Assembly: GCA_026770025.1 (NCBI GenBank)
Contig: JAMXDE010000026.1
Span: 248,001-312,000 of the forward strand
Length of the DNA stretch: 64,000 nucleotides
Reading direction: 5' to 3'
From: Craspedostauros australis
Lineage: Eukaryota; Bacillariophyta; Bacillariophyceae; Mastogloiales; Achnanthaceae
Under the pieces are notes generated by a model, which saw only the letters and a list, made by a program, of their open reading frames with translations, had not been told where the DNA came from and searched no databases. How positions within the stretch are numbered: position 1 is the stretch's first letter; each line of letters opens with the position of its first letter. A program made the translations under genes and the position numbers. Positions 1-64,000 of this stretch are shown piece by piece.

Positions 1-2
1 TA

Positions 3-2222
3 GCGTCGTCGTTCATTTCTCAATACCATGGCGGCTCGCAGTCGCAAGCGTTGCGACTGCGGATACGGAGACGTGATGAGAAGCTTCGCGGCCGGCAGCG
101 ATGCTCGACCCTCTTCCTTCGCACCGACATGCATGGCAAATCCGAGATGTGCAACGATGCGGGCACTGATGCATGTCGGATGCCGCAACACCTAGAAGCG
201 TTTGACGAATGTTGGCGAGCCACAGCGTGGACGATCCGTCCCAATGACGGCAAGGAGATGCTGCCGTGCTTCCAGAGTCCCGCCCCGCAGGTGTACTTCG
301 CGCTGGATCGGGCATTGAATCTACCTGATGCACTGCTCGGCCGAGCGAATCTCTCTCGCATCCTCCATGCCTTCACGTATCTGCTGAAGCGAGACCGCCG
401 CTTCCTTTTGCGAAACGATGGCTCTTGTGAATGGAAGATCGTTCCCCTGTGCCAGTTGTCAGAGAAGGAGAAACGAGAGGAAGGTGACTTGGTGGTGGAT
501 TCGGACTGGACCACGATCGAGCCTGATCTGTATCCATTCCAACATACAGCAGAGATTGCTCGAGAAGTTCTACGTGTCGTCACGGAGAGGTACAAATCCG
601 CGAACGAGTACTTGGAGGAGGAGGAAGAGGCGAGATTTGGTGGCCATTGTGCCGGGAATGGAAAAGAAATAGCGCAGGGACGAGGGGATGAGCGGTTTCA
701 AGCGGAGATTGATCAGCTGGTGAGCACGGCAATGCAGAGACTCGACTGGACGTTGGGGACGGACATTCGAGGTCGTGCGTCAGCGGATGCTGCCTTCTTC
801 TTCAGCATGGCAGGCGTCTCCGATCCCATCCTCCACGAAAAGCTTGCCAAAGTCTCTCAGCTGGAGTTGGATCGCACCGGATTCCGGCCATCCTTTCTGG
901 CGAAGCATATCTTGCAGCACATCGAGAAGCTGGCAGCATCTGGCGCGAGCGGTCCGACCGCAGATGCCGCGTATCACGCGGCAGCACGGTGTCTGGAATC
1001 GAAAGGATACGAGCATTCGGAATTGAGAACCTTGTTGCTCCATCGCCGCCATCATCGCTTGACGCAGGACAATGATCGATCATCATTTGGTCTTCATTCG
1101 ACACGTCCACTACTGTGGCTCTGGAGGTTCTCTGCACGACAAACGAAGGCCAAGCAACGCACGAAATGCAAGGCGCTACCAGACAAAGCTGTTTGGTCTC
1201 AACAGTTACCTGTTCATTCTACCAGAATCGACACGACTACTTCTGCTACTATTGGTACCAGCACGGCACCTTTGGATGGCAACACAGATTCCATCAAACA
1301 AAAGTGCAGACAGATTGATTTCGACGCCTTATTCGATGACACGACACGGCCACTAATTGTGGATCTCGGAAGCGGAATGGGCGTCTCTCTTTTGGGCTTG
1401 GCGACGTTGCCAACCAACGCATCCATCTTGCAGAATTGCGCGGCCACAGATTCACTGCTTCTTCCAACTGCAGGCGCATTCAACTTTATCGGAGGAGAGC
1501 TGAACACGGTGCTTTGCCGCTACAGCCAGGGGATTGCGAAGCGTTGGGGCCTGACTGGCCGTGTTGGCTTCGTGCCGTATCCTGCGGAGGCGATGCTGCA
1601 GCAGATTGATGATCGATATCCTGGAGTTGTGGATATGCTCATGGTGCAGTTCCCCACGCCGTATCGAATGGGCAGATCGGACAGCGAAGTTCCGAATGAG
1701 GATGTCGCAAAGGATACGAAGACACATCACAACGGTGGAAGCCAGATGATGAGCCCAAACAACGGAAATGCGCAGCTGCCATCGAGCGTCCGCTCAAAGG
1801 ACTTCATGGCCAACGCACAGCTGCTGAAAACGGCGGCAGCAGTCCTGCGGCGTTCCAAGGAGAAAGGTGGTCATGCCGGCCTCCTTCTTCTCCAATCCAA
1901 TTGCGAGGATGTCGCTGTGAACATGCGCAAGATGGCAGTGGAGGAAATCGGATTCACCATCGTCGATATGGACCATCCCGTAGATGACAATCGGATACCC
2001 GACGATAATTCCACTTCTGGCGCAGGATCCAATTCAAACGGCGATGGCAGCAAGAATCTCCCCCAAAGGACGCTGGAATGGATCCATCGCGGAGGACAGC
2101 GAGCGCGTGGCCCCGGTTGGGCTTCCCAACCCTTGCTTCCACGGCGTGGTCAAACCGAAACAGAAGTTGTATGCGAGCTGCAGGGCACCGCGGTCCATCG
2201 ATGCTTGTTGCGCATGGTGTGA
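3..2222 (+). CDS. TrmB-like class I SAM-dependent methyltransferase (5' end open)
   Basis: The frame is open from the left edge and ends at a stop at 2220-2222. The first in-frame ATG is at 129, so the gene either starts there or continues to the left. The C-terminal half looks like the tRNA (guanine-N7)-methyltransferase (TrmB) fold. A SAM-binding glycine motif, IVDLGSGMG, lies near 1354-1390. A FIGGE acidic motif near 1484-1500 matches the TrmB FxGxE element. VDMLMVQFPTPYR near 1628-1668 replaces the usual FPDPW motif. A later block, LLLLQSNCEDVA near 1880-1915, fits the strand after the substrate loop. The first ~400 residues match nothing I recognise. A low-complexity Asn/Ser insert sits at about 1680-1790 and another at 1985-2060. 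The family would modify tRNA, but the altered FPxP motif leaves the substrate uncertain. It could be another class I methyltransferase. Confidence 0.6.
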   Translation, partial: ASSFISQYHGGSQSQALRLRIRRRDEKLRGRQRCSTLFLRTDMHGKSEMCNDAGTDACRMPQHLEAFDECWRATAWTIRPNDGKEMLPCFQSPAPQVYFALDRALNLPDALLGRANLSRILHAFTYLLKRDRRFLLRNDGSCEWKIVPLCQLSEKEKREEGDLVVDSDWTTIEPDLYPFQHTAEIAREVLRVVTERYKSANEYLEEEEEARFGGHCAGNGKEIAQGRGDERFQAEIDQLVSTAMQRLDWTLGTDIRGRASADAAFFFSMAGVSDPILHEKLAKVSQLELDRTGFRPSFLAKHILQHIEKLAASGASGPTADAAYHAAARCLESKGYEHSELRTLLLHRRHHRLTQDNDRSSFGLHSTRPLLWLWRFSARQTKAKQRTKCKALPDKAVWSQQLPVHSTRIDTTTSATIGTSTAPLDGNTDSIKQKCRQIDFDALFDDTTRPLIVDLGSGMGVSLLGLATLPTNASILQNCAATDSLLLPTAGAFNFIGGELNTVLCRYSQGIAKRWGLTGRVGFVPYPAEAMLQQIDDRYPGVVDMLMVQFPTPYRMGRSDSEVPNEDVAKDTKTHHNGGSQMMSPNNGNAQLPSSVRSKDFMANAQLLKTAAAVLRRSKEKGGHAGLLLLQSNCEDVAVNMRKMAVEEIGFTIVDMDHPVDDNRIPDDNSTSGAGSNSNGDGSKNLPQRTLEWIHRGGQRARGPGWASQPLLPRRGQTETEVVCELQGTAVHRCLLRMV

Positions 2223-4707
2223 TGCGTTGGCATTCACGCGATTTTGTTCTGGACTGGACTGGAATGGCAGGCAAACAAGGATGGGTGGATACGAGCACAC
2301 TTTGTGATGGAGATTGTGGCCAATCATTCGCGCCGGTGGCGTGAAAGTCGTGACCAACTTGCGTCATGTGTCATGTCATACCCGCGCCGTGGCGCGATGC
2401 GCGCATCAGGGAGGGGAAGTGTTCCATTCATCCCCACTCTGCTCTTGTGGTTCCCACGATGTGGACAGAGAGATCTTCCAAACCTCAATGCTGATCTGTC
2501 TCATCTCGGACTTGCATGGCGCCCAAAGACCCCTGCACATTCACGGATACCAGAAACGGGCGAGCCGAAGATGCATTGAACTTCTCCGAGTAGCTGGCTA
2601 AGAACTTTGACAAAGCCAACCCTATCACTCTCTGCAGGCGATGTTGTCGTTGGGCAACTCGTGCCTTGGTGGACGTTGTGGTGACCGATACCGCTTGTTT
2701 GGAATCGTACGATCTAGCTCGCACGATGGCTGGTAGATACAGACGGATGCACCAGCGTAGGTCGTAAGTGTACCTTTGCAGAATCTGTGCTCACGGATAC
2801 GACCCACTGACCCGCTAATTTGGAGAGAAGGGAAGGGCTGGGAATGAGACACAGGCGTGATCTCCTCACAACAAGTCGTGTGGAGGAGCAGAGCACAACC
2901 ATTGGCGGAATCTCGAAACAGCGACTGATCTTTGTGCCTGTTTGATTGAACAGCCACCTTGAACATGTTCGGTTGACGTTTTTGAGCGGATCTATGACCC
3001 AAGACTTCAAAAAGGACAAGACATGGTTTTAAAGACTTTGGAAGATTAAACGTTTCTTCCACGCCGCGAAATGAGTTCGTTGATGCATTCGCGTTTCTCT
3101 TCTTCCTTTCTGTGCGAGCGAGAGCCGTTTTGGGGAGCATTCTGTCTTTGATGCTGTGAAGTCTTCGCATAGCGCTCCTCTGTGCCTTGTCAACCGGAAC
3201 GTCCGTGTTTTGGACAAGTGGCCTTTGTATCTTTGTGTGGGGACTTTCCTCATCCCACGATGCATCTCTGGAACGTGTGCGTACCCCGTACTCATAGATC
3301 GTAGTCGTACGCCATGGCAGGATCCACTTGTTGGTCTTGCTCTGCTGTGCTCTCTCTGGCAGATGGAGCAGCGGAGGCGCCACAGAGCAAGTCTCTTGCT
3401 GTATCAAGACACTCACCTCAGTCGCAACTGGCTTTGGTCACACAATCACGAACGCGCGCAGGAGATACCATCTCCTTGCTGTGCACTCTCTGGGCGAAAG
3501 CCACACAGACAGGCGTGCTTCTTCTTGGCCTCGACAAGCGCCACCACCGCTGCGGTTGCTGTTGGGACGCTCCTGCTTCAGCCGTGTCTGCTATTAGTCC
3601 AGACACAAGCACAGGAAGCAGTTCTCCACCCACCCTGCGAGTACGATTAGTAGTACTCGTACGACCATCACCTCGCCAAGAGCCGTTCTCGTTGGAGGGA
3701 GAAGGCGCATCGCACAGCCAAAGCACAACAGCGACTGCAAGGGGGCCAAGGTGGCAGCCAACAACAACCTCGCCAACACAAACCACAACAACAAAGAGAA
3801 GCAAAGGGGCGACCACAACCGATCCATCTGCTCGCACACCCACAGAGTGAGTGAAGGCGTCTCTGGTTTGGGCAGAATCGAACCTCGCGGGACTTTCTAC
3901 TCCGTCATCATCCACATCCACACCGATCCAATCCACAACAACGCTCCGGATTCACAACAAGGCTTCGAAGCCGCTCCAGCGCCTTCATCGAAGCGAGTTG
4001 TTGCCCTCCTTTGGATGTTCCTTTGGAGTCTCCAAAGACACAATCGTGGACGCGAATACGATCGACGATCACATTGGTGACATCTCCTCCTCCTCCATCT
4101 TCGCAGACAGAGGGCACACGAGCCGAGGATTACGAATACATACAATACATCCTCGTGGATAACCGCGTCAATACGAGCACAGTTACTGAAAGAATACTTT
4201 GCACAGACCGTTCGATTGGTCGCAGAGACCGCAGCGACAAGGAAAGAACACGCCGCGAATCGATTCTGCAACGTCTTTGTTGAAGGCAGAAGGCAGGAGG
4301 GAATCAATCAGAGAGGCAAGTGCACTTGTTGGTGTGGAATCGGAGGAGACAGGACTCAGAAAACGGGGGAAGCGTTTGAGCACCAACAACAACTGCGGTA
4401 CCAGCAACTGCTTCATTCACACGATCAGCAACGCCACCAATTGCAATTGCAATTGCCACGTGCACAGGCATCACCGGAACCAACAGCAATCACAATCGCA
4501 ATCACCCCCAAGCTCAAGCTTTGTTCTTACCACACAAGAATTAATCGACGGTGGGGTCAACAGACACAGCTCAGCATAGCTCAGCACGGCACAAGGATCC
4601 AGAGAGCATTGCCCCGATCTCCACATCATCCAACTGATCGCCTCCACGGCGCAATACGACACCGGACCACCCCCTCCTGTTTCTCTTTCGGATAGGGTCA
4701 GCGCACC
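2223..4707. other. Intergenic stretch, no supported gene
   Basis: About 2.5 kb lies between the methyltransferase and the Ser-rich gene. Several overlapping frames are open on both strands, the longest 263 codons on the minus strand (2625-3416, starting at a GTG). None has an ATG-led family match or convincing splice sites. The last ~1 kb, rich in CAAC and CCA, is probably promoter and 5' leader of the gene at 4708. I see no tRNA or transposon remnant. Confidence 0.5.
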
Positions 4708-7332
4708 ATGGCGTTGCTGGGGACCTCAGCAAAGGCCACCGATTCCGGTTTCGACACGGCGACGTCGATGGAAGGGGCACTGTCTCCAACACAGTTCCAG
4801 CAAAGGTTCCATGAATCCTCCTCCGACGTCTTCGGTGAGGATCTCAACGATTTTGATGTCTGGGATGACACCAGCCCCAAACCAACATCGGCAAACCTCT
4901 CGGTCAAGAACAACAACCTTCCCACCATCTCATCCATCAACAGCGCAATGCCGGCTGGGTCTTCCGCTGATGCAGTTGCGTCGGCCTTGGATATTGCACA
5001 GAAATCCCTCGATACTTCACCAGGTGATATCGCGAAGACTCCCACCGCGAAGCCAAAAGGCAAACAAGCGCCATCGTCGTTGGCGTCGTCTGGACCCGCA
5101 TCGATGCAGGCCGAGCTCCAGGGCCTCGTTGGGTTCCCCCTCAGCAAGCCACCAGCAATCGCTCGGGACACATCCACCAGGAGCTTTCAATCAGTTCCGC
5201 CGTCAACCACGCTCACACCCATGTCCAGGAGACGAATGATGAACTTGATGACATCCAAATCGGTGGGGGTGCTGGATCTGGACCAAGCGCAAACGCAAAC
5301 GCCCGGCTACCATCGACAACCGTACAGTCGCAAACCGGGATCCCGCACGGTTGGTTCTCGCATGCCCAGATCGTCTCCGTCACCAGTGCGAGATCGGTAC
5401 GCGCCTTCCAGCACTGCCCATCATGATGCGGCCGAGTCGACGCAGATGCTGATGGATTCACCCGGCCGGCGCGACAAGACCACGTCCGTGACGCCGCGCA
5501 GCCAGCGCAACTTCCTGCAGCGGCCGTCCAGAGATTCCACGCCCACCAGAATCCAAACAATCAGCAACAGCGGTGGCATCTCATCGATCGACAGCAACTT
5601 GTGGAAAGAGAAAGGAACCGCCGCATCTCCTGGCGCGAGTTCCGTCGAAGGTTTGGACGTTATCTTCCCCAACACCTTTGATGAGCATGCCTTTGGCGAC
5701 AACACTTTTGGGGACAACGCTTCATCGCAGCGCCATGCTGATGGTCCATGGACTCCCGACCGAGACCTATTCTCTCCGAAGAAGCGTGAACAGCCGCACG
5801 ACCTGCGTGATAGCAGCTTTGATAGCGAGGATACTGCTGACAGTGCCAGCGGGAGCCCGAAGCACCTCCGGAAACTGCGCCAGCAAGGCGAGCGGCATCA
5901 CTACCACCGCCACTCCCACCAGCATGGGCAAGCGCTTGCCCACGCTCACAACCATCATCGCCACAGACGTAGGCAGCAGTCCGGGAAGACTGACCCGTCT
6001 CCGCCACCAATTCCGAAACCGCCACGGCACCGATCGGCGTCGACAGACAGTAGCAACATGGGCAGCATGGGAATCTCCGCAGATGAATCAGGTCCGAACG
6101 AATCGTCCCCACCGAGTCCATCGCCAGAACTCACGACCAATTCACCGTCTGGGCGCGGCCAGCCAAGACCAAGGCTCCCGAGGAAGCACCAGCGCGCGCG
6201 CAACAAATCGATGCCGTCAATGACATCTGGTTTGAGCAATGCAGGTTCGGGACCGACCGCAGGGACATCGCCATCGAGACGTTCACGAGGCCTCGTTTCC
6301 AAATTGCGAAGCCCATCATCACGACGACGCAGCCGACGCAGCGCGAAGTTCGACGATGCTCGCGAAACACTTGACTTGATGCTCAGCAATCATCAGAAAC
6401 GAAGAGCGAGCAAAAGTAGCAGTCGTCGAACCGAAAAGGAAGAGGGCGGCAAAATGAGACGGCGGCGAGAATGTGCTGGCACGCACGGCCGCGATGATGA
6501 CATGCAGCACAACAAGAAGAGACCCCTGCAATCGGGGCGGCGAGCCTGTCTCACCTGCATCACGCCTGAAAGGCACTCGGGCCACGCTTCTAACGATATC
6601 AAGGGCAGCAACAGCAACGACAGCACGGATGATATGGTCGATGACATATTCTCCGTATCTCGCCCTGAGACATCGGAACAAGATGAAAATGATCCAAACC
6701 GTCGGCCACGTAGCTTGTCCCGAAAGCGCATCTCAGAAACGAAGTACTTCACAGGCGCAAACAATAACGGCAGCAGCAGTGGTAGCGGCAGCGGCAGCGC
6801 AAAACACGCACGCGATCACGCTCATGGGCATTCGAGGAAGGAGAAGTCCAGGTCGCCCAGCGGTCGAAGGAGCCACAAAGTCCGCACGCACAGCACGGGC
6901 AGGTCGCACGCAAAACATGGCAAGTCAGGTGACGGAGGAACGGTGCAAACCATATCCACTTCCATTTCGTCCACATCGTCTGATCACAGCTCTCCGCGCC
7001 GGCGCAGCGGTCACAGAAGAGTAGGGGACGAGGCTGCAGACAAGGAGAAATCTTCACCGCGAAACGCACGCAGTTCTTCCCTGCCATCTCGTCACGCGAA
7101 GGGACGAACGAGGAAGCCGTCACCCTGCACTAAACCATCCGGCTCCAGGCGCCATGGCCATGGCCATTCGGACAAGACTGCAAACGAAGGATCTGATCAC
7201 AAGAACAGCCCGCCACAAGCTCAGCAATCATCGACAGCGAGTCCGGTACACTCGAAGAAGCCCAAGAGCGCAAGGATTCCACGGGCACCATTGCTTCCTC
7301 GCCAGCATGCTTGCCGTCGAGATTCCATGTGA
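4708..7332 (+). CDS. Disordered Ser/Arg/His-rich protein, 874 residues
   Basis: A single open exon starts in a good context (cgcaccATGg) and ends with TGA. No folded domain is recognisable. The N-terminus (to about residue 50) is acidic and aromatic, with DDFDVWDD-like spacing. The remainder is Ser/Pro/Arg-rich with many RRxS and SPxR sites, so it is a plausible phosphoprotein. A His-rich patch lies near 5895-5980. A proline-rich SPPPIPKPPRHR stretch near 6000-6035 resembles an SH3 ligand. SR-like basic tracts lie near 6270-6360 and 6830-7130, and a Gly-Ser run near 6770-6800. There is no signal peptide or membrane segment. The basic SR-like tracts would fit nuclear or RNA-related work, but that is inference. 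The coding call rests on frame length and start context. Confidence 0.7.
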   Translation: MALLGTSAKATDSGFDTATSMEGALSPTQFQQRFHESSSDVFGEDLNDFDVWDDTSPKPTSANLSVKNNNLPTISSINSAMPAGSSADAVASALDIAQKSLDTSPGDIAKTPTAKPKGKQAPSSLASSGPASMQAELQGLVGFPLSKPPAIARDTSTRSFQSVPPSTTLTPMSRRRMMNLMTSKSVGVLDLDQAQTQTPGYHRQPYSRKPGSRTVGSRMPRSSPSPVRDRYAPSSTAHHDAAESTQMLMDSPGRRDKTTSVTPRSQRNFLQRPSRDSTPTRIQTISNSGGISSIDSNLWKEKGTAASPGASSVEGLDVIFPNTFDEHAFGDNTFGDNASSQRHADGPWTPDRDLFSPKKREQPHDLRDSSFDSEDTADSASGSPKHLRKLRQQGERHHYHRHSHQHGQALAHAHNHHRHRRRQQSGKTDPSPPPIPKPPRHRSASTDSSNMGSMGISADESGPNESSPPSPSPELTTNSPSGRGQPRPRLPRKHQRARNKSMPSMTSGLSNAGSGPTAGTSPSRRSRGLVSKLRSPSSRRRSRRSAKFDDARETLDLMLSNHQKRRASKSSSRRTEKEEGGKMRRRRECAGTHGRDDDMQHNKKRPLQSGRRACLTCITPERHSGHASNDIKGSNSNDSTDDMVDDIFSVSRPETSEQDENDPNRRPRSLSRKRISETKYFTGANNNGSSSGSGSGSAKHARDHAHGHSRKEKSRSPSGRRSHKVRTHSTGRSHAKHGKSGDGGTVQTISTSISSTSSDHSSPRRRSGHRRVGDEAADKEKSSPRNARSSSLPSRHAKGRTRKPSPCTKPSGSRRHGHGHSDKTANEGSDHKNSPPQAQQSSTASPVHSKKPKSARIPRAPLLPRQHACRRDSM

Positions 7333-9076
7333 TCCAGGAGGTAGAAAGGGAAAGTTTACGAAGTAACATCAGGGGGAAGGGGCATTGGGGAGGCCTGGGC
7401 CACGTATATACAAGTACAAGTATACACATTGGGCATCCAAGGATGTTTGGCAGGCTCACAAGATATGATACTCCACGTCGGGTGCAAACTTACGAACACC
7501 CAAAAGGGATACACACGTAGCTCTGACAGAGTGTGGTTGGGAGGGAGAGCAGGCTCAGCAGAACAAACGTCAGCAGCGATATGAAGGCTATAGTACAGGG
7601 GAATGCTGCAAGATAACGTAATCGCATTACTCTCCAACAATACATGATCAAGATCAACGCAGGGGCGCATTGAAGTATCTTCCCACTCAGCTGCTGCTGC
7701 TGCTGCTTGCCCTCTGAGGGTGTATGGTACAAGCAGGCGCGGACTCCATTGCGTTCGCTCTGAGAATGGATGACACGAGAGAAGAATTCTTGAGTAGCAC
7801 CGAGGATCATCTGTGGCGGAGCCATGTCGATACAACAACTCCACTCGTACATAGTCGTACTCCACGACGATGTGAATGCGACACGGGTCTTTGATTCGCA
7901 GGGATGCTCTTGTTGGTGTGCTCGTGTGTTTGTTTTGTGTGGAACTTCTCCACGAACTGGTTCCCATTCCGCGCCGAAGAAGAGAACGTGAACGTGAAAA
8001 CGAACTGCCACGTTTGAGATGTTGACACGACTCGATGGACGAACGCGTCCGATAACAAGCAGCTTCAACACGAACAAGTGTTCGTCGAACTGTGCTTTCC
8101 GACGATGAAGGGCCAGACGGAACATGTGTCACACAGTGTATTCGTAACAAGTCTGCAACAAAACAAGAGGCAGAACGGCGCGCTGTGACCGTGGCGAATG
8201 GCGATGGACAAAAGAGAACGAGGAGGCCTCTTCGAGGGTAGAGAATACCATGGAGTCCATACACGTATAGTACCATAGAAGTGCGAATAGTGGCGGTGGT
8301 GCTGGTGACATCATCGCAGACTATGTCGATCGGGTTGATGAGGAGCGGTGGTTCAGAGAGACACAGAGACAGGGCAGTTCTGCGCTCTGCCCCGTTGCGA
8401 TCTCGATTTGGTTGTTCTCGTCTCGTTACGTTACCAGCATGTCGTCAATCAATCAATCAGTCAGTCAGTCAGTCAGTCAGTCAGTCAATCAGTCAGTCAG
8501 TCAGTCAGTCAGTCAGTCAGTCAGTCAGTCAATCAGTCAATCAGTCAATCAGTCAACCAGTCAACCAGTCAGTCAATCAGTCAGTCAATCAGTCAATAGA
8601 TAGATAGAGAGAATATGTTAGATGGTATGTACAGGCGCCCACGATGGAACCGAATGGAATGAATGCGGTTCCTCCCGCAATGGTCGGTTTGTGGCTATCC
8701 GTCTCTAAACTTCGCCGAAGAACATGATCGAGATCTTTCGAATTCCGACGAAGCATCTGTTGACATCTTCTGCAGTCGTCACTATCACAACAGGAGCTCC
8801 GGCGATGTTCAGAACTGTTTCATTCAACTCTCTGCATTGCATCATGCTCACATACGAGGACTTGTGCTAATGCTAGTACATGTGCTTCTGTTTGTGCTTG
8901 TACTATGACATCAACAGCATCTTTCTCGTTCTTTCTCCATGTGTCTCTTTGACCAACCATCCTGATCAGCTCACAAAAAGCAATCCTCCAACAACCAAAA
9001 GCGTAACCACAACGAACACAGACATCACAGTCTCCACAACAACAACAAATATTCCTACTCTACTCCACCAACAATC
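7333..9076. other. Intergenic stretch with a tetranucleotide array
   Basis: About 1.7 kb lies between the Ser-rich gene and the dehydrogenase. An ATG-led minus-strand frame of 306 codons (7356-8276) is open but has no recognisable domain, and a second minus-strand frame overlaps it. I do not call it a gene. The TCAG/TCAA array at 8445-8607 is the main feature. The last ~100 bases before 9077 are rich in CAAC and CAACAAC, as expected of a 5' leader. Confidence 0.5.
8445..8607. repeat. Tetranucleotide tandem array (TCAG/TCAA)n
   Basis: About 38 imperfect copies of TCAG interspersed with TCAA and a few ACCAG variants, ending in a short AGAT run. The mixture of TCAG and TCAA units shows point substitution within the array. 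It is open in several frames, giving spurious SQSV/NQSI-like peptides that should not be annotated. Confidence 0.95.
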
Positions 9077-10099
9077 ATGACCACTCAAGAAGGCAAGATC
9101 TATCTGATTACCGGCGCCAGCTCCGGAATGGGCAAAGACGCTGCCCTGTACCTGGCCTCCAAGAATGCCAAGGCTCTCACCCTTGTCTCCCGTGGCAAGG
9201 ATCGTCTCCAGGTCGTCGCAGATGAGATCAGCAAGGCGCACCCGAACACCAAGACCCTCGTCGTCGCCGGCGATGCCTCGTCGGCTGAAGACATGAAACG
9301 CGCTGTCGATAAGACCGTGTCAACCTTCGGCGGCATCCATGGTGCCTTTATCAATGCTGGTGCCTACCGCGGAGGGGCAACAATCCCCGAAGTGTCTGAT
9401 CAAGATATTGATGATCTTTTGGACATGTAAGTATTGGCAGTATCCCTCAGTACGACTAATACTTGCATTTGTACATGTGGTATCATACACGAGACATGAT
9501 CCTCGTACACGTACAAGCGCATCCACATCAACGCTCACACTCCGCATCTATCATACTATACTACACTATTCTACTTGCTTCTCTTCGTCCTCAATCGCGC
9601 TTTTCTACCATATCCATACTCGTGCCATACTCGTGCCATGCTCATTTACAGCAACGTGAAGGGCGTCATTTATGCCATGCGATATCTGATTCCAGCCATC
9701 AAGAAGACCGTGGGTGAGGACGGACCAACGGGATCGATCGTCGTGAACAGTAGCTGCATGGGACAGGCGGTGATCGGACCAAAGAGTGCTGGCTCCGCCG
9801 TCTACTCGGCATCCAAGGCATTCGTGAACTCCCTTGTCCAGACTGCCGCAGTTGAGAATGCTCCACGCATCCGCGTCAACGGCGTCATGCCAGGCGTTGT
9901 GCACACGAACATCATGCCCGTGGATGATGCCACGTACCAGCTCGTCGGCGCCGCCTTGCAGCCATTGTGGGGCCGACCAGGCAAAGCGAGGGAGATCTCC
10001 CCCTTGGTCTCCTTCCTGCTTTCGGATGAAGCATCCTTCATTTCTGGAACCAACTTGAAGGCCGATGGCTTGTGGTCCATGTCCGGAGGTGGCATGTAA
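9077..10099 (+). CDS. Short-chain dehydrogenase/reductase (classical SDR), two exons
   Basis: Exons 9077-9426 and 9652-10099 give 265 residues, the usual length of a classical SDR. The intron (225 bp) begins gtaagt and ends ttacag. Splicing restores a codon at LLDI-NVKGV, the expected helix 4 region. The cofactor motif TGASSGMG is at residues 12-19, NAG at 93-95, the catalytic Ser at about 150-151, and YSASK with Tyr168 and Lys172. The strand after the active site carries RVNGVMPGVVHT. It is therefore an NAD(P)-dependent oxidoreductase, probably cytosolic because no targeting peptide is evident. The substrate cannot be told from sequence. The C-terminal SGTNLKADGLW is typical of bacterial-type SDRs such as FabG relatives. 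It converges with the silicon transporter gene. Confidence 0.93.
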
Positions 10100-10174
10100 G
10101 TGCGACACTCGTTGAATCGAGCAGAAAAAATTGTATGAGAACAACCGAACGACAGCATGAAGCGAAGCAAAAGC

Positions 10175-10180
10175 AATAAA
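10175..10180 (+). terminator. Possible polyadenylation signal AATAAA
   Basis: AATAAA lies 76 bases past the dehydrogenase stop codon, a sensible position for 3' end formation. The rest of 10100-10670, between the convergent dehydrogenase and transporter genes, holds no supported gene. Confidence 0.45.
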
Positions 10181-10670
10181 GTAGATACTAACCTCCTTAG
10201 TCGTACTCACGAAGAGGTATGAAGTCCTCCAGTACCAAGCACAGCTATCCATTCCATTGATACGTCCTGTGCATGAGACGATGCCTGTGCACTGCAAGAG
10301 AAGTGGCGTGTTGATTGACTATTGTTCTGTGGCTACAATTATCGCGGAGTATTGGCACTGTGGTGTGCTCGCTATGTGCTGTACGGAGCGAGCTCAATGA
10401 TACTTCAAGTACTTCGCTCCTGATATCATGTCGCCTCAGTTCAATTCATGCGCAGTGATCTGTTGTGACAGGTACGTGTAGATGCCATCTCGCTTTGCCT
10501 CCATTGGAGGAAAGCGGCGCCATGGTCTGAAATCCACGATAAATCTCAAGATGCCATCGGCGGCGTGATGCATTTGTGTGGGTGCGTTGGTTCGTTGGTG
10601 CGTTGGTGTGATGATGTATTGGAACGGCGCGCTGTCGTTGCGCCTCAATTCACCTCAATCGGTCAAGTGC

Positions 10671-12317
10671 TTACTTCTGCACACCCATCTCCTCGTCACT
10701 CTCGGCGGCACTGTCGTTCTCCTCCTGGTTCAGCTTGTTCATGGCAGCAGTCTCCATGCGAAGGGCAGATTCGAAGATGCGGGCCTCGTCGTCGTTGCTG
10801 CACGAGTTGATCTCCTCGCGGAGTCCCTCGATGTTGGACTGGATGCGCTCGCGACGGACGGCGTAAGACTCTTTCTGTGTGGCGAGGGCCTTCTGGAGCT
10901 CGAGGTACTCGCGTGGGATGGCGGTGGAACCGGCCTCGCCGACAAGCACATTGGTTCCAAGGTGCATGTTGCGGTTGCTCTGGTGGTCTGGCTTCATGCC
11001 GGCGGCACGCTCCTCTGGGGTGCCAATGTACACCTCATCGAGCTGGAAGCCGGAGACGGCCTTGTGAATGGAAGCAAGGACCCAGGCTCCAGAGCAGATA
11101 CCGGTGGCTTCCAACAACAGACAGAACTGGAGGAAGATGTAGACGATTGGGTTGGAAAGGAAGGCGATTGGGAAGACGGATGCGACCAGCTGCCATGTGA
11201 TGGAGGCGATGATGGTGGTGATGAGGGCTCCGAGAAGTCCGGTGTTGAAGAATTCCTGGGTGCTGTCGGAGACTCCGAAGATGTTCTCGCCGGTTCCGAC
11301 CTCGACATCAAGAGTGGTGACACGGGCGATGATGAAGAAGCACATGGTCACGCAGATCTGACGTCCGATCATGAATCCTGGGAGGTTGCGTCCGTCACCG
11401 CGGAAGAGGAGCTCGCAGGTCTTGCGTGCCATTGGGTGGTCTCCACGGTCCTCCTTTGGAAGCTTGGCGACGGCGAAGAAGGCGATCTGCATACCCTCGA
11501 GCATACCGACGATGGACATGAAGAGGAAGAAGAGGATGACGGCGACTCCGTTTGGCACTCCGGCCCACATGGTGGTCTTTCCATCGAAGAGGGCGACGAG
11601 GGTGACGGCCATGGCGTAGCACAGGATGGCGAGGGAGATGAGGATGCGGCCCCAGTAGAAGAGGTTCTGGGCACCGTCGCGTGGTGGTTCCTTCGACTCG
11701 ATTTCCTTGCCGGATGCCCAGACGAAGAACATCTGGACGAGGTAGCACGAATGCAGAAGTCCGGAGAACTCGATGGCGAGGGCGACGTAGAGGGTGAAGA
11801 CGGCGAAGAAGTTGTTGATGTAGTCAAGCATGCAGAGGGAGGCGTTGACTTGGGAGTTGAGCTGTCCGGCTTGAGCGGTCATGAGGATCATGGCGGCTCC
11901 GGATCCGAGGAAGATCTGGATGATGATGTCTGGGAGTCCGAAGACTTCGGCATCGGCAAGCGGGGCACCGCACTGGTTGATAGTGAAGACCATGAGGAGG
12001 ACCATGAACTGACGTCCCATGAGGTAGCGGTCGAGGTTGTCACCCTTGTGGGCGAGGGAGGTGCACTGGTGGGCGGTTGGGTGGGATTCGACGTAGAGGT
12101 CGCGGTCGACTGGCGGGAGACCGACGAGGGAACCCTGTCCTCCCTCCACCATGTTGAGCCAGACAAGGGCCGTGATCATGATGACGACGGCGACCACTGG
12201 GTGGACCTCGGACGAGACCTTGGTCTGCTCATTGAAGATGAGTCCGCAGACGATGGTGATCGAGAAGATGAGGAGTCCGGTGGAGTACACCGACTTGATG
12301 AGCTGAATGGGATCCAT
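10671..12317 (-). CDS. SIT: Silicon transporter (SIT)
   Basis: A single exon of 548 residues, the length usual for diatom SITs, which carry silicic acid across the plasma membrane for cell-wall building. Two EGxQ/GRQ pairs mark the internal duplication of the family: EGGQ at residues 58-61 with GRQ at 101-103, and EGMQ at 274-277 with GRQ at 318-320. A CMLD motif is at 162-165, in the loop where it is described in pennate SITs. About ten hydrophobic segments are visible. The last ~90 residues form a charged Gln/Glu/Arg-rich coiled-coil tail ending in an acidic SAAESDEEMG stretch. The start at 12317 is the first ATG of the alignable protein; 31 open codons upstream have no alignable content. 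Codon use is strongly biased, which leaves a long antisense frame open. This gene is the main evidence that the organism is a diatom. Confidence 0.96.
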   Translation of the reverse strand: MDPIQLIKSVYSTGLLIFSITIVCGLIFNEQTKVSSEVHPVVAVVIMITALVWLNMVEGGQGSLVGLPPVDRDLYVESHPTAHQCTSLAHKGDNLDRYLMGRQFMVLLMVFTINQCGAPLADAEVFGLPDIIIQIFLGSGAAMILMTAQAGQLNSQVNASLCMLDYINNFFAVFTLYVALAIEFSGLLHSCYLVQMFFVWASGKEIESKEPPRDGAQNLFYWGRILISLAILCYAMAVTLVALFDGKTTMWAGVPNGVAVILFFLFMSIVGMLEGMQIAFFAVAKLPKEDRGDHPMARKTCELLFRGDGRNLPGFMIGRQICVTMCFFIIARVTTLDVEVGTGENIFGVSDSTQEFFNTGLLGALITTIIASITWQLVASVFPIAFLSNPIVYIFLQFCLLLEATGICSGAWVLASIHKAVSGFQLDEVYIGTPEERAAGMKPDHQSNRNMHLGTNVLVGEAGSTAIPREYLELQKALATQKESYAVRRERIQSNIEGLREEINSCSNDDEARIFESALRMETAAMNKLNQEENDSAAESDEEMGVQK

Positions 12318-13461
12318 CTTGCTTGTTGTTGGGTTGCTTGTTGATACTCTGGTTGTTGCTGTGATTGAGCGTTGCAGAGATTGCAAGATCTGAGATTGTG
12401 AGCACAACAATTTCAGGTCCGATAGATGTTGCGAAGTTGCCTGTTGTTGCCGGTGGCTGTCTGGTATGTCTCTGTATTAGTACGTGATGCTGGTTGTTCC
12501 CACATTTTCCTGGTCGCTTCTGCTTCTGCTTGACTTGCCATTCCTTTGCTTTTGTTTGTACTTGTTGTTTGATTTTCGAAAAGATGAGTGAAGCAGGCTC
12601 GTAGTCCGCAAAATGGAATCGGTGACGGCTGGCGTCAGCGTCGCGTCGGTCATATTTGGATGTAACATTCATTTGGTAATAAATGTTGATACAAAACTTA
12701 ACGTCAATTAACCATCATGCCGAAACGCGATGGCGTGTGAACACCATTGTTTCGAACTCGAACGGACAAATCAGAGCCGACACACATTCGTTCGAGCTGA
12801 AAGCGCGTCGAGTCCTGGGCGTGACTGATGCCGCAACCAACAGAAGCAAGCTAGAGAATATCGGAACATACCCTCTAGTACAAGGTACATAGTCTAGAGA
12901 GCACTCCACTCCACTCCAGCCTGCCTGCCTGCCTGCCTGCTTACCTACCTACCTGCCTGCTTACCTACCTACCTACCGAAGGCGACATCTGGTTTGAACT
13001 TTGAAGGTCGCTGCGCCATGGGCGAAAACAAGGTTGCTTCGATCAAACCAAACTACTCCGCTGTCCTCTACTCCGCTCGCAATTGTTGCGCTCGCTCGTA
13101 TGGCCATGGTACAGTCGCCCATCGTTGGTGTGTGCTCGGCTCTGCGTGCGTAGCTCGTACTACGTGGCATATGGTACGATCTACGAGTGCTTCTAACAAA
13201 CGGCGCATCATGGCTTCTTGTCGAGTTTCTTCCACCAAGCGGCACGGACTCTCTCCGCTCGCACCATGACCTCGATCAACAACTCTCACAAGTACAAATG
13301 CAAATGCAAGTACAGGTATGAATGAGATCTCTGGGTAGATTGATGATCGTTCACTTCCATGAATTAAGTACCGACTATATTATGGTATTCCAAGTTTGAT
13401 GCCGACATGACCATTCGCAAGTATGGCTTTCGCATCGACAAGGTGCGCAAAGGTTGACAGC
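12318..13461. other. Intergenic stretch between SIT and a secreted-protein gene
   Basis: The SIT promoter and leader should lie in 12318-12700; no clear TATA box or operator is evident. A CCTG/CCTA array lies at 12916-12976. From about 13390 the sequence matches the region just after the second secreted-protein gene (about 25090), so it belongs to the duplicated block. Confidence 0.5.
12916..12976. repeat. Tetranucleotide array (CCTG/CCTA)n
   Basis: About 15 copies of CCTG or CCTA-type units with two TTAC interruptions. Noncoding microsatellite. Confidence 0.9.
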
Positions 13462-15010
13462 TCAACCATCGAAGCAGCCGGGTGGGGTTGGGCAGATGGA
13501 TGGGTCGGCGCTCAAAATGCCATCCCTGTTGGCTCTGGCATATTCGACGACCCTCTTCGCATTCACCACGTCCCCATCCATGTCAGCAAGCGTTGCGCCG
13601 ACGATGACACCGCAGGTGCCACGCGCTCCGGATGCACGCGGCTGCTCCAACAAGTCACAGAAGGTATCAAAATAGAGCGTACCCTTCATGTGAGCAAAAA
13701 AGTATCCCTCCAACGCATGGCGGATGACTTCACGTTCGGTAATACGGAAATCGGTGTCGATTGGCGTTTCCGGAGCCAACCCGGGAGGATTTGCACTGGA
13801 AACTGGTTCAACAACGGTCATGAAGAATAAGGGGAAGAGATTGACGATGACCCTCTCCAGGAAGAAGGTTGATGCGAGATCCATTTCTGCCAACCTATCC
13901 ATGAAACCGTCTCCAAGACTGATGGAAGCGATGGGGTATTGCTGGAAGCTCCTGGCGCCGGATGGATCGATAACTGGCTCGCCAATCGTCCCTGCGTCGG
14001 TCAGTAACCCAGCACCAGACGAGGCGGGCGTGAGCAGAGGGTTGTCGAAACCACCTGGCAGCCCCAGCTGGATCCCTGCCTGCAGCTGCTGGATGAGTTC
14101 GTCGGTGACGGTTGGAGAATTGGCGAAGGCTGCCTTCAGCAAGGCTGTATTTGCCAGAATTTGTCCCTTCAAACCTTGCATTTGGATCCTTGCCAGTTGC
14201 GTCTTGTCGATGGCAGGATCAAGCGACCAAAACTCGATGAGCTTCTTGAGTGTATCGCAAGACGTCTCAGTGAATTCTCCGTTTCGTCCGATCCCTGGAT
14301 TGCCGTCCACGCAGGCATCGACACCAACAATCGCGTCCAGTGAGTTGGCAAGCGTGGTGTCCGTACCACCGACAGGAATGGCAGAGACTCCAGCCAGTTG
14401 CTCGATGAGTTCCCTGCTTTGAATTTGACCGAGTTGCTCGTAGTACCAAGCAGAGCTGCTGCGCCTCCATGCCTCCGGGTCAGCCCCTGGTTGATTGGGC
14501 GGGAATTCTCCTTTCTTGGAGCCCTTGGATTGGGAGCCGCCGCTGGCACCCTTGAGGTTGCGGGTCTTCTGCATCATCACTTCGACTTCTATTGTGGTGG
14601 GGGAAGCGGGAGGAGGATACACATTGAGAGTTGCGATGGACAATGGACGATGCAGACGCATGTCGGTGCAAACGGAGATGTGAGTTGGATGATCATCCAC
14701 GCAGTTGTTGGGCACATGCAGTCTTCAGCAGGCCTGGAGCATCTCGTGATGCTTTACGTACCATCGCCCAAGGTGAACCCCATGACGGAGCTCATGATCG
14801 AGAGGAACAGAGTTGCTTTGCCGAAGGAAACCATGATGAAGATCGGATGCTTGAGTCAGAGTAGGAAGAATAGGGAATTGGTTTGTGAGTGCTGCTGGTT
14901 GCTGGCCGCTGTGTGTTGCTCGTTGCTTTGGTTGTCAGCGAATGCTTTTTGTGAGGACGAGGAGTGAGTTGCCATGAGTAAACACCATCCATGAAGAAGC
15001 GCGAGAAGAG
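13390..15010. repeat. Duplicated block, copy A
   Basis: Everything from about 70 bases past the stop codon of the minus-strand gene here to about 175 bases upstream of its start codon has a counterpart at about 25090-26695. The matches include the 3' flank (GCCGACATG-CCATTCG), both exons, the position of the intron, and an upstream block with AATGCTTTTTGTGAGGA and GAGTAAACACCATCCA. The limits are by eye. Confidence 0.8.
13462..14834 (-). CDS. Secreted six-cysteine protein, paralogue A (unknown family)
   Basis: Two exons: 14762-14834 and 13462-14588. The intron has 173 bp, GT-AG and phase 1. The product has 399 residues. Exon 1 encodes a signal peptide of about 20 residues (basic start, core LFLSIMSSVMGF) and stops just past it. 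Calling the gene only from the long exon would give a false N-terminus and miss secretion. The mature part has MMQKTRNLKG, then a GNPGIGRNGEFTE motif, a DTLKKLIEFWSLDP helix, an LPGGFDNPLL motif and a C-terminal CPTPPGCFD. Six Cys are shared with the copy at 25161, two of them in the last dozen residues, which suggests three disulfides. I recognise no enzyme family. RNG recalls haem peroxidase family 2, but the proximal-Cys motif is absent. Destination (cell wall, vacuole or medium) is unknown. Confidence 0.85.
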
Positions 15011-16498
15011 TATCCTTATCGGCAGAGTGCTCTGCTGTTGTTTGTCCTGGTCACGCCAAAACCCGCGGTGTGTGCAGATCATGGTGTTGGAAAGTTGGGC
15101 TTACGTGAGCGGAGAGGATGAAATGCACGCTGCGCGTGTGGCGACTGCGCCCGATCGGATGATGGCGAACCTGCCCGAGCGATTTTTGTTTCAGGCGAGG
15201 GCATCGTGTATCGCAAGCAAGCAGGGATGTTGTGGTGTGTGTTTTCGTCGAGGATGTGATCCTGTGCCTCTTTTGCTCCCGTCGTTGATGCAACAGTTCC
15301 AGTGGCGAGGCTGGCCCTGCACTGACGCAAGTGCTATACCAGTACCAGTGGTGTCAATGCATGGCCAGCAGGACAGCAGGGGACCGAAGCAACGAAGGCT
15401 CGCGCTCATCGATGCGACAACCCGCGAAGAAGTTCCTTCGCGCCCCACGAGTCAGAAGATGGCGAAAGGGAGCCAACGGAAATCGGAGTGCGCCAAAAGA
15501 CTCCATTAATGGTTGCCCGCAGAGTGTTGTGCGACACAAGGAACACCGAGAGGGGGATGTTGCAAGAGTGGAGAACTGGCACCCTCCTCTTATTTGTGGC
15601 GACGATCTCGAAAAGACCAGCAAAGAAATCAAAGCAAAAAGTGAGCACAGAGGTTCCAGTGACGAGGTACAGAGACACCCGCCAGACACAACAACGTGAA
15701 GTGACGATGTCTACACTTTCCCCGAGCTCGCCTTCTTCCATAGTAAGGTTCGGTACCTTGGGCTATAATAGTACTACTCCGCTCGTACGAGTGTGCTGTG
15801 GGACATGAGTTGGGACTGTCATTAACGGTGAAGGGTTAAGTTGGAAGCTGCGGTAAACCCTGTTCCTGTTATTCCCAATGCTCCTTCCCGAGTGCTGCAC
15901 GCTCGCAACCACGTCATCAACAGACTCTTTTTTGTCTTTGTGGGTGTGTCGCAACACCACACCAACATGTGACGTCATTTCTCTGAGTTGCTCAATGAGA
16001 TACCTCCATCCCAGTATCAGATATTCGTTCATTTTGTCTCCTTTCTGTTCGCGGCGATCATGTGGGCAAATACGAGCTTCGTGCGCATACTACAGGCTGG
16101 CTCGTCGCGTGCACGAGTCATCTTTTTTGGGAGTACCCTGCTGCGCATCATGATCGCCAACACAGCATTATTATCTGCACTGCAATAGAATACACGACTG
16201 CTTACCGCCACTATCAAGGTGCTCGATCTTACAGGGTTCGCCACATTCTAGTTGCGTTCACCCAACGCTCTTGTATGCATCAAAGTTGTGTATGCTGTGT
16301 GTTGCACACTGGAACTTGCTCGTTTCGTTTTGACTTGTTGTTGTCAACGTCTCTGTGATGCACCTTACCAATTCCTCAGTGTGTAGCTTTGAATGAGAGC
16401 CTTCCATGTACTTGTTTGTTGAGGTTTTGTGTACATGTTTGTATGCATCACTCACTCTCAGTGCAATGGCGCAAACAAGTGGAAAAATCATCCACGAC
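14835..16498. other. Gene-poor stretch upstream of paralogue A, left flank of the copia element
   Basis: The first ~175 bases are the duplicated promoter-side block shared with 26515-26695. The rest has short overlapping frames (longest 172 codons, plus, from 14991) with no recognisable domain. The segment ends at the left LTR of the retrotransposon. Confidence 0.5.
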
Positions 16499-17280
16499 TG
16501 TAGGAATGTGCAAATGTGTATGTACATCACTCACCCATTGTTCTCTTATACTCATCTATGGATGGTACAACTACATTCGTGTCGTGAGTGAACTGTGATT
16601 GAACGAAATCACATCACCAAATCGAACACATGAAAACGAGCAGAATTTCTGGAGGAAATTTGCAATCAACGATTTCTGAGAGTATCAGGAACATCGTCCG
16701 TCCATCCATCAAAGGAAATGCATGGCATCAAGTGAAGCTCAATGTATTTCCCAACTAAACCTCAAATGACAATATCCTCACCAGACCATCGCATCATTGA
16801 TGGAACATGGAATCAGAAGGACTGTGGAAGGTGACAGCTGACGTTGACAAGATGTCATCATGTCACCATGTCGACATCTGTCTCCACATCAGATCGAGAA
16901 GGTGAAGATTTGATGACCAAGGGACATTGAGATCGTGGATATGCAAGGAGGAGTTCGGATGAGATGTTGGAAACTGCACACAAAGTAGTAGGCCAGTAGA
17001 GGATGAGACAACTGAATACGTATCAAATACGGAGCACGTATCGAGTACAGAATATTGTGTAGAACCAACACGCAAGAAAGAGAGAGAGAGAGAAAACGAG
17101 CAATCGTAAAAGATCACCTTGCATGCTGACTCATAGTCAGGAGACTCCAAGACAGAATTGGAATAGCAACATAATGAACCAGCAAACAGAATCGCAACTA
17201 CCACCACCACCACCACCACCACCACCACCAACACTGTCATTCACAGTCGCAAGAGTATCCATGAGCGGAACTTGCCAACA
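16499..17280 (+). repeat. Left LTR of the copia element
   Basis: Starts TGTAGG and ends CTTGCCAACA, matching the end of the right LTR (GAGCGGAACTTGCCAACA in both). Shared internal blocks include GAGCAGAATTTCTGGAGGA and CATCTGTCTCCA. It carries a private (ACC)n run at about 17198-17231. Divergence from the right LTR is high, so the insertion is old. Confidence 0.85.
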
Positions 17281-18507
17281 TGTTTATAAACGATAGATCA
17301 GTGCGAGCCCGCGGCTCGGATTGTGAAGTACATGACAACAAGGCCGTACCAGCGTGGCTCAGCGATGAGCCAATCATCCACAAAGTCAATCCACATTGTG
17401 AAGTCAGCTATGAGTACTGCTTCAACGAGAATGACATCATCAATCCATCCGGCGACGCAGCTGAAATGGGAACCGAGGCCATCGATATCAAGATAGAAGC
17501 TGCCAAGAATGCAAACGACGCAGACCCCAACAAGAACGAAGACGTCTCCAACGACGAGATGAACAGCAGCGAGGAACAACAGAACGGGCATCTTCGATGA
17601 AGATAGCAGCGATGAATCAGAAAATGGATTCAACCCCGACGAGCGAGTCGCCTACCCAGCCGACGCCGCATTCGCACCGACTGCAGAGTTCAGAGGAACA
17701 AGAGTGATATACAGACTTGACATAACACCACGGGCCCCAGCAACAGCAGAGATCATGCAATGGCAGCTCATCCACGACGCTGTGATGACAGCAGGCATGC
17801 ATCTGTACCCAGACGATGCCAATGCGGGAGAGCGACACCTATGGGTGTGCGCGACAGCTACGATACTGTCCAAGAGCTTCCAATCAATCGAAGAGATTCT
17901 TGCCAACGGATCGGTCATCAACCGATTGTTGGGGGAATACAACAACGATTCAATTCCTGACATGGCCATGCACTACATCCTTGGAGGATGTATGCAGGTA
18001 CTCCTGCGCGAGCAACCACGAGTCACGTCATACGATCCGGTGACAGGAACTCATCAAGAAGACATGACCCCATCAGCGGTCAGAGAACCATTATTCGACC
18101 GCGTGAACCACGGCATGGACGACGGGAACGAGGATGCCAACGATGAAGACTACAATGATGACATAGCAGCGGCTGCCATGGAGCAGCTCCACGAGCTGAG
18201 CACCAAGCACAAAGACAAGGTCAACAAGGACACCTGGCTTGCTGACAGCGGAGCCTCGTGTCACATCGTGAACCCCGACGCCGTCTTCAACGTGCAGCAC
18301 ATCAAGTCCTTCATACAAGTGGGAGACAGCACGAAACTGGACTCTCCCACGATGGGATCCATTCGCTTGAAGGTCAAGCAACTAGACAAAACAAGTCACA
18401 TCATCCGACTTGACCATGTGAAGTACACGCCCAAGATATCAGTGAGCCTATTCTCAACAACAAGGCACTGTACAATGGCTACCAGATTGGGAACGACGAC
18501 ATTCTGA
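17280..18507 (+). pseudogene. Copia gag-like region and aspartic protease (frameshifted)
   Basis: An ATG at the LTR edge (17280) opens a 106-codon frame that stops at 17600. Acidic gag-like sequence continues in another frame from about 17587 to 18507. The protease signature WLADSGASCHIV lies near 18235-18270, with the catalytic Asp in DSG. This frame ends in TGA at 18505-18507, while related pol sequence has already resumed in a different frame from about 18460. One frameshift therefore lies inside each boundary. No CCHC zinc knuckle is evident. Confidence 0.8.
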
Positions 18508-21500
18508 TGGACATCATCAACAGATCCGGAAAGAAGATCATCTTCGACCGCGTCTTCCCCACATCCAACGGATTCATCACGGGAGTGCAGATGTATCCCA
18601 TCATGCCAACAGAGGATGACAAGGCTTCCACAGCCATCGTGAAGAGCCCATCCAAGGAGGTGAGCACAGCAAGCTTGCATCGAATGCTTGGTCACACGCC
18701 ACTCGAGACCATGAAGCCGACAGCTGCTCAATACGGATGGAAAATCATTGGCGAGATGCTGGTGTGTCGCGACTGCGTGATCGCAAATGCGAGAGTGGAA
18801 AACATCCCAAAGGCCAGAATCCCACGAGCGTCCCGCCGCGGCGAATTCTTCTTCATTGGCATCAGTTACACTAAACATATAAGCTTCGGAGATAAACGTT
18901 ATCTGACTCTGATCATGGACAGCTGCAGTGACTACTGCTGGAGCTTCTTGAAGAACAAGAGTGACCAGCCCGGATACATCAAGCGATTCGTCCAGACAAT
19001 CAAATCACACACAGGTGATCAACAAATCATCTTCCGAGGAGACAACAGCGGAGAGAACAAGGCCACACAAGATACTCTCATCGAGGCTGGACTGAATGCG
19101 AAATTCGAGCTCACGGCGTCCAACACGCCACAACAGAACGGTAGAGTCGAGCGCAAGTTTGCGTATCTCTACACCAAAATCCGCTCCATGCTCAACGGAG
19201 CACAACTCGACAAAGAGTATAGGCATAGCCTGTGGGCAGCAGCTGCGAGCACTGCCACCGCCATCACCAACATCACCGTAGCGAAGAATCAGAAAGAGTC
19301 ACCACATCGACGATTCTTTGGCAGCGATCTACCATATGCGGATGCACTCCGCACATTCGGAGAGGTGGGTGTTGTGAAGACTACCTACGGTGGGATCACC
19401 GCCAAGCTCAAGAATAGAGGAGAGGTGATGGTGTTCATTGGATATGCACACCAACACACATCAGGAGTCTACAACATGTACAGACCATCAACCAAATCGT
19501 TGGTCTGTTCTCGCGACATCAAGTGGCTCAACCAATCATACGGACAGTTCCGTGGCTGGGCACCAGCACCGAACATATCCAGCAAAGCAGGAACAACGGA
19601 CGCAGACGGCTTCACAACCATCGGACGGAAGGGAGCAATGCCAAGAACGGCAATGCGTCGAACATCAGAAGCGAAGAGAGTATCTTTCGCTGACACCAAC
19701 AGATACTACATCCTATCGGACAGTGATGACGAGGATGATGAGGACGATGGAGCAGTAACTCAACTAATCCATAACGACGAGGAAGATCGGAGCGAATCCA
19801 ATCATGAGGATGACGAGACCGCACTATCCGGCAACGAAGCCGACGATGACACAGGCGTCACTCCTCCAAACACACCAGCGAGATCTACACATGACACACC
19901 ATTGAGATCTCCACCAAGCAAACCAAGCAAGCGTGACATAGCTAGAAAGGAGAGAATCCGACGTCACAAAGCACGAGGCAGGAAGGGAGAAGCTAACCTC
20001 AAGCCAACTACAGGGAAGAGCATTCCCAGAGCTCTGTGTGAGCTCGCAGACTTCAATGAACGAGGTCGAAAGGAAGAGGGTTATGAGAGCGATCCATCAT
20101 CCGATGAGGCGAGTGACGAACTCAGCGATGAAATGATTGACGATTCCAACAACGAAACTACAGATGACGAAGAAATCGTAGACAAAGAAGAAGAGATCGA
20201 GATCACTCACCATATCACAACAGGACTATACGGGATGAACGCAATCATCACCCAAGCACCAGCGATCGACATCGGACTGTCGATGCAGGACGAGAACAAG
20301 GAACCAGAAAAGCACATCGAACCAACGACATTCGATGGAGCCTTCAATCACCCAGATCCCATCCATCGAAAGGGATATCGAGCAGCCATCAAGAAGGAGT
20401 TCGACTCCATGGATACACGAAAGGTGTACAGCAAGATCAAACGAGACGCCATCCCACACGGCCGCAGATGCTGCAAGTGCAAATGGGTCTTCAAGCTGAA
20501 GCGTGACGGCACACATCGAGCGCGGCTCGTTGCATGTGGCTATTCACAAGTCGCAGGAGTGGACTTCCAAGAGCATTACTCACCCGTCATCCATGACGTG
20601 ACCTATCGGGTCATGATGGTGATCATGCTGATCAAGAAGATGGACTGCGCACTCGTCAATGTCGTAATGGCATTCCTACATGGTGACCTCGACAAGGAGA
20701 TCTACATGAACTGTCCCAACGGGATGGATCATCAACCAGACGAAGCCCTGACCCTACACAAGCCAATCTACGGACTTGTGCAGAGCGCCAGGCAATGGTT
20801 CAAGATGTTGGTATCGACCCTCAAGAATATCAACTTCGAACAGAGCGCAGCAGACCCGTACCCGTTCTACAGGAAGACGAACGAAGGAAGCATGATCGTG
20901 GCCATTTACATGGACGATTGCTTCTGCTGCGGAGACTCCAAGGCATTGGAGACATTCCTGAAGGACATCCAAGGCAGCAAGTTCAAGGTGACAATCGAGC
21001 GCGGACTCGGAGACTACCTCAGCTGCAACATCGAACTGAACCATGACAAGACCAGAGCGAAATTGCGTCAACCACATCTCATCCGACACCTCATCGAAGA
21101 ATTCGGAACCAAGGTTGAGAAGATGCAATGCTACGCAACACCAGGAACCCCGGGTCAAATCATCGTACGACCATCCGAAGACAACGGACTGCAGAAGGTC
21201 GGACCGGAAGAACATGCCGAATACCGCCGAGGCGTTGGTATGCTACTCTTCCTCATCAAGCACTCGTGACCAGATATCGCGAACCCTGTGAGGGAACTCT
21301 CCAAGGTATTGATCGGGCCCACCAAGGCCGCAATGAAGGAGATGTATCGGATCATCAAGTATGTGATCGATACGAAGGAGTATGGATTGAAGATCCATCC
21401 AGTACGTCCAGACGACGACGGCTGGGACATGGAGCTCTTCTGCGATAGCGAATACGCAGGAGACAAGAACACGAGAATCAGCGTAGGAGGGTTCATCCTA

Positions 21501-21905
21501 TACCTGTGCAAGGTACCAATCCTTTGGCGATCCAAGGCACAGAAGGCCGTCACACTTAGCTCATCCGAAGCAGAATACGTTGCCCTTTCCGAAGCGGCAA
21601 AGGAAATCTTCTTCGTCATGCAGCTACTCGAAAGTGTGGGCGTCCCAGTGAAGACACCAATCAAAGTCTGCGTGGACAACATCGGAGCGATCTTCATCGC
21701 CAAGAACCCATCAACATCCCAACAATTGCGGCACATCGATGTGCGCCATCACTACGTGAGGAACATGGTAATCAACAAAACCATCGAAATCATTTTCATC
21801 AAATCCGAGCAGAACACAAGCGACGGATTCACCAAGAACATCAAGGCCGACTTGCAACGTGAACATGAGAAGTCGTACCTTGACACATCGAGAACATTCG
21901 AATGA
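18450..21905 (+). pseudogene. Copia integrase, reverse transcriptase and RNase H (interrupted)
   Basis: The GAG-pre-integrase zinc finger (LHRMLGH, then CRDC) lies near 18670-18775. The integrase core has all three acidic residues: IMDSCSD near 18915, RGDNSGE near 19040, and NGRVERKF near 19140. A long acidic linker fills about 19690-20200. RT has YMDD near 20910, but the earlier motif reads LVNVVMAFLHG (near 20655), with Asn in place of the usual catalytic Asp. A TGA at 21267-21269 sits where Arg (CGA) would fit. RNase H follows with FCDSEYAG, SSSEAEY and VDNIGAI. The stop at 21903 precedes the polypurine tract by 12 bases. Confidence 0.88.
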
Positions 21906-21917
21906 CCGAATGCACAC

Positions 21918-21925
21918 AGGAAGGG
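21918..21925 (+). other. Polypurine tract of the retrotransposon
   Basis: AGGAAGGG immediately precedes the TG that opens the right LTR, the standard position for priming plus-strand DNA synthesis. Confidence 0.7.
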
Positions 21926-22723
21926 TGTCGAGATGTACATGTGAGTATATGTCGAGATGTACGAGTATATGTGCATCGTTCACCTGTTGTTCTCTCATAC
22001 GTACTTGTACGGTACAACTACACGTGTGTCGATAGTATACTGTGAATTGCCAAAATCACATCGCGAATTCGGACACACGAAAATGAGCAGAATTTCTGGA
22101 GGAGATTTGCAATCAGTGATTTCTGAGAGAATTAGAATATCGTCTGTCCATCCATCAATGGTACCAAGAGAATCTCGAGGTACTTCCCAACTCAACCTCA
22201 GATGACGATATCATCTGACAGACTCCTGCATCACCAATGGAACGTGACATCTGGAGAGCAGAAGGACACCTACTGACGTCGACAGGATGTCATCGTGTCA
22301 CCACGTCAACATCTGTCTCCAGGTCAGAGCAGGAGGCAAAGATCCAATGACCGAAGGGCATCAAGATCATGGACACTGAAGATGAACTTCAAATGGCGAG
22401 TACTCATGGAGTAGGAGCCAGTATTGAATGAACGGAGTGTCGAATGCGGAGTACGCATCGAACACGGAGTATCGTGTAGCGCAAGTACATGATGATGAGA
22501 GAGAGAGAGAGTAAAGAGAGAAGAGCGAGAGAGCATCTCGCATACCAACTCATAGTCAGAGACAGAATCTACGAAACAGATTGAAGCGCCGAGAGCATCG
22601 GGCAAGAGAACGAACAGACACCCAGAGGATTGGAGTGCCAACGTACTGAAACAACAAACGAACGACTATCAACCAACACCATCTTCCACGATCGTAGGTT
22701 ACTGTGAGCGGAACTTGCCAACA
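21926..22723 (+). repeat. Right LTR of the copia element
   Basis: Starts TGTCGAGATG directly after the polypurine tract and ends CTTGCCAACA. Co-linear with the left LTR along its length but much diverged. A (GA)n run near 22497-22512 corresponds to a similar run in the left LTR. Confidence 0.87.
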
Positions 22724-23224
22724 GGCTTGCAGTAGTCCTTTGACTAGAGCTGTGCTAATCAACTTGCATACATGGATGAACACAGTCATACCATTTTCAT
22801 CTGGAACGTTCCCTCCGCAGTTGTGGTTCTTGGCAAGGTACAAGGCAACCTTGATTGAGTTGCGCATGCATGCGCCATGGATGGGCAAGCAGTCACCACG
22901 AGAGGGCAGGAGTAGGCTAGTGCCAGCAAGGCACAGTGAGTATCGAGCGATGTCAAGGTGATCGAAGCAGCAAGCAGCGTATAGCGCGCCATACCCAGCT
23001 TCGCCCAGCACATCCACATTGGCACCACACTGCTCCACCACGAATCGCACGCTGTCATACGAGTTCGCGCAGCATGCGTGGAACAACTACGACCGTCCCT
23101 TGTGGTCAGGGAGTTTGTTGACATCAGGATGTCGAGCATCCATAAGATGCTCCTGGAAGACCAGGACATTTCCAGCAAAAACATCGCAGAAGAGTTGGTC
23201 CGTAATCGAAGAGGGAAGAGACAT
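22724..23224 (-). pseudogene. Ankyrin-repeat protein fragment, truncated at the retrotransposon
   Basis: From an ATG at 23222-23224 the minus strand encodes ankyrin-like repeats: HPDVNKL, then GRS-stop-LFHACC, GANVDVLGEAGYGALYAACCFDH, DCLPIHGACMRN and DENGMTVFIHVCK. The TAG at 23087-23089 interrupts a frame that otherwise continues unchanged, so the copy is nonfunctional. Similarity stops where the LTR begins (22723/22724), in the middle of a repeat (GLLQAC). I cannot find the rest of the gene on the other side of the element. Ankyrin repeats are protein-binding scaffolds, and families of them are common in diatoms. The start, not the end, of the gene is preserved. Confidence 0.75.
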
Positions 23225-25160
23225 CGCTGTGTGGTATTGTTGATGGGGATACGAATTGGGAGAACAAAGAAGACTCAATTATAATGCAATCAACACAGGT
23301 GCCTGTCGCAAATACAACGACGTCAGAGACGTGACAAGAACAGGAGAGTAGAAGCAAACACAAGGGATCAATCAGTGCGAACAGAACAGTGATCGAGAGA
23401 TGGCGAGTAATCGATGGCCACATGCAGCATAGTAGGTACTACAATCGCAGCACACAAGGATGAAGATGATTGCATCGAATTCCACAAGTGGCATGCAGAA
23501 CCATGATAGGTACAGTAGACAGCAGCACAACAAGGTCAGTGGAACAGTCACTTTGCACGTGGCTTACTGATGAATTGGATGGAGAAAATGGAGTAGGATG
23601 AATTGCAAGAGTATGCAGACAACTATTGGACCACAGGCAAGGGCGTTGGCGCAACCGTGCGTACGAATGTGAGTAGGAGCAGAGGGGAGAGCAAGGGAGC
23701 AGCAACTAGCAGGATCTGCATGATGAAGCATGAGGAGACGACAAGGATGACACGAGCACGAAGCAGGCACCAACATGGATACCATGGACGATTATAGTAT
23801 GGTGCAAAGTGACGCATTGCCTTTCAGTTGAGTCTGACGAAGGTAGGAGTGCGCGATGAGCAGCACGCTGTGTGTATGGATGTGCCTATGTATTTTAGTC
23901 TACTTCGTCACAGTGGGTACGCACGGGAGAATAGCGGAGAACCCGATTCACTGCCGAAGATAAACTGAGTGTGCCGGATGAGGCGCATGCTCTATACGAA
24001 TGGTATCACATCACATTTGTAGTACCATACCAAGGTACTCGGTACATGGTATACACAGAGGAGCTCGAAGAGAGTTCAGAGGTCGCAGACATTTCAACCC
24101 ACGTCATCATGTCCAGCAACGTGACAACCTGTCAGGCTTGCCGGGAACGTCATTGCGAAGGGATCTCTCCAAAATTGCCGCGGATCCCAAAACACTGAAC
24201 GGCAACCAACCGAACTGCGAGCCGGCAAGGTGCTGCAAACTCGTCCGAGCGGAGTAGTAGTGCCCTTGGGAACGACAACACCACCTGAATTCGCTGCAAA
24301 GAAAGACCAAAATGGTGAGACGCAGAACATCAAATTCTTGTTGGTGATGCTGTGGTGTTGTTCCAAGTCACAAAACTGAGCAACAAGCGCAGAACGCATC
24401 TTGCGCATGCTCGGTTGCAGACCATCATGCTCCACTCACCATGACAGCACTGGAACTGTCGCCTGTCATCTCTCCAATGCTGCACGGAGGAAGAGTCGAG
24501 TGGCTCCTTGGTGGATCGGTGCAACGATACCTTGTACAGTATACTAGAATAGAATAGTAATTCGCTGTCGTGCACGCGTTTTCTCTCGCTCGTCGGAGCC
24601 GAAAGGTCGGCCCATCACTCCGAACATCCCGATTAGCCTCTGGAGCGGTGGGGCCGCAAACACCCTCGGACAGAGTAGTCCTACCCCATGATCGCGGTGT
24701 GAGTGCCAGGGATGTCTCTCAACGACAGTGATTCCACACCGAGAATAGTTTCCCCCTCTTGTTCTCGCAAATTGTTTCGCGGAAAGTTCATCGAGTTCCA
24801 GGTTTGACAAGTTCACGATCAATAGCAAGAAGCTAGAGAGGGAGCAGGTTAGAGACGAGAGCGAGCGACGATTGGCCTCGATCTGACCGCAGATCTGTCC
24901 GAAGATCACGCAACAGGCTCACGGCATGCCATTCAAACCACAATCAGCAGTCATCATACCTATTACATGATGTTATGCAACACAAGCTCCATGAAACTGA
25001 GAGACTACGAAGGCAACCTGATATAGAATACTAGATATGAACTACCGGTGTCCATTTCCGTGGAAACAGATTACGGATACTCCAGAAGCGAAGTTTGTTG
25101 CCGACATGGCCATTCGAAAGCATGACCTTCGTATCGCCAGGTGGCGCAATGATCGACAGC
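23225..25160. other. Gene-poor stretch between the ankyrin remnant and paralogue B
   Basis: Only short overlapping frames on both strands, none with a recognisable domain. The last ~70 bases before 25161 belong to the duplicated block. Confidence 0.5.
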
Positions 25161-26695
25161 TCAATCATCGAAGCAGCCCGGTGGAGTTGGACAGATGGAT
25201 GGATCGGAGCCTGCAATGCCAATGAAGTTAGCTTTGGCGTACTCAATGAGCTTCGTCGTCTTCACATCCTCACCATCCATCGCGGCAAGGTTTGCGCCGA
25301 CGATTATCGCGCAGTTGCTGAGCGCTCGCGATGCACGTGGATACTCCAAGAAGTCACAGAAGGTATCAAAAAAGAGCGTGCCCTTGTCGTGCGCGACGAA
25401 GTACCCCACCATCATGAAGCGGACGACTTCGCGTTCGGTACGACGAAGATTTTGAGTGATTGGTGTTTCCCCACCTTGTGCGAGCAGTTCTGGAATGGAA
25501 CTTGGTTCAACAACGCTCCTCAAGTATGGAGGGAATAGGCTGTTCACAGCTGTCTCGAAAAGGAATGGTTGTATAGTATCTAGGCCTTCCAAGAAGTCGG
25601 TAAGTCCATCCCCGATACTGATGGAAGAGACAGCAGATGGCAAGAAGAAACGTTGACCAGTCGCATCGGTGATCACGCCGCCAATCGTCCCTGTGTCGGT
25701 CAGTGACCCAGTCGCAATCGCAACAGTCGCGAGCAGAGGGTTGTCAAAGCCACCAGGGAGGCCTTGTTGGATCCCCCCTTGCAGACGTTGGATCAGCTCG
25801 TCGGTCACGAGTGGAGACTGGCCGAAGATTGCCTTCAGCAAGGCTGTATCTGTCAAGATTTGTCCCTTGACGCCTTTCATTTGGATTCTCGCCAGTTGTG
25901 TGTTGTCGATGGCAGGATCCAACGACCAAAACTCGATGAGCTTCTTCAGAGTGTCACAACAAACCTCAGTGAACTGTCCGTTTCGTCCGATCCCTGGATT
26001 GCCCGCCACACAGGCATCTGGGCCCGCGACACTTGTGAGCGTGTAAGCAGTGGTGGCTCCAACACCGCTAAAATCAATGGCACCAAACTGCTCAAGCTGC
26101 CGGAGGAGCTCCTTGTTTTGAATTTGAGCAAGTTCCCCGTAAAACCATTCAGTTTGCCTGTTTCTCCAGGCTTCAGTGTTGACCTCCGTTTCATCTGACG
26201 AGAATCCTCCGAGCTTGGAGTCCTTGGACTGAGAGCCGCCGTTGGCACCCTTGAGGTTGCGGGTCTTCTGCATCATCACTTGCGTTTCTATTGGCGTTCA
26301 CGGTGCAGTTGGGGAGGGATAAAGAGAGTTGCGATAAAATGTGAAACGCAGTGCAAACGGAGTCGTGAGTTGGAGGGTCATTCGGTGGTCGTCGCGTGTG
26401 ATGTTTGACTGCGTGATGTTATCTTGAGATGTTGTGCGTACCTTGGCCCAAGGTGAAGCCCATGACGGAGCTCATGATGGAGAGGAACATAGTTGCTTTG
26501 CCGAAGGAAACCATGATGAAGATCAGATGTTTGGATGAGAATAGAATGGAGACTTCTGGTGTGGTTGTGTTTGTGAATGCGGATAGGTGCTGGCTGTTGA
26601 CTGTTGTTCGTTGTTTTGGTTGTCAGCGAATGCTTTTTGTGAGGATGAGGAGTTGCGACGAGTAAACACCATCCAAGAAGAAGCGTGAGCAGAGT
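25090..26695. repeat. Duplicated block, copy B
   Basis: Counterpart of 13390-15010 in the same orientation. It includes gene, intron, 3' flank and about 180 bases of upstream sequence. About 10 kb holding the copia element and the ankyrin remnant separates the two copies. Confidence 0.8.
25161..26514 (-). CDS. Secreted six-cysteine protein, paralogue B (unknown family)
   Basis: Two exons: 26442-26514 and 25161-26287. The intron has 154 bp, GT-AG and phase 1. The product has 399 residues, exactly the length of paralogue A. Exon 1 again encodes only the signal peptide (core MFLSIMSSVMGF) and differs from A by few residues, while the mature proteins are roughly 60% alike by eye. The GNPGIGRNGQFTE motif, DTLKKLIEFWSLDPAIDN, LPGGFDNPLL, a DTFCDFLE block and the C-terminal CPTPPGCFD are kept, as are all six Cys; B has one additional Cys next to the second. 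Differences cluster near residues 50-90 and in the 180-260 region. No family recognised; function unknown. An intact frame in both copies argues that both are under selection. Confidence 0.85.
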
Positions 26696-28173
26696 GTTGT
26701 GTGGCGTGCTCCATCGTGCGGATATGCACTCTTGCTGGCAAATGGTATTCACTTTTCTCGTGCTGCGGTTGTGCCCGTTGGACGCAACGGTGAAGCTCGT
26801 CAAGTGAACTCAGTCTTGTTCGCAAAAAAAAAAAACAGAGCACGAGCCAGCCGTGGATTCTGGGGTGACATCACTCGTCGAGTTGACACGATACCGTGCT
26901 TCTTTCGTCGATCCAACATCGCTTCAAGAGTTCCAGCCAAATCGATCGTGTGTTCCCACCAGCACCGTTTATCCATTGCATAGTTGGCAGGGTATCGCGG
27001 AACTCTCGCTCTCTGACCGCGTGAGGAGTGATGCGCAGTGAAGGAGACGACAGGTGCTACTTTCTTGACCCAAGGAGGCCTTGCGCTGCGGACGACCTGT
27101 AAAGAATTGGTTTAGTATCAATGCGAGACCCCGCTCAACTCGCGTTCGCGACCATGATCACCGAGACGACACAGTTGGGCAGGGTGCGGATGATACTATC
27201 TTGATAGCGGCGCTGCAACGTTGGCCCGAATCGCCACACCACTTGAGATGCATGCTCGTTCGCTCACCACGGAGGCAGCCGGATTTTCTCTGTTCGCACA
27301 TGCCTGAGCCGAATGTTTACTCCATCACTTCGATCATCTTGACGAGTCTCCAGATTGGCGTGTTCAAGATCGGAGTACGATCTCTTCTATCCTGAGTGCT
27401 ACATGCCTCATCTTTAGGGTTTGGCAGCCCAACATGACTGTGGAGATCGAGAGCGCATCACATTTGTTTGGGATCGGATATGCTTCCGCGAGCGCTGTTG
27501 CCGCATTTAGTTGCCATTTGCGGATGCAGTTCCTGCTGGCATACCGTGCCTTCGAAACACTTGCGGCGTGTGCTGGCTTCTATTATAGCTTGTATCGTCC
27601 AACGCAGTGCTGCTGAGTGGCATCCGAGCACGGTATCAGCCCTGATTGAGCAGATCTTATCCATGCGTTCAGGCCTTGGAAAGTGGTTGATGGGCACAAC
27701 ACGTCGATGCTAATTTGCGAGTCGCTGTGTCAGCGGTGATCGACTGGTATCGAGTGGCATCGAATGGTATCCTTTCAGATCTGCTTCCTTAATCCCCCTT
27801 CCGACCTCTCTTGGCTAGCTCCCCTCTCTGGTGGCCTCCGTTGATGGGTCGGGTTGCCGTTTGATTTCTTGCTTCCTTGCTTAGATACCAACACGGATGG
27901 ACGAACAGACGACATTGCGTTCCGAAACTCGGAAAATGATCTTGTCGTTGTTTGTTTTCTCGTTTGTTTTCTCGTTTGTCTCCTCCCCCACCATGGTGTG
28001 CGGTACCTGCGATCGATGATGGCGAAGGGACAACCACCTCTGCTGGCTCTCGAGAGACCCAACAAGAGGATCAAAAGCAAAAGAAACAACCGAAAAGAAA
28101 TCAAGAGAGACGGCTGAGACGATATCAAAGAAGGAAGCAGGAGGAAGGATCAACATAAAAGTATTATATAGTC
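26515..28173. other. Intergenic stretch upstream of paralogue B and of the fusion gene
   Basis: Divergent spacing: the first ~180 bases are the duplicated upstream block of paralogue B, and the last few hundred are the probable promoter of the gene at 28174. A run of 12 A lies at 26824-26835. No supported gene. Confidence 0.5.
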
Positions 28174-31100
28174 ATGGCGGTCGAGATCGTGTCCAAGACG
28201 AAGGTGGGAGGTGTCAACGGAGGCATCTACCACCGCATCAAGCATGCGTCAACGTCCACCAAGACGGACATGATCTTCGGGCTTTACCTGCCAAGATGCC
28301 ACCAATCGACGAAGGAGCCGACGCCCATCCTCTTCTGGCTCAGTGGATTGACGTGCGATGACACCAACTTTGCCAACAAGGCTGGCAGCAAGGCCTTCGA
28401 ACAGGCTGAGAAGGAGGGCATCGCGCTCGTCATGCCGGACACGTCGCCGCGTGGCGATGACTCCGTTCCAAACGTCGATTCCTACGACATGGGCAAAGGA
28501 GCAGGCTTCTACGTCGATGCGACGGAGGAGCCGTACAAGACCAACTATCAGATGTACACCTACATCACGGTTGAGCTCCCTGAAGTCTTGGAGAAGAATT
28601 TCAGAGTGGGAATGTTTGGGCTTCGCGCCATCTGCGGCCAGTGAGTTACACCCATGCGCATCGTGCAAGCGCAATCATATGTATTATACTATGCAAGCAC
28701 TATCATACAGGAACTATTACATGAGGCAAGAACCATCATACGAGCACAAGCATTGCCGTGCATGCCAGCTCTGTCCAACGAGTATGGTACATTGTGGATG
28801 CAAGCATTCGTCGGAACGAACCATGCCATCAGCAACACAGCAACGGCGATCCTCACACGTTCGAACCCCTTCTCTTCGTCTGGTTCAACCTTGTCCAACC
28901 TCGTCCAACCACCCACTCACTCGATACATGCCAAATTGGTGTCATCTGAATGTCCATTTGCATTTGCATCGTTCTTCTCGGCGCAATTTGAGCCTTCGTT
29001 TTGGTTGCTATGCTATGCTATCGTATGCTCTGCTCGACTGTACTCGTCAACCCATTTCCGGCATCATCCTCGACGGCGCATCGTGCTGCTCCTCGCGCAA
29101 TTAGCTCCATGGGAGGACACGGCGCTTTGACAATTGCGTTGAAGTCTCCGACCAGTTGGGTAAGTTGTTCTGTTCCTGCTGTGCATCGGCAGGGCAGGGG
29201 AGGAGGACTGTTGCCGAGACGCGCCAAGACGCCACATCATCCTTGAAAGGGTGCTTGCGGAATCAAAAATGCTCACAACACTCATTCATTCACATGACAT
29301 TCACATGGCATTCTCCATCATTAATTATCTTCCGCCATTGCACCCTCCCGCATCCATCACACCTCATACATTCGGTAGGTATCTGTGAGTGCATTCTCGC
29401 CCATCTGCAACCCAACGAAAGTGCCATGGGGCCACAAGGCTTTCAAGGCATACCTAGGGAGCGTGGAAGCAGGAGAAGCGCACGACGCCACCTGCTTGCT
29501 GACCGCCCCCGTCCCGCAGTTTGATAACATCCTCATCGATCAGGGGACTGATGACGAATTCCTCTTGGGTCAGCTCACCACGGATGTCTTCTTCAACCAG
29601 GCCAACAAGGTCGGGCAGAAGGTCACCATCAACATGAGGAAAGGGTTCGATCATTCCTACCACTTCATCGCTGCGTTCATCACGGACCATGTGGCTCACC
29701 ATGGCCTGCGACTTCGCATGAAGCTGCGGGCCATGAGAGCCACGTACTCGACCTACAACTTTTCGACGACGAAGGGCAAGCCCATCAAGTGCAAGGCGAT
29801 GATCGCCAAGAAGCCGCAGGAACCGCTCACGCAGGAAATGATTACGGTGGATCCGCCAAAGAAGGGGGAAATCCGCGCCAAGGTTATCGCGAACTCGCTC
29901 TGCCATGCCGATATCTACGCATTGAACGGCGAAGACCCACGAGCTCATTTCCCATGCATATTGGGGCACGAGACTGGCTGCATCGTGGAGTCTGTCGGGG
30001 AAGGCGTGACTTCCGTCCAGCCCGGTGACCACATCATCCCATGCTATACCCCACAGTGCTGCGAGACCACGTGCGAGATCTGCCAATCCTCAAAGTCGAA
30101 TCTGTGCCGGGCAAACCGAGCGACGCAGATGAAGGGCGTGATGGCCGATGGAACGGTGCGGTTCCATGACAAGGACGGCAAAGACATCCACCACTTCATG
30201 GGTTGCTCCGCCATGACCGAATACACCGTGCTCCAAGAGATTTCATGCGCCAAGATATCCAAGGAAATCGCTCTTGACCAAGCATGCGTGTTTGGTTGCA
30301 GCGTGAGCACCGGGCTTGGGGCCGTGTGGAACACATGCAAAGTCGAAGTCAACTCGTCGGTTGCCGTGTTTGGTTTGGGTGCAGTCGTAAGTGTTTGTGA
30401 TGGTGGGATATGGCGCAACCGCGCAGCTGATGCCCGCCGTAACTGCGTGGCTGGTGTGATGTGCATTCGTGGAGGCCAATACGAACACCAGTGGAGTGTG
30501 GTGTGGCGTGGCACGGCATCGCATCGCACTGCTTCATGGTGCACATCATCCTTACACTCACACTCATCTTGTTTCTTTCTTTCCTGCGACATCATTTTCA
30601 CCATTGCTATCCAACTCTGCGCCTTGCTGACTTGGCTCACCTACATACGAAGGGATTGGCCGTTGTGCAAGGAGCGAAGCTTGCGGGTGCATCGAAGATC
30701 ATTGCCGTGGACACCCAGAGCGCGAAGTTTGATTTAGCCAAGCGGCTTGGTGCGACGGAGTGTGTCAATCCGGACAAGCTAGGCATCCCGGTGCAAAAGT
30801 ACATCGCAGGCACCTTCACCCCATCAGGCGTCGACTACTCGTTCGATTGCTCTGGCAACGCGAAGCTGATGCAGCCGGGCCATGACTGTTGTCACAAGGC
30901 GTGGGGCACGTACTGCTTGATCGGCGTTGCCACATCAGGCCACGAAGTGTCGGTGCGTCCGCCCAAGCTGGAAACTGGACGCAAGTTGGTGGTGTCATCC
31001 TTTGGTGGGTTCAAATGCAGGAAGGACATCCCCAATCTCGTGCTGCAGTCTCTTGATGGTGTCATCCCGATCGAGGACTACTGCACGCACGTCTTCGATG

Positions 31101-31174
31101 GCATCGCCTCAACCAACGACGCCGTTCTGGCATTCCACAAGGCTGACTGCCATCGGTGCGTCGTGCGGTACTAG
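28174..31174 (+). CDS. S-formylglutathione hydrolase / class III alcohol dehydrogenase fusion
   Basis: Four exons (28174-28640, 29105-29159, 29379-30386, 30653-31174) give 683 residues; all introns are GT-AG. Residues 1-~286 are S-formylglutathione hydrolase: GLTC, nucleophile Ser157 in GHSMGG (restored only by splicing exons 1 and 2), Asp in IDQGTDDEF (228-235) and His266 in GFDHSYHF. After a ~20-residue linker, residues ~309-683 are S-(hydroxymethyl)glutathione dehydrogenase (class III ADH). Catalytic-zinc ligands are Cys349, His371 and Cys481. The structural-zinc Cys cluster lies at 401-417, with one extra residue in the loop. Arg421 is the glutathione-binding Arg typical of class III, and GLGAVG at 506-511 binds NAD. 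The two enzymes catalyse consecutive steps of formaldehyde oxidation to formate, so one chain could pass S-formylglutathione between sites. The hydrolase, the later step, comes first. Probably cytosolic. Confidence 0.93.
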
Positions 31175-31693
31175 ATACCAGTCGCCGTGCAGGCGCTGTG
31201 GTATGAGCCCCGTTCGGACATCTTCCGCTCTGTCGAACTGCTTCATGATAATGGCACATACATCATTCATACGTATTCTCGTACGCACGTTAAGTAGAGC
31301 ATTCTATGACATGACTTTACAGAGTAATCATAGGACTGTCATGGAACGCGAAATCGAAGTCAAGCCATCCATCGAGGTAATCGATAGCGTAGATGCGGGC
31401 ATACGGGGCGTCGTGGTTGCTGTTTCCTGTGCCAATCGACGAAGCTTGCACTTTGGAGATTGATCTTCTCCAACATGAACAAAGTCTTCGACGAGGAGGA
31501 GCGAGTACCGACCAGAGTTGGCCATGTTTCTGCTGACAGAATCCGCTCATACTGCAACAGTCATGACTGTCTGTGTTAGCTCCCAGCGGCCTGATGGGCT
31601 CAGTTGCATTTGACAGCAACCACACACAGACACTGCATCGTATCATCATTTCGTTTTGTTTGGGGTTGTTTCCTTTTGATTTTCTATTTGGAT

Positions 31694-31903
31694 TTAGATG
31701 GTCTTGCGCTCAAGACCTGGTGGAAGCGACTGGGTGAGCTTGTTGGCCTTCTCAGAGTCAGTGACAACGAGTGTGTACAACAGACGAGAGCATCGGATCT
31801 TGAATTTCGTCTGCGTATCACGCTTCTTGATCTTGACGAGCTTGGCGTCCGCTCTGCGGGCCTTCTGCAAGAAGTCTCTGATATCGGTGATTTGCTTTGG
31901 CAT
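31694..31903 (-). CDS. RPL38: 60S ribosomal protein eL38
   Basis: A 69-residue intronless gene, the normal length for eL38 of the large ribosomal subunit. [12 protein letters not shown], the basic [17 protein letters not shown] block, [12 protein letters not shown] and the C-terminal [10 protein letters not shown] match the family throughout. The ATG at 31901-31903 is chosen because the family starts with MP(K/R); 28 open codons upstream are not conserved. The gene is convergent with the FGH-ADH fusion, 519 bases away, and head-to-head with the giant gene at 33724. Confidence 0.97.
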
Positions 31904-33723
31904 GTTGCTGTGTGTGTTTGACCGAGTTGGGATGGAATATCTGTGCAAGACTGTGGCATGAATCAGGAGAGTATGTGTAATGTGCATTTCGTTTCATCGG
32001 GAACGGAGAGGTGTTGCGTAGCGACGTTCGCGTCGTAGTTTCAAGTTTCATGAAAAGAGATCGATCACCAACCAACACAAAATCAAATTGAAAGGCAGGA
32101 GAGAAAGCAGTTGGTGGTGTGAGATGTATTCGCACTCGAAGAGTCGGAGCATGTTGCTACGGGGGTGATTTCCAATGTCCAACGCAACGGCGTTCGTCAT
32201 CCGCCGCCATGGCAAGCGAAAGGCTTTGATAGCGGATGCCATTTCGAGGATCGTCATCGCAGAGCTCGCTTGGAGGAAGCCCGCGACTCCCTTCGTCGCA
32301 TCTTCATGATGGGCCCTCAAGGATGCAGGGAGACCTGCAGCTCCTGTGCTTGTCATATCCGATATCCATGCAGATGGCACCCTCCATTCCATGCTCCTTC
32401 TTGGTGGAAAGCCATCTTCGTCCGAGCCATAACAGAGGCCATCACGACTTCGTTGCCTGTCCGATGCGGGTGCGCAGGTTGAAATGGTCATCGCTCCGGA
32501 TGGATGTCCGTTGCTGACATCTGCCTCATCTTCCTGATCTTCCTTCCATCGCCATCGTCGAAGCCGTTCGCCGCAAACGCATCATCATCGTCAACACCGC
32601 CGCCAACGCCATCGTCCTTACATCGTCGCTGTGTCTCAATCGCCGCGCATCGAAACCACCACCGCGAAAGCCACACACCACAACACGCCAGTACTCACCA
32701 AAACACAACTCAACATCACGCAGCACAACACAACCCAAACGAACACGGACACAAGCAAACAACCACCCAACGACGAAGACGATGCAACAGAAACCGCAAA
32801 TTCACCGACGACGCAAGGACGGAAATGGAATTCAGGTTGGTCGAATACAGTAGTAAGAGAGTAAGCGGTACTGCGATCGTCCAACAGCCCGCCGTGTCGC
32901 AGCGACAAATCAAGTTTGAAGTCCAACTGGTCGACCATACACATGAAAGAAAAACGGCCATCCGACCTGTTGTCCACTTTTGTGCACGCATCAGAGACCT
33001 CACGCGCGCGCGCATGCTCAGTGTTCTTCTTTTGAACCGGATGAACGGTATTTTGACTTTGGGTTGTCAACAGTCACAACATCAACCACGAGCATTGTAA
33101 CAAATCAGGACGAAACAACGGGAGAGAAAGGGAGAAGAGAGACAGAAATCAGCAATGCGACGACACCCCACCCTTGTCTTGTGCCGTCTCATCTTTTTGA
33201 GTTGAGGCAGTTGGTGTGACGGTGCTCCTTGTCACTTCAACCAACGAGCAAGCAAGTGCGCAGGAACAACAGAAGCAAAGACAGAATCGAAGGAAAAGGA
33301 GAGACGCAACGAAACAAAATCAAACCACAGCAAACAGAACAAGAACAACACAGGCAAGCTTGTACGATCACACGAACGGCATTCGCAAAGGTAGCCGGAA
33401 GAGTCGCAGCTTCTTTCTTCTGGTATTCCATACTCCACCATCCTGTGTCTTCCTCAGCCAGACGAGAGACGAGCACACACTACAACATCCTTGCAGCTTT
33501 GAATCCGGCATCCCCCGAGCAACAGCACTCTGGAGAGGAACGGACCTTGACTGAATCGGGCGTTCCTCGACACGCACTTGCGGCACATCCAGCCAAGGTC
33601 AACTCACGCAAACTCATCACGACGGTTACACAAACGCAGTGAACGAGAAGACAGATCATCATCGGTGGCACCTGACGTGAAGAACCTTGGGCAGAGTGTA
33701 CGCACGATCATCGCTGCGCCAAG
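31904..33723. other. Shared upstream region of RPL38 and the giant gene
   Basis: About 1.8 kb between divergently transcribed genes. An ATG-led 147-codon frame on the minus strand (32048-32491) is unsupported by any family. The stretch 32560-33720 is rich in CAAC/ACAC and looks like promoter and long 5' leader of the 33724 gene. Confidence 0.45.
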
Positions 33724-34223
33724 ATGGTCAAGGAAAATGATTACAAGAGTTCCAACTCGTTGCTCAAGACGGCAACCACCAGACGCTTCGGAAAGGGGCG
33801 CTTGGGACGCGTGGCGATGCGGGCAAGGCCACCGCAGCCGCCGGTCAAGAGCGTTCAGGTGCAACAGGATGAATCCAAGATTTCCGACATGACAGATTCT
33901 GTGGAGGACGCCGTTCGCAAGACCACCGTGCGACAAGCATCAGGAACGGGATCGACGCTGTCGGCTCAGCGGACGGAGTTGTCCTCCTTCGCGCAGGCCA
34001 TCAACGTCTCACCGCAGCCCCAGGCATACGTGATGCCGAAGGCCAAGATCCCCTCCAAAGCGATCAAGCCGCAGAAGAAGTCGATGCAGATTCACGAAGG
34101 CATCAGCCTCATCGCACCGTCTCCAATGACCATCGACCGCGTTCAGGTGCAGATGGGACAGGAACACGCGGCCCCCGAGTCACGGCGCTACAAACTGCAA
34201 CATCAACAGCAGGAGCAGCAGCA

Positions 34224-34266
<43 letters not shown>

Positions 34267-37200
34267 GCAGCGACAACTGTGCCACACACAGATGCCAAGC
34301 TGCAGCAATCAAGCCTCGGCGTCACTTTGAAGCAACAGTCGCAGCAGCACCAACCGCCATTGGGCATGGCCAATGCAGCAGCGCGGCACAATCAAGGTGA
34401 AGGGTTTGAGACGGAGCTTCGCAATTTTGATGCCTCCACGCGAGAATCCGAACCAAAGGAGCAGCTGGATGCCCCGGCTTCCACCACCACCAACGCCGGG
34501 CTCGGCGGCTCGCAGAAGAAGAAGTCGTTGATGAAACGCGTTCTGGGAAAGATGAAGCCAAAGGCGATGAAGAAGAACAAGCTCCCTCCTGCCTCGGATG
34601 CTTCTATCGCGGCCCTGAAGGCCAAGCAGGAGGCAGGCCAGAAGCTCTCCCCGCAGGAAGCCCTCTTGGTTGCAAGGAGCGCCATGAAGAAATCCAAGCA
34701 AAAGCGTGCGCAGAACATTGTCGGTGGTGCGAACAACAACCCGGGATTCACCCCGGAAGTCCAATTCCCAGTGCTGGAGGTCCATACTACACGAAAGGAT
34801 GGCTCTACTGTGTCGGACCTCGACGCATCGCTCAACCTCTTCCCCATCGGACAAGTCTTGATGGGAGGCAAGAAGGAAGAGCAAGAAACCGACAGCGTGT
34901 CGACCCTCGGCACACCCAAGGCACTCGAAGGCGCCGAGACGAAGGTCATTCGACGGCCAAAGCTCAAAGTCAAACGCCCCGCAGGATTAAAGACGAACAA
35001 GTCCCGCGAATCCCAGAATGACCAAACTGCGACGGCCAACAACACCAACCAAACTACACAGCAGCAGCGGGAGCAGCGACCAAGAGTGGTGCAGCTTCAG
35101 AAGGGCCTGCAAGAAGAGGCCAGAGAGGAGAAGCAGACGGGCGAGAAAGCACAACGGCTCACGACGCGACGGTCCACCAGCCCAACCGACCTCAAGTCGC
35201 CTTTGGGAGGCGTTGGCACTTTTGCCACCGGTGCGGCTGTTTTGGCATCCCCCACCGCCGCCACTGCAATGACGTCTGCGGCGTCTGCTTCAGTCTCCCC
35301 CAAACAGCAAGGCAGAGATCATGGCGCAGACAAAAACCAGCTTCAGCGCGGCATGACGCAGGAGACAGGTACGACCGCCAACGATCCCATCCTCATTCCA
35401 GAACATGGTCGAGCAACGGCTGCTGGGACAGAAGCACAAGCCACCCAAGGCCACGGCATCGCCTCGCCACCGACTTTGGCGTCAGCCACAACCAAGAGCG
35501 ACGAAAGCTCCCGCGCGATCAAGCGCGACCCCACCGAGATCATCGATGGTGGGAGCGGCGGTGTTTATCCCAGAACTATCCGCATGGACCCATCCGCCGT
35601 TGGTCCATTCCACGAAAGCTCCAACGGATCAGCCATTGCATCAAGCCAACGCAACTATGGTCCCTCATCTGGACAATTCTCAGGTCAAGATGCAGCGGCC
35701 GGTTTGATGGGTGCAGCAGCATTTGCCGCAGGTGCTGCTTACAGCAACGGTCGTATGCTTCGCGACAACGAGATGACCCCTTCTGTCGCCGAATCTGCCG
35801 CATTCGAACTGCAGCTCACCAAGTCGAAGAACAATGGTGACAAGATCGACATCACTCGCCGCGGCGAGGTCGTCCAGTCAATTGCGCATCCAGCACTCAA
35901 GATGGCCAAGAGCAAGGCCAGCACAGCCGGTTCCGACACGTACTACAGCAGCGAAGCGTCGTCTTCGCTGCCAATACCTGAAGTGTTCTACGGCGTCCCA
36001 CAGATGCTACCGTCCATGTCCACGGCCGCCGTGAACGTTGGCAACGATGACAGCAATGGGAGCATGCCAGATGCCAAACCAAGAGCGTTGCAGACCGCCC
36101 CATCATCGGACGGCGATCGCTCCAGCCTCTCTCCCACGGCTGCATTCACGAAGGCGATCGATGCCGCAATCTTGGACGCTCAAACGCAGATGAAGAATCC
36201 CATGGAAGTTATCGATGGAGACGATGCATTGCATGCAAAGAATAAGGGCGGTGATGCCAATTCCGCATCTCAGATGAAGTCTGTCAAAGACAGCGGCACG
36301 ATCTATCCATCCGATCGGTCCATTGCCGATTCCAAGAGAGGTGCCACCATCAACGTCCCCAACTCAATGGAGGACACAACGAGCGATTTCAGCACCAGCC
36401 AGAAGAGCGCACCATCATCCTCCCGACACAAACAGGGATCCTCATCCGCAATCGTACCTGTTGCGGCTGCAGCGGCGGCTGCCGTTGCAGTGGGAGCCAC
36501 GACCTCTGCGATCATCGCAACTGCACAAGACAACCAGCACGATGGTCCACCAGGGGGGCAGCCGACCACTATCTCTGCGACGAGGACGATGGCTTCAGCT
36601 TCGACTGCCAAGTCTGCAATCACCTCATCTGTAGCAACGAGCACACACGATGCTACGGTGTCATCTTTACCATCGCAGCAGCAGCAGCGCAAGCAAGGGG
36701 CCAAACTGGGCCTTGTGTCGGCGACGTTGGGATTTGTCGGGACGATGTTTGGAAGAAAGGCTGCCGGCAATGATGCTTCCAAGTCAGAGAAGGGTGGGGA
36801 AACTACGGACGCTCAACCGGAGACCACCCACACTGTGCTCAAAGCAGCAACGTCAACCGCAACATCCGTCGACCAACGCAATGCCACGGCGGCAGGCAGC
36901 GGAGCCACTTCAGTCAAATCCACACCCTCCACTCAACACGCCACAGGCAGCGGATGCTCGGCGGCGTCGAGCTCCGTCCGAGTCGGAGAGAACCAAACCC
37001 GAAACAACCCTGCCATTGTGGCACTGTCCAGGAAAGAGGCGGAAGGCTCGGTATCTGTCATCCCTGCACCCACTTCGGTCAGAAAGATGCGTGGTAAGCA
37101 GGCGGTGGCGGCCTTTGGTGCAATTGCTGCCTCTCAGTCGATGCCAACGTTCTACAACAATTCGCTTGGCAAGGAACCACCATCCAGCATTGGACAAAGC

Positions 37201-40200
37201 AAGAATGCGAGTGCCGGCGTCGAAAAGAGCACCATCTCAAGCATTCACAGCAATCATGGTCAGACCACATCCATGGACGTCACGGATCGCGTCTCCAATC
37301 AGCGACGCGACAACAGCATGATGCAGGTCCGAATCGCGTCGCCAACAGCCTCTGCAACAGGCATCGAGCTTCTAGCGGGAGCCTACGTTGCGAACCGTGT
37401 GCTTGCTCCAAACCAACGGCAATGGGCGCAAGCAGCACGTTCCGCATCCTTGTCTTCTGGGTCCGAGGCCGACCAGCAGTCGAACGACCAACAGCAGGCC
37501 GAGAAATTGGCACGAAATGCCGAACCCCCAGCTGTGACCATGACGCAAGCTACCGACAGCGGAGAACAGACCGACAACATCGAAGTGCGGGCCGTTTCGG
37601 TCATAGATGAAGGATCGCAAAAGTCAGTCCGCTTCAACGAATCAGACTCGTCCAGCACGCAACAATTCCACGAACACCACCGATCAAGCGTGATGACAGG
37701 AGCCAGCTCGTCACACAGGCCTACATGGTGCAACGACACGCTGTCAAGCGGGTCGGTATACTACGACGATTCGACGTACTCGAAGGGAGAGTCACGCTCC
37801 AACCGTTCCAATGCCAGCACCAGCGACGGTAACTTCATTTCTGGGGCCGTGGTCGGAGCAGCCGCAATCGGCGCAGCAGCGGCTGTGGCAGCAGCAGCTG
37901 CATCATCTTCCAACACACGAGACAGATCATCATCCATCGGTGGAACAGCAACGGAAACATTGCAGAATGTCGGTGGCAGCAAGCAGTCGCGTCCGTCGGC
38001 AGAGAGCAGCGCAAGCGGAACATCCAGCCTGGCATCCAGCGATGTCTACACGAATCGTTCCGAAGGTGTCAAGAATGGCGAGGTCCGTGCCGTCGACCTC
38101 TCTTCTTCGACATCATCTGACTACGAGGCGAAGATTGCAGCAATGATTCGCTCGCAGATGCAGAGAGAAGGCATCGAACCTCTCACAGAGACCAGCAGCC
38201 CTCCTCCGGCTCCTCTCGAAGACATCATGAACCTTGCTGCGGTCAAACTGGCTGCTGGTAGTTCATACGAAACCAGCAACAAGGACGAATCTGCCAGCAA
38301 GGACGCGTGTCAACCGGGATCTGAAAAGCAAGACCTGATCGCCGGTGCAGCCAACCCAGTGATAGTCGGCCACCTCGTGGAAACCGTACGTTCATCCGAT
38401 GACATCCCAGTCGTCCAGGGCATGGACGTTCTCATGCCTGCGCGAGGAATGAACGGCGGTCAATCCACAGCCTCCGAATTCACCGTGTCCGAAAATGAAC
38501 GGTCAGTGACATCTGGTGCAGCTTCCACCAGGAAGTTGTTTTCCAGCTCTGCGGAGAACGAACGCCCTTCGTCGTTCAATGAGTCCGTCTTGAACAGCCT
38601 GTTGGACTCTGACTCGGAAAAGGTTGGGGCGCTGGTCGCGCACGAAGACCAATCGAGCCAACCCACAACGCAGAGCGATCGCGGCTTCGGGAAAGATGAC
38701 AGTAGCAACAAGGATGACGAAGCCAACGCATTGAAAACCACCGCAGCTGTTGGCGTGGCTGCAGCAGTCATTACGGCGGCATCTGTGGCAGCTGCAGCTG
38801 CAGCTGCAGCCAAACCCACGACCACTACCACAGCCACAGCCACAGCCAAACCCAACGTCACAGCTGATGGCAGCCCTGCAGTCAGCGTGGCGACGAGCGC
38901 AAGCGCCAAATCGAACCCTGTCGATGGTAGCTGCACCGACAACGCGTCTGCGGTCTCAACAAACGATGGTACCGACGCCGTTCAAGATGCATCGGCAAGT
39001 GTTTCGACTGGTCACATCGAGCGTAACTCATCCCACAAGTCGGTCAGCACAGAGAAGTCGTCATCGGACGATGTCACCAAGAACGCCCGGACTGGAGTAG
39101 CCACAGGTGCAGCAGCTGTCCTTGGGGTTGGCGCAGCGACCATGACCAAGTCTTTGATGAATGCAGAAAAGGATTGCGACAATGCTGATGTTGGTGGTGC
39201 TCTGGCTGAACATGACCCAATTGATGTCACCGACCACGGAAGCCATGGTGGTGTGTCACCTGGGAATTCCCCCATCGAGCAACAGCCCCCAGCAGAGAGC
39301 GCCTCCCGCTCGCGAAATGTGGAAGAGATCATAGTGCTCGACGACGAAGATGACCACTGCTACGGTGACAACGAGGGTAAAGATGATCACCAGCAGAATC
39401 TACCATCGCAGAGTCATTCCGATGGCGTCATCGTTATCAGCGACTCCATGGAGGAGAAGCATTCGTACGAGGATCCATGTGGAGACGACGCCCTTCCATC
39501 ACGCGATTCGGCACAGAGCACTGGCACCGACAAGTCCACCAGCAACCCAGCTGGTGCAGCACCAGTCATCGACCTCGTGAACTACGACAGCACAAGCTTT
39601 GAGGTGTACGATGGTGAGAGCGGCGATGTCATTGTGTGCCACGAGATGGATCCCTATGAAGTCGTGGACAACCCGGCCCAATCCGCGACGGCCGCAGCCA
39701 CAAGCTCACAGGCAAAACAAGGCCCAGTGGTGTCTGAGGAGAGCAAAGGTCAGCAGAAGGCGGGCATCACCTCATCACAGCTGTTGGCCCCGGCTGTTGC
39801 ATCGTTGGCCACCATTGGGGTTCTCAGCACCATGGGACGCGCAAGAGACAACGCGCAAACGAAAGAAGCCGACGCCAGTACCAAGAAGTCTGCACAAACA
39901 AGCATAATTTCGGAGACAGAATCTGCATCTGCATCTGCGGTGCCCACTCCACAAGAAGAGATCAGCGCAAGGACTCGATCATCTTCAGCACAAGATGATC
40001 CCAGTCAGGTAGTGAAGTCTTCGTCAACACGCGATGGCAGCGAAGAGATGGACCCTTCTGCAGCGAAGGAGCAAAGCATCCAATCAATGCAAACAGGACA
40101 GGAGGCCAAGCGAAACGAATGCGAAGATCATGGCAAGGAGGACGCGACAATCAACGAAGAGGCGTCCAATGGCGACGCACCCAAGAGACAGGAAGTCCAA

Positions 40201-43200
40201 TCTGCTCCATCTAGCAAGCCCGAAGAACTGCCACCTACGCGAGCCATGGAACGTGAGATCATTTCCGAATCAGAACAGCAAGGGGCAGCGACTGACGAGA
40301 ACAAGACAGGCAGCGCCGACACTGTCGCGAAGACGATTGTGGCAGCTGCAGTCGTTGGCATCGCTGGTATCGCAGGAGCAGCAGCCATGTCCTCCAAAAG
40401 GGCATCCAATGGGGATGAGGACGAGGAAGATGAAGATGAAGATGAAGCCAGTGACAAGGCCGAAGAAGCTGTCGGTGAGACGCAGCAGAAGACAGACGCG
40501 ACGACGTCAACACCCGAAGCGCACACGGCAGTAAGATCCGAACAGATGGAAGCCGACGAACACTTGAGAGCCATGTCCAATCCTACCTCCAAATCAAGCA
40601 GCACCATCCATGCACCGTCTTCGTCTGACCGCATGGAAGTGGACACGATCGTGGATGACGAAATCGTGGATGACCACGTTCCCGTTGTGAACTCGTTTGG
40701 AGTCATGGAGCCATCGCACAGCATGAAGTCCGACGGTGCGAAAAACAGCGCGTCTTCTCCAAGAAGTACCAACACCCGGACCATCGCAGCGGTCACCGCC
40801 ATTGCAGCTGCCGCAGCCGCAGCCGTGGCTGCATCTGGCCCAGCGCATGAAGGCAACGTTGACGCATCAGAGCATGAGGAAGACGAGCCAACCGCCTCGA
40901 AGTCCCACACAGCCTCCGCCTCAAGCGGAGACAGCAGCGATGTGCAAACTTTCGACAGCCCCAACGCTCTCGACTCGGAGCAGGACGGCATCGAAATATC
41001 GCTGTCCCAAGATCTTGTGCGAAGGCAGGACTATTGGCCAGTAAACGCAACTGGTCTTGCGATGCAGCAGCGGAGCGAGGCAATTGACCCTCCACAAGAT
41101 GTGTCCAACGTAGGTGTATCCTATTCATCGAGCTCTCCGTCCGTGCCACCATCAGACCCGTCGGGTTCATCTCAACTGTCGCAGCTCTTGCAGTCCTCCG
41201 CGTCGTCGCAGCCATCACAATCCGTGGGGATTTCAGCAGCATCTGCAACGTCCAAACCATCCGCAGGCGCGGACCCGCCTTCCGCTGCATCTCGTGCTGA
41301 TGTTGGACGTGCGGCCACTGCGGTGGCAGCCGCTGGTCTGGTGGTATCAGCAGCAGCAGCAGTAGTAGCAGCAACTGCCAGCAAACGGGGATTGACCTCT
41401 TCATCCAGTGATTCTTTCAACACTGCCGTCGGCTCACATCAACAACAGCAACAGCAAACGCAACAACAGCGACAGCTGCGGTCGATCTCCCGTGATCCGC
41501 TGCCATCTTCCAGCTTGGAAGGCGAAGGTGCGGCGCCGCCAGCGTCGTCATCCCGACGCGCATCCGCAGAAGTGAACGATGCCAGGTCCATTGATCGTGT
41601 TTCAAAGAAGGCATCCGCAGAATCGCAATCGATCCATGACACCACAAAATCGAACGCAGCAGTTGCCTCCAACGAAGCGCACGACATCAGCCGAGGAACT
41701 GGGCGTTCAAAAAACGAAGGGGCCGCCGACGATGACCAGTCTGTTGCAAGCAAGCAATCTTACGCATCGAGAGCATCCGCTGGAGGCAAGTCGGTGTCAT
41801 CCAGAGCCACGACACGAAGTGCTCGATCCCGAAGCAGCAGAATGAGCAAGCCCACCCCCGAAGACATGCGCTCAACGCATTCTCGTGCACGAAAGCCGAA
41901 ACCCGAAGCATCGGTGGTGTCCAACACAAGAGGCATCGACACGATCAAGGAGAACATGGTGATCCAAGTCGCCGCCGCCACTGTCGGAGTTGCAGCTGCC
42001 ACAGCCGTCATTGCAGCAAGCGGCCGACGGGATGACGCAAGTGCACAGACCGAAAGCCGGTCAAAATCGCGATCACTCTCGCAAGCCCAATCTGGACATC
42101 TCGCAGCTACAGGAATCCCGGTGCTTGACACGGTCCACGTGGGCAGCAGTGACATCGACCAAACGATCGAGCTAATTTTGTCCGATGAACAGACAGCCAA
42201 GGACAGCAAGGGCAGCAATGGCGATGGACTCACAACGATGCTGACATCTGCCTCGACCGGAGAGAATGGAAGCAAGTCTGCCAGTGCGAGTCGCAGCCAA
42301 CAAGTGGGATCTGCCATCGGGCAACGTCACATCCCCGGAATGGGATTTGCAGCCGGTAGCCTGGTGTCTGGGAGCAGAAGCTACACGAGTGCCATCCAAG
42401 TGAACAAGACAAACTCCAGCATGTCACGACAGCATTCGCAAGCCCAACGGGACCGAGTAGGCATGATGAGCCGGACGTGGTCCTTGTCCAACATGACAGG
42501 GACCAAGAGCAATCTGAAATCATCTGTCAGCGGCAAAGACAGCAACACGACCGAAGGCAACTGCCAGGACGGAAACGAGCACGGAGACAAGAACGAGAAC
42601 ACAAGCACCTCGCGTCTGGGACGAGGTCTGGCTCTTGTTACAGTCGCTGCAGCCGTGCCTATGATGGCGCACAATCATCAGCAGTCTCAACATGACCGTT
42701 CTCACAACCAGCGCACAGTGGCCAGCAACCCAGGCACCAGTCACAACATGCACTCTGCCGGTACCGAAAGAGCACAAACTGACGCCAATGCGAATGCTGC
42801 GCACACTACGCGAGCTGCTGCGGATATCAGTGGAGGCTCCACCGCGACGCGGCCACTTGGCACACAGACTTTCAGCAACGACGCTGATCCTCAAGGCACC
42901 AACGGAATCAGTAACGACGGTGTCGACGATTCTGGGACGAATCCATACAGCCCGACGAGAGCCATGTTACGATCCATGAATTCCGATGACTTCATACCCA
43001 GCAACGGCATGGCCGGGCACATGCTCGACGACGACGATGCGTACTGGGATACTCTGTCAACCATTGCATCCACCAAGGACAAGAGCATGACCTCTGGCCT
43101 TCGCAACGGCCGACGGCATCGATCTACTCCCGCACCAGCTCCCATTCCAAGCGAGATTACCACGAAGGATGCACAGCCCGGTAGCACCTCGGCAGGCGTT

Positions 43201-46200
43201 GCAGCTGTGGCGGTAGCGGCAGCCGCAGCCACCGCAGCGGTGACAGCAGCCGTTTCATCGTCAGCAACATCAGCATCATCCGAGGGTGAGTCTGGAACAG
43301 CCGCGACCATCCCGGTGCAAACAAAGTCCCACGATGCATCTTTGCGAACGAAGAGCACTGACAGAGCCAACAGTGACAAGATGCGAGGAGTGAGCCACAC
43401 TGACGACATCAACCAAAGCAGCGCATTGGAACAATCTCGCGACACTCAGCTGCAATCAACAGAGCGCGAACCATCCGTGTCCGTATCTGCAGCGGCAACA
43501 ACGACGACTCTGGGCTTGGTGACAGGAGGTGCGGCAATCGCAGCTGCGATGGCATTGAGATCATCGTCGTCAGGCGGCGACAATCAGTCAAACAAGGGCG
43601 ACGATCTTGCCAAGGAAATCACGAAGACTTGGTCGTCATCGCTTGATCCGAGTCGCTCCAAGTCGAAATCTCTCCATCCATCGATTTCGTATGCCACAGC
43701 TGAAACGGATGCGAAGTCAGGGTGGAAATCGTCCGCCATCCATGCATCAACGAGCAGCCACAGTCAAGCCAGCATCTCCAATCACATCAAAGCGCAATCA
43801 TCAGCGGCTTCTGCTTCACAATACAGCACCAACGCGTATCCCGCATTGGTCACTGGCGCCAAATCCATGCCCATTGCTGGAGTGGATTCGAGATCGACAG
43901 AGGGGCAGCAGCATGGTGAAACTTCATCCTGGCCGCGCTCAGGAACGACGAATATCCACGCGGATTCCTTGCGAGCGGACACCGGTTCGCGTCCCACCGT
44001 CGGCAATGGTGTACGAAGGCGATTTGGACGAGGAGACGAGGACAGAACAGCTGTTGAGCTACAGACGTCTGAGACTTTTGTGTCGGCTGCCTCATCAGTT
44101 TCGGGAGAAGCGGTGGGGGCTTCATCTGGAATGGTGTTGGGAGCTTCTGCTGCAGCTGCCGTGACCGCGGGCTCCATCGCTGCTGCCCGCCCTAAATTCC
44201 GCCAAATGAAGGTGATCCCGTTGCCAATGGCAGTTCCTGTCATTGGGTCGTCGCCTTCCACAAGCGACGCAAGCAACGCCGCGAGCGAGGACAATGTACT
44301 ACATGCACCACCACTGAAATCGGATGACAGCAGCGATGCCAATAAAGGGGTGCTTCAAGAACGTGTCGGTCAGGTTGATAATGATGATGATGATGATGAT
44401 GCACGTCCTGACAACGTGAAGGCAGTGGAGCTCACCATGGCCAAAATCGACTCGTTGATCGACACCATCGGAACGAACGTGATTGACGATGTCAGCGATG
44501 TCGACGATGGTAGGAGCACTTCGTCGTTGTCCTACAGTCTCTCGAAGTACGCCGCAAGCGTCATGACAGCTCCGTCATCGTCAGATGCTGGGGGCAGCGA
44601 GGGTGCACTATCCAAGAGAAGCAACTCCGCCCACGCAATGCGCATCCTGAACAGCTGCCTCTCCCGGGATCCGTCTGGTGCCGTCTCTTCTGAGGCAAGT
44701 TCGAGCGGCGAAGAACGTAGCAAGACGGAGTTGAGGAAGAGTGCCTCGGCCCATTCGCAATCTTCACTGGTTCACAACATGAGCGGAAGCGCCGGCTCTG
44801 CTCTCGATGGTTCAAGGGCCACAGACGGGTCTTCAACGATCATGCCAACAGTGTCGCAGCTCAATATGGGACATGGATCCAGGAGCATTGGCAGCTCGCA
44901 GAAGTCCATTATGTCGAGCTCCACACAAGCGCCGTCCGCCACTTCTGCAGTGGATCGAGCAGTTCATGAAACACCAAGCGCAACCAACGATGCCGCCGAT
45001 GGGATGGATCTCCAGCATCACCAAGAGCAGCAGCAACAGCAGCAGCTGCTGCAGGGTCCAGTTCCTTCTTCTGCACTTGCAGGAGTGAACCTGGACAACC
45101 AGTACCTCGTCGATGAATCGGTACAGGGATCGGACAGCTTTGGGACGGAAGACAACAGCGCTCTGTTGTTGACGGTGACGAGATCGGACATGGAGGAGAA
45201 TTCGTCCTCCGCCAAGGCTGCAAGCGAAGGTGGGAGCGCTGATGGGAAAGCACGCAGCTCAGACCACGAGGAAGCTACCCGCACAATGGACCAGCAGCCA
45301 TTCCATGCCGACGAAGACCAAGCGCCACAACAGCCAGGTCAAGCCATCGATGGCGCTGAGCGAACGCCGTTCAATCCTCTCGTTGTTGGTGCAGTTGCAA
45401 CTGCGGCAGCTAGTGCAGCGGGTGCTGCCGCAATGATTCTTTCGAGACCACGGGATGCCTCGGAAGACGGTGGTGACGAAAACACTTCCGGTGAGATTCG
45501 CCAAAGAGAAGTCATGTGGGGATACGAGGAGGTTTTCGATGCCGAAAGTCGTCGCAGTCAAACATCATCCACAAGGAGCAGAGCATCACTCCCCGCTTCG
45601 GCATCCTCCACAGCATCTCAAGCAGGAATGGATTATCCGCCGATGTACGCACACTCCCACGTTCATCGTGATCATCTCAATCAACACCAGCAGCAGGACT
45701 ACGGCGTGTATCAGAACAGAGGCCACTTTGCGTTCCACCAACCCGCAGAACGTTCGTTGATCGATCCTCCTGAGGAAACGAACGAGGTCATCGATCTGTC
45801 GCATGCGTCGTGGGATGGTGCGGTCATGGTGGAGGATGTGATGGAATTCGGAAGCACCATGGCAGCAGCAGGCATGAGCTCCGAAGACCAAGTGTCCTCA
45901 TCGGCGTCCAGCTCTTCCCGAAGCGACGTCGACACACTAGCCGCGATGATCAGAAAGCGGCAGCTCGCAACCAGTAGTCAAGCCGGCGCAAGCGCCAACG
46001 AGAACGAGAACGAGAACGACCCACCGGGTGAATCGGCCGAGGGCCGACGCGAAGCTTCGTTGTACGAAGTCTTGCTTGGTACTTTGGGAGTTGCAGGGTC
46101 AGCTGCTTTCATTGCTGGGAGGAGTCCACAGGGACCACCTTCCGAGCCAGCCAAGCAGGACGCTCCCGCCGATTGCGATCAAATCGAGCTACAGGCGGCT

Positions 46201-48789
46201 CGCACAAATTCAGCCGAAGAACAACCATCAGGCGCGTCACAGAGCTCGTCCGATGCTAGCTCTGCCAATTGGCAGAGGGAGCTTGGATCCAACCTGGCGT
46301 CTTCAACGAGACACGGGCCTCAAGACGAGGAACCACGGCAGCAGCAACAGCATCAACCGCAGCATCAATCACAACAACAGCCGCATTTCAAGGTCATGAG
46401 AGACCCATCCATCAACAACTTGATCCACAAGATGGACAGAATGAACGAATCTTCGCAACGGCACAACGCCAACGAGCCCAGAAGTTCGGATAGCAACGCA
46501 GTCGTCGGCCCATCCCATCTACGCGGCACTCAGCAGGAATCTCAGCTAAGAACCGTTCCCAATACCAACCGTGCGGTCGTCCATGATGACAACAGCAGCA
46601 TCATGAATGAAACCACGGCGAACCGGGATTTGCTCGCCACCATGGCACTCACAGAGCAAGAGCTAGATGATCTGTCTCCCGAGGAAGAAGAGAGGCTGAT
46701 TTCACGCACGCTGGAACTGTCGAAGGCATTGCTGGCATCGATGAACACCAATCCGACCTTCGATTCAGCGTCGGATGAGGACATGGTGCGTTCATTGGCG
46801 TCTCGTGCCGCACAGCAAGAAGGTGATGCAAGCGCCTCATTCAGACAGTCAGTCGATCCAGAATCGGCTGCAGCATCGCGCTACGGAGATGACGAAAGTA
46901 CGGCAAGATCTTTGGCCACTGTGACCAGGTCCAGGGCGAGTCGAGCACCCCGTCCTGAACACTTCACTGGAGCAGCCCTCGTGGAACAAGAGCGAAGCGT
47001 CGCGAATTCGCCGAACGACGAAGGCACGATCTCGACAGCCCCGACACCCCAACTGTCCAACGCAAACAACGAGACCATTGTCCCACTCTCTGTGTCTTTC
47101 CACCAGCGCCAGATGCTCGCCGCGAAGAGCAAGGGCTTGAAGCTGGAGGCATCTGCAAGCGTTGCAGATTCATCGTCGATGCCCGGGGATGAGGACGAGA
47201 ACGAGGACGAGCACGAGGATGACAGCAATGCAAGCAGCAGTCAACATCCACAGATGGTACCAGCCGCACAGCGACCAGGCTCTCAGAGCAGGAGTTCGTC
47301 GCACACACATGTGAGCGATCTTAGCCCCGAAACACCGATCGAGTTGGATCGTCTGCTCGCGCAGTTCCAGCTCCTCACCAGACAGCTAGTCGATGCTCCC
47401 GAAGTGCCGAGGGAGGACTACGACAACACCAGCGGAAGCGTCGCGAGTCGGCAGGATGCGAACGAACGCAGCAAGCGCACTGGTGATAAGCCCATTGCGG
47501 GCATTGCTCCGAGAATCGGTCGAGCTGCTGAAACTCAGTCGATGATGGATGCAGTGTCAACATACCAGAGGTTGGAGCAGCTTGAATCGTCCGCAAGGCC
47601 GGTGCAGTTTGGTTCGTCAGCTGCCCATCACCAGACCGCCAACCGCAATCCGAGCGTGACTTCTGAGCAGCAACAGGCAATGGAGCACACCGGCGTTGCC
47701 CCGCCATTGCAGCAAATACCAACGCAGCAGCTGCAACAGCAGCCTCAAGAGAGGTTCGCCACTCGTCTGCAACGGCCATCTATCCGAGAAGCAGGCGGAC
47801 GAATTGGCCATGCCGCGCAGCCAACCAAAAACACAACCATGGTGGGACCGCCCGGAGACAACGACATGGACAGCAGTGCTGGCCGTGTGCAGAGACTCCG
47901 CCAACAGAGACAGAATGCGCTGGACAGGCTCCGGGCATCAAAGACCACAAGTGGCCGTGACTTGTCGACAAATGCAAGCGGTGATGCTGTTCCACTTTCT
48001 GGAAGCGATCATAGTCTTCGTCAAGTACGCTCGGAGGTGGGTTCTGCTGCCGCTCCATCACCGCGGGCTCCCCGACAGCGCACGCCCCGTGCATTTCAGG
48101 ACCGAGATCTTCCTCATTCCTTCTCAGAGTCGCAGATGTACTCACAGGCATACACGAGAGGTACTCGGCAGCATGAGAGACAGCATCAACAGTATCAACA
48201 GTATCCACGGCAGCAGCAGCAGCAGCAGCAGCAACCATTCCCGGCCCTGCAGAATGCACGCCGTGCTCCTCAGCCGATACAGAGAGTGCAGCCACGCCAA
48301 CGTGATCGATTCTCACAATACCAAATCACCAACACGCTGTCATCGGACACGAACTTGGCGGCCGGATCGTCTGCTGCCAATCCAGTCGATCTCGATCATT
48401 TTTCGGATCAGTTCGATAGCGACACCAACACGGATGCAAGTGAGAGCGTTGGCATGACCACCCAGCAGGCCAACATGGATACCATGGACATGCACGTGAG
48501 GATGTCGGAGTCATCAGATTCCGAGACGACCACGCCATCGACGAAGGCTCGCGATTTGCAGAAGCAGATCCAAGACGTTCTCCAGGCATCGAAGGAGCTG
48601 AAATCGACGCAGGAGAAGCTAGGAAGCGAACTCACATCGTTCAAGAGCCGCTACCACCAACGATCCAGCCATCTGGAAGGCAAAGCCATGAGGATGGTGG
48701 GCGAAGTCCAATCGCTTCGTGGCGGAAGCAACAGCCAAAGCAGCGGCTTCATGGCTTCCTCTTCGTCGCAGTCTCATCAGGCTCCATAA
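33724..48789 (+). CDS. Giant 5021-residue protein with repeated Ala-rich hydrophobic segments
   Basis: One uninterrupted exon of 15,066 bases starts in gccaagATGg and ends with TAA at 48787. There is no signal peptide; the N-terminus is basic. Most of the chain is Ser/Ala/Thr/Asp/Gln-rich and likely disordered. At least 15 hydrophobic stretches of about 15-27 residues, built of Ala, Val, Gly and Ile, recur every 100-400 residues (for example near 36454, 37837, 38738, 39094, 39780, 40330, 40785, 41310, 41955, 43190, 43490, 44115, 45385 and 46065). Many are followed by a short basic or polar stop such as SSKRA, ASGRRD or LSRPRD. SUMO-interaction-like motifs cluster at residues 1866-1972, with another at 4022-4025. 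PolyQ lies near residues 160-181. Residues ~4942-4995 form a coiled coil. I recognise no family. The Ala segments could be membrane helices or self-association elements. Confidence 0.85.
34199..34267 (+). repeat. CAG trinucleotide run encoding polyglutamine
   Basis: CAG/CAA codons interrupted by a few GAG codons, inside the giant gene (residues about 160-181). The remainder of the gene has shorter Gln runs near 45025-45055 and 48210-48236. Confidence 0.9.
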
Positions 48790-50011
48790 GCCACCACCCA
48801 AATCCAAGGGAGAGACCTGTCGCAGGAGGACATCCAAGCGCAACAATTCCCTCTCACTCTCTGTATCTCTGTTGGCATGCCCAGCCCAGCCCAGGCGAAG
48901 CAGAACGAAACTGTAATCGTGACAGATATCGCAAATGCCAAGAGATGCAGCCCTTCGACAGGGTGAGAGATGGAGGGGGCGCCATGTCTCACAAGCAAAG
49001 CGATGACCTTGCACGGCGACTTGGTTGCATTTTGGACTTGGATTTTCGCACCACCGAAACAGCATTTCATGGGAGAGTCGCTCTCAGCGCAGATCCTCAA
49101 ATCGTGAGAGGGTTCTACATCTTGCGCGGAACATCAGTTGCATGTCCCATGCTTGTGAGCATGACACCACAAGCCGGATGTGCGCACGTGCGCTTGTCTC
49201 GGTGTGTGTGAGCCACCGTCGCCCACGGTGAAGCTCACACACATCGCATGTTGCACGTAGCGCATCGAGTCGATGGATGAATACAGGAAAGCACAACCGG
49301 ATGTCCAAGAACACAATCAGTCTTCACCTGGCCAACAGGGATCCAAGAAGGCGAGAGGCGGACGACGATCAACGCCTACGTCGAACGAGAACGAAAGACA
49401 GCCAATGTGTCGAAGCACAAGCAAATCAAAAGCACGATCAGAAGAAACAGAAACAAAAACTCAAATGTTAAATTAGAATGAATCCATACGAATTCCATAT
49501 ACAAAGCAAAGTACTTTACAATGACTCCAACGTTGGCGTTCCCTCCCATCCAAGTAGCTGAGAACTGGAGGTTGTGCTGCTGTGGGCGCAAGGAACCAGA
49601 TGATTGTGTGGTGTCCTCCCGCTTCCAAACTTGTGTGATACTTGTGTGGACCGGCGAATGCTCCGAAGGCTGGCTGATGGCCATGCTACTCCACTGCATG
49701 TGCACAAGTCCAACGACGGGGTCTTCGATCCTGTCATTGACGTCCAAGAGGTCAAACGCAGAGCAGAGGATTTCGATACCTGCTGCTCTTGCTCCCGTGT
49801 GACGTCAAAAACTATTGAGATCTTTTACCCCGCTCACATACATTGCATTGCATTGCATTGCATTGCATTGGATACAGTGTGATGTGATGTGATTCGATGG
49901 GTTTCCACACGATTTGGAAACATACTGTCGTGCTTGCAGTGCGAGGGTTCTGATCAATACGGTACAGTAGCGTGTGTTGGCGTAACATGGCGTGAATCAG
50001 ATCAGGTGTAT
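48790..50011. other. Convergent intergenic region after the giant gene
   Basis: Lies between the giant plus-strand gene and the minus-strand His-rich gene. It holds only short frames (for example 67 codons from an ATG at 49273) without recognisable content, plus the pentanucleotide run at 49841-49870. Confidence 0.5.
49841..49870. repeat. Pentanucleotide array (CATTG)6
   Basis: Six perfect tandem copies of CATTG, noncoding. Confidence 0.95.
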
Positions 50012-52330
50012 CTAACAGACCCGTTCGTTTCCGTCGCTCGTGGTCATGACAACGTGCACGCCACCGAAGGAATGGGTTCGAGGATTGGAAGGATCGTTGC
50101 TGTTGTTGTTAGAGAGGCACCGACGACTCGAGGATGGTGCTGGGTCGTATCGCAAGACGACCGTGTTATCGTTGTCGTCGTCGCTGCGTCGTGCTCCATC
50201 GCGACGTCGTGATCGTGATCGATGCTTGTTGTTGCTGTTGTTGCCGTTCTTGTTCTTGTGGTTGGAACGCGATCGGCTGGGACGCACCGACCGCTGGTCG
50301 TTTCTGCGCGTCTTGTCTTGTTTGGATGGTGCCAGGTGCTTGTCCGCGGTGGCGGTCCTCCACAGATTGGACAGCGTCATGCTGATGATGGCGACGATGC
50401 TTTCGCTGGCATCCGAAGTGCTTGGATGGGACTGGCGACTTCGCCTGCGGTTGTATCGGGCATCGCTTTTGTTATAGGAGGCTGGCGCCACGGTCGACAT
50501 TGCGGTGCCCCATGGCTCTGCCGCATTGATGGGCGCAACGGCTGCCCGTTTGGATGAGCGCTTCGATCGTCTGGTCTTGCTCTTGGCGTGCGTGTTGTGT
50601 CTTTCATGTGGTCGGAAGGAGTCCAAGATGACACGAGCGTCGGGCTGGTACGACTCCTCGACGATGCGCGTTGCGAGCACGATTTCGCTGGTTGGCACCG
50701 CAAGCGGCTGTTCCGCATGGCCAAAGCTGTGCTCGTCTGCAACTGCCGCAGTGGATGCATCAATCCTGGTCTGTTCAGCGAGCGAGAGATCCGCCTGCGC
50801 AGTGGTGGGATGTTCCACGGGCTTTGGCGTTATCATCGTGTCTGTGTTCTTGATAGTGGCGGCATCTTTGTTCTTGGACTTTTTGGTTTTGGTTTTCTTG
50901 GTGCCGATCATGACCATGCGCCGCATGCTGAACTTGCTGCCAACAGCCTTGGATTGAGATGCGCTGTGGCCTGCATCCTTGGTGGAGAGATCGGGCGAGA
51001 CCTTGCTGCGCAAGAGCATCACGTTGGCGATGGTCTTGAACTTGGGAAGGTAGCTCTTGGATTTGGTTGCGGGGCGACCTTCGGCCAGCACCGCGCCGGT
51101 GTTATTGTTGGTGTTAGTATTGGTGTTAGTGTCAGTGTTGGTGTTGGTGTTGGTGTTGGTGTGGTTGGAGAATGGTTCGTGCACCACGATCTCGAGACCG
51201 TCCTTGCCTTCCACTTTGGCAAGGAGGGATCCCGACTCATCAATCCCGGTGACGGCCGCTTTCATCACGTGTTCGTCGACCTCCTCTCTTGGAGCCACGA
51301 AATCTTCCGTGAGGATGGTGCTGAGATCCTCGGTCTCTTCGCTCGTGCGGCTGCGACCCGTGCTGCGGCTGACCTCACTCGGACCATCCACAGAGGTGTT
51401 GTCATCGCTCAGAGCGCAACCGCACGGTGCGTTCGGCATCCAGAGCGCCACGTTGTCGTTCCTTGCTTCCTTCGCAGTGGCGACGCGGATGTCCTTCTCG
51501 CTGATGATGCCCACCGCCTTGAGGAGGTAGTCGGTCGTCGCCTCCCATGGCAGCAGATCGTCCACGATGTCGCCGCCGGTGATGTCGGAAGACGCGCGCT
51601 CGTGGCTGCGCTTGTGGTTGTGCTTGGCGCGGCCATCGAGTTCGTGCAAGACGGAGGAGTTGTTGGACATGTCCAGGCTCCTCACGCATTCCACGCGACG
51701 TTCGTCGTCGTCCGAATCAGCGCTGTGGTCATGGTAAGAGTGGCTGTCGTTGGACTGATACTCAGACCGCCGATGGGACGGAGACCGTCCTCCAGCTTGT
51801 TCCGAAGAACGTCTACCGTAGCGCCTGCGAACGTAGGAATGGCTGTTCGAGGTGGCATCCTGAGCTGCAGCGCGTTTCGCCAGCATCCGGTGGATGGAGG
51901 GATCGATCTCGAACTCCATCTTGTCGCTCTCCTCGTGCGGATGCAGGTAGTTGTGGTGGTGGCAGCGTGGCTTCCCACCCTTGCTGTGGCTATGATGATT
52001 GCTGCCACGCTGATTGTGATGGTTATGATGACTATGACGGTTACGGCTATGGCTATGGCTGTGGGTATGGTTCCGATGACATGAGTTGGCGCCACTCAAT
52101 GTGTTAGTGAAAGTGTATGTGAAAGTGGCATAGAAAGTATCACCACCAGACCCATCTGCATTGTGAGTATCAGCAAGTGCATCCACACCAACACGGGTAT
52201 CGTGCTTGGCGCAAGCATTCGCCCAAGCGTGCTGGTAGACGCAAGTAGGGTCGATGCCCCTCATCATGCTGACTAGGGATTCTGGTGGCACTGTGCGCTC
52301 GTCCCACCCTTCGATCTCTTTGTAAGTCAT
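50012..52330 (-). CDS. His-rich and basic disordered protein, 772 residues
   Basis: A single exon with its ATG at 52328-52330. No folded domain is recognisable. Residues ~82-132 are very His-rich (HTHSHSHSRNRHSHHNHH and a later CHHHNYLHPH), a composition able to bind metal ions. A short partly ordered-looking part surrounds DDLLPWEATTDYLLKAVGIIS and EARNDNVALWMPNAPCGCAL. The middle has an Asn-Thr repeat (NTNTNTNTDT), then a Lys-rich GTKKTKTKKSKNKD stretch. The C-terminus is Arg/Ser-rich (RPSRSRSNHKNKNGNN, HRSRSRRRDGARR), like SR or nuclear proteins. No signal peptide or membrane segment is evident. Function unknown; a metal-binding or nucleic-acid role is only suggested by composition. A 498-codon frame is open on the opposite strand but is an antisense shadow. 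Confidence 0.7.
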   Translation of the reverse strand: MTYKEIEGWDERTVPPESLVSMMRGIDPTCVYQHAWANACAKHDTRVGVDALADTHNADGSGGDTFYATFTYTFTNTLSGANSCHRNHTHSHSHSRNRHSHHNHHNQRGSNHHSHSKGGKPRCHHHNYLHPHEESDKMEFEIDPSIHRMLAKRAAAQDATSNSHSYVRRRYGRRSSEQAGGRSPSHRRSEYQSNDSHSYHDHSADSDDDERRVECVRSLDMSNNSSVLHELDGRAKHNHKRSHERASSDITGGDIVDDLLPWEATTDYLLKAVGIISEKDIRVATAKEARNDNVALWMPNAPCGCALSDDNTSVDGPSEVSRSTGRSRTSEETEDLSTILTEDFVAPREEVDEHVMKAAVTGIDESGSLLAKVEGKDGLEIVVHEPFSNHTNTNTNTNTDTNTNTNTNNNTGAVLAEGRPATKSKSYLPKFKTIANVMLLRSKVSPDLSTKDAGHSASQSKAVGSKFSMRRMVMIGTKKTKTKKSKNKDAATIKNTDTMITPKPVEHPTTAQADLSLAEQTRIDASTAAVADEHSFGHAEQPLAVPTSEIVLATRIVEESYQPDARVILDSFRPHERHNTHAKSKTRRSKRSSKRAAVAPINAAEPWGTAMSTVAPASYNKSDARYNRRRSRQSHPSTSDASESIVAIISMTLSNLWRTATADKHLAPSKQDKTRRNDQRSVRPSRSRSNHKNKNGNNSNNKHRSRSRRRDGARRSDDDNDNTVVLRYDPAPSSSRRCLSNNNSNDPSNPRTHSFGGVHVVMTTSDGNERVC
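51099..51165. repeat. Hexanucleotide array (GTGTTG)n encoding an Asn-Thr repeat
   Basis: Imperfect tandem GTGTTG/GTGTTA units inside the His-rich gene. On the coding strand they give alternating Asn and Thr with one Asp. Confidence 0.85.
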
Positions 52331-53467
52331 GGTGTGGCCGAATCTGTCGATCTCCTTGCTGAACTCTTCCGTTCTCCTTCTCTTCTTCTTGTGAAATCAA
52401 CCACCAGATTCTGTCCTCTGCAGTTGGAGCACTGCTGCTCCTCGCACTGCGATGGTCAGCTGCGACTACGATATACCCTGCCAAATCGCTATCGCAGCAT
52501 ACGCCTACGTATGTAACTGCGTTTCGCCAATCTCGCGATGCCGTTCTCTCCGTTTTACTGCCACTTTTTCCTTTCGAACGACGACAACGATGATGGCACT
52601 ATGGAGGATGGTGATCGCCTCGAATTGTGGCATGTGGACGCTCTTGGCGAAGATCGCGTTCATCCTGCGCAGTTGTTCATCTGCATTTCGTCGATCATTA
52701 GAATTTTTGGCGTGACAGGCACGGCACGCGAACAGTCCCGGTTTGTGGACGAAAAATGAGGAGAACCATGGTTCGGATGTCAGTGTGACGTTCTGTCCAC
52801 CAAAAATTCCGTTCGGACATCACCTTTCTCAATTTCTCCGATCCCACAGCCAACACATTTTTTGCCTTCCGATCGATGTGCTGTGTGCAAAAGCTTCGGC
52901 TGAGCTGAAACAGGGGTAAAAGGTTCGATCTGTTTCCGTTCGCTGTCCCTTCCCCTTGTGCGCAACGTTGACGCTGAGCCGAGCCGTTGGCTTCGTAACA
53001 CATCCCCGACTCCCATCTGTTCACATGTTTCTCGTATCTTTCCTCTTCCGTTCATGCCATCATCGTCAACTTCAACAACTAATTTCCGAAACAAGTGGCG
53101 AAACAAGTTGCGAAACAATACAAGGCAGAAGAACTGTAGCGGAAACAATCGGTTCTGTTCTGTCGCCATCTCCAACCCATGACACTGAGAGTCTCCCGCC
53201 GCGTCCACTCGAACATGAAACAAGGGGACGCGGAGTCTGCTCTGCCATTCAGGTCGACACCAAGAAAGTTCTGCGTTCAATTTCCTCTTGCACTCGTGCT
53301 ATGCATACTCCATTGGAGTATCATGCGCTTGTCGTCTACTTTTTCATTATTCATTACTGTACGATTGTCTTAGAGTATTGTACATTCCTTTGCTTGAGAC
53401 AAAACCAGAGCCTTCCATGCAGCGGCGCATCAATCACATAGCAAGCGCAACGCAGCCGATCGCAGAG
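52331..53467. other. Intergenic stretch between the His-rich and HA-repeat genes
   Basis: Both neighbours are on the minus strand, so this holds the promoter of the His-rich gene and the 3' end of the HA gene. A short internal repeat (GAAACAAGTGGCGAAACAAGTTGCGAAACAA) lies near 53088-53118. Minus-strand 166-codon and plus-strand 161-codon frames overlap here and have no recognisable content. Confidence 0.45.
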
Positions 53468-56400
53468 CTACATCTGGACGTCCATCTTCGTTGCGTATTC
53501 GACTGCTGCCACCGTCGCTTCATCCATGGCTTGCTGTGGCGCAGCAGACAGCATGGACGGCTCCATCATGTCTCCAGAGCCTTGTTCTGCCGTGCCAAGT
53601 ACATCAACTGGTGCTGGTTGCGATTCAAATGGCCCATGAGCCTGCGTCTCATCGCCAGCGGGCAGAAACGTATTGCCTGTTGCAAGCTGTGCAAGTGCGT
53701 GTGCATGCTCGTTTTCTTGTGTCTGATGCTGCTCGTGTTGCTGGACTGGAAGTTGGTGCAGCTGTTGCTGCTGATGTGCTTGCTGCTGCTGAATGTGCCC
53801 ATGAGCATGGATCTCCGTCTGCTGTGGTTCAGCAGGCGCGATCACAGCGAAGGCGACTTGAGGTTGTGGTTCCACTGCCGCTGCAGGTGGTTGTTGCTGC
53901 TGTTGCTGCTGCTGTTGTTGCTGCTGTGCCTGGTCATGTACATGCACCATTTGTGCTTCGTTCACGGCATGCGCCTGCAGCGTGTCTTTCGGTTGCAAGA
54001 GTACATGTTGTTGTTGCTGCTGTTGCTGCTGTTGGTCCTGTTGCTGCTCCTGATGTTGCTGTTGCTCCGTGTGTTGCTGCTTCGATGGTCGTGGAAGTGC
54101 ATGTAACCCGATGCGTGCCAGTGCTTCCTCATGCCGGCGATCAGACCACTCTCGGAGAGACCAAACGAAGCCGAGCTCCTCAAGCTGTCGGATTCGGTCA
54201 ACCGACATGGACGAAGAGTTGCCGGTGGCTTGTCCGGATGCATTTGCCGCTCCTGCCTCGTTTGCCCTCATGAAGGAGCGGTATTGCGACCGTTGCGAGG
54301 CAACCCACATCCCTAGCTCAGGATTGCGATGGTAACGTGCCGGCACAAGACAGTTGCCATTCTCCGAAATGTATGCCTTGAGTTCCTCAAGACGCTGCGC
54401 CCAGGATACCCCCGTGGCATCCCTGGATCGAATCGTCCAGGTGAAACCCAGCTTGTCGAGCATTTCGATGCGTTCGGGAGTGAGCGGGGACCCCTTCTTC
54501 CCTTTTGATGGCGCCACCGCACCATTTTTTGCCTCGCTGGCCTTTTTCTTCAAGCTCTTGTATTGCTGACGCTGCGCACTGACCCAGATGCCCAGTCGAC
54601 GATTGGTAGTGTACCGCGCCGGAACATTGCAGTGTCCATGCTTGGCTTGATATGCTGTGGTTGGGAAGAGCAGAGGTTCGATTCGATTCGATTCCAAGCA
54701 TGATCACAATCGCGACAATGCGTGAAGTAAGACGTGCAATTGATGTCCAAGCATAGAAGGAATCAATGGTATCGGATCGGAGCAAAACAAAGTTGTGGAA
54801 GAACGCGTTGAGGAATGTATGTATATACACACACATAGAGAGAGAGAGATAAACAAGCTTACAAGGTGCAAACAAGAAGCATTCAAGCACAGACCATCCT
54901 GCAAGAGTGTGGTGGTGGTATGATCAACACGATGCTGAATATACGTCAATCCCCAACTTGCCATCACTGCCAATACGACAACATGACACGACACAACTGC
55001 CGCCACATAACAGCAACATACCTTTCAGCTCATCGTAGTGCTTTTGCCAATCGTCTCGGACAGACCAGACGAATCCCAGTTGATGCAGCCGTGCGATCCT
55101 GGCATCTGTTAGGCGACCGATCAGAGGCTTGGGACTCAGGGACGAGCGTTTGCCGGAGAACGGGTGCACTGGGACGGTCGGGATGACGTACTCCTTGCCT
55201 TCTGCTTCCAGCCGTTTCTTGAGCTTCTTGAATTGCACCCGCTGCGTATCTACCCATGTCCCAAGTTTTGAGTTCTCCTTGCAACGCTTCGGGACCATGC
55301 AGTTTCCGTATTTGGCTTTGTACTCCTGTAGAAGCACGAACATCCGATCCCATTGGTCGTCATATGAATTGCGAGTGATGCGACCTCCTGGGATGCCCTT
55401 TTCGCCCTCACGTGCCGACCACACGAAACCAACCTCTTCCAGACGCTTCCTGCGTTCGTCGGTGAGTCGATATGCAATCTCCTCACCTTCAGTGGGTTGC
55501 TGCTGTTGTGATTGCAGTAGCTGTGTGCCTTCTTCTGCCGCAGGCGCGGCAGTTAGCGGCGTGGACCCCGATGCTTCCATCAATTCTTGTTGTGCGAGCT
55601 GGTCCTGCTCCTGCAATTCGCGTTGTTGTTGTTGATGCAGCTGCTGTGAGCCATCGATCACGTCTCCCGCTGCCGTTGCGAGATCTGCTTGTGCAAGTTC
55701 TGTCTCTCCGGTTGATGGCTGCGGAGATGGTGAAAGCGGAGACGGGACGATGTCATTTGTTTGCTGCTCCCCCATGGCAGCATCCGGTACACCTGCACCT
55801 GCAACTGCGCCGGTGGCAGTGGTTTGAGAAGAAGCCGGTGCTGGGTTGTTCGTCCCCGCCATCAGCTTGCGATACTGGACCCTCTGCGTATGAACCCATG
55901 TTCCCAGCTTCAAATCCGGAGGATATCGCTTCGGTACGACACAATGGCCTGTGCGTGACTTGAAATTCAGCAACCGAGCAAACATCTGATCCCATTGTTT
56001 GTCGTAGAATCGCTTCATCTTGTGCTTGACCTTCCATTCGAAGCCAATAGATTCCAAGCGGCGGACGCGCTCGGCCGTGAGACGCAGGTTGGATGATTTT
56101 CCTTTGGCGGGGCCATTTTGTGGCACGAGGACGTTGCCGTTGTTGATTCCGATCGCTGGGTTTACTGAATTGACGGTGGGATACGTTGTGGTTTGACCAA
56201 CATCGGTGGTTGCCAAAGCGTCCATGCCACTGGTACCGGTGGCGTTAACGTTGGCATCAGGCAGCAGCATCTCCACCCCACCGACGTTCGTTGCAGGTGC
56301 TGGTGCAGTGCCCACGGCCTCAGCTGGCTCAATGGAAGCGGCTGCGCCGTTTGCGGTGATCATCGGGCTGGCGGAATTGCTTGCACGCAGTAACTTGGTG

Positions 56401-59400
56401 TACCCATACCGTTGAGTCTCCACCCACTGTGTTTTTGTTGTTTTCGTGTTGGTTGGTTTTGTTGGTTTGTTGAGAGGACGCGAGAGACATCAACGTCGAG
56501 AGAAACGTGGCATGGGACACTTGTCCGCCAAGTTAGACTTTTGCATGGATTGCTGAGCACACTCATATCGATTCAGGTGGTCGGTTTGTCAATGCACGGT
56601 ACGATACTGTGCTCAAAATAGACATCCCGTCGCCTAACTCCGCAAAAGCACAGCACCACAAAACCCACAACACCCATCACATACTGCTGACGTTCAGCAA
56701 CTCACCTTGCCAAGCTTGAGATTCTCCTCGAAGCGGCTGGGGACGAGACAGTCTCCGTGCTTCGCCTTGTATTCGCAGAGCTGACGGAACATGTCGTCCC
56801 AATGATCCTCGATCCTCTTCGTACGCAATGACCAAACAAAGCCAAGGGCATCGAGCCGTTCCTTGCGCTCCTTGGTGAGTTTTCGTGGGATTGGCATCAT
56901 GGTTGGTGTCGGTTGGTACATCCCATGATGCATCGTGGCCTGCATGCCATTCATTACCAGCGGTGCTTCTGTTGGCATGGCACTTGCCTGCTGATTGAGA
57001 TGAACCTGCTGGAGCTGAATTTCGCTAGATGGTTGTCCTGGCACGAGCTGATCGCTTGTAATACCGGGCTGTGCCGGTTGCCCATCGTCCGCAAGAGACA
57101 GAATCTGGCTTTGGTCGTCTTGTGCAACGCCTGCCTCATCGATTGTATGTTGTGGATCGGGCGATGTGGTGGGTGACTGGACGACACTGCCTGCTCCGTT
57201 GGCTTCGTCCAGCAGTTGTTGCTCCGGCGTCTCCATGGGTTGTCCAGGAACGAATTGCAGTTGCTGTTGCTGCGGGTGTTGCTGTTGAAAATGCTGCTGT
57301 TGCTGTTGCTGGAGCTCGCGCTTGTTTTCTCGGTTCCACAAGATGCGTTGCTGTTCCACCCAGGAGGCAAGCTTCGTGTCCTGGTCGTACTTGCGAGGCA
57401 CAAGGCAATGGCCGTGTTGTTTATGAAATTTCATGAGACGCTGGTAGAAATCTTCCCACTGTGCCTCCTGATGTCGCAACCGTTTTGCTTGCGAGTCATC
57501 GATGCGTGCTGCCACGATCGTACCGTTGTGAAGGAGATGGCTGTGGCTATTGTTGTTGCTATTCATCACACCGTTGACGCTGCCAAACCCATGATCGGCC
57601 ACAGGGACGTTGACAGCGACAGCCATTGCAACTGGACCAACAGTTTGTGGGCTGTTGTGCCCTGTGACACGGTGTGCTGAATGCGTGGAATTTTCGGTTA
57701 TGACGGTGTTGGGAGGCATCAACGGTGCGACCACCGCCATCGATGCATTATAGGCAACAGGTGCTGCCACATCCGCAGCAGCAGCATGATGCACCTGATT
57801 GACGTGCGCGTGGTTGTCATGTCCATTGGTGTTGTTCGCGTTGCCGAAGAACATATCAACATGTTGTTGAGGTTGTTGGTGTTGTTGTTGTTGGCCTGGC
57901 TGCACTTGCTGATGTTGCACTGGGTGTTGCACTTGCTGATGTTGCACTGGGTGTTGCACTTGGTGGTGTGACACTTGCGGTTGGTGCGATGATGGTTCCT
58001 GCACAAATCTATCTGTGGCATGGGGTGGGTAGCAAGCCGCTGCTGCTGCAGCAGCTGCTGCCGCCGCGGCTGCACCTGCCGTTTGTCCAGAGGATGCAGC
58101 CGCTTTGTTCGATTGCTTTCGGATGTGCTTGGCGGACCAGCAAAATCCAATGTCGTGCAATTTCATGAGACGGTCACCATTGAGGCGCTTGTTGGGATGG
58201 ATAACCTCTTCGCCCGTCGAAGGGTCCACGCTGCGTTCCAATCGCTTGTATTGGACGCGCTGTGCAGGTCGTGCGTGTTTGCGTGTGCATGATGGGTGTG
58301 TTGTTGATGACACGTGAGGGATGAGGGGATGAGTGCCAAAACGTGGAGCCGAAGTGATGCAGAACAAAGTGTGGACAACAAAGGTCAGACGGGGTGACGT
58401 TGTGTCACGTTGGTTGATCCGATCAGGTTACTGCTCAAATGCAGGAGATTCAGAGATGATGCAGCAATCCACGTGTCGCAATATGGCAAGTATTGGGATC
58501 GTGGAAGACTCACCTGCGTCTCCACCCAGGTCCCCAGCTTGGTGTCGGCCTGGTATCTCTTGGGGACGAGGCAATCACCAAATCTCGCCTTGTAGTCCAT
58601 CAACCGATTGAACATGGCATCCCATTGCTCATTGTTAATCTTCTTGGTCGGTGGCAGGTCCATCAGATGGTGGCTGTGACGGAGCTGCTGCTGTTGCATC
58701 TGAAGTTGCTGCTGCTGCTGCTGCTGCTGTTGTTGCAGGTTCTGTTGTTGTTGTTGTGCTTGCTGGTGATGTGGCTGGACAGTGACATAGTGATGGGCCA
58801 CTTGTTGCTGCGGCTGTGTTGGCTGGTGGTGGTGCGGTTGTTGAATGTGCAGTTGTGACGTGTCCTGTGCGACTGTGACAGGCTGGTGGTACGCAGGTTG
58901 ATGGTGGTATTCTTGCCCTTGCACCTGTGGTTGTACTTCTACCTGCATTTGCTCTTGTGATTGTTGTTGTGGCTGCATCTGTTGCTGTTGATGTTGCATC
59001 TGTTGATGCTGCTGATCCTGTGGATGCTGCAATTGGTTGATTTGCAAGTCGGCTTGGGCAGGAGGAGGCGCTGGTGGCGGCAAGTGCTGGACCTGTGCTT
59101 GCTGGTGCTGATGATGCTGTTGCTCCTGCGTGTGATGTTGCTGTGGATGATCTATTTGGGGTTGCTGGTCCTGCAACTGCTGCAGGTCCATCTCCAATTG
59201 CGCGTCTTCAGACTGGGCCTGCTGTTCAGGTTGTTGCTGTTGCTGTAACTGTTGATGCTGTAACTGTTGATGCTGTAACTGTTGATGCTGGTGTTCTTCG
59301 TGCTCCTGCACCATTGGAGGCACGTAGTCATTGGTGGCATCGTGGGTGTTTCCAAACGTATGAGCTTCGTAACGAGGACGTTTGGCATATGCGACACCTG

Positions 59401-60631
59401 TGGGCGTGTCCAATTGTGTGAGGCTATCCGCTTGATGCGTCGGTTGATGGTCCACAACTGCATGAGATGCTTGTGCACCATCAATACCAATGGTTTCTTC
59501 GAGTGTTCGTTTCCGGGATGTGCCATCGTTGTTGTTGTGGTTGTTTGTATCGATGGTGGTGATTCTGTTGGTGGGTATGGCCGCATCTTGAAAGTACTGA
59601 TCAGTCTGATGCGTTGCAGAGGCAGCCTCCAGTTGCTGTTGCAGTTGCGGTAGTTCTGTCACCTGAGTCTGCGGTTGTGGTTCGCCTTGCAGTCCTTGCT
59701 GGGGTTGAGGTTGTCCGCTTGTGCCGATGCCTGTGGGTCCATCCGTGCCGCCATCGCTGGAGTGCATGACTTGTTCTGCCATCCCATTTGTGCTCTGTGC
59801 AGAGACTTCGTCGGGGACCTCGTGGATGTTCTGCGGAGGATTCTGCTTGGGGAGGTCATGTTGCGTTTGTTGCATTCGCTCATGATGATGATGATGATAG
59901 GCCGCAGCAGTATCAGTGGCCATGCTCGGTTGCAGTGACCGGTCTTGAACTTGTTCTTGGTTGGTTTCGTTAGCTACATTGCTTGTCTCAACGGGAATGG
60001 TTGCTGCGGTTGCTTCTGCGGTTGTTCCATTCTCCACGCTGGGTGTTGCCGCAGTTGTCTGTGCTTCTGTTGGTGACACCATCTCCATGACGCCATTGGT
60101 AGCCACCGCCGCCGCTCCCACTGTGACCATGTCGGTCATGAATGGAGCCGTGTTGGATTGAGGAACGGTGGCATTGTCATCGCCTGGCGTAACCTGCTCG
60201 GATGTTGGGACGGGTTGCTCATCGGCTGTGGCTTGCAATGGCAGCAGCTGTGTGTCGTGCTGGTCTTGGCCGTCACGATGATGCGTCACACCGGCTGGTG
60301 CCGGGACGTTGCCTCCGACGTGGACGCCATTGTGGGGTTGCGCCTGTTGTTGCCCATGAGCTTGCACCTGATGATGCTGATGGTGCTGATGGTGCTGATG
60401 CTGGTGAGGTTGACCTTCATGGCTGATGAGATGAGCTACGGCTTCAGGTTGGGCCTGAGGTTGGGCCTGAGGTTGTTGATGTGCATGTTGGTGTGCAGCA
60501 TGGTTGTGTTGAGTTGGGTTGACTGCGGCGACGGTGACCGCGACGGCGTGGTGAGGATCCTGGTGTTTGTCTCTGTCAGTCGCAACGACAGACGCTGGAT
60601 CGGCACAAGGCGGTGGGAGGTGGCTGGTCAT
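53468..60631 (-). CDS. Seven-repeat helicase-associated (HA) domain protein with His/Gln-rich N-terminus
   Basis: Four exons (58514-60631, 56706-58259, 55022-56426, 53468-54654) give 2087 residues. All introns (254, 279 and 367 bp) are GT-AG and lie inside an HA repeat; joining completes the motif each time, as in WVETQ-RVQYKRL, LGK-WVETQ and DELK-AYQAKHG. The start is the first in-frame ATG (60629-60631). Residues 1-~660 are His/Gln/Thr-rich low complexity with polyQ. Seven HA domains (PF03457 type: W...Y....G.C.VP.....LG.WV..QR...) begin near residues 670, 973, 1193, 1368, 1582, 1682 and 1776. Each is followed by a LxxLGFxWS helix; an eighth partial one follows. HA domains occur beside bacterial helicases and are expanded without the helicase in diatoms, where nucleic-acid binding is presumed. 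The Gln-rich tail recalls transcription regulators (inference). Confidence 0.9.
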
Positions 60632-61511
60632 GGCGACGGCCCACAAGCCCGTGGGCTGAAAGCGAAGGAGGCGAGGCAGGGGCGGTGATGGTGACCCGCG
60701 AAGGAAACGGCAACTTCTTCCGATTGTTTGCTGTTGTTTGCTTGTCAGTTTCTTCCCAAACACACGCTCCGCGCGCAAGGCGGGAAATACCGCGGTGCAA
60801 GTGCGACTGTTTCTGTTTCCGCCCACGCAAACAGACACAAATTGCACGCTTGAACCATGTGAAAAACACGGAGAGCAGCAACTGCTCTCTGTTCCACGCG
60901 TGGTATCTCTCTGTCTCTGTACGTAATCGTGCCCAGTCCTCGTGTCGCCAGGTGCGCAACAAACAAAACAACACGCCAAGAAAGGCACCAAACGTGTTGT
61001 TTGTTCGATGGTGTGGCTGTCTTGCTCTCACATTTTTGACGCGACGTTGCCAAGAAGCCGTAGAAACAATACCGAACTGAACGTCGAGGCGAGTTCCTCA
61101 AGAACTTGTCCAAAAGTGTCAGAATTGCAGCCAAGAATCATGGCAGATGCATGTCGCAGCAGTGTCGCATCCATGCCACAGCGTGCACACTTCCTGCGTC
61201 ACACTTATGGTCCAATCAACTTTGAATACCCGGAAACGTTCTTTCTCCTGTGTCGATCCGGAAATGCAAAATGGAACATACGGAGGGACTAATAAATGCC
61301 TGCATGCGGTATGCAGAAGTACTGCAAAGTGTTACATGACCATCTGGGACAAAGAGAACTGTGTGACGAGGCAGGCTCTGTCGCAATGTTGGGGGTTGCG
61401 GTAATACGAAAGCGAATCGCCAAACAGGCTATCAATTGAGCTGTATCAGACGAAATAATAATTTGTGTGCCGCAGCTTTGAAACACGTTCCTTGCACTTG
61501 CGCGCACTTCG

Positions 61512-61576
61512 TTTCAACTGGATGGGAAGCGCGCGAGCGAGCTTCGATTCAACTGGATGGGAAGGGCACGAGCGAG
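61512..61576. repeat. Direct repeat, two ~29-bp copies
   Basis: TTCAACTGGATGGGAAG followed by GCGCGAGCGAG or GCACGAGCGAG, at 61512 and again at 61548. Noncoding. A paired binding site or a local slippage product are both possible. Confidence 0.8.
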
Positions 61577-62690
61577 TGCGCATGTGGCCACGTACCTCCA
61601 ACCAATCAAAACGCATTAAGCAGCGTCTGCACACACAAGGAGGTTGTGACGAAGGCAATCGGCGCACTTTCCGATTGGTCAGAACCATGTCGCTGTCTGT
61701 TCTGTGTGTCTGACACGTGTCGTGTTGTGACATCAACATGTGAGAGCGGAATGGTTGTTACGCGCCAGCCAGCACACGATGCAGACACGAAGCACTGTCA
61801 GCCAACCAACCGACACGATCAAATCAACCGAACGAAACCAGTCAACCAAACCCACACGAGCGACAAACACGAAGGCAGGCAGACGGCGGAACTTTTTTGC
61901 GAAGGGAGGGAAGGAAAGAAACGGCAGCTCCGCGGATGGAGTGTTCCTGGAATGTTGGGTGGTTGTGGGAGTTTGCGCGTGTGCCTTCTCGCGACAACGT
62001 GCGAGCTATTTGTGCCGAATGGTTGGGAACCAGTAGAGAAGTACGAGTACTGGCGTACACGCAGGTTACGAGCCACTGGTGGTGGTGGTACGAAATGACA
62101 CCCAGTGATGTCAAAGGAGACGGAAAGAGAAAGAGGAAGACCCCAACGGGCAACGCTCAAATCGTAACGCGCAGCGAAGCAACGCGGCGTGACGTCCTCT
62201 CGCAACTGTGGTCGTGAGAGGTCTACTAGTACTCTTCCGTGTCACAGCACATCAGCGCGCATCTACGCGTACTTTACGACCTATTACTATTCGTACGAGC
62301 GTTAACAACACGAGCACCTCGTAGCTGTCGACCGTACTCCACGGGTGGTGGCGGTAACGTTCTCGTATTACATCTTTGGCACAAGACACAACGCCGCACA
62401 GAGAGAGCAGAGTGATTCACTCTCTGGACCATCAAACGACCACCACAGCGCGACAACATCTCACCACGACAACAATCGCCCACGCAAACCGAGTTGGTCT
62501 CTTCGCCTCTTTGTTCCTTCCGTCTTCTCACGGCCAGCATCACCGGCTCCACCCCACGCAACACCAACATCGCCACCGGCAACGACATCCTCCGCGACCT
62601 TCGCGAGGCGCGTCACGGACACCTCCAACCAACCAAGCAAGCAAGGAACGAGGTAAGGAAGCAAGCAAGCAACCCAGCTGAGCTCCATCC

Positions 62691-62724
62691 AACAAGCAAC
62701 AAGCAACAAGCAACAAGCAACAAC
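62691..62724. repeat. Heptanucleotide array (AACAAGC)n
   Basis: About five tandem copies of AACAAGC in the probable leader of the right-edge gene. Confidence 0.85.
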
Positions 62725-63165
62725 ATCCATCATTCTTCCCACACAATCGGTTGGATTGCAAGTCATCCGTTGCAACCAAGAGAGACAAGAAGAGCAATAG
62801 AGAGCAACGGTAGACCACAAGCTAGGTTTTGCGTCCATCATTGCCAACTTCACTCCGCTCCACTCACCTGCCTGCTCATCTCATCACAGACCTTCCTTTT
62901 TGCGCGGGTCCACGCTGAAACTCGTTCTCCTCGAGACGGCTGCACGTCCCAACAAGAGAAGGCACCGTATCACTTGAGTGCAATACAAGACAACGACTTC
63001 CCCCTCCTCTCTATCCGCACTCCATCATCAAGATAACACATAACACATTTCACAAGGAAGCGCAAGAGAAGAGCAGACGTCGCCAGGCACTCTGTCGCAG
63101 ATGCGTGTCACGCAGCACTCGTCGTAGCCCGCAGACCAGCAACGACTGTCCACGCTCTCACATCA

Positions 63166-63213
63166 GCAGACGCTTCAGTAGACGCTTCAGTAGACACTTC
63201 AGTAGACACCTCA
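63166..63213. repeat. 12-bp tandem repeat (AGTAGACGCTTC-like)
   Basis: About four imperfect copies of CAGTAGACGCTT/CAGTAGACACTT in the leader just upstream of the right-edge gene. Confidence 0.85.
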
Positions 63214-63365
63214 ACAGATACAAGCAAGAAGAGACAGACCAACGAGGTCAGCAACAAACCTGCTGCCTCGGGTCAGCTCCGACTCCAGCAGCACCGCAAA
63301 CGCAAGGCGTAGCTGCAAACCCCAAGTCCATCCCCTCTGGCTGCACTCACGAGACGGACAGCGCC

Positions 63366-64000
63366 ATGGCCTCTACATCCGTTGCTAAGGCTACCGGTGC
63401 CGCTGCGACCGCTTGTGAAAATGGTCACAACGCGCCAGCATCATCAACCTCGTCCGCCTCCTCCTTGCCAACCCAAGATATGCCAGTGCCCACCGCCGTC
63501 AGCCTCAACCTGGAAGCAAGTTCCGGTCTCGTCTCCAATCTGCTCACCGACAACGGCATCAGCATGAACGTTAACGTGAACTCGAGCATGGACATGAACA
63601 CTATTGGCGCCAACACTGACAACTCTGCCAACTCTGACACCAAAGAAGTTGGTCGCATCAAGCCCAAACCGGTCTGTCAAGATGAGACCATGCGCCGCCG
63701 CTCCATGACCCAGGAGCAGCTGGTCAAGTACTGCTTCGCCATGGATTGCCCTCCACCATCAACGACGACCACGGCTCTCGCAGCCGCGGCTACGGATGCG
63801 GCTTCAACCGTCGCCGCTCTCATCAGCAAGCCAAGCGACGCAGCACTCTCTGTGGCAATGGTATCCTCCAGCTCTTCCACAGCCTCCAACGCCAGCACCA
63901 TCTCTTCCTTCGAATGCGATCATGCTGCTACGGGAGGAATCACTGGCACAACCGTGGCCACTGCCGTCACCACAGCAGTCACCACAGCACCTGTGTCTGT
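63366..64000 (+). CDS. Ser/Thr/Ala-rich protein, 5' part only (runs off right edge)
   Basis: From an ATG in good context (cagcgccATGg) at 63366 the frame is open for 211 codons to the end of the window, so the 3' part is missing. The sequence is Ser/Thr/Ala/Asn-rich, with an Asn-Met stretch (SMNVNVNSSMDMN) near 63560-63600. One denser motif, DETMRRRSMTQEQLVKYCFAMD (near 63682-63747, residues 106-127), has a basic RRRS phosphorylation-type site followed by a short amphipathic helix. Beyond it lies Ala/Ser/Thr low complexity. No signal peptide is clear. Family not recognised; any folded domain probably lies beyond the edge. Confidence 0.65.
   Translation, partial: MASTSVAKATGAAATACENGHNAPASSTSSASSLPTQDMPVPTAVSLNLEASSGLVSNLLTDNGISMNVNVNSSMDMNTIGANTDNSANSDTKEVGRIKPKPVCQDETMRRRSMTQEQLVKYCFAMDCPPPSTTTTALAAAATDAASTVAALISKPSDAALSVAMVSSSSSTASNASTISSFECDHAATGGITGTTVATAVTTAVTTAPVS

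Follow-up and report, generated by a model that had tools for sequence, protein, structure and literature searches.

The question raised by this locus is twofold: what kind of gene is formed by an uninterrupted frame of 5021 codons, and how did about a quarter of this gene come to double as multi-copy transposon cargo? Positions are those of the window, which designates the whole 64-kb stretch of diatom DNA that was analyzed. With moderate confidence, we favor a joint reading in which the gene would encode a giant disordered protein and 3.6 kb of its sequence would have been captured by a Tc1/mariner-like element, gene conversion having occurred later.

A giant open reading frame

A previous reading of the sequence alone (the sequence-only reading) had proposed a single gene frame of 5021 codons. 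Inspection of the plus strand bore this out, since 33724–48789 contains no internal stop. The five remaining frames of the same interval contain 102 to 137 stops each, and the first ATG is preceded by an in-frame stop at position 33673, 51 bases upstream. Ser (15.2%), Ala (13.0%), Thr (7.4%), and Gln (6.9%) were prominent in the composition of the encoded protein.

33724..48789 (+): 5021-codon open reading frame, Ser/Ala/Thr/Gln-rich
34207..34271 (+): CAG tandem repeat, poly-Gln run in the giant gene

In a weak test of coding potential, the giant frame and the silicon transporter gene had codon usages correlated with a coefficient of 0.78, compared to 0.58 and 0.70 for the other two frames. 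A layout belonging to no known family had also been claimed, and the database searches agreed with this view: Pfam returned 0 families for both halves of the protein at E ≤ 0.1, and no PDB chain was matched by residues 2501–5021 at the same threshold. Relatives of residues 4101–5021 were not confirmed in viral contigs or in prokaryote genome contigs, and no disordered Ala-rich diatom protein was found in a literature search. We conclude that 33724–48789 is a real gene frame, devoid of relatives in the searches made.

Other features of the window were recorded. A silicon transporter gene is located at 10674–12410 (minus strand). Many more are present in the genome, which identifies it as that of a diatom. 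Genome-wide, 32 silicon transporter matches of near-full length (480 or more of the 513 model positions) were detected, including 28 without a stop; the family is very large compared to the 3–5 copies said to be typical (PMC10700740). Four successive open reading frames with helicase-associated (HA) domains are present at 53471–60991 (minus strand), and pieces of a Copia-like retrotransposon polyprotein at 17704–21266 (plus strand).

Part of the gene is present at other places of the genome

The 74.8-Mb genome was searched for sequences related to the giant gene. Residues 1–1500 produced 21 protein matches, consisting of the gene itself, three weak matches in the Gln-rich part, and 17 matches in residues 933–1500. 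Outside the captured region, residues 1–932 matched only themselves and the three weak Gln-rich sequences, and residues 4101–5021 matched only themselves. At the DNA level, a search with 36633–40225 returned 18 rows accounting for the gene, at least 11 other places (two of which come as three rows each), and two short matches of 58 and 70 bp.

36633..40225 (+): captured piece, 3593 bp, about residues 970–2167; transposon cargo at at least 11 other places
36548..36632 (+): 85 bp matched by the C8 copy only (alternative left junction)

The limits of the copies are sharp. Seven whole copies span the interval from position 36633 or 36634 to 40225. The right junction is common to the eight uninterrupted copies and the left junction to seven of them; the copy designated C8 extends back to 36548, thereby including 85 additional bp of the gene and defining a second left junction. 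Nested insertions interrupt copies C23b and C53, which nevertheless have the same start and end points as the whole copies, and C47 is partial. Beyond these limits, the elements match one another. In four elements, neither the left arm nor the inverted repeat had a match anywhere in the 64-kb window, and the right arms only had short, mostly repetitive matches located away from the junctions. Further, unrelated matches to the window were a copia-like stretch in C53 and 87 bp in C47. In these analyses, the copy alignment comprised eight of the 11 listed copies, C23b and C53 (nested insertions) and C47 (partial) being left out; element ends were read in seven of the 11, and the comparison of arms with the window concerned four of the 11.

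The carrier resembles a Tc1/mariner transposon

All seven elements that were measured are bounded by inverted repeats of 52–64 bp (about 55 bp) displaying 81–100% identity, with TA at both outer ends, as seen at occupied sites. The elements are 8.8–9.4 kb long, of which 3.6 kb correspond to the captured piece. On the opposite strand, an open frame of 697–894 residues (three elements listed) contains the motifs HMDEKW, QMDGAG, and NVKDD, the last two being separated by 38 or 39 residues (one copy, by eye). This frame would encode a DDD transposase, putatively of the Tc1/mariner superfamily. Pfam only proposed HTH_29 at an E value of 0.11, which is below the cut-off, a second Pfam search detected no family, and a PDB search with the transposase returned nothing relevant. 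The Tc1/mariner assignment therefore rests on the motifs and the TA ends.

The transposase core had at least 122 matches in the genome. The captured piece adjoins one of these in nine of the 11 listed copies (all but C2 and C23b), indicating that most of the places found do not carry the piece. Eight of the nine adjoining transposase cores are free of stops; the C8 core contains one.

An element devoid of the captured piece, C42, was considered as a clean empty acceptor. Its homology to C12, C14, C15, and C8 starts 41 bp to the right of the right junction, and that to C51 at 43 bp. The left part of C42 is different DNA, represented by 40 rows genome-wide, including 32 (C42 among them) at 98–100% identity, and its left inverted repeat was not found in the 12 kb that were read. 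The candidate was rejected since its whole left part, in which it differs from the capture-bearing elements, is other multi-copy DNA. Thus, no clean empty acceptor was found.

The region C42:306500-318500 is an observation in its own right, as it contains another type of cargo associated with this transposase family. The identity of 98–100% of 32 of the 40 rows to a 1062-bp stretch of C42 points to a very recent burst.

Comparison of C12 and C15 revealed identities of 85.0% in the transposase part, 92.6% in the cargo part, and 90.4% at the right end. The cargo part is more similar than the transposase part in this pair, which suggests that parts were moved between diverged backbones.

Proposed exchange between the gene and the C51 copy

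All 54 alleles exclusive to the gene and the C51 copy are located within positions 37626–39983 (P = 4 × 10–9 in comparison to the other informative sites).

37626..39983 (+): tract of the 54 alleles found only in the gene and C51; inferred ectopic gene conversion, gene to transposon

The distance between the gene and C51 is 2.5% within this tract and 5.7% outside of it. A single capture followed by evolution at similar rates is expected to result in equal distances. Under these assumptions, the unequal distances would require a later exchange. Inside the tract, C51 differs from the other copies by 7.95%, compared to 6.2% for deep copy pairs (difference of 1.75, SE 0.49). Outside the tract, the corresponding values are 5.06% and 5.82%. 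C51 is thus more remote from the copies inside the tract but not outside, which favors the gene as the donor. About 2.4 kb of the C51 copy thus look as if they had been replaced by gene sequence, presumably by conversion.

Decay of the copies and evolution of the gene

Changes were classified as nonsynonymous (N) or synonymous (S) by placing single changes in the codon of the gene, which is an approximation. For the uninterrupted copies other than C51, N accounted for 154 of the 228 private changes (156.9 expected) and for 94 of the 135 shared changes (95.0 expected). The captured copies thus appear to evolve in a near-neutral manner, judging from these counts. Changes private to C51 displayed an excess of N (37 of 44 versus 30.6 expected; 23 of 28 versus 19.7 and 14 of 16 versus 10.9 in the two subsets), and sites with a mixed pattern displayed a deficit (44 of 75 versus 52.2 expected, P = 0.03).

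Each of the eight aligned copies contains one to four stops in its own triplets (13 distinct stops), compared to none in the gene. Frame-shifting indels, one to three per copy, are present in seven of the eight; C51 has none, and the gene has no frame break. Read from the left junction, the frame of the gene closes after 78 to 622 of 1197 codons in the eight copies that were read. The upstream ATG of the element was out of the frame of the gene in all seven copies having the motif (C23b lacked the motif; C8, C47, and C53 were left out). The idea that the captured piece serves the transposon as coding sequence was rejected on the basis of the near-neutral N:S ratio and of the out-of-frame position of the upstream ATG.

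Gene-side changes comprised 52 N and 28 S, transposon-side changes 295 N and 134 S. Changes private to the gene amounted to 18 N and 8 S. These were divided into 9 N of 11 inside positions 37626–39983 (7.5 expected) and 9 N of 15 outside (11.1 expected, P = 0.14). Changes common to the gene and C51 included 34 N of 54 (38.8 expected, P = 0.10). Purifying selection on the captured part of the protein was not evident in these gene-side counts. In the absence of clear constraint on gene-side substitutions, the sequence seems to be fast-changing although its frame is kept. The decayed copies provide a built-in, near-neutral yardstick for the evolution of an orphan giant protein.

Direction of the transfer

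The captured part was very probably taken up by the mariner-like element from the gene. We infer this gene-to-transposon direction from several observations that have to be weighed against the reverse transfer, i.e. acquisition of residues 970–2167 by the gene from the transposon. With the conversion tract set aside, the gene does not behave as an outgroup (5.37% versus 5.82% for deep copy pairs) but falls within the range of divergence of the copies, which speaks for the reverse transfer. The codon usage of the captured part also fits its two flanks less well (r of 0.86 and 0.89) than the flanks fit each other (0.93), and there is a precedent since genes can acquire exons from Pack-TYPE elements (PMC8903248). 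In spite of this, reverse transfer appears highly improbable. For the four elements compared, no match to the left arm or to the inverted repeat was found in the window, and none to the right arm at the junctions. Similar hydrophobic segments continue on either side of the captured piece in the protein. Of the transposase places found, which number at least 122, only nine have the piece, and all eight aligned copies are broken. In the favored gene-to-transposon scheme, a Tc1/mariner-like element bearing a transposase would have taken up a 3.6-kb stretch of the gene between its inverted repeats. The cargo would then have reached at least 11 further places and would be decaying there as non-coding DNA. 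The cargo would since have exchanged sequence with the gene through gene conversion.

A broader generalization is speculative, and we regard it as unlikely. The mariner-like family might be a modular carrier, the right arm of which keeps the transposase while the left arm acts as a swappable bay for several kilobases of host coding DNA. Cargo would be passed between diverged sublineages and alleles traded with the parent gene by gene conversion, which would supply variation to a giant disordered gene that evolves fast.

Ala-rich hydrophobic segments of the protein

Hydrophobic segments were counted as 19-residue Kyte-Doolittle peaks at three cut-offs and compared to 200 residue shuffles and to shuffles preserving homopolymer runs. 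At a cut-off of ≥1.4, 13 segments were detected, compared to means of 0.98 (maximum 4) for residue shuffles and 1.9 (maximum 8) for run-preserving shuffles. The numbers of segments were 16 at ≥1.2 (means of 2.2 and 4.3, respectively) and 20 at ≥1.0 (means of 5.2 and 8.4). The 13 strong segments are rich in Ala, Val, and Gly, and have a mean hydropathy of 1.4–2.2 over 19 residues.

36460..36516 (+): Ala-rich hydrophobic segment, residues 913–931, hydropathy peak
37846..37902 (+): hydrophobic segment, residues 1375–1393, within the captured piece, hydropathy peak
38743..38799 (+): hydrophobic segment, residues 1674–1692, within the captured piece, hydropathy peak
39781..39837 (+): hydrophobic segment, residues 2020–2038, within the captured piece, hydropathy peak
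40333..40389 (+): hydrophobic segment, residues 2204–2222, low-confidence predicted helix
40783..40839 (+): hydrophobic segment, residues 2354–2372, low-confidence predicted helix
41311..41367 (+): hydrophobic segment, residues 2530–2548, low-confidence predicted helix
41956..42012 (+): hydrophobic segment, residues 2745–2763, hydropathy peak
43198..43254 (+): hydrophobic segment, residues 3159–3177, hydropathy peak
43501..43557 (+): hydrophobic segment, residues 3260–3278, hydropathy peak
44131..44187 (+): hydrophobic segment, residues 3470–3488, hydropathy peak
45382..45438 (+): hydrophobic segment, residues 3887–3905, hydropathy peak
46060..46116 (+): hydrophobic segment, residues 4113–4131, hydropathy peak

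The segments described in the sequence-only reading are therefore real, their number exceeding chance with both types of shuffles; the estimate of 15–20 holds at the two laxer cut-offs but not at the strictest. Ala codons in or just around the segments detected at ≥1.2 are mixed (63 GCA, 33 GCT, 28 GCC, and 23 GCG), unlike the CAG run, indicating that the segments are not fresh triplet expansions. A basic motif closing the segments was recovered in part, as the first charge on the C-terminal side is Lys or Arg in 14 of 20 segments (44% expected, P = 0.024). However, the nearest charge on the N-terminal side is also basic in 12 of 20 segments (P = 0.18). Among 33 charge-free stretches used as controls, 19 likewise end in Lys or Arg. 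The motif is accordingly weak and not a signature. The proposal of degenerate tandem modules was not upheld: 300-residue pieces compared with one another by BLASTP revealed no internal repeat at E ≤ 0.01, and no column reached 90% identity among 14 aligned segments, which only have their Ala composition in common. Since the segments share composition but neither aligned positions nor internal repeats, tandem modules are unsupported, and a tandem-repeat scaffold protein was rejected as repeats are not detectable by self-comparison.

Structure predictions were obtained for two regions. For residues 2150–2600 (AlphaFold, single sequence, mean pLDDT of 47.4), helices were predicted over all three Ala-rich segments of the region, and also over three further stretches that are not Ala-rich segments. 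For residues 4740–5021 (mean pLDDT of 57.9), a single helix of 61 residues was predicted, mostly with pLDDT above 90; this helix probably forms a coiled coil. A cluster of SUMO-interaction-like motifs was located in the captured part. Over the whole protein, the four patterns had 5, 3, 2, and 2 matches, compared to shuffle means of 4.5, 1.2, 0.5, and 0.15. These counts indicate a local cluster rather than a clear enrichment of the whole protein.

48541..48723 (+): C-terminal 61-residue helix, residues 4940–5000, AlphaFold
39328..39633 (+): SUMO-interaction-like motif cluster, residues 1869–1970, three pattern matches, one by eye

Our tentative view, held at somewhat under even chances and based on composition and on mostly low-confidence models, is that the protein is a disordered scaffold with sticky hydrophobic helices. 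It would be soluble and mostly disordered, with 13–20 Ala/Val/Gly-rich segments, probably helical, acting as sticky points on the chain, and would end with the coiled-coil-like helix. The segments may drive condensation or filament assembly. Two other interpretations were weighed against this scaffold. In a multi-pass membrane protein, the Ala-rich segments would cross or dip into the membrane and anchor the disordered loops. The hydropathy of the 13 strong segments and the basic C-terminal side of 14 of 20 segments are in keeping with this possibility, but the approximate insertion energy was positive for all 20 segments (according to our own simplified scale, devoid of moment and length terms, a weak test), the net charge of the loops does not alternate, control charge-free stretches also end in basic residues, and no signal-peptide-like N-terminus was seen by eye. 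Alternating membrane topology was rejected in view of the loop charges, the membrane dips previously proposed found no backing on this scale, and membrane insertion of the segments appears marginal; a multi-pass protein is thus very unlikely. Less easily set aside, although we doubt it, is the possibility that the segments arose by drift in composition, in a disordered protein that evolves fast, and lack any function of their own. The segments have neither shared positions nor internal homology, and the gene-side N:S ratio in the captured part is not clearly under neutral, in keeping with drift. Against it, the number of segments is far over that of shuffles and their Ala codons are mixed. Within the captured part, six segments have undergone few gene-side changes (3 N and 2 S), which look conservative, at low power.

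Taken as a whole, the sequence-only reading stands for the giant frame, the excess of segments, and the lack of a family match, and is weakened for the tandem modules and the membrane dips. The protein offers a testable case of hydrophobic segments occurring within a disordered chain without clear membrane signals.

Comparison with known systems

Polyalanine-tract proteins and sticker-and-spacer scaffold proteins contain Ala-rich helices in a disordered chain. The resemblance of the giant protein to these is one of layout. Its segments also include Val, Ile, and Gly, and their hydrophobicity exceeds that of pure Ala tracts.

In plants, DNA transposons are said to capture genes commonly (PMC2572040). 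Pack-TYPE elements, including the Pack-Mariner elements of rice and maize, are described as non-autonomous carriers of gene fragments (PMC8903248). As in these elements, a host coding fragment is flanked by the inverted repeats of a DNA transposon and has been copied around the genome, mariner being among the superfamilies involved (PMC8903248). Unlike in the non-autonomous Pack-TYPE elements, the captured pieces adjoin a putative transposase in nine of the 11 listed cases, with a stop-free core in eight of the nine; the cargo of 3.6 kb and the diatom host are further differences. Closer in this respect is Turmoil-1 of C. elegans, a case of transduplication in which a Harbinger transposon encodes its own transposase, contains fragments of 205 and 131 bp inside its repeats and exists as one complete copy and eight fragments (PMC2572040). 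Both elements are transposase-bearing carriers of host coding fragments, those of Turmoil-1 being said not to be under purifying selection (PMC2572040), but the diatom element is mariner-like rather than Harbinger, has a cargo of 3.6 kb, and is present at at least 11 places.

The TA ends, the inverted repeats, and the putative D-D-D spacing of 38/39 liken the diatom element to the IS630-Tc1-mariner group, in a DD39D-like form (PMC7386202, PMC8533490). Its length of 8.8–9.4 kb and the lack of a Pfam match above the cut-off distinguish it from typical Tc1/mariner elements, for which 1.3–2.5 kb is given as a typical, not strictly defining, length (PMC8533490). A literature search for gene capture by diatom or algal transposons returned nothing fitting by title and start of abstract, which does not prove absence from print. 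The diatom element combines a transposase frame, a build that appears Tc1/mariner-like, and a 3.6-kb cargo. Its cargo stems from a single parent gene that has been identified and is present at at least 11 places, with a mosaic suggesting later exchange with that parent.
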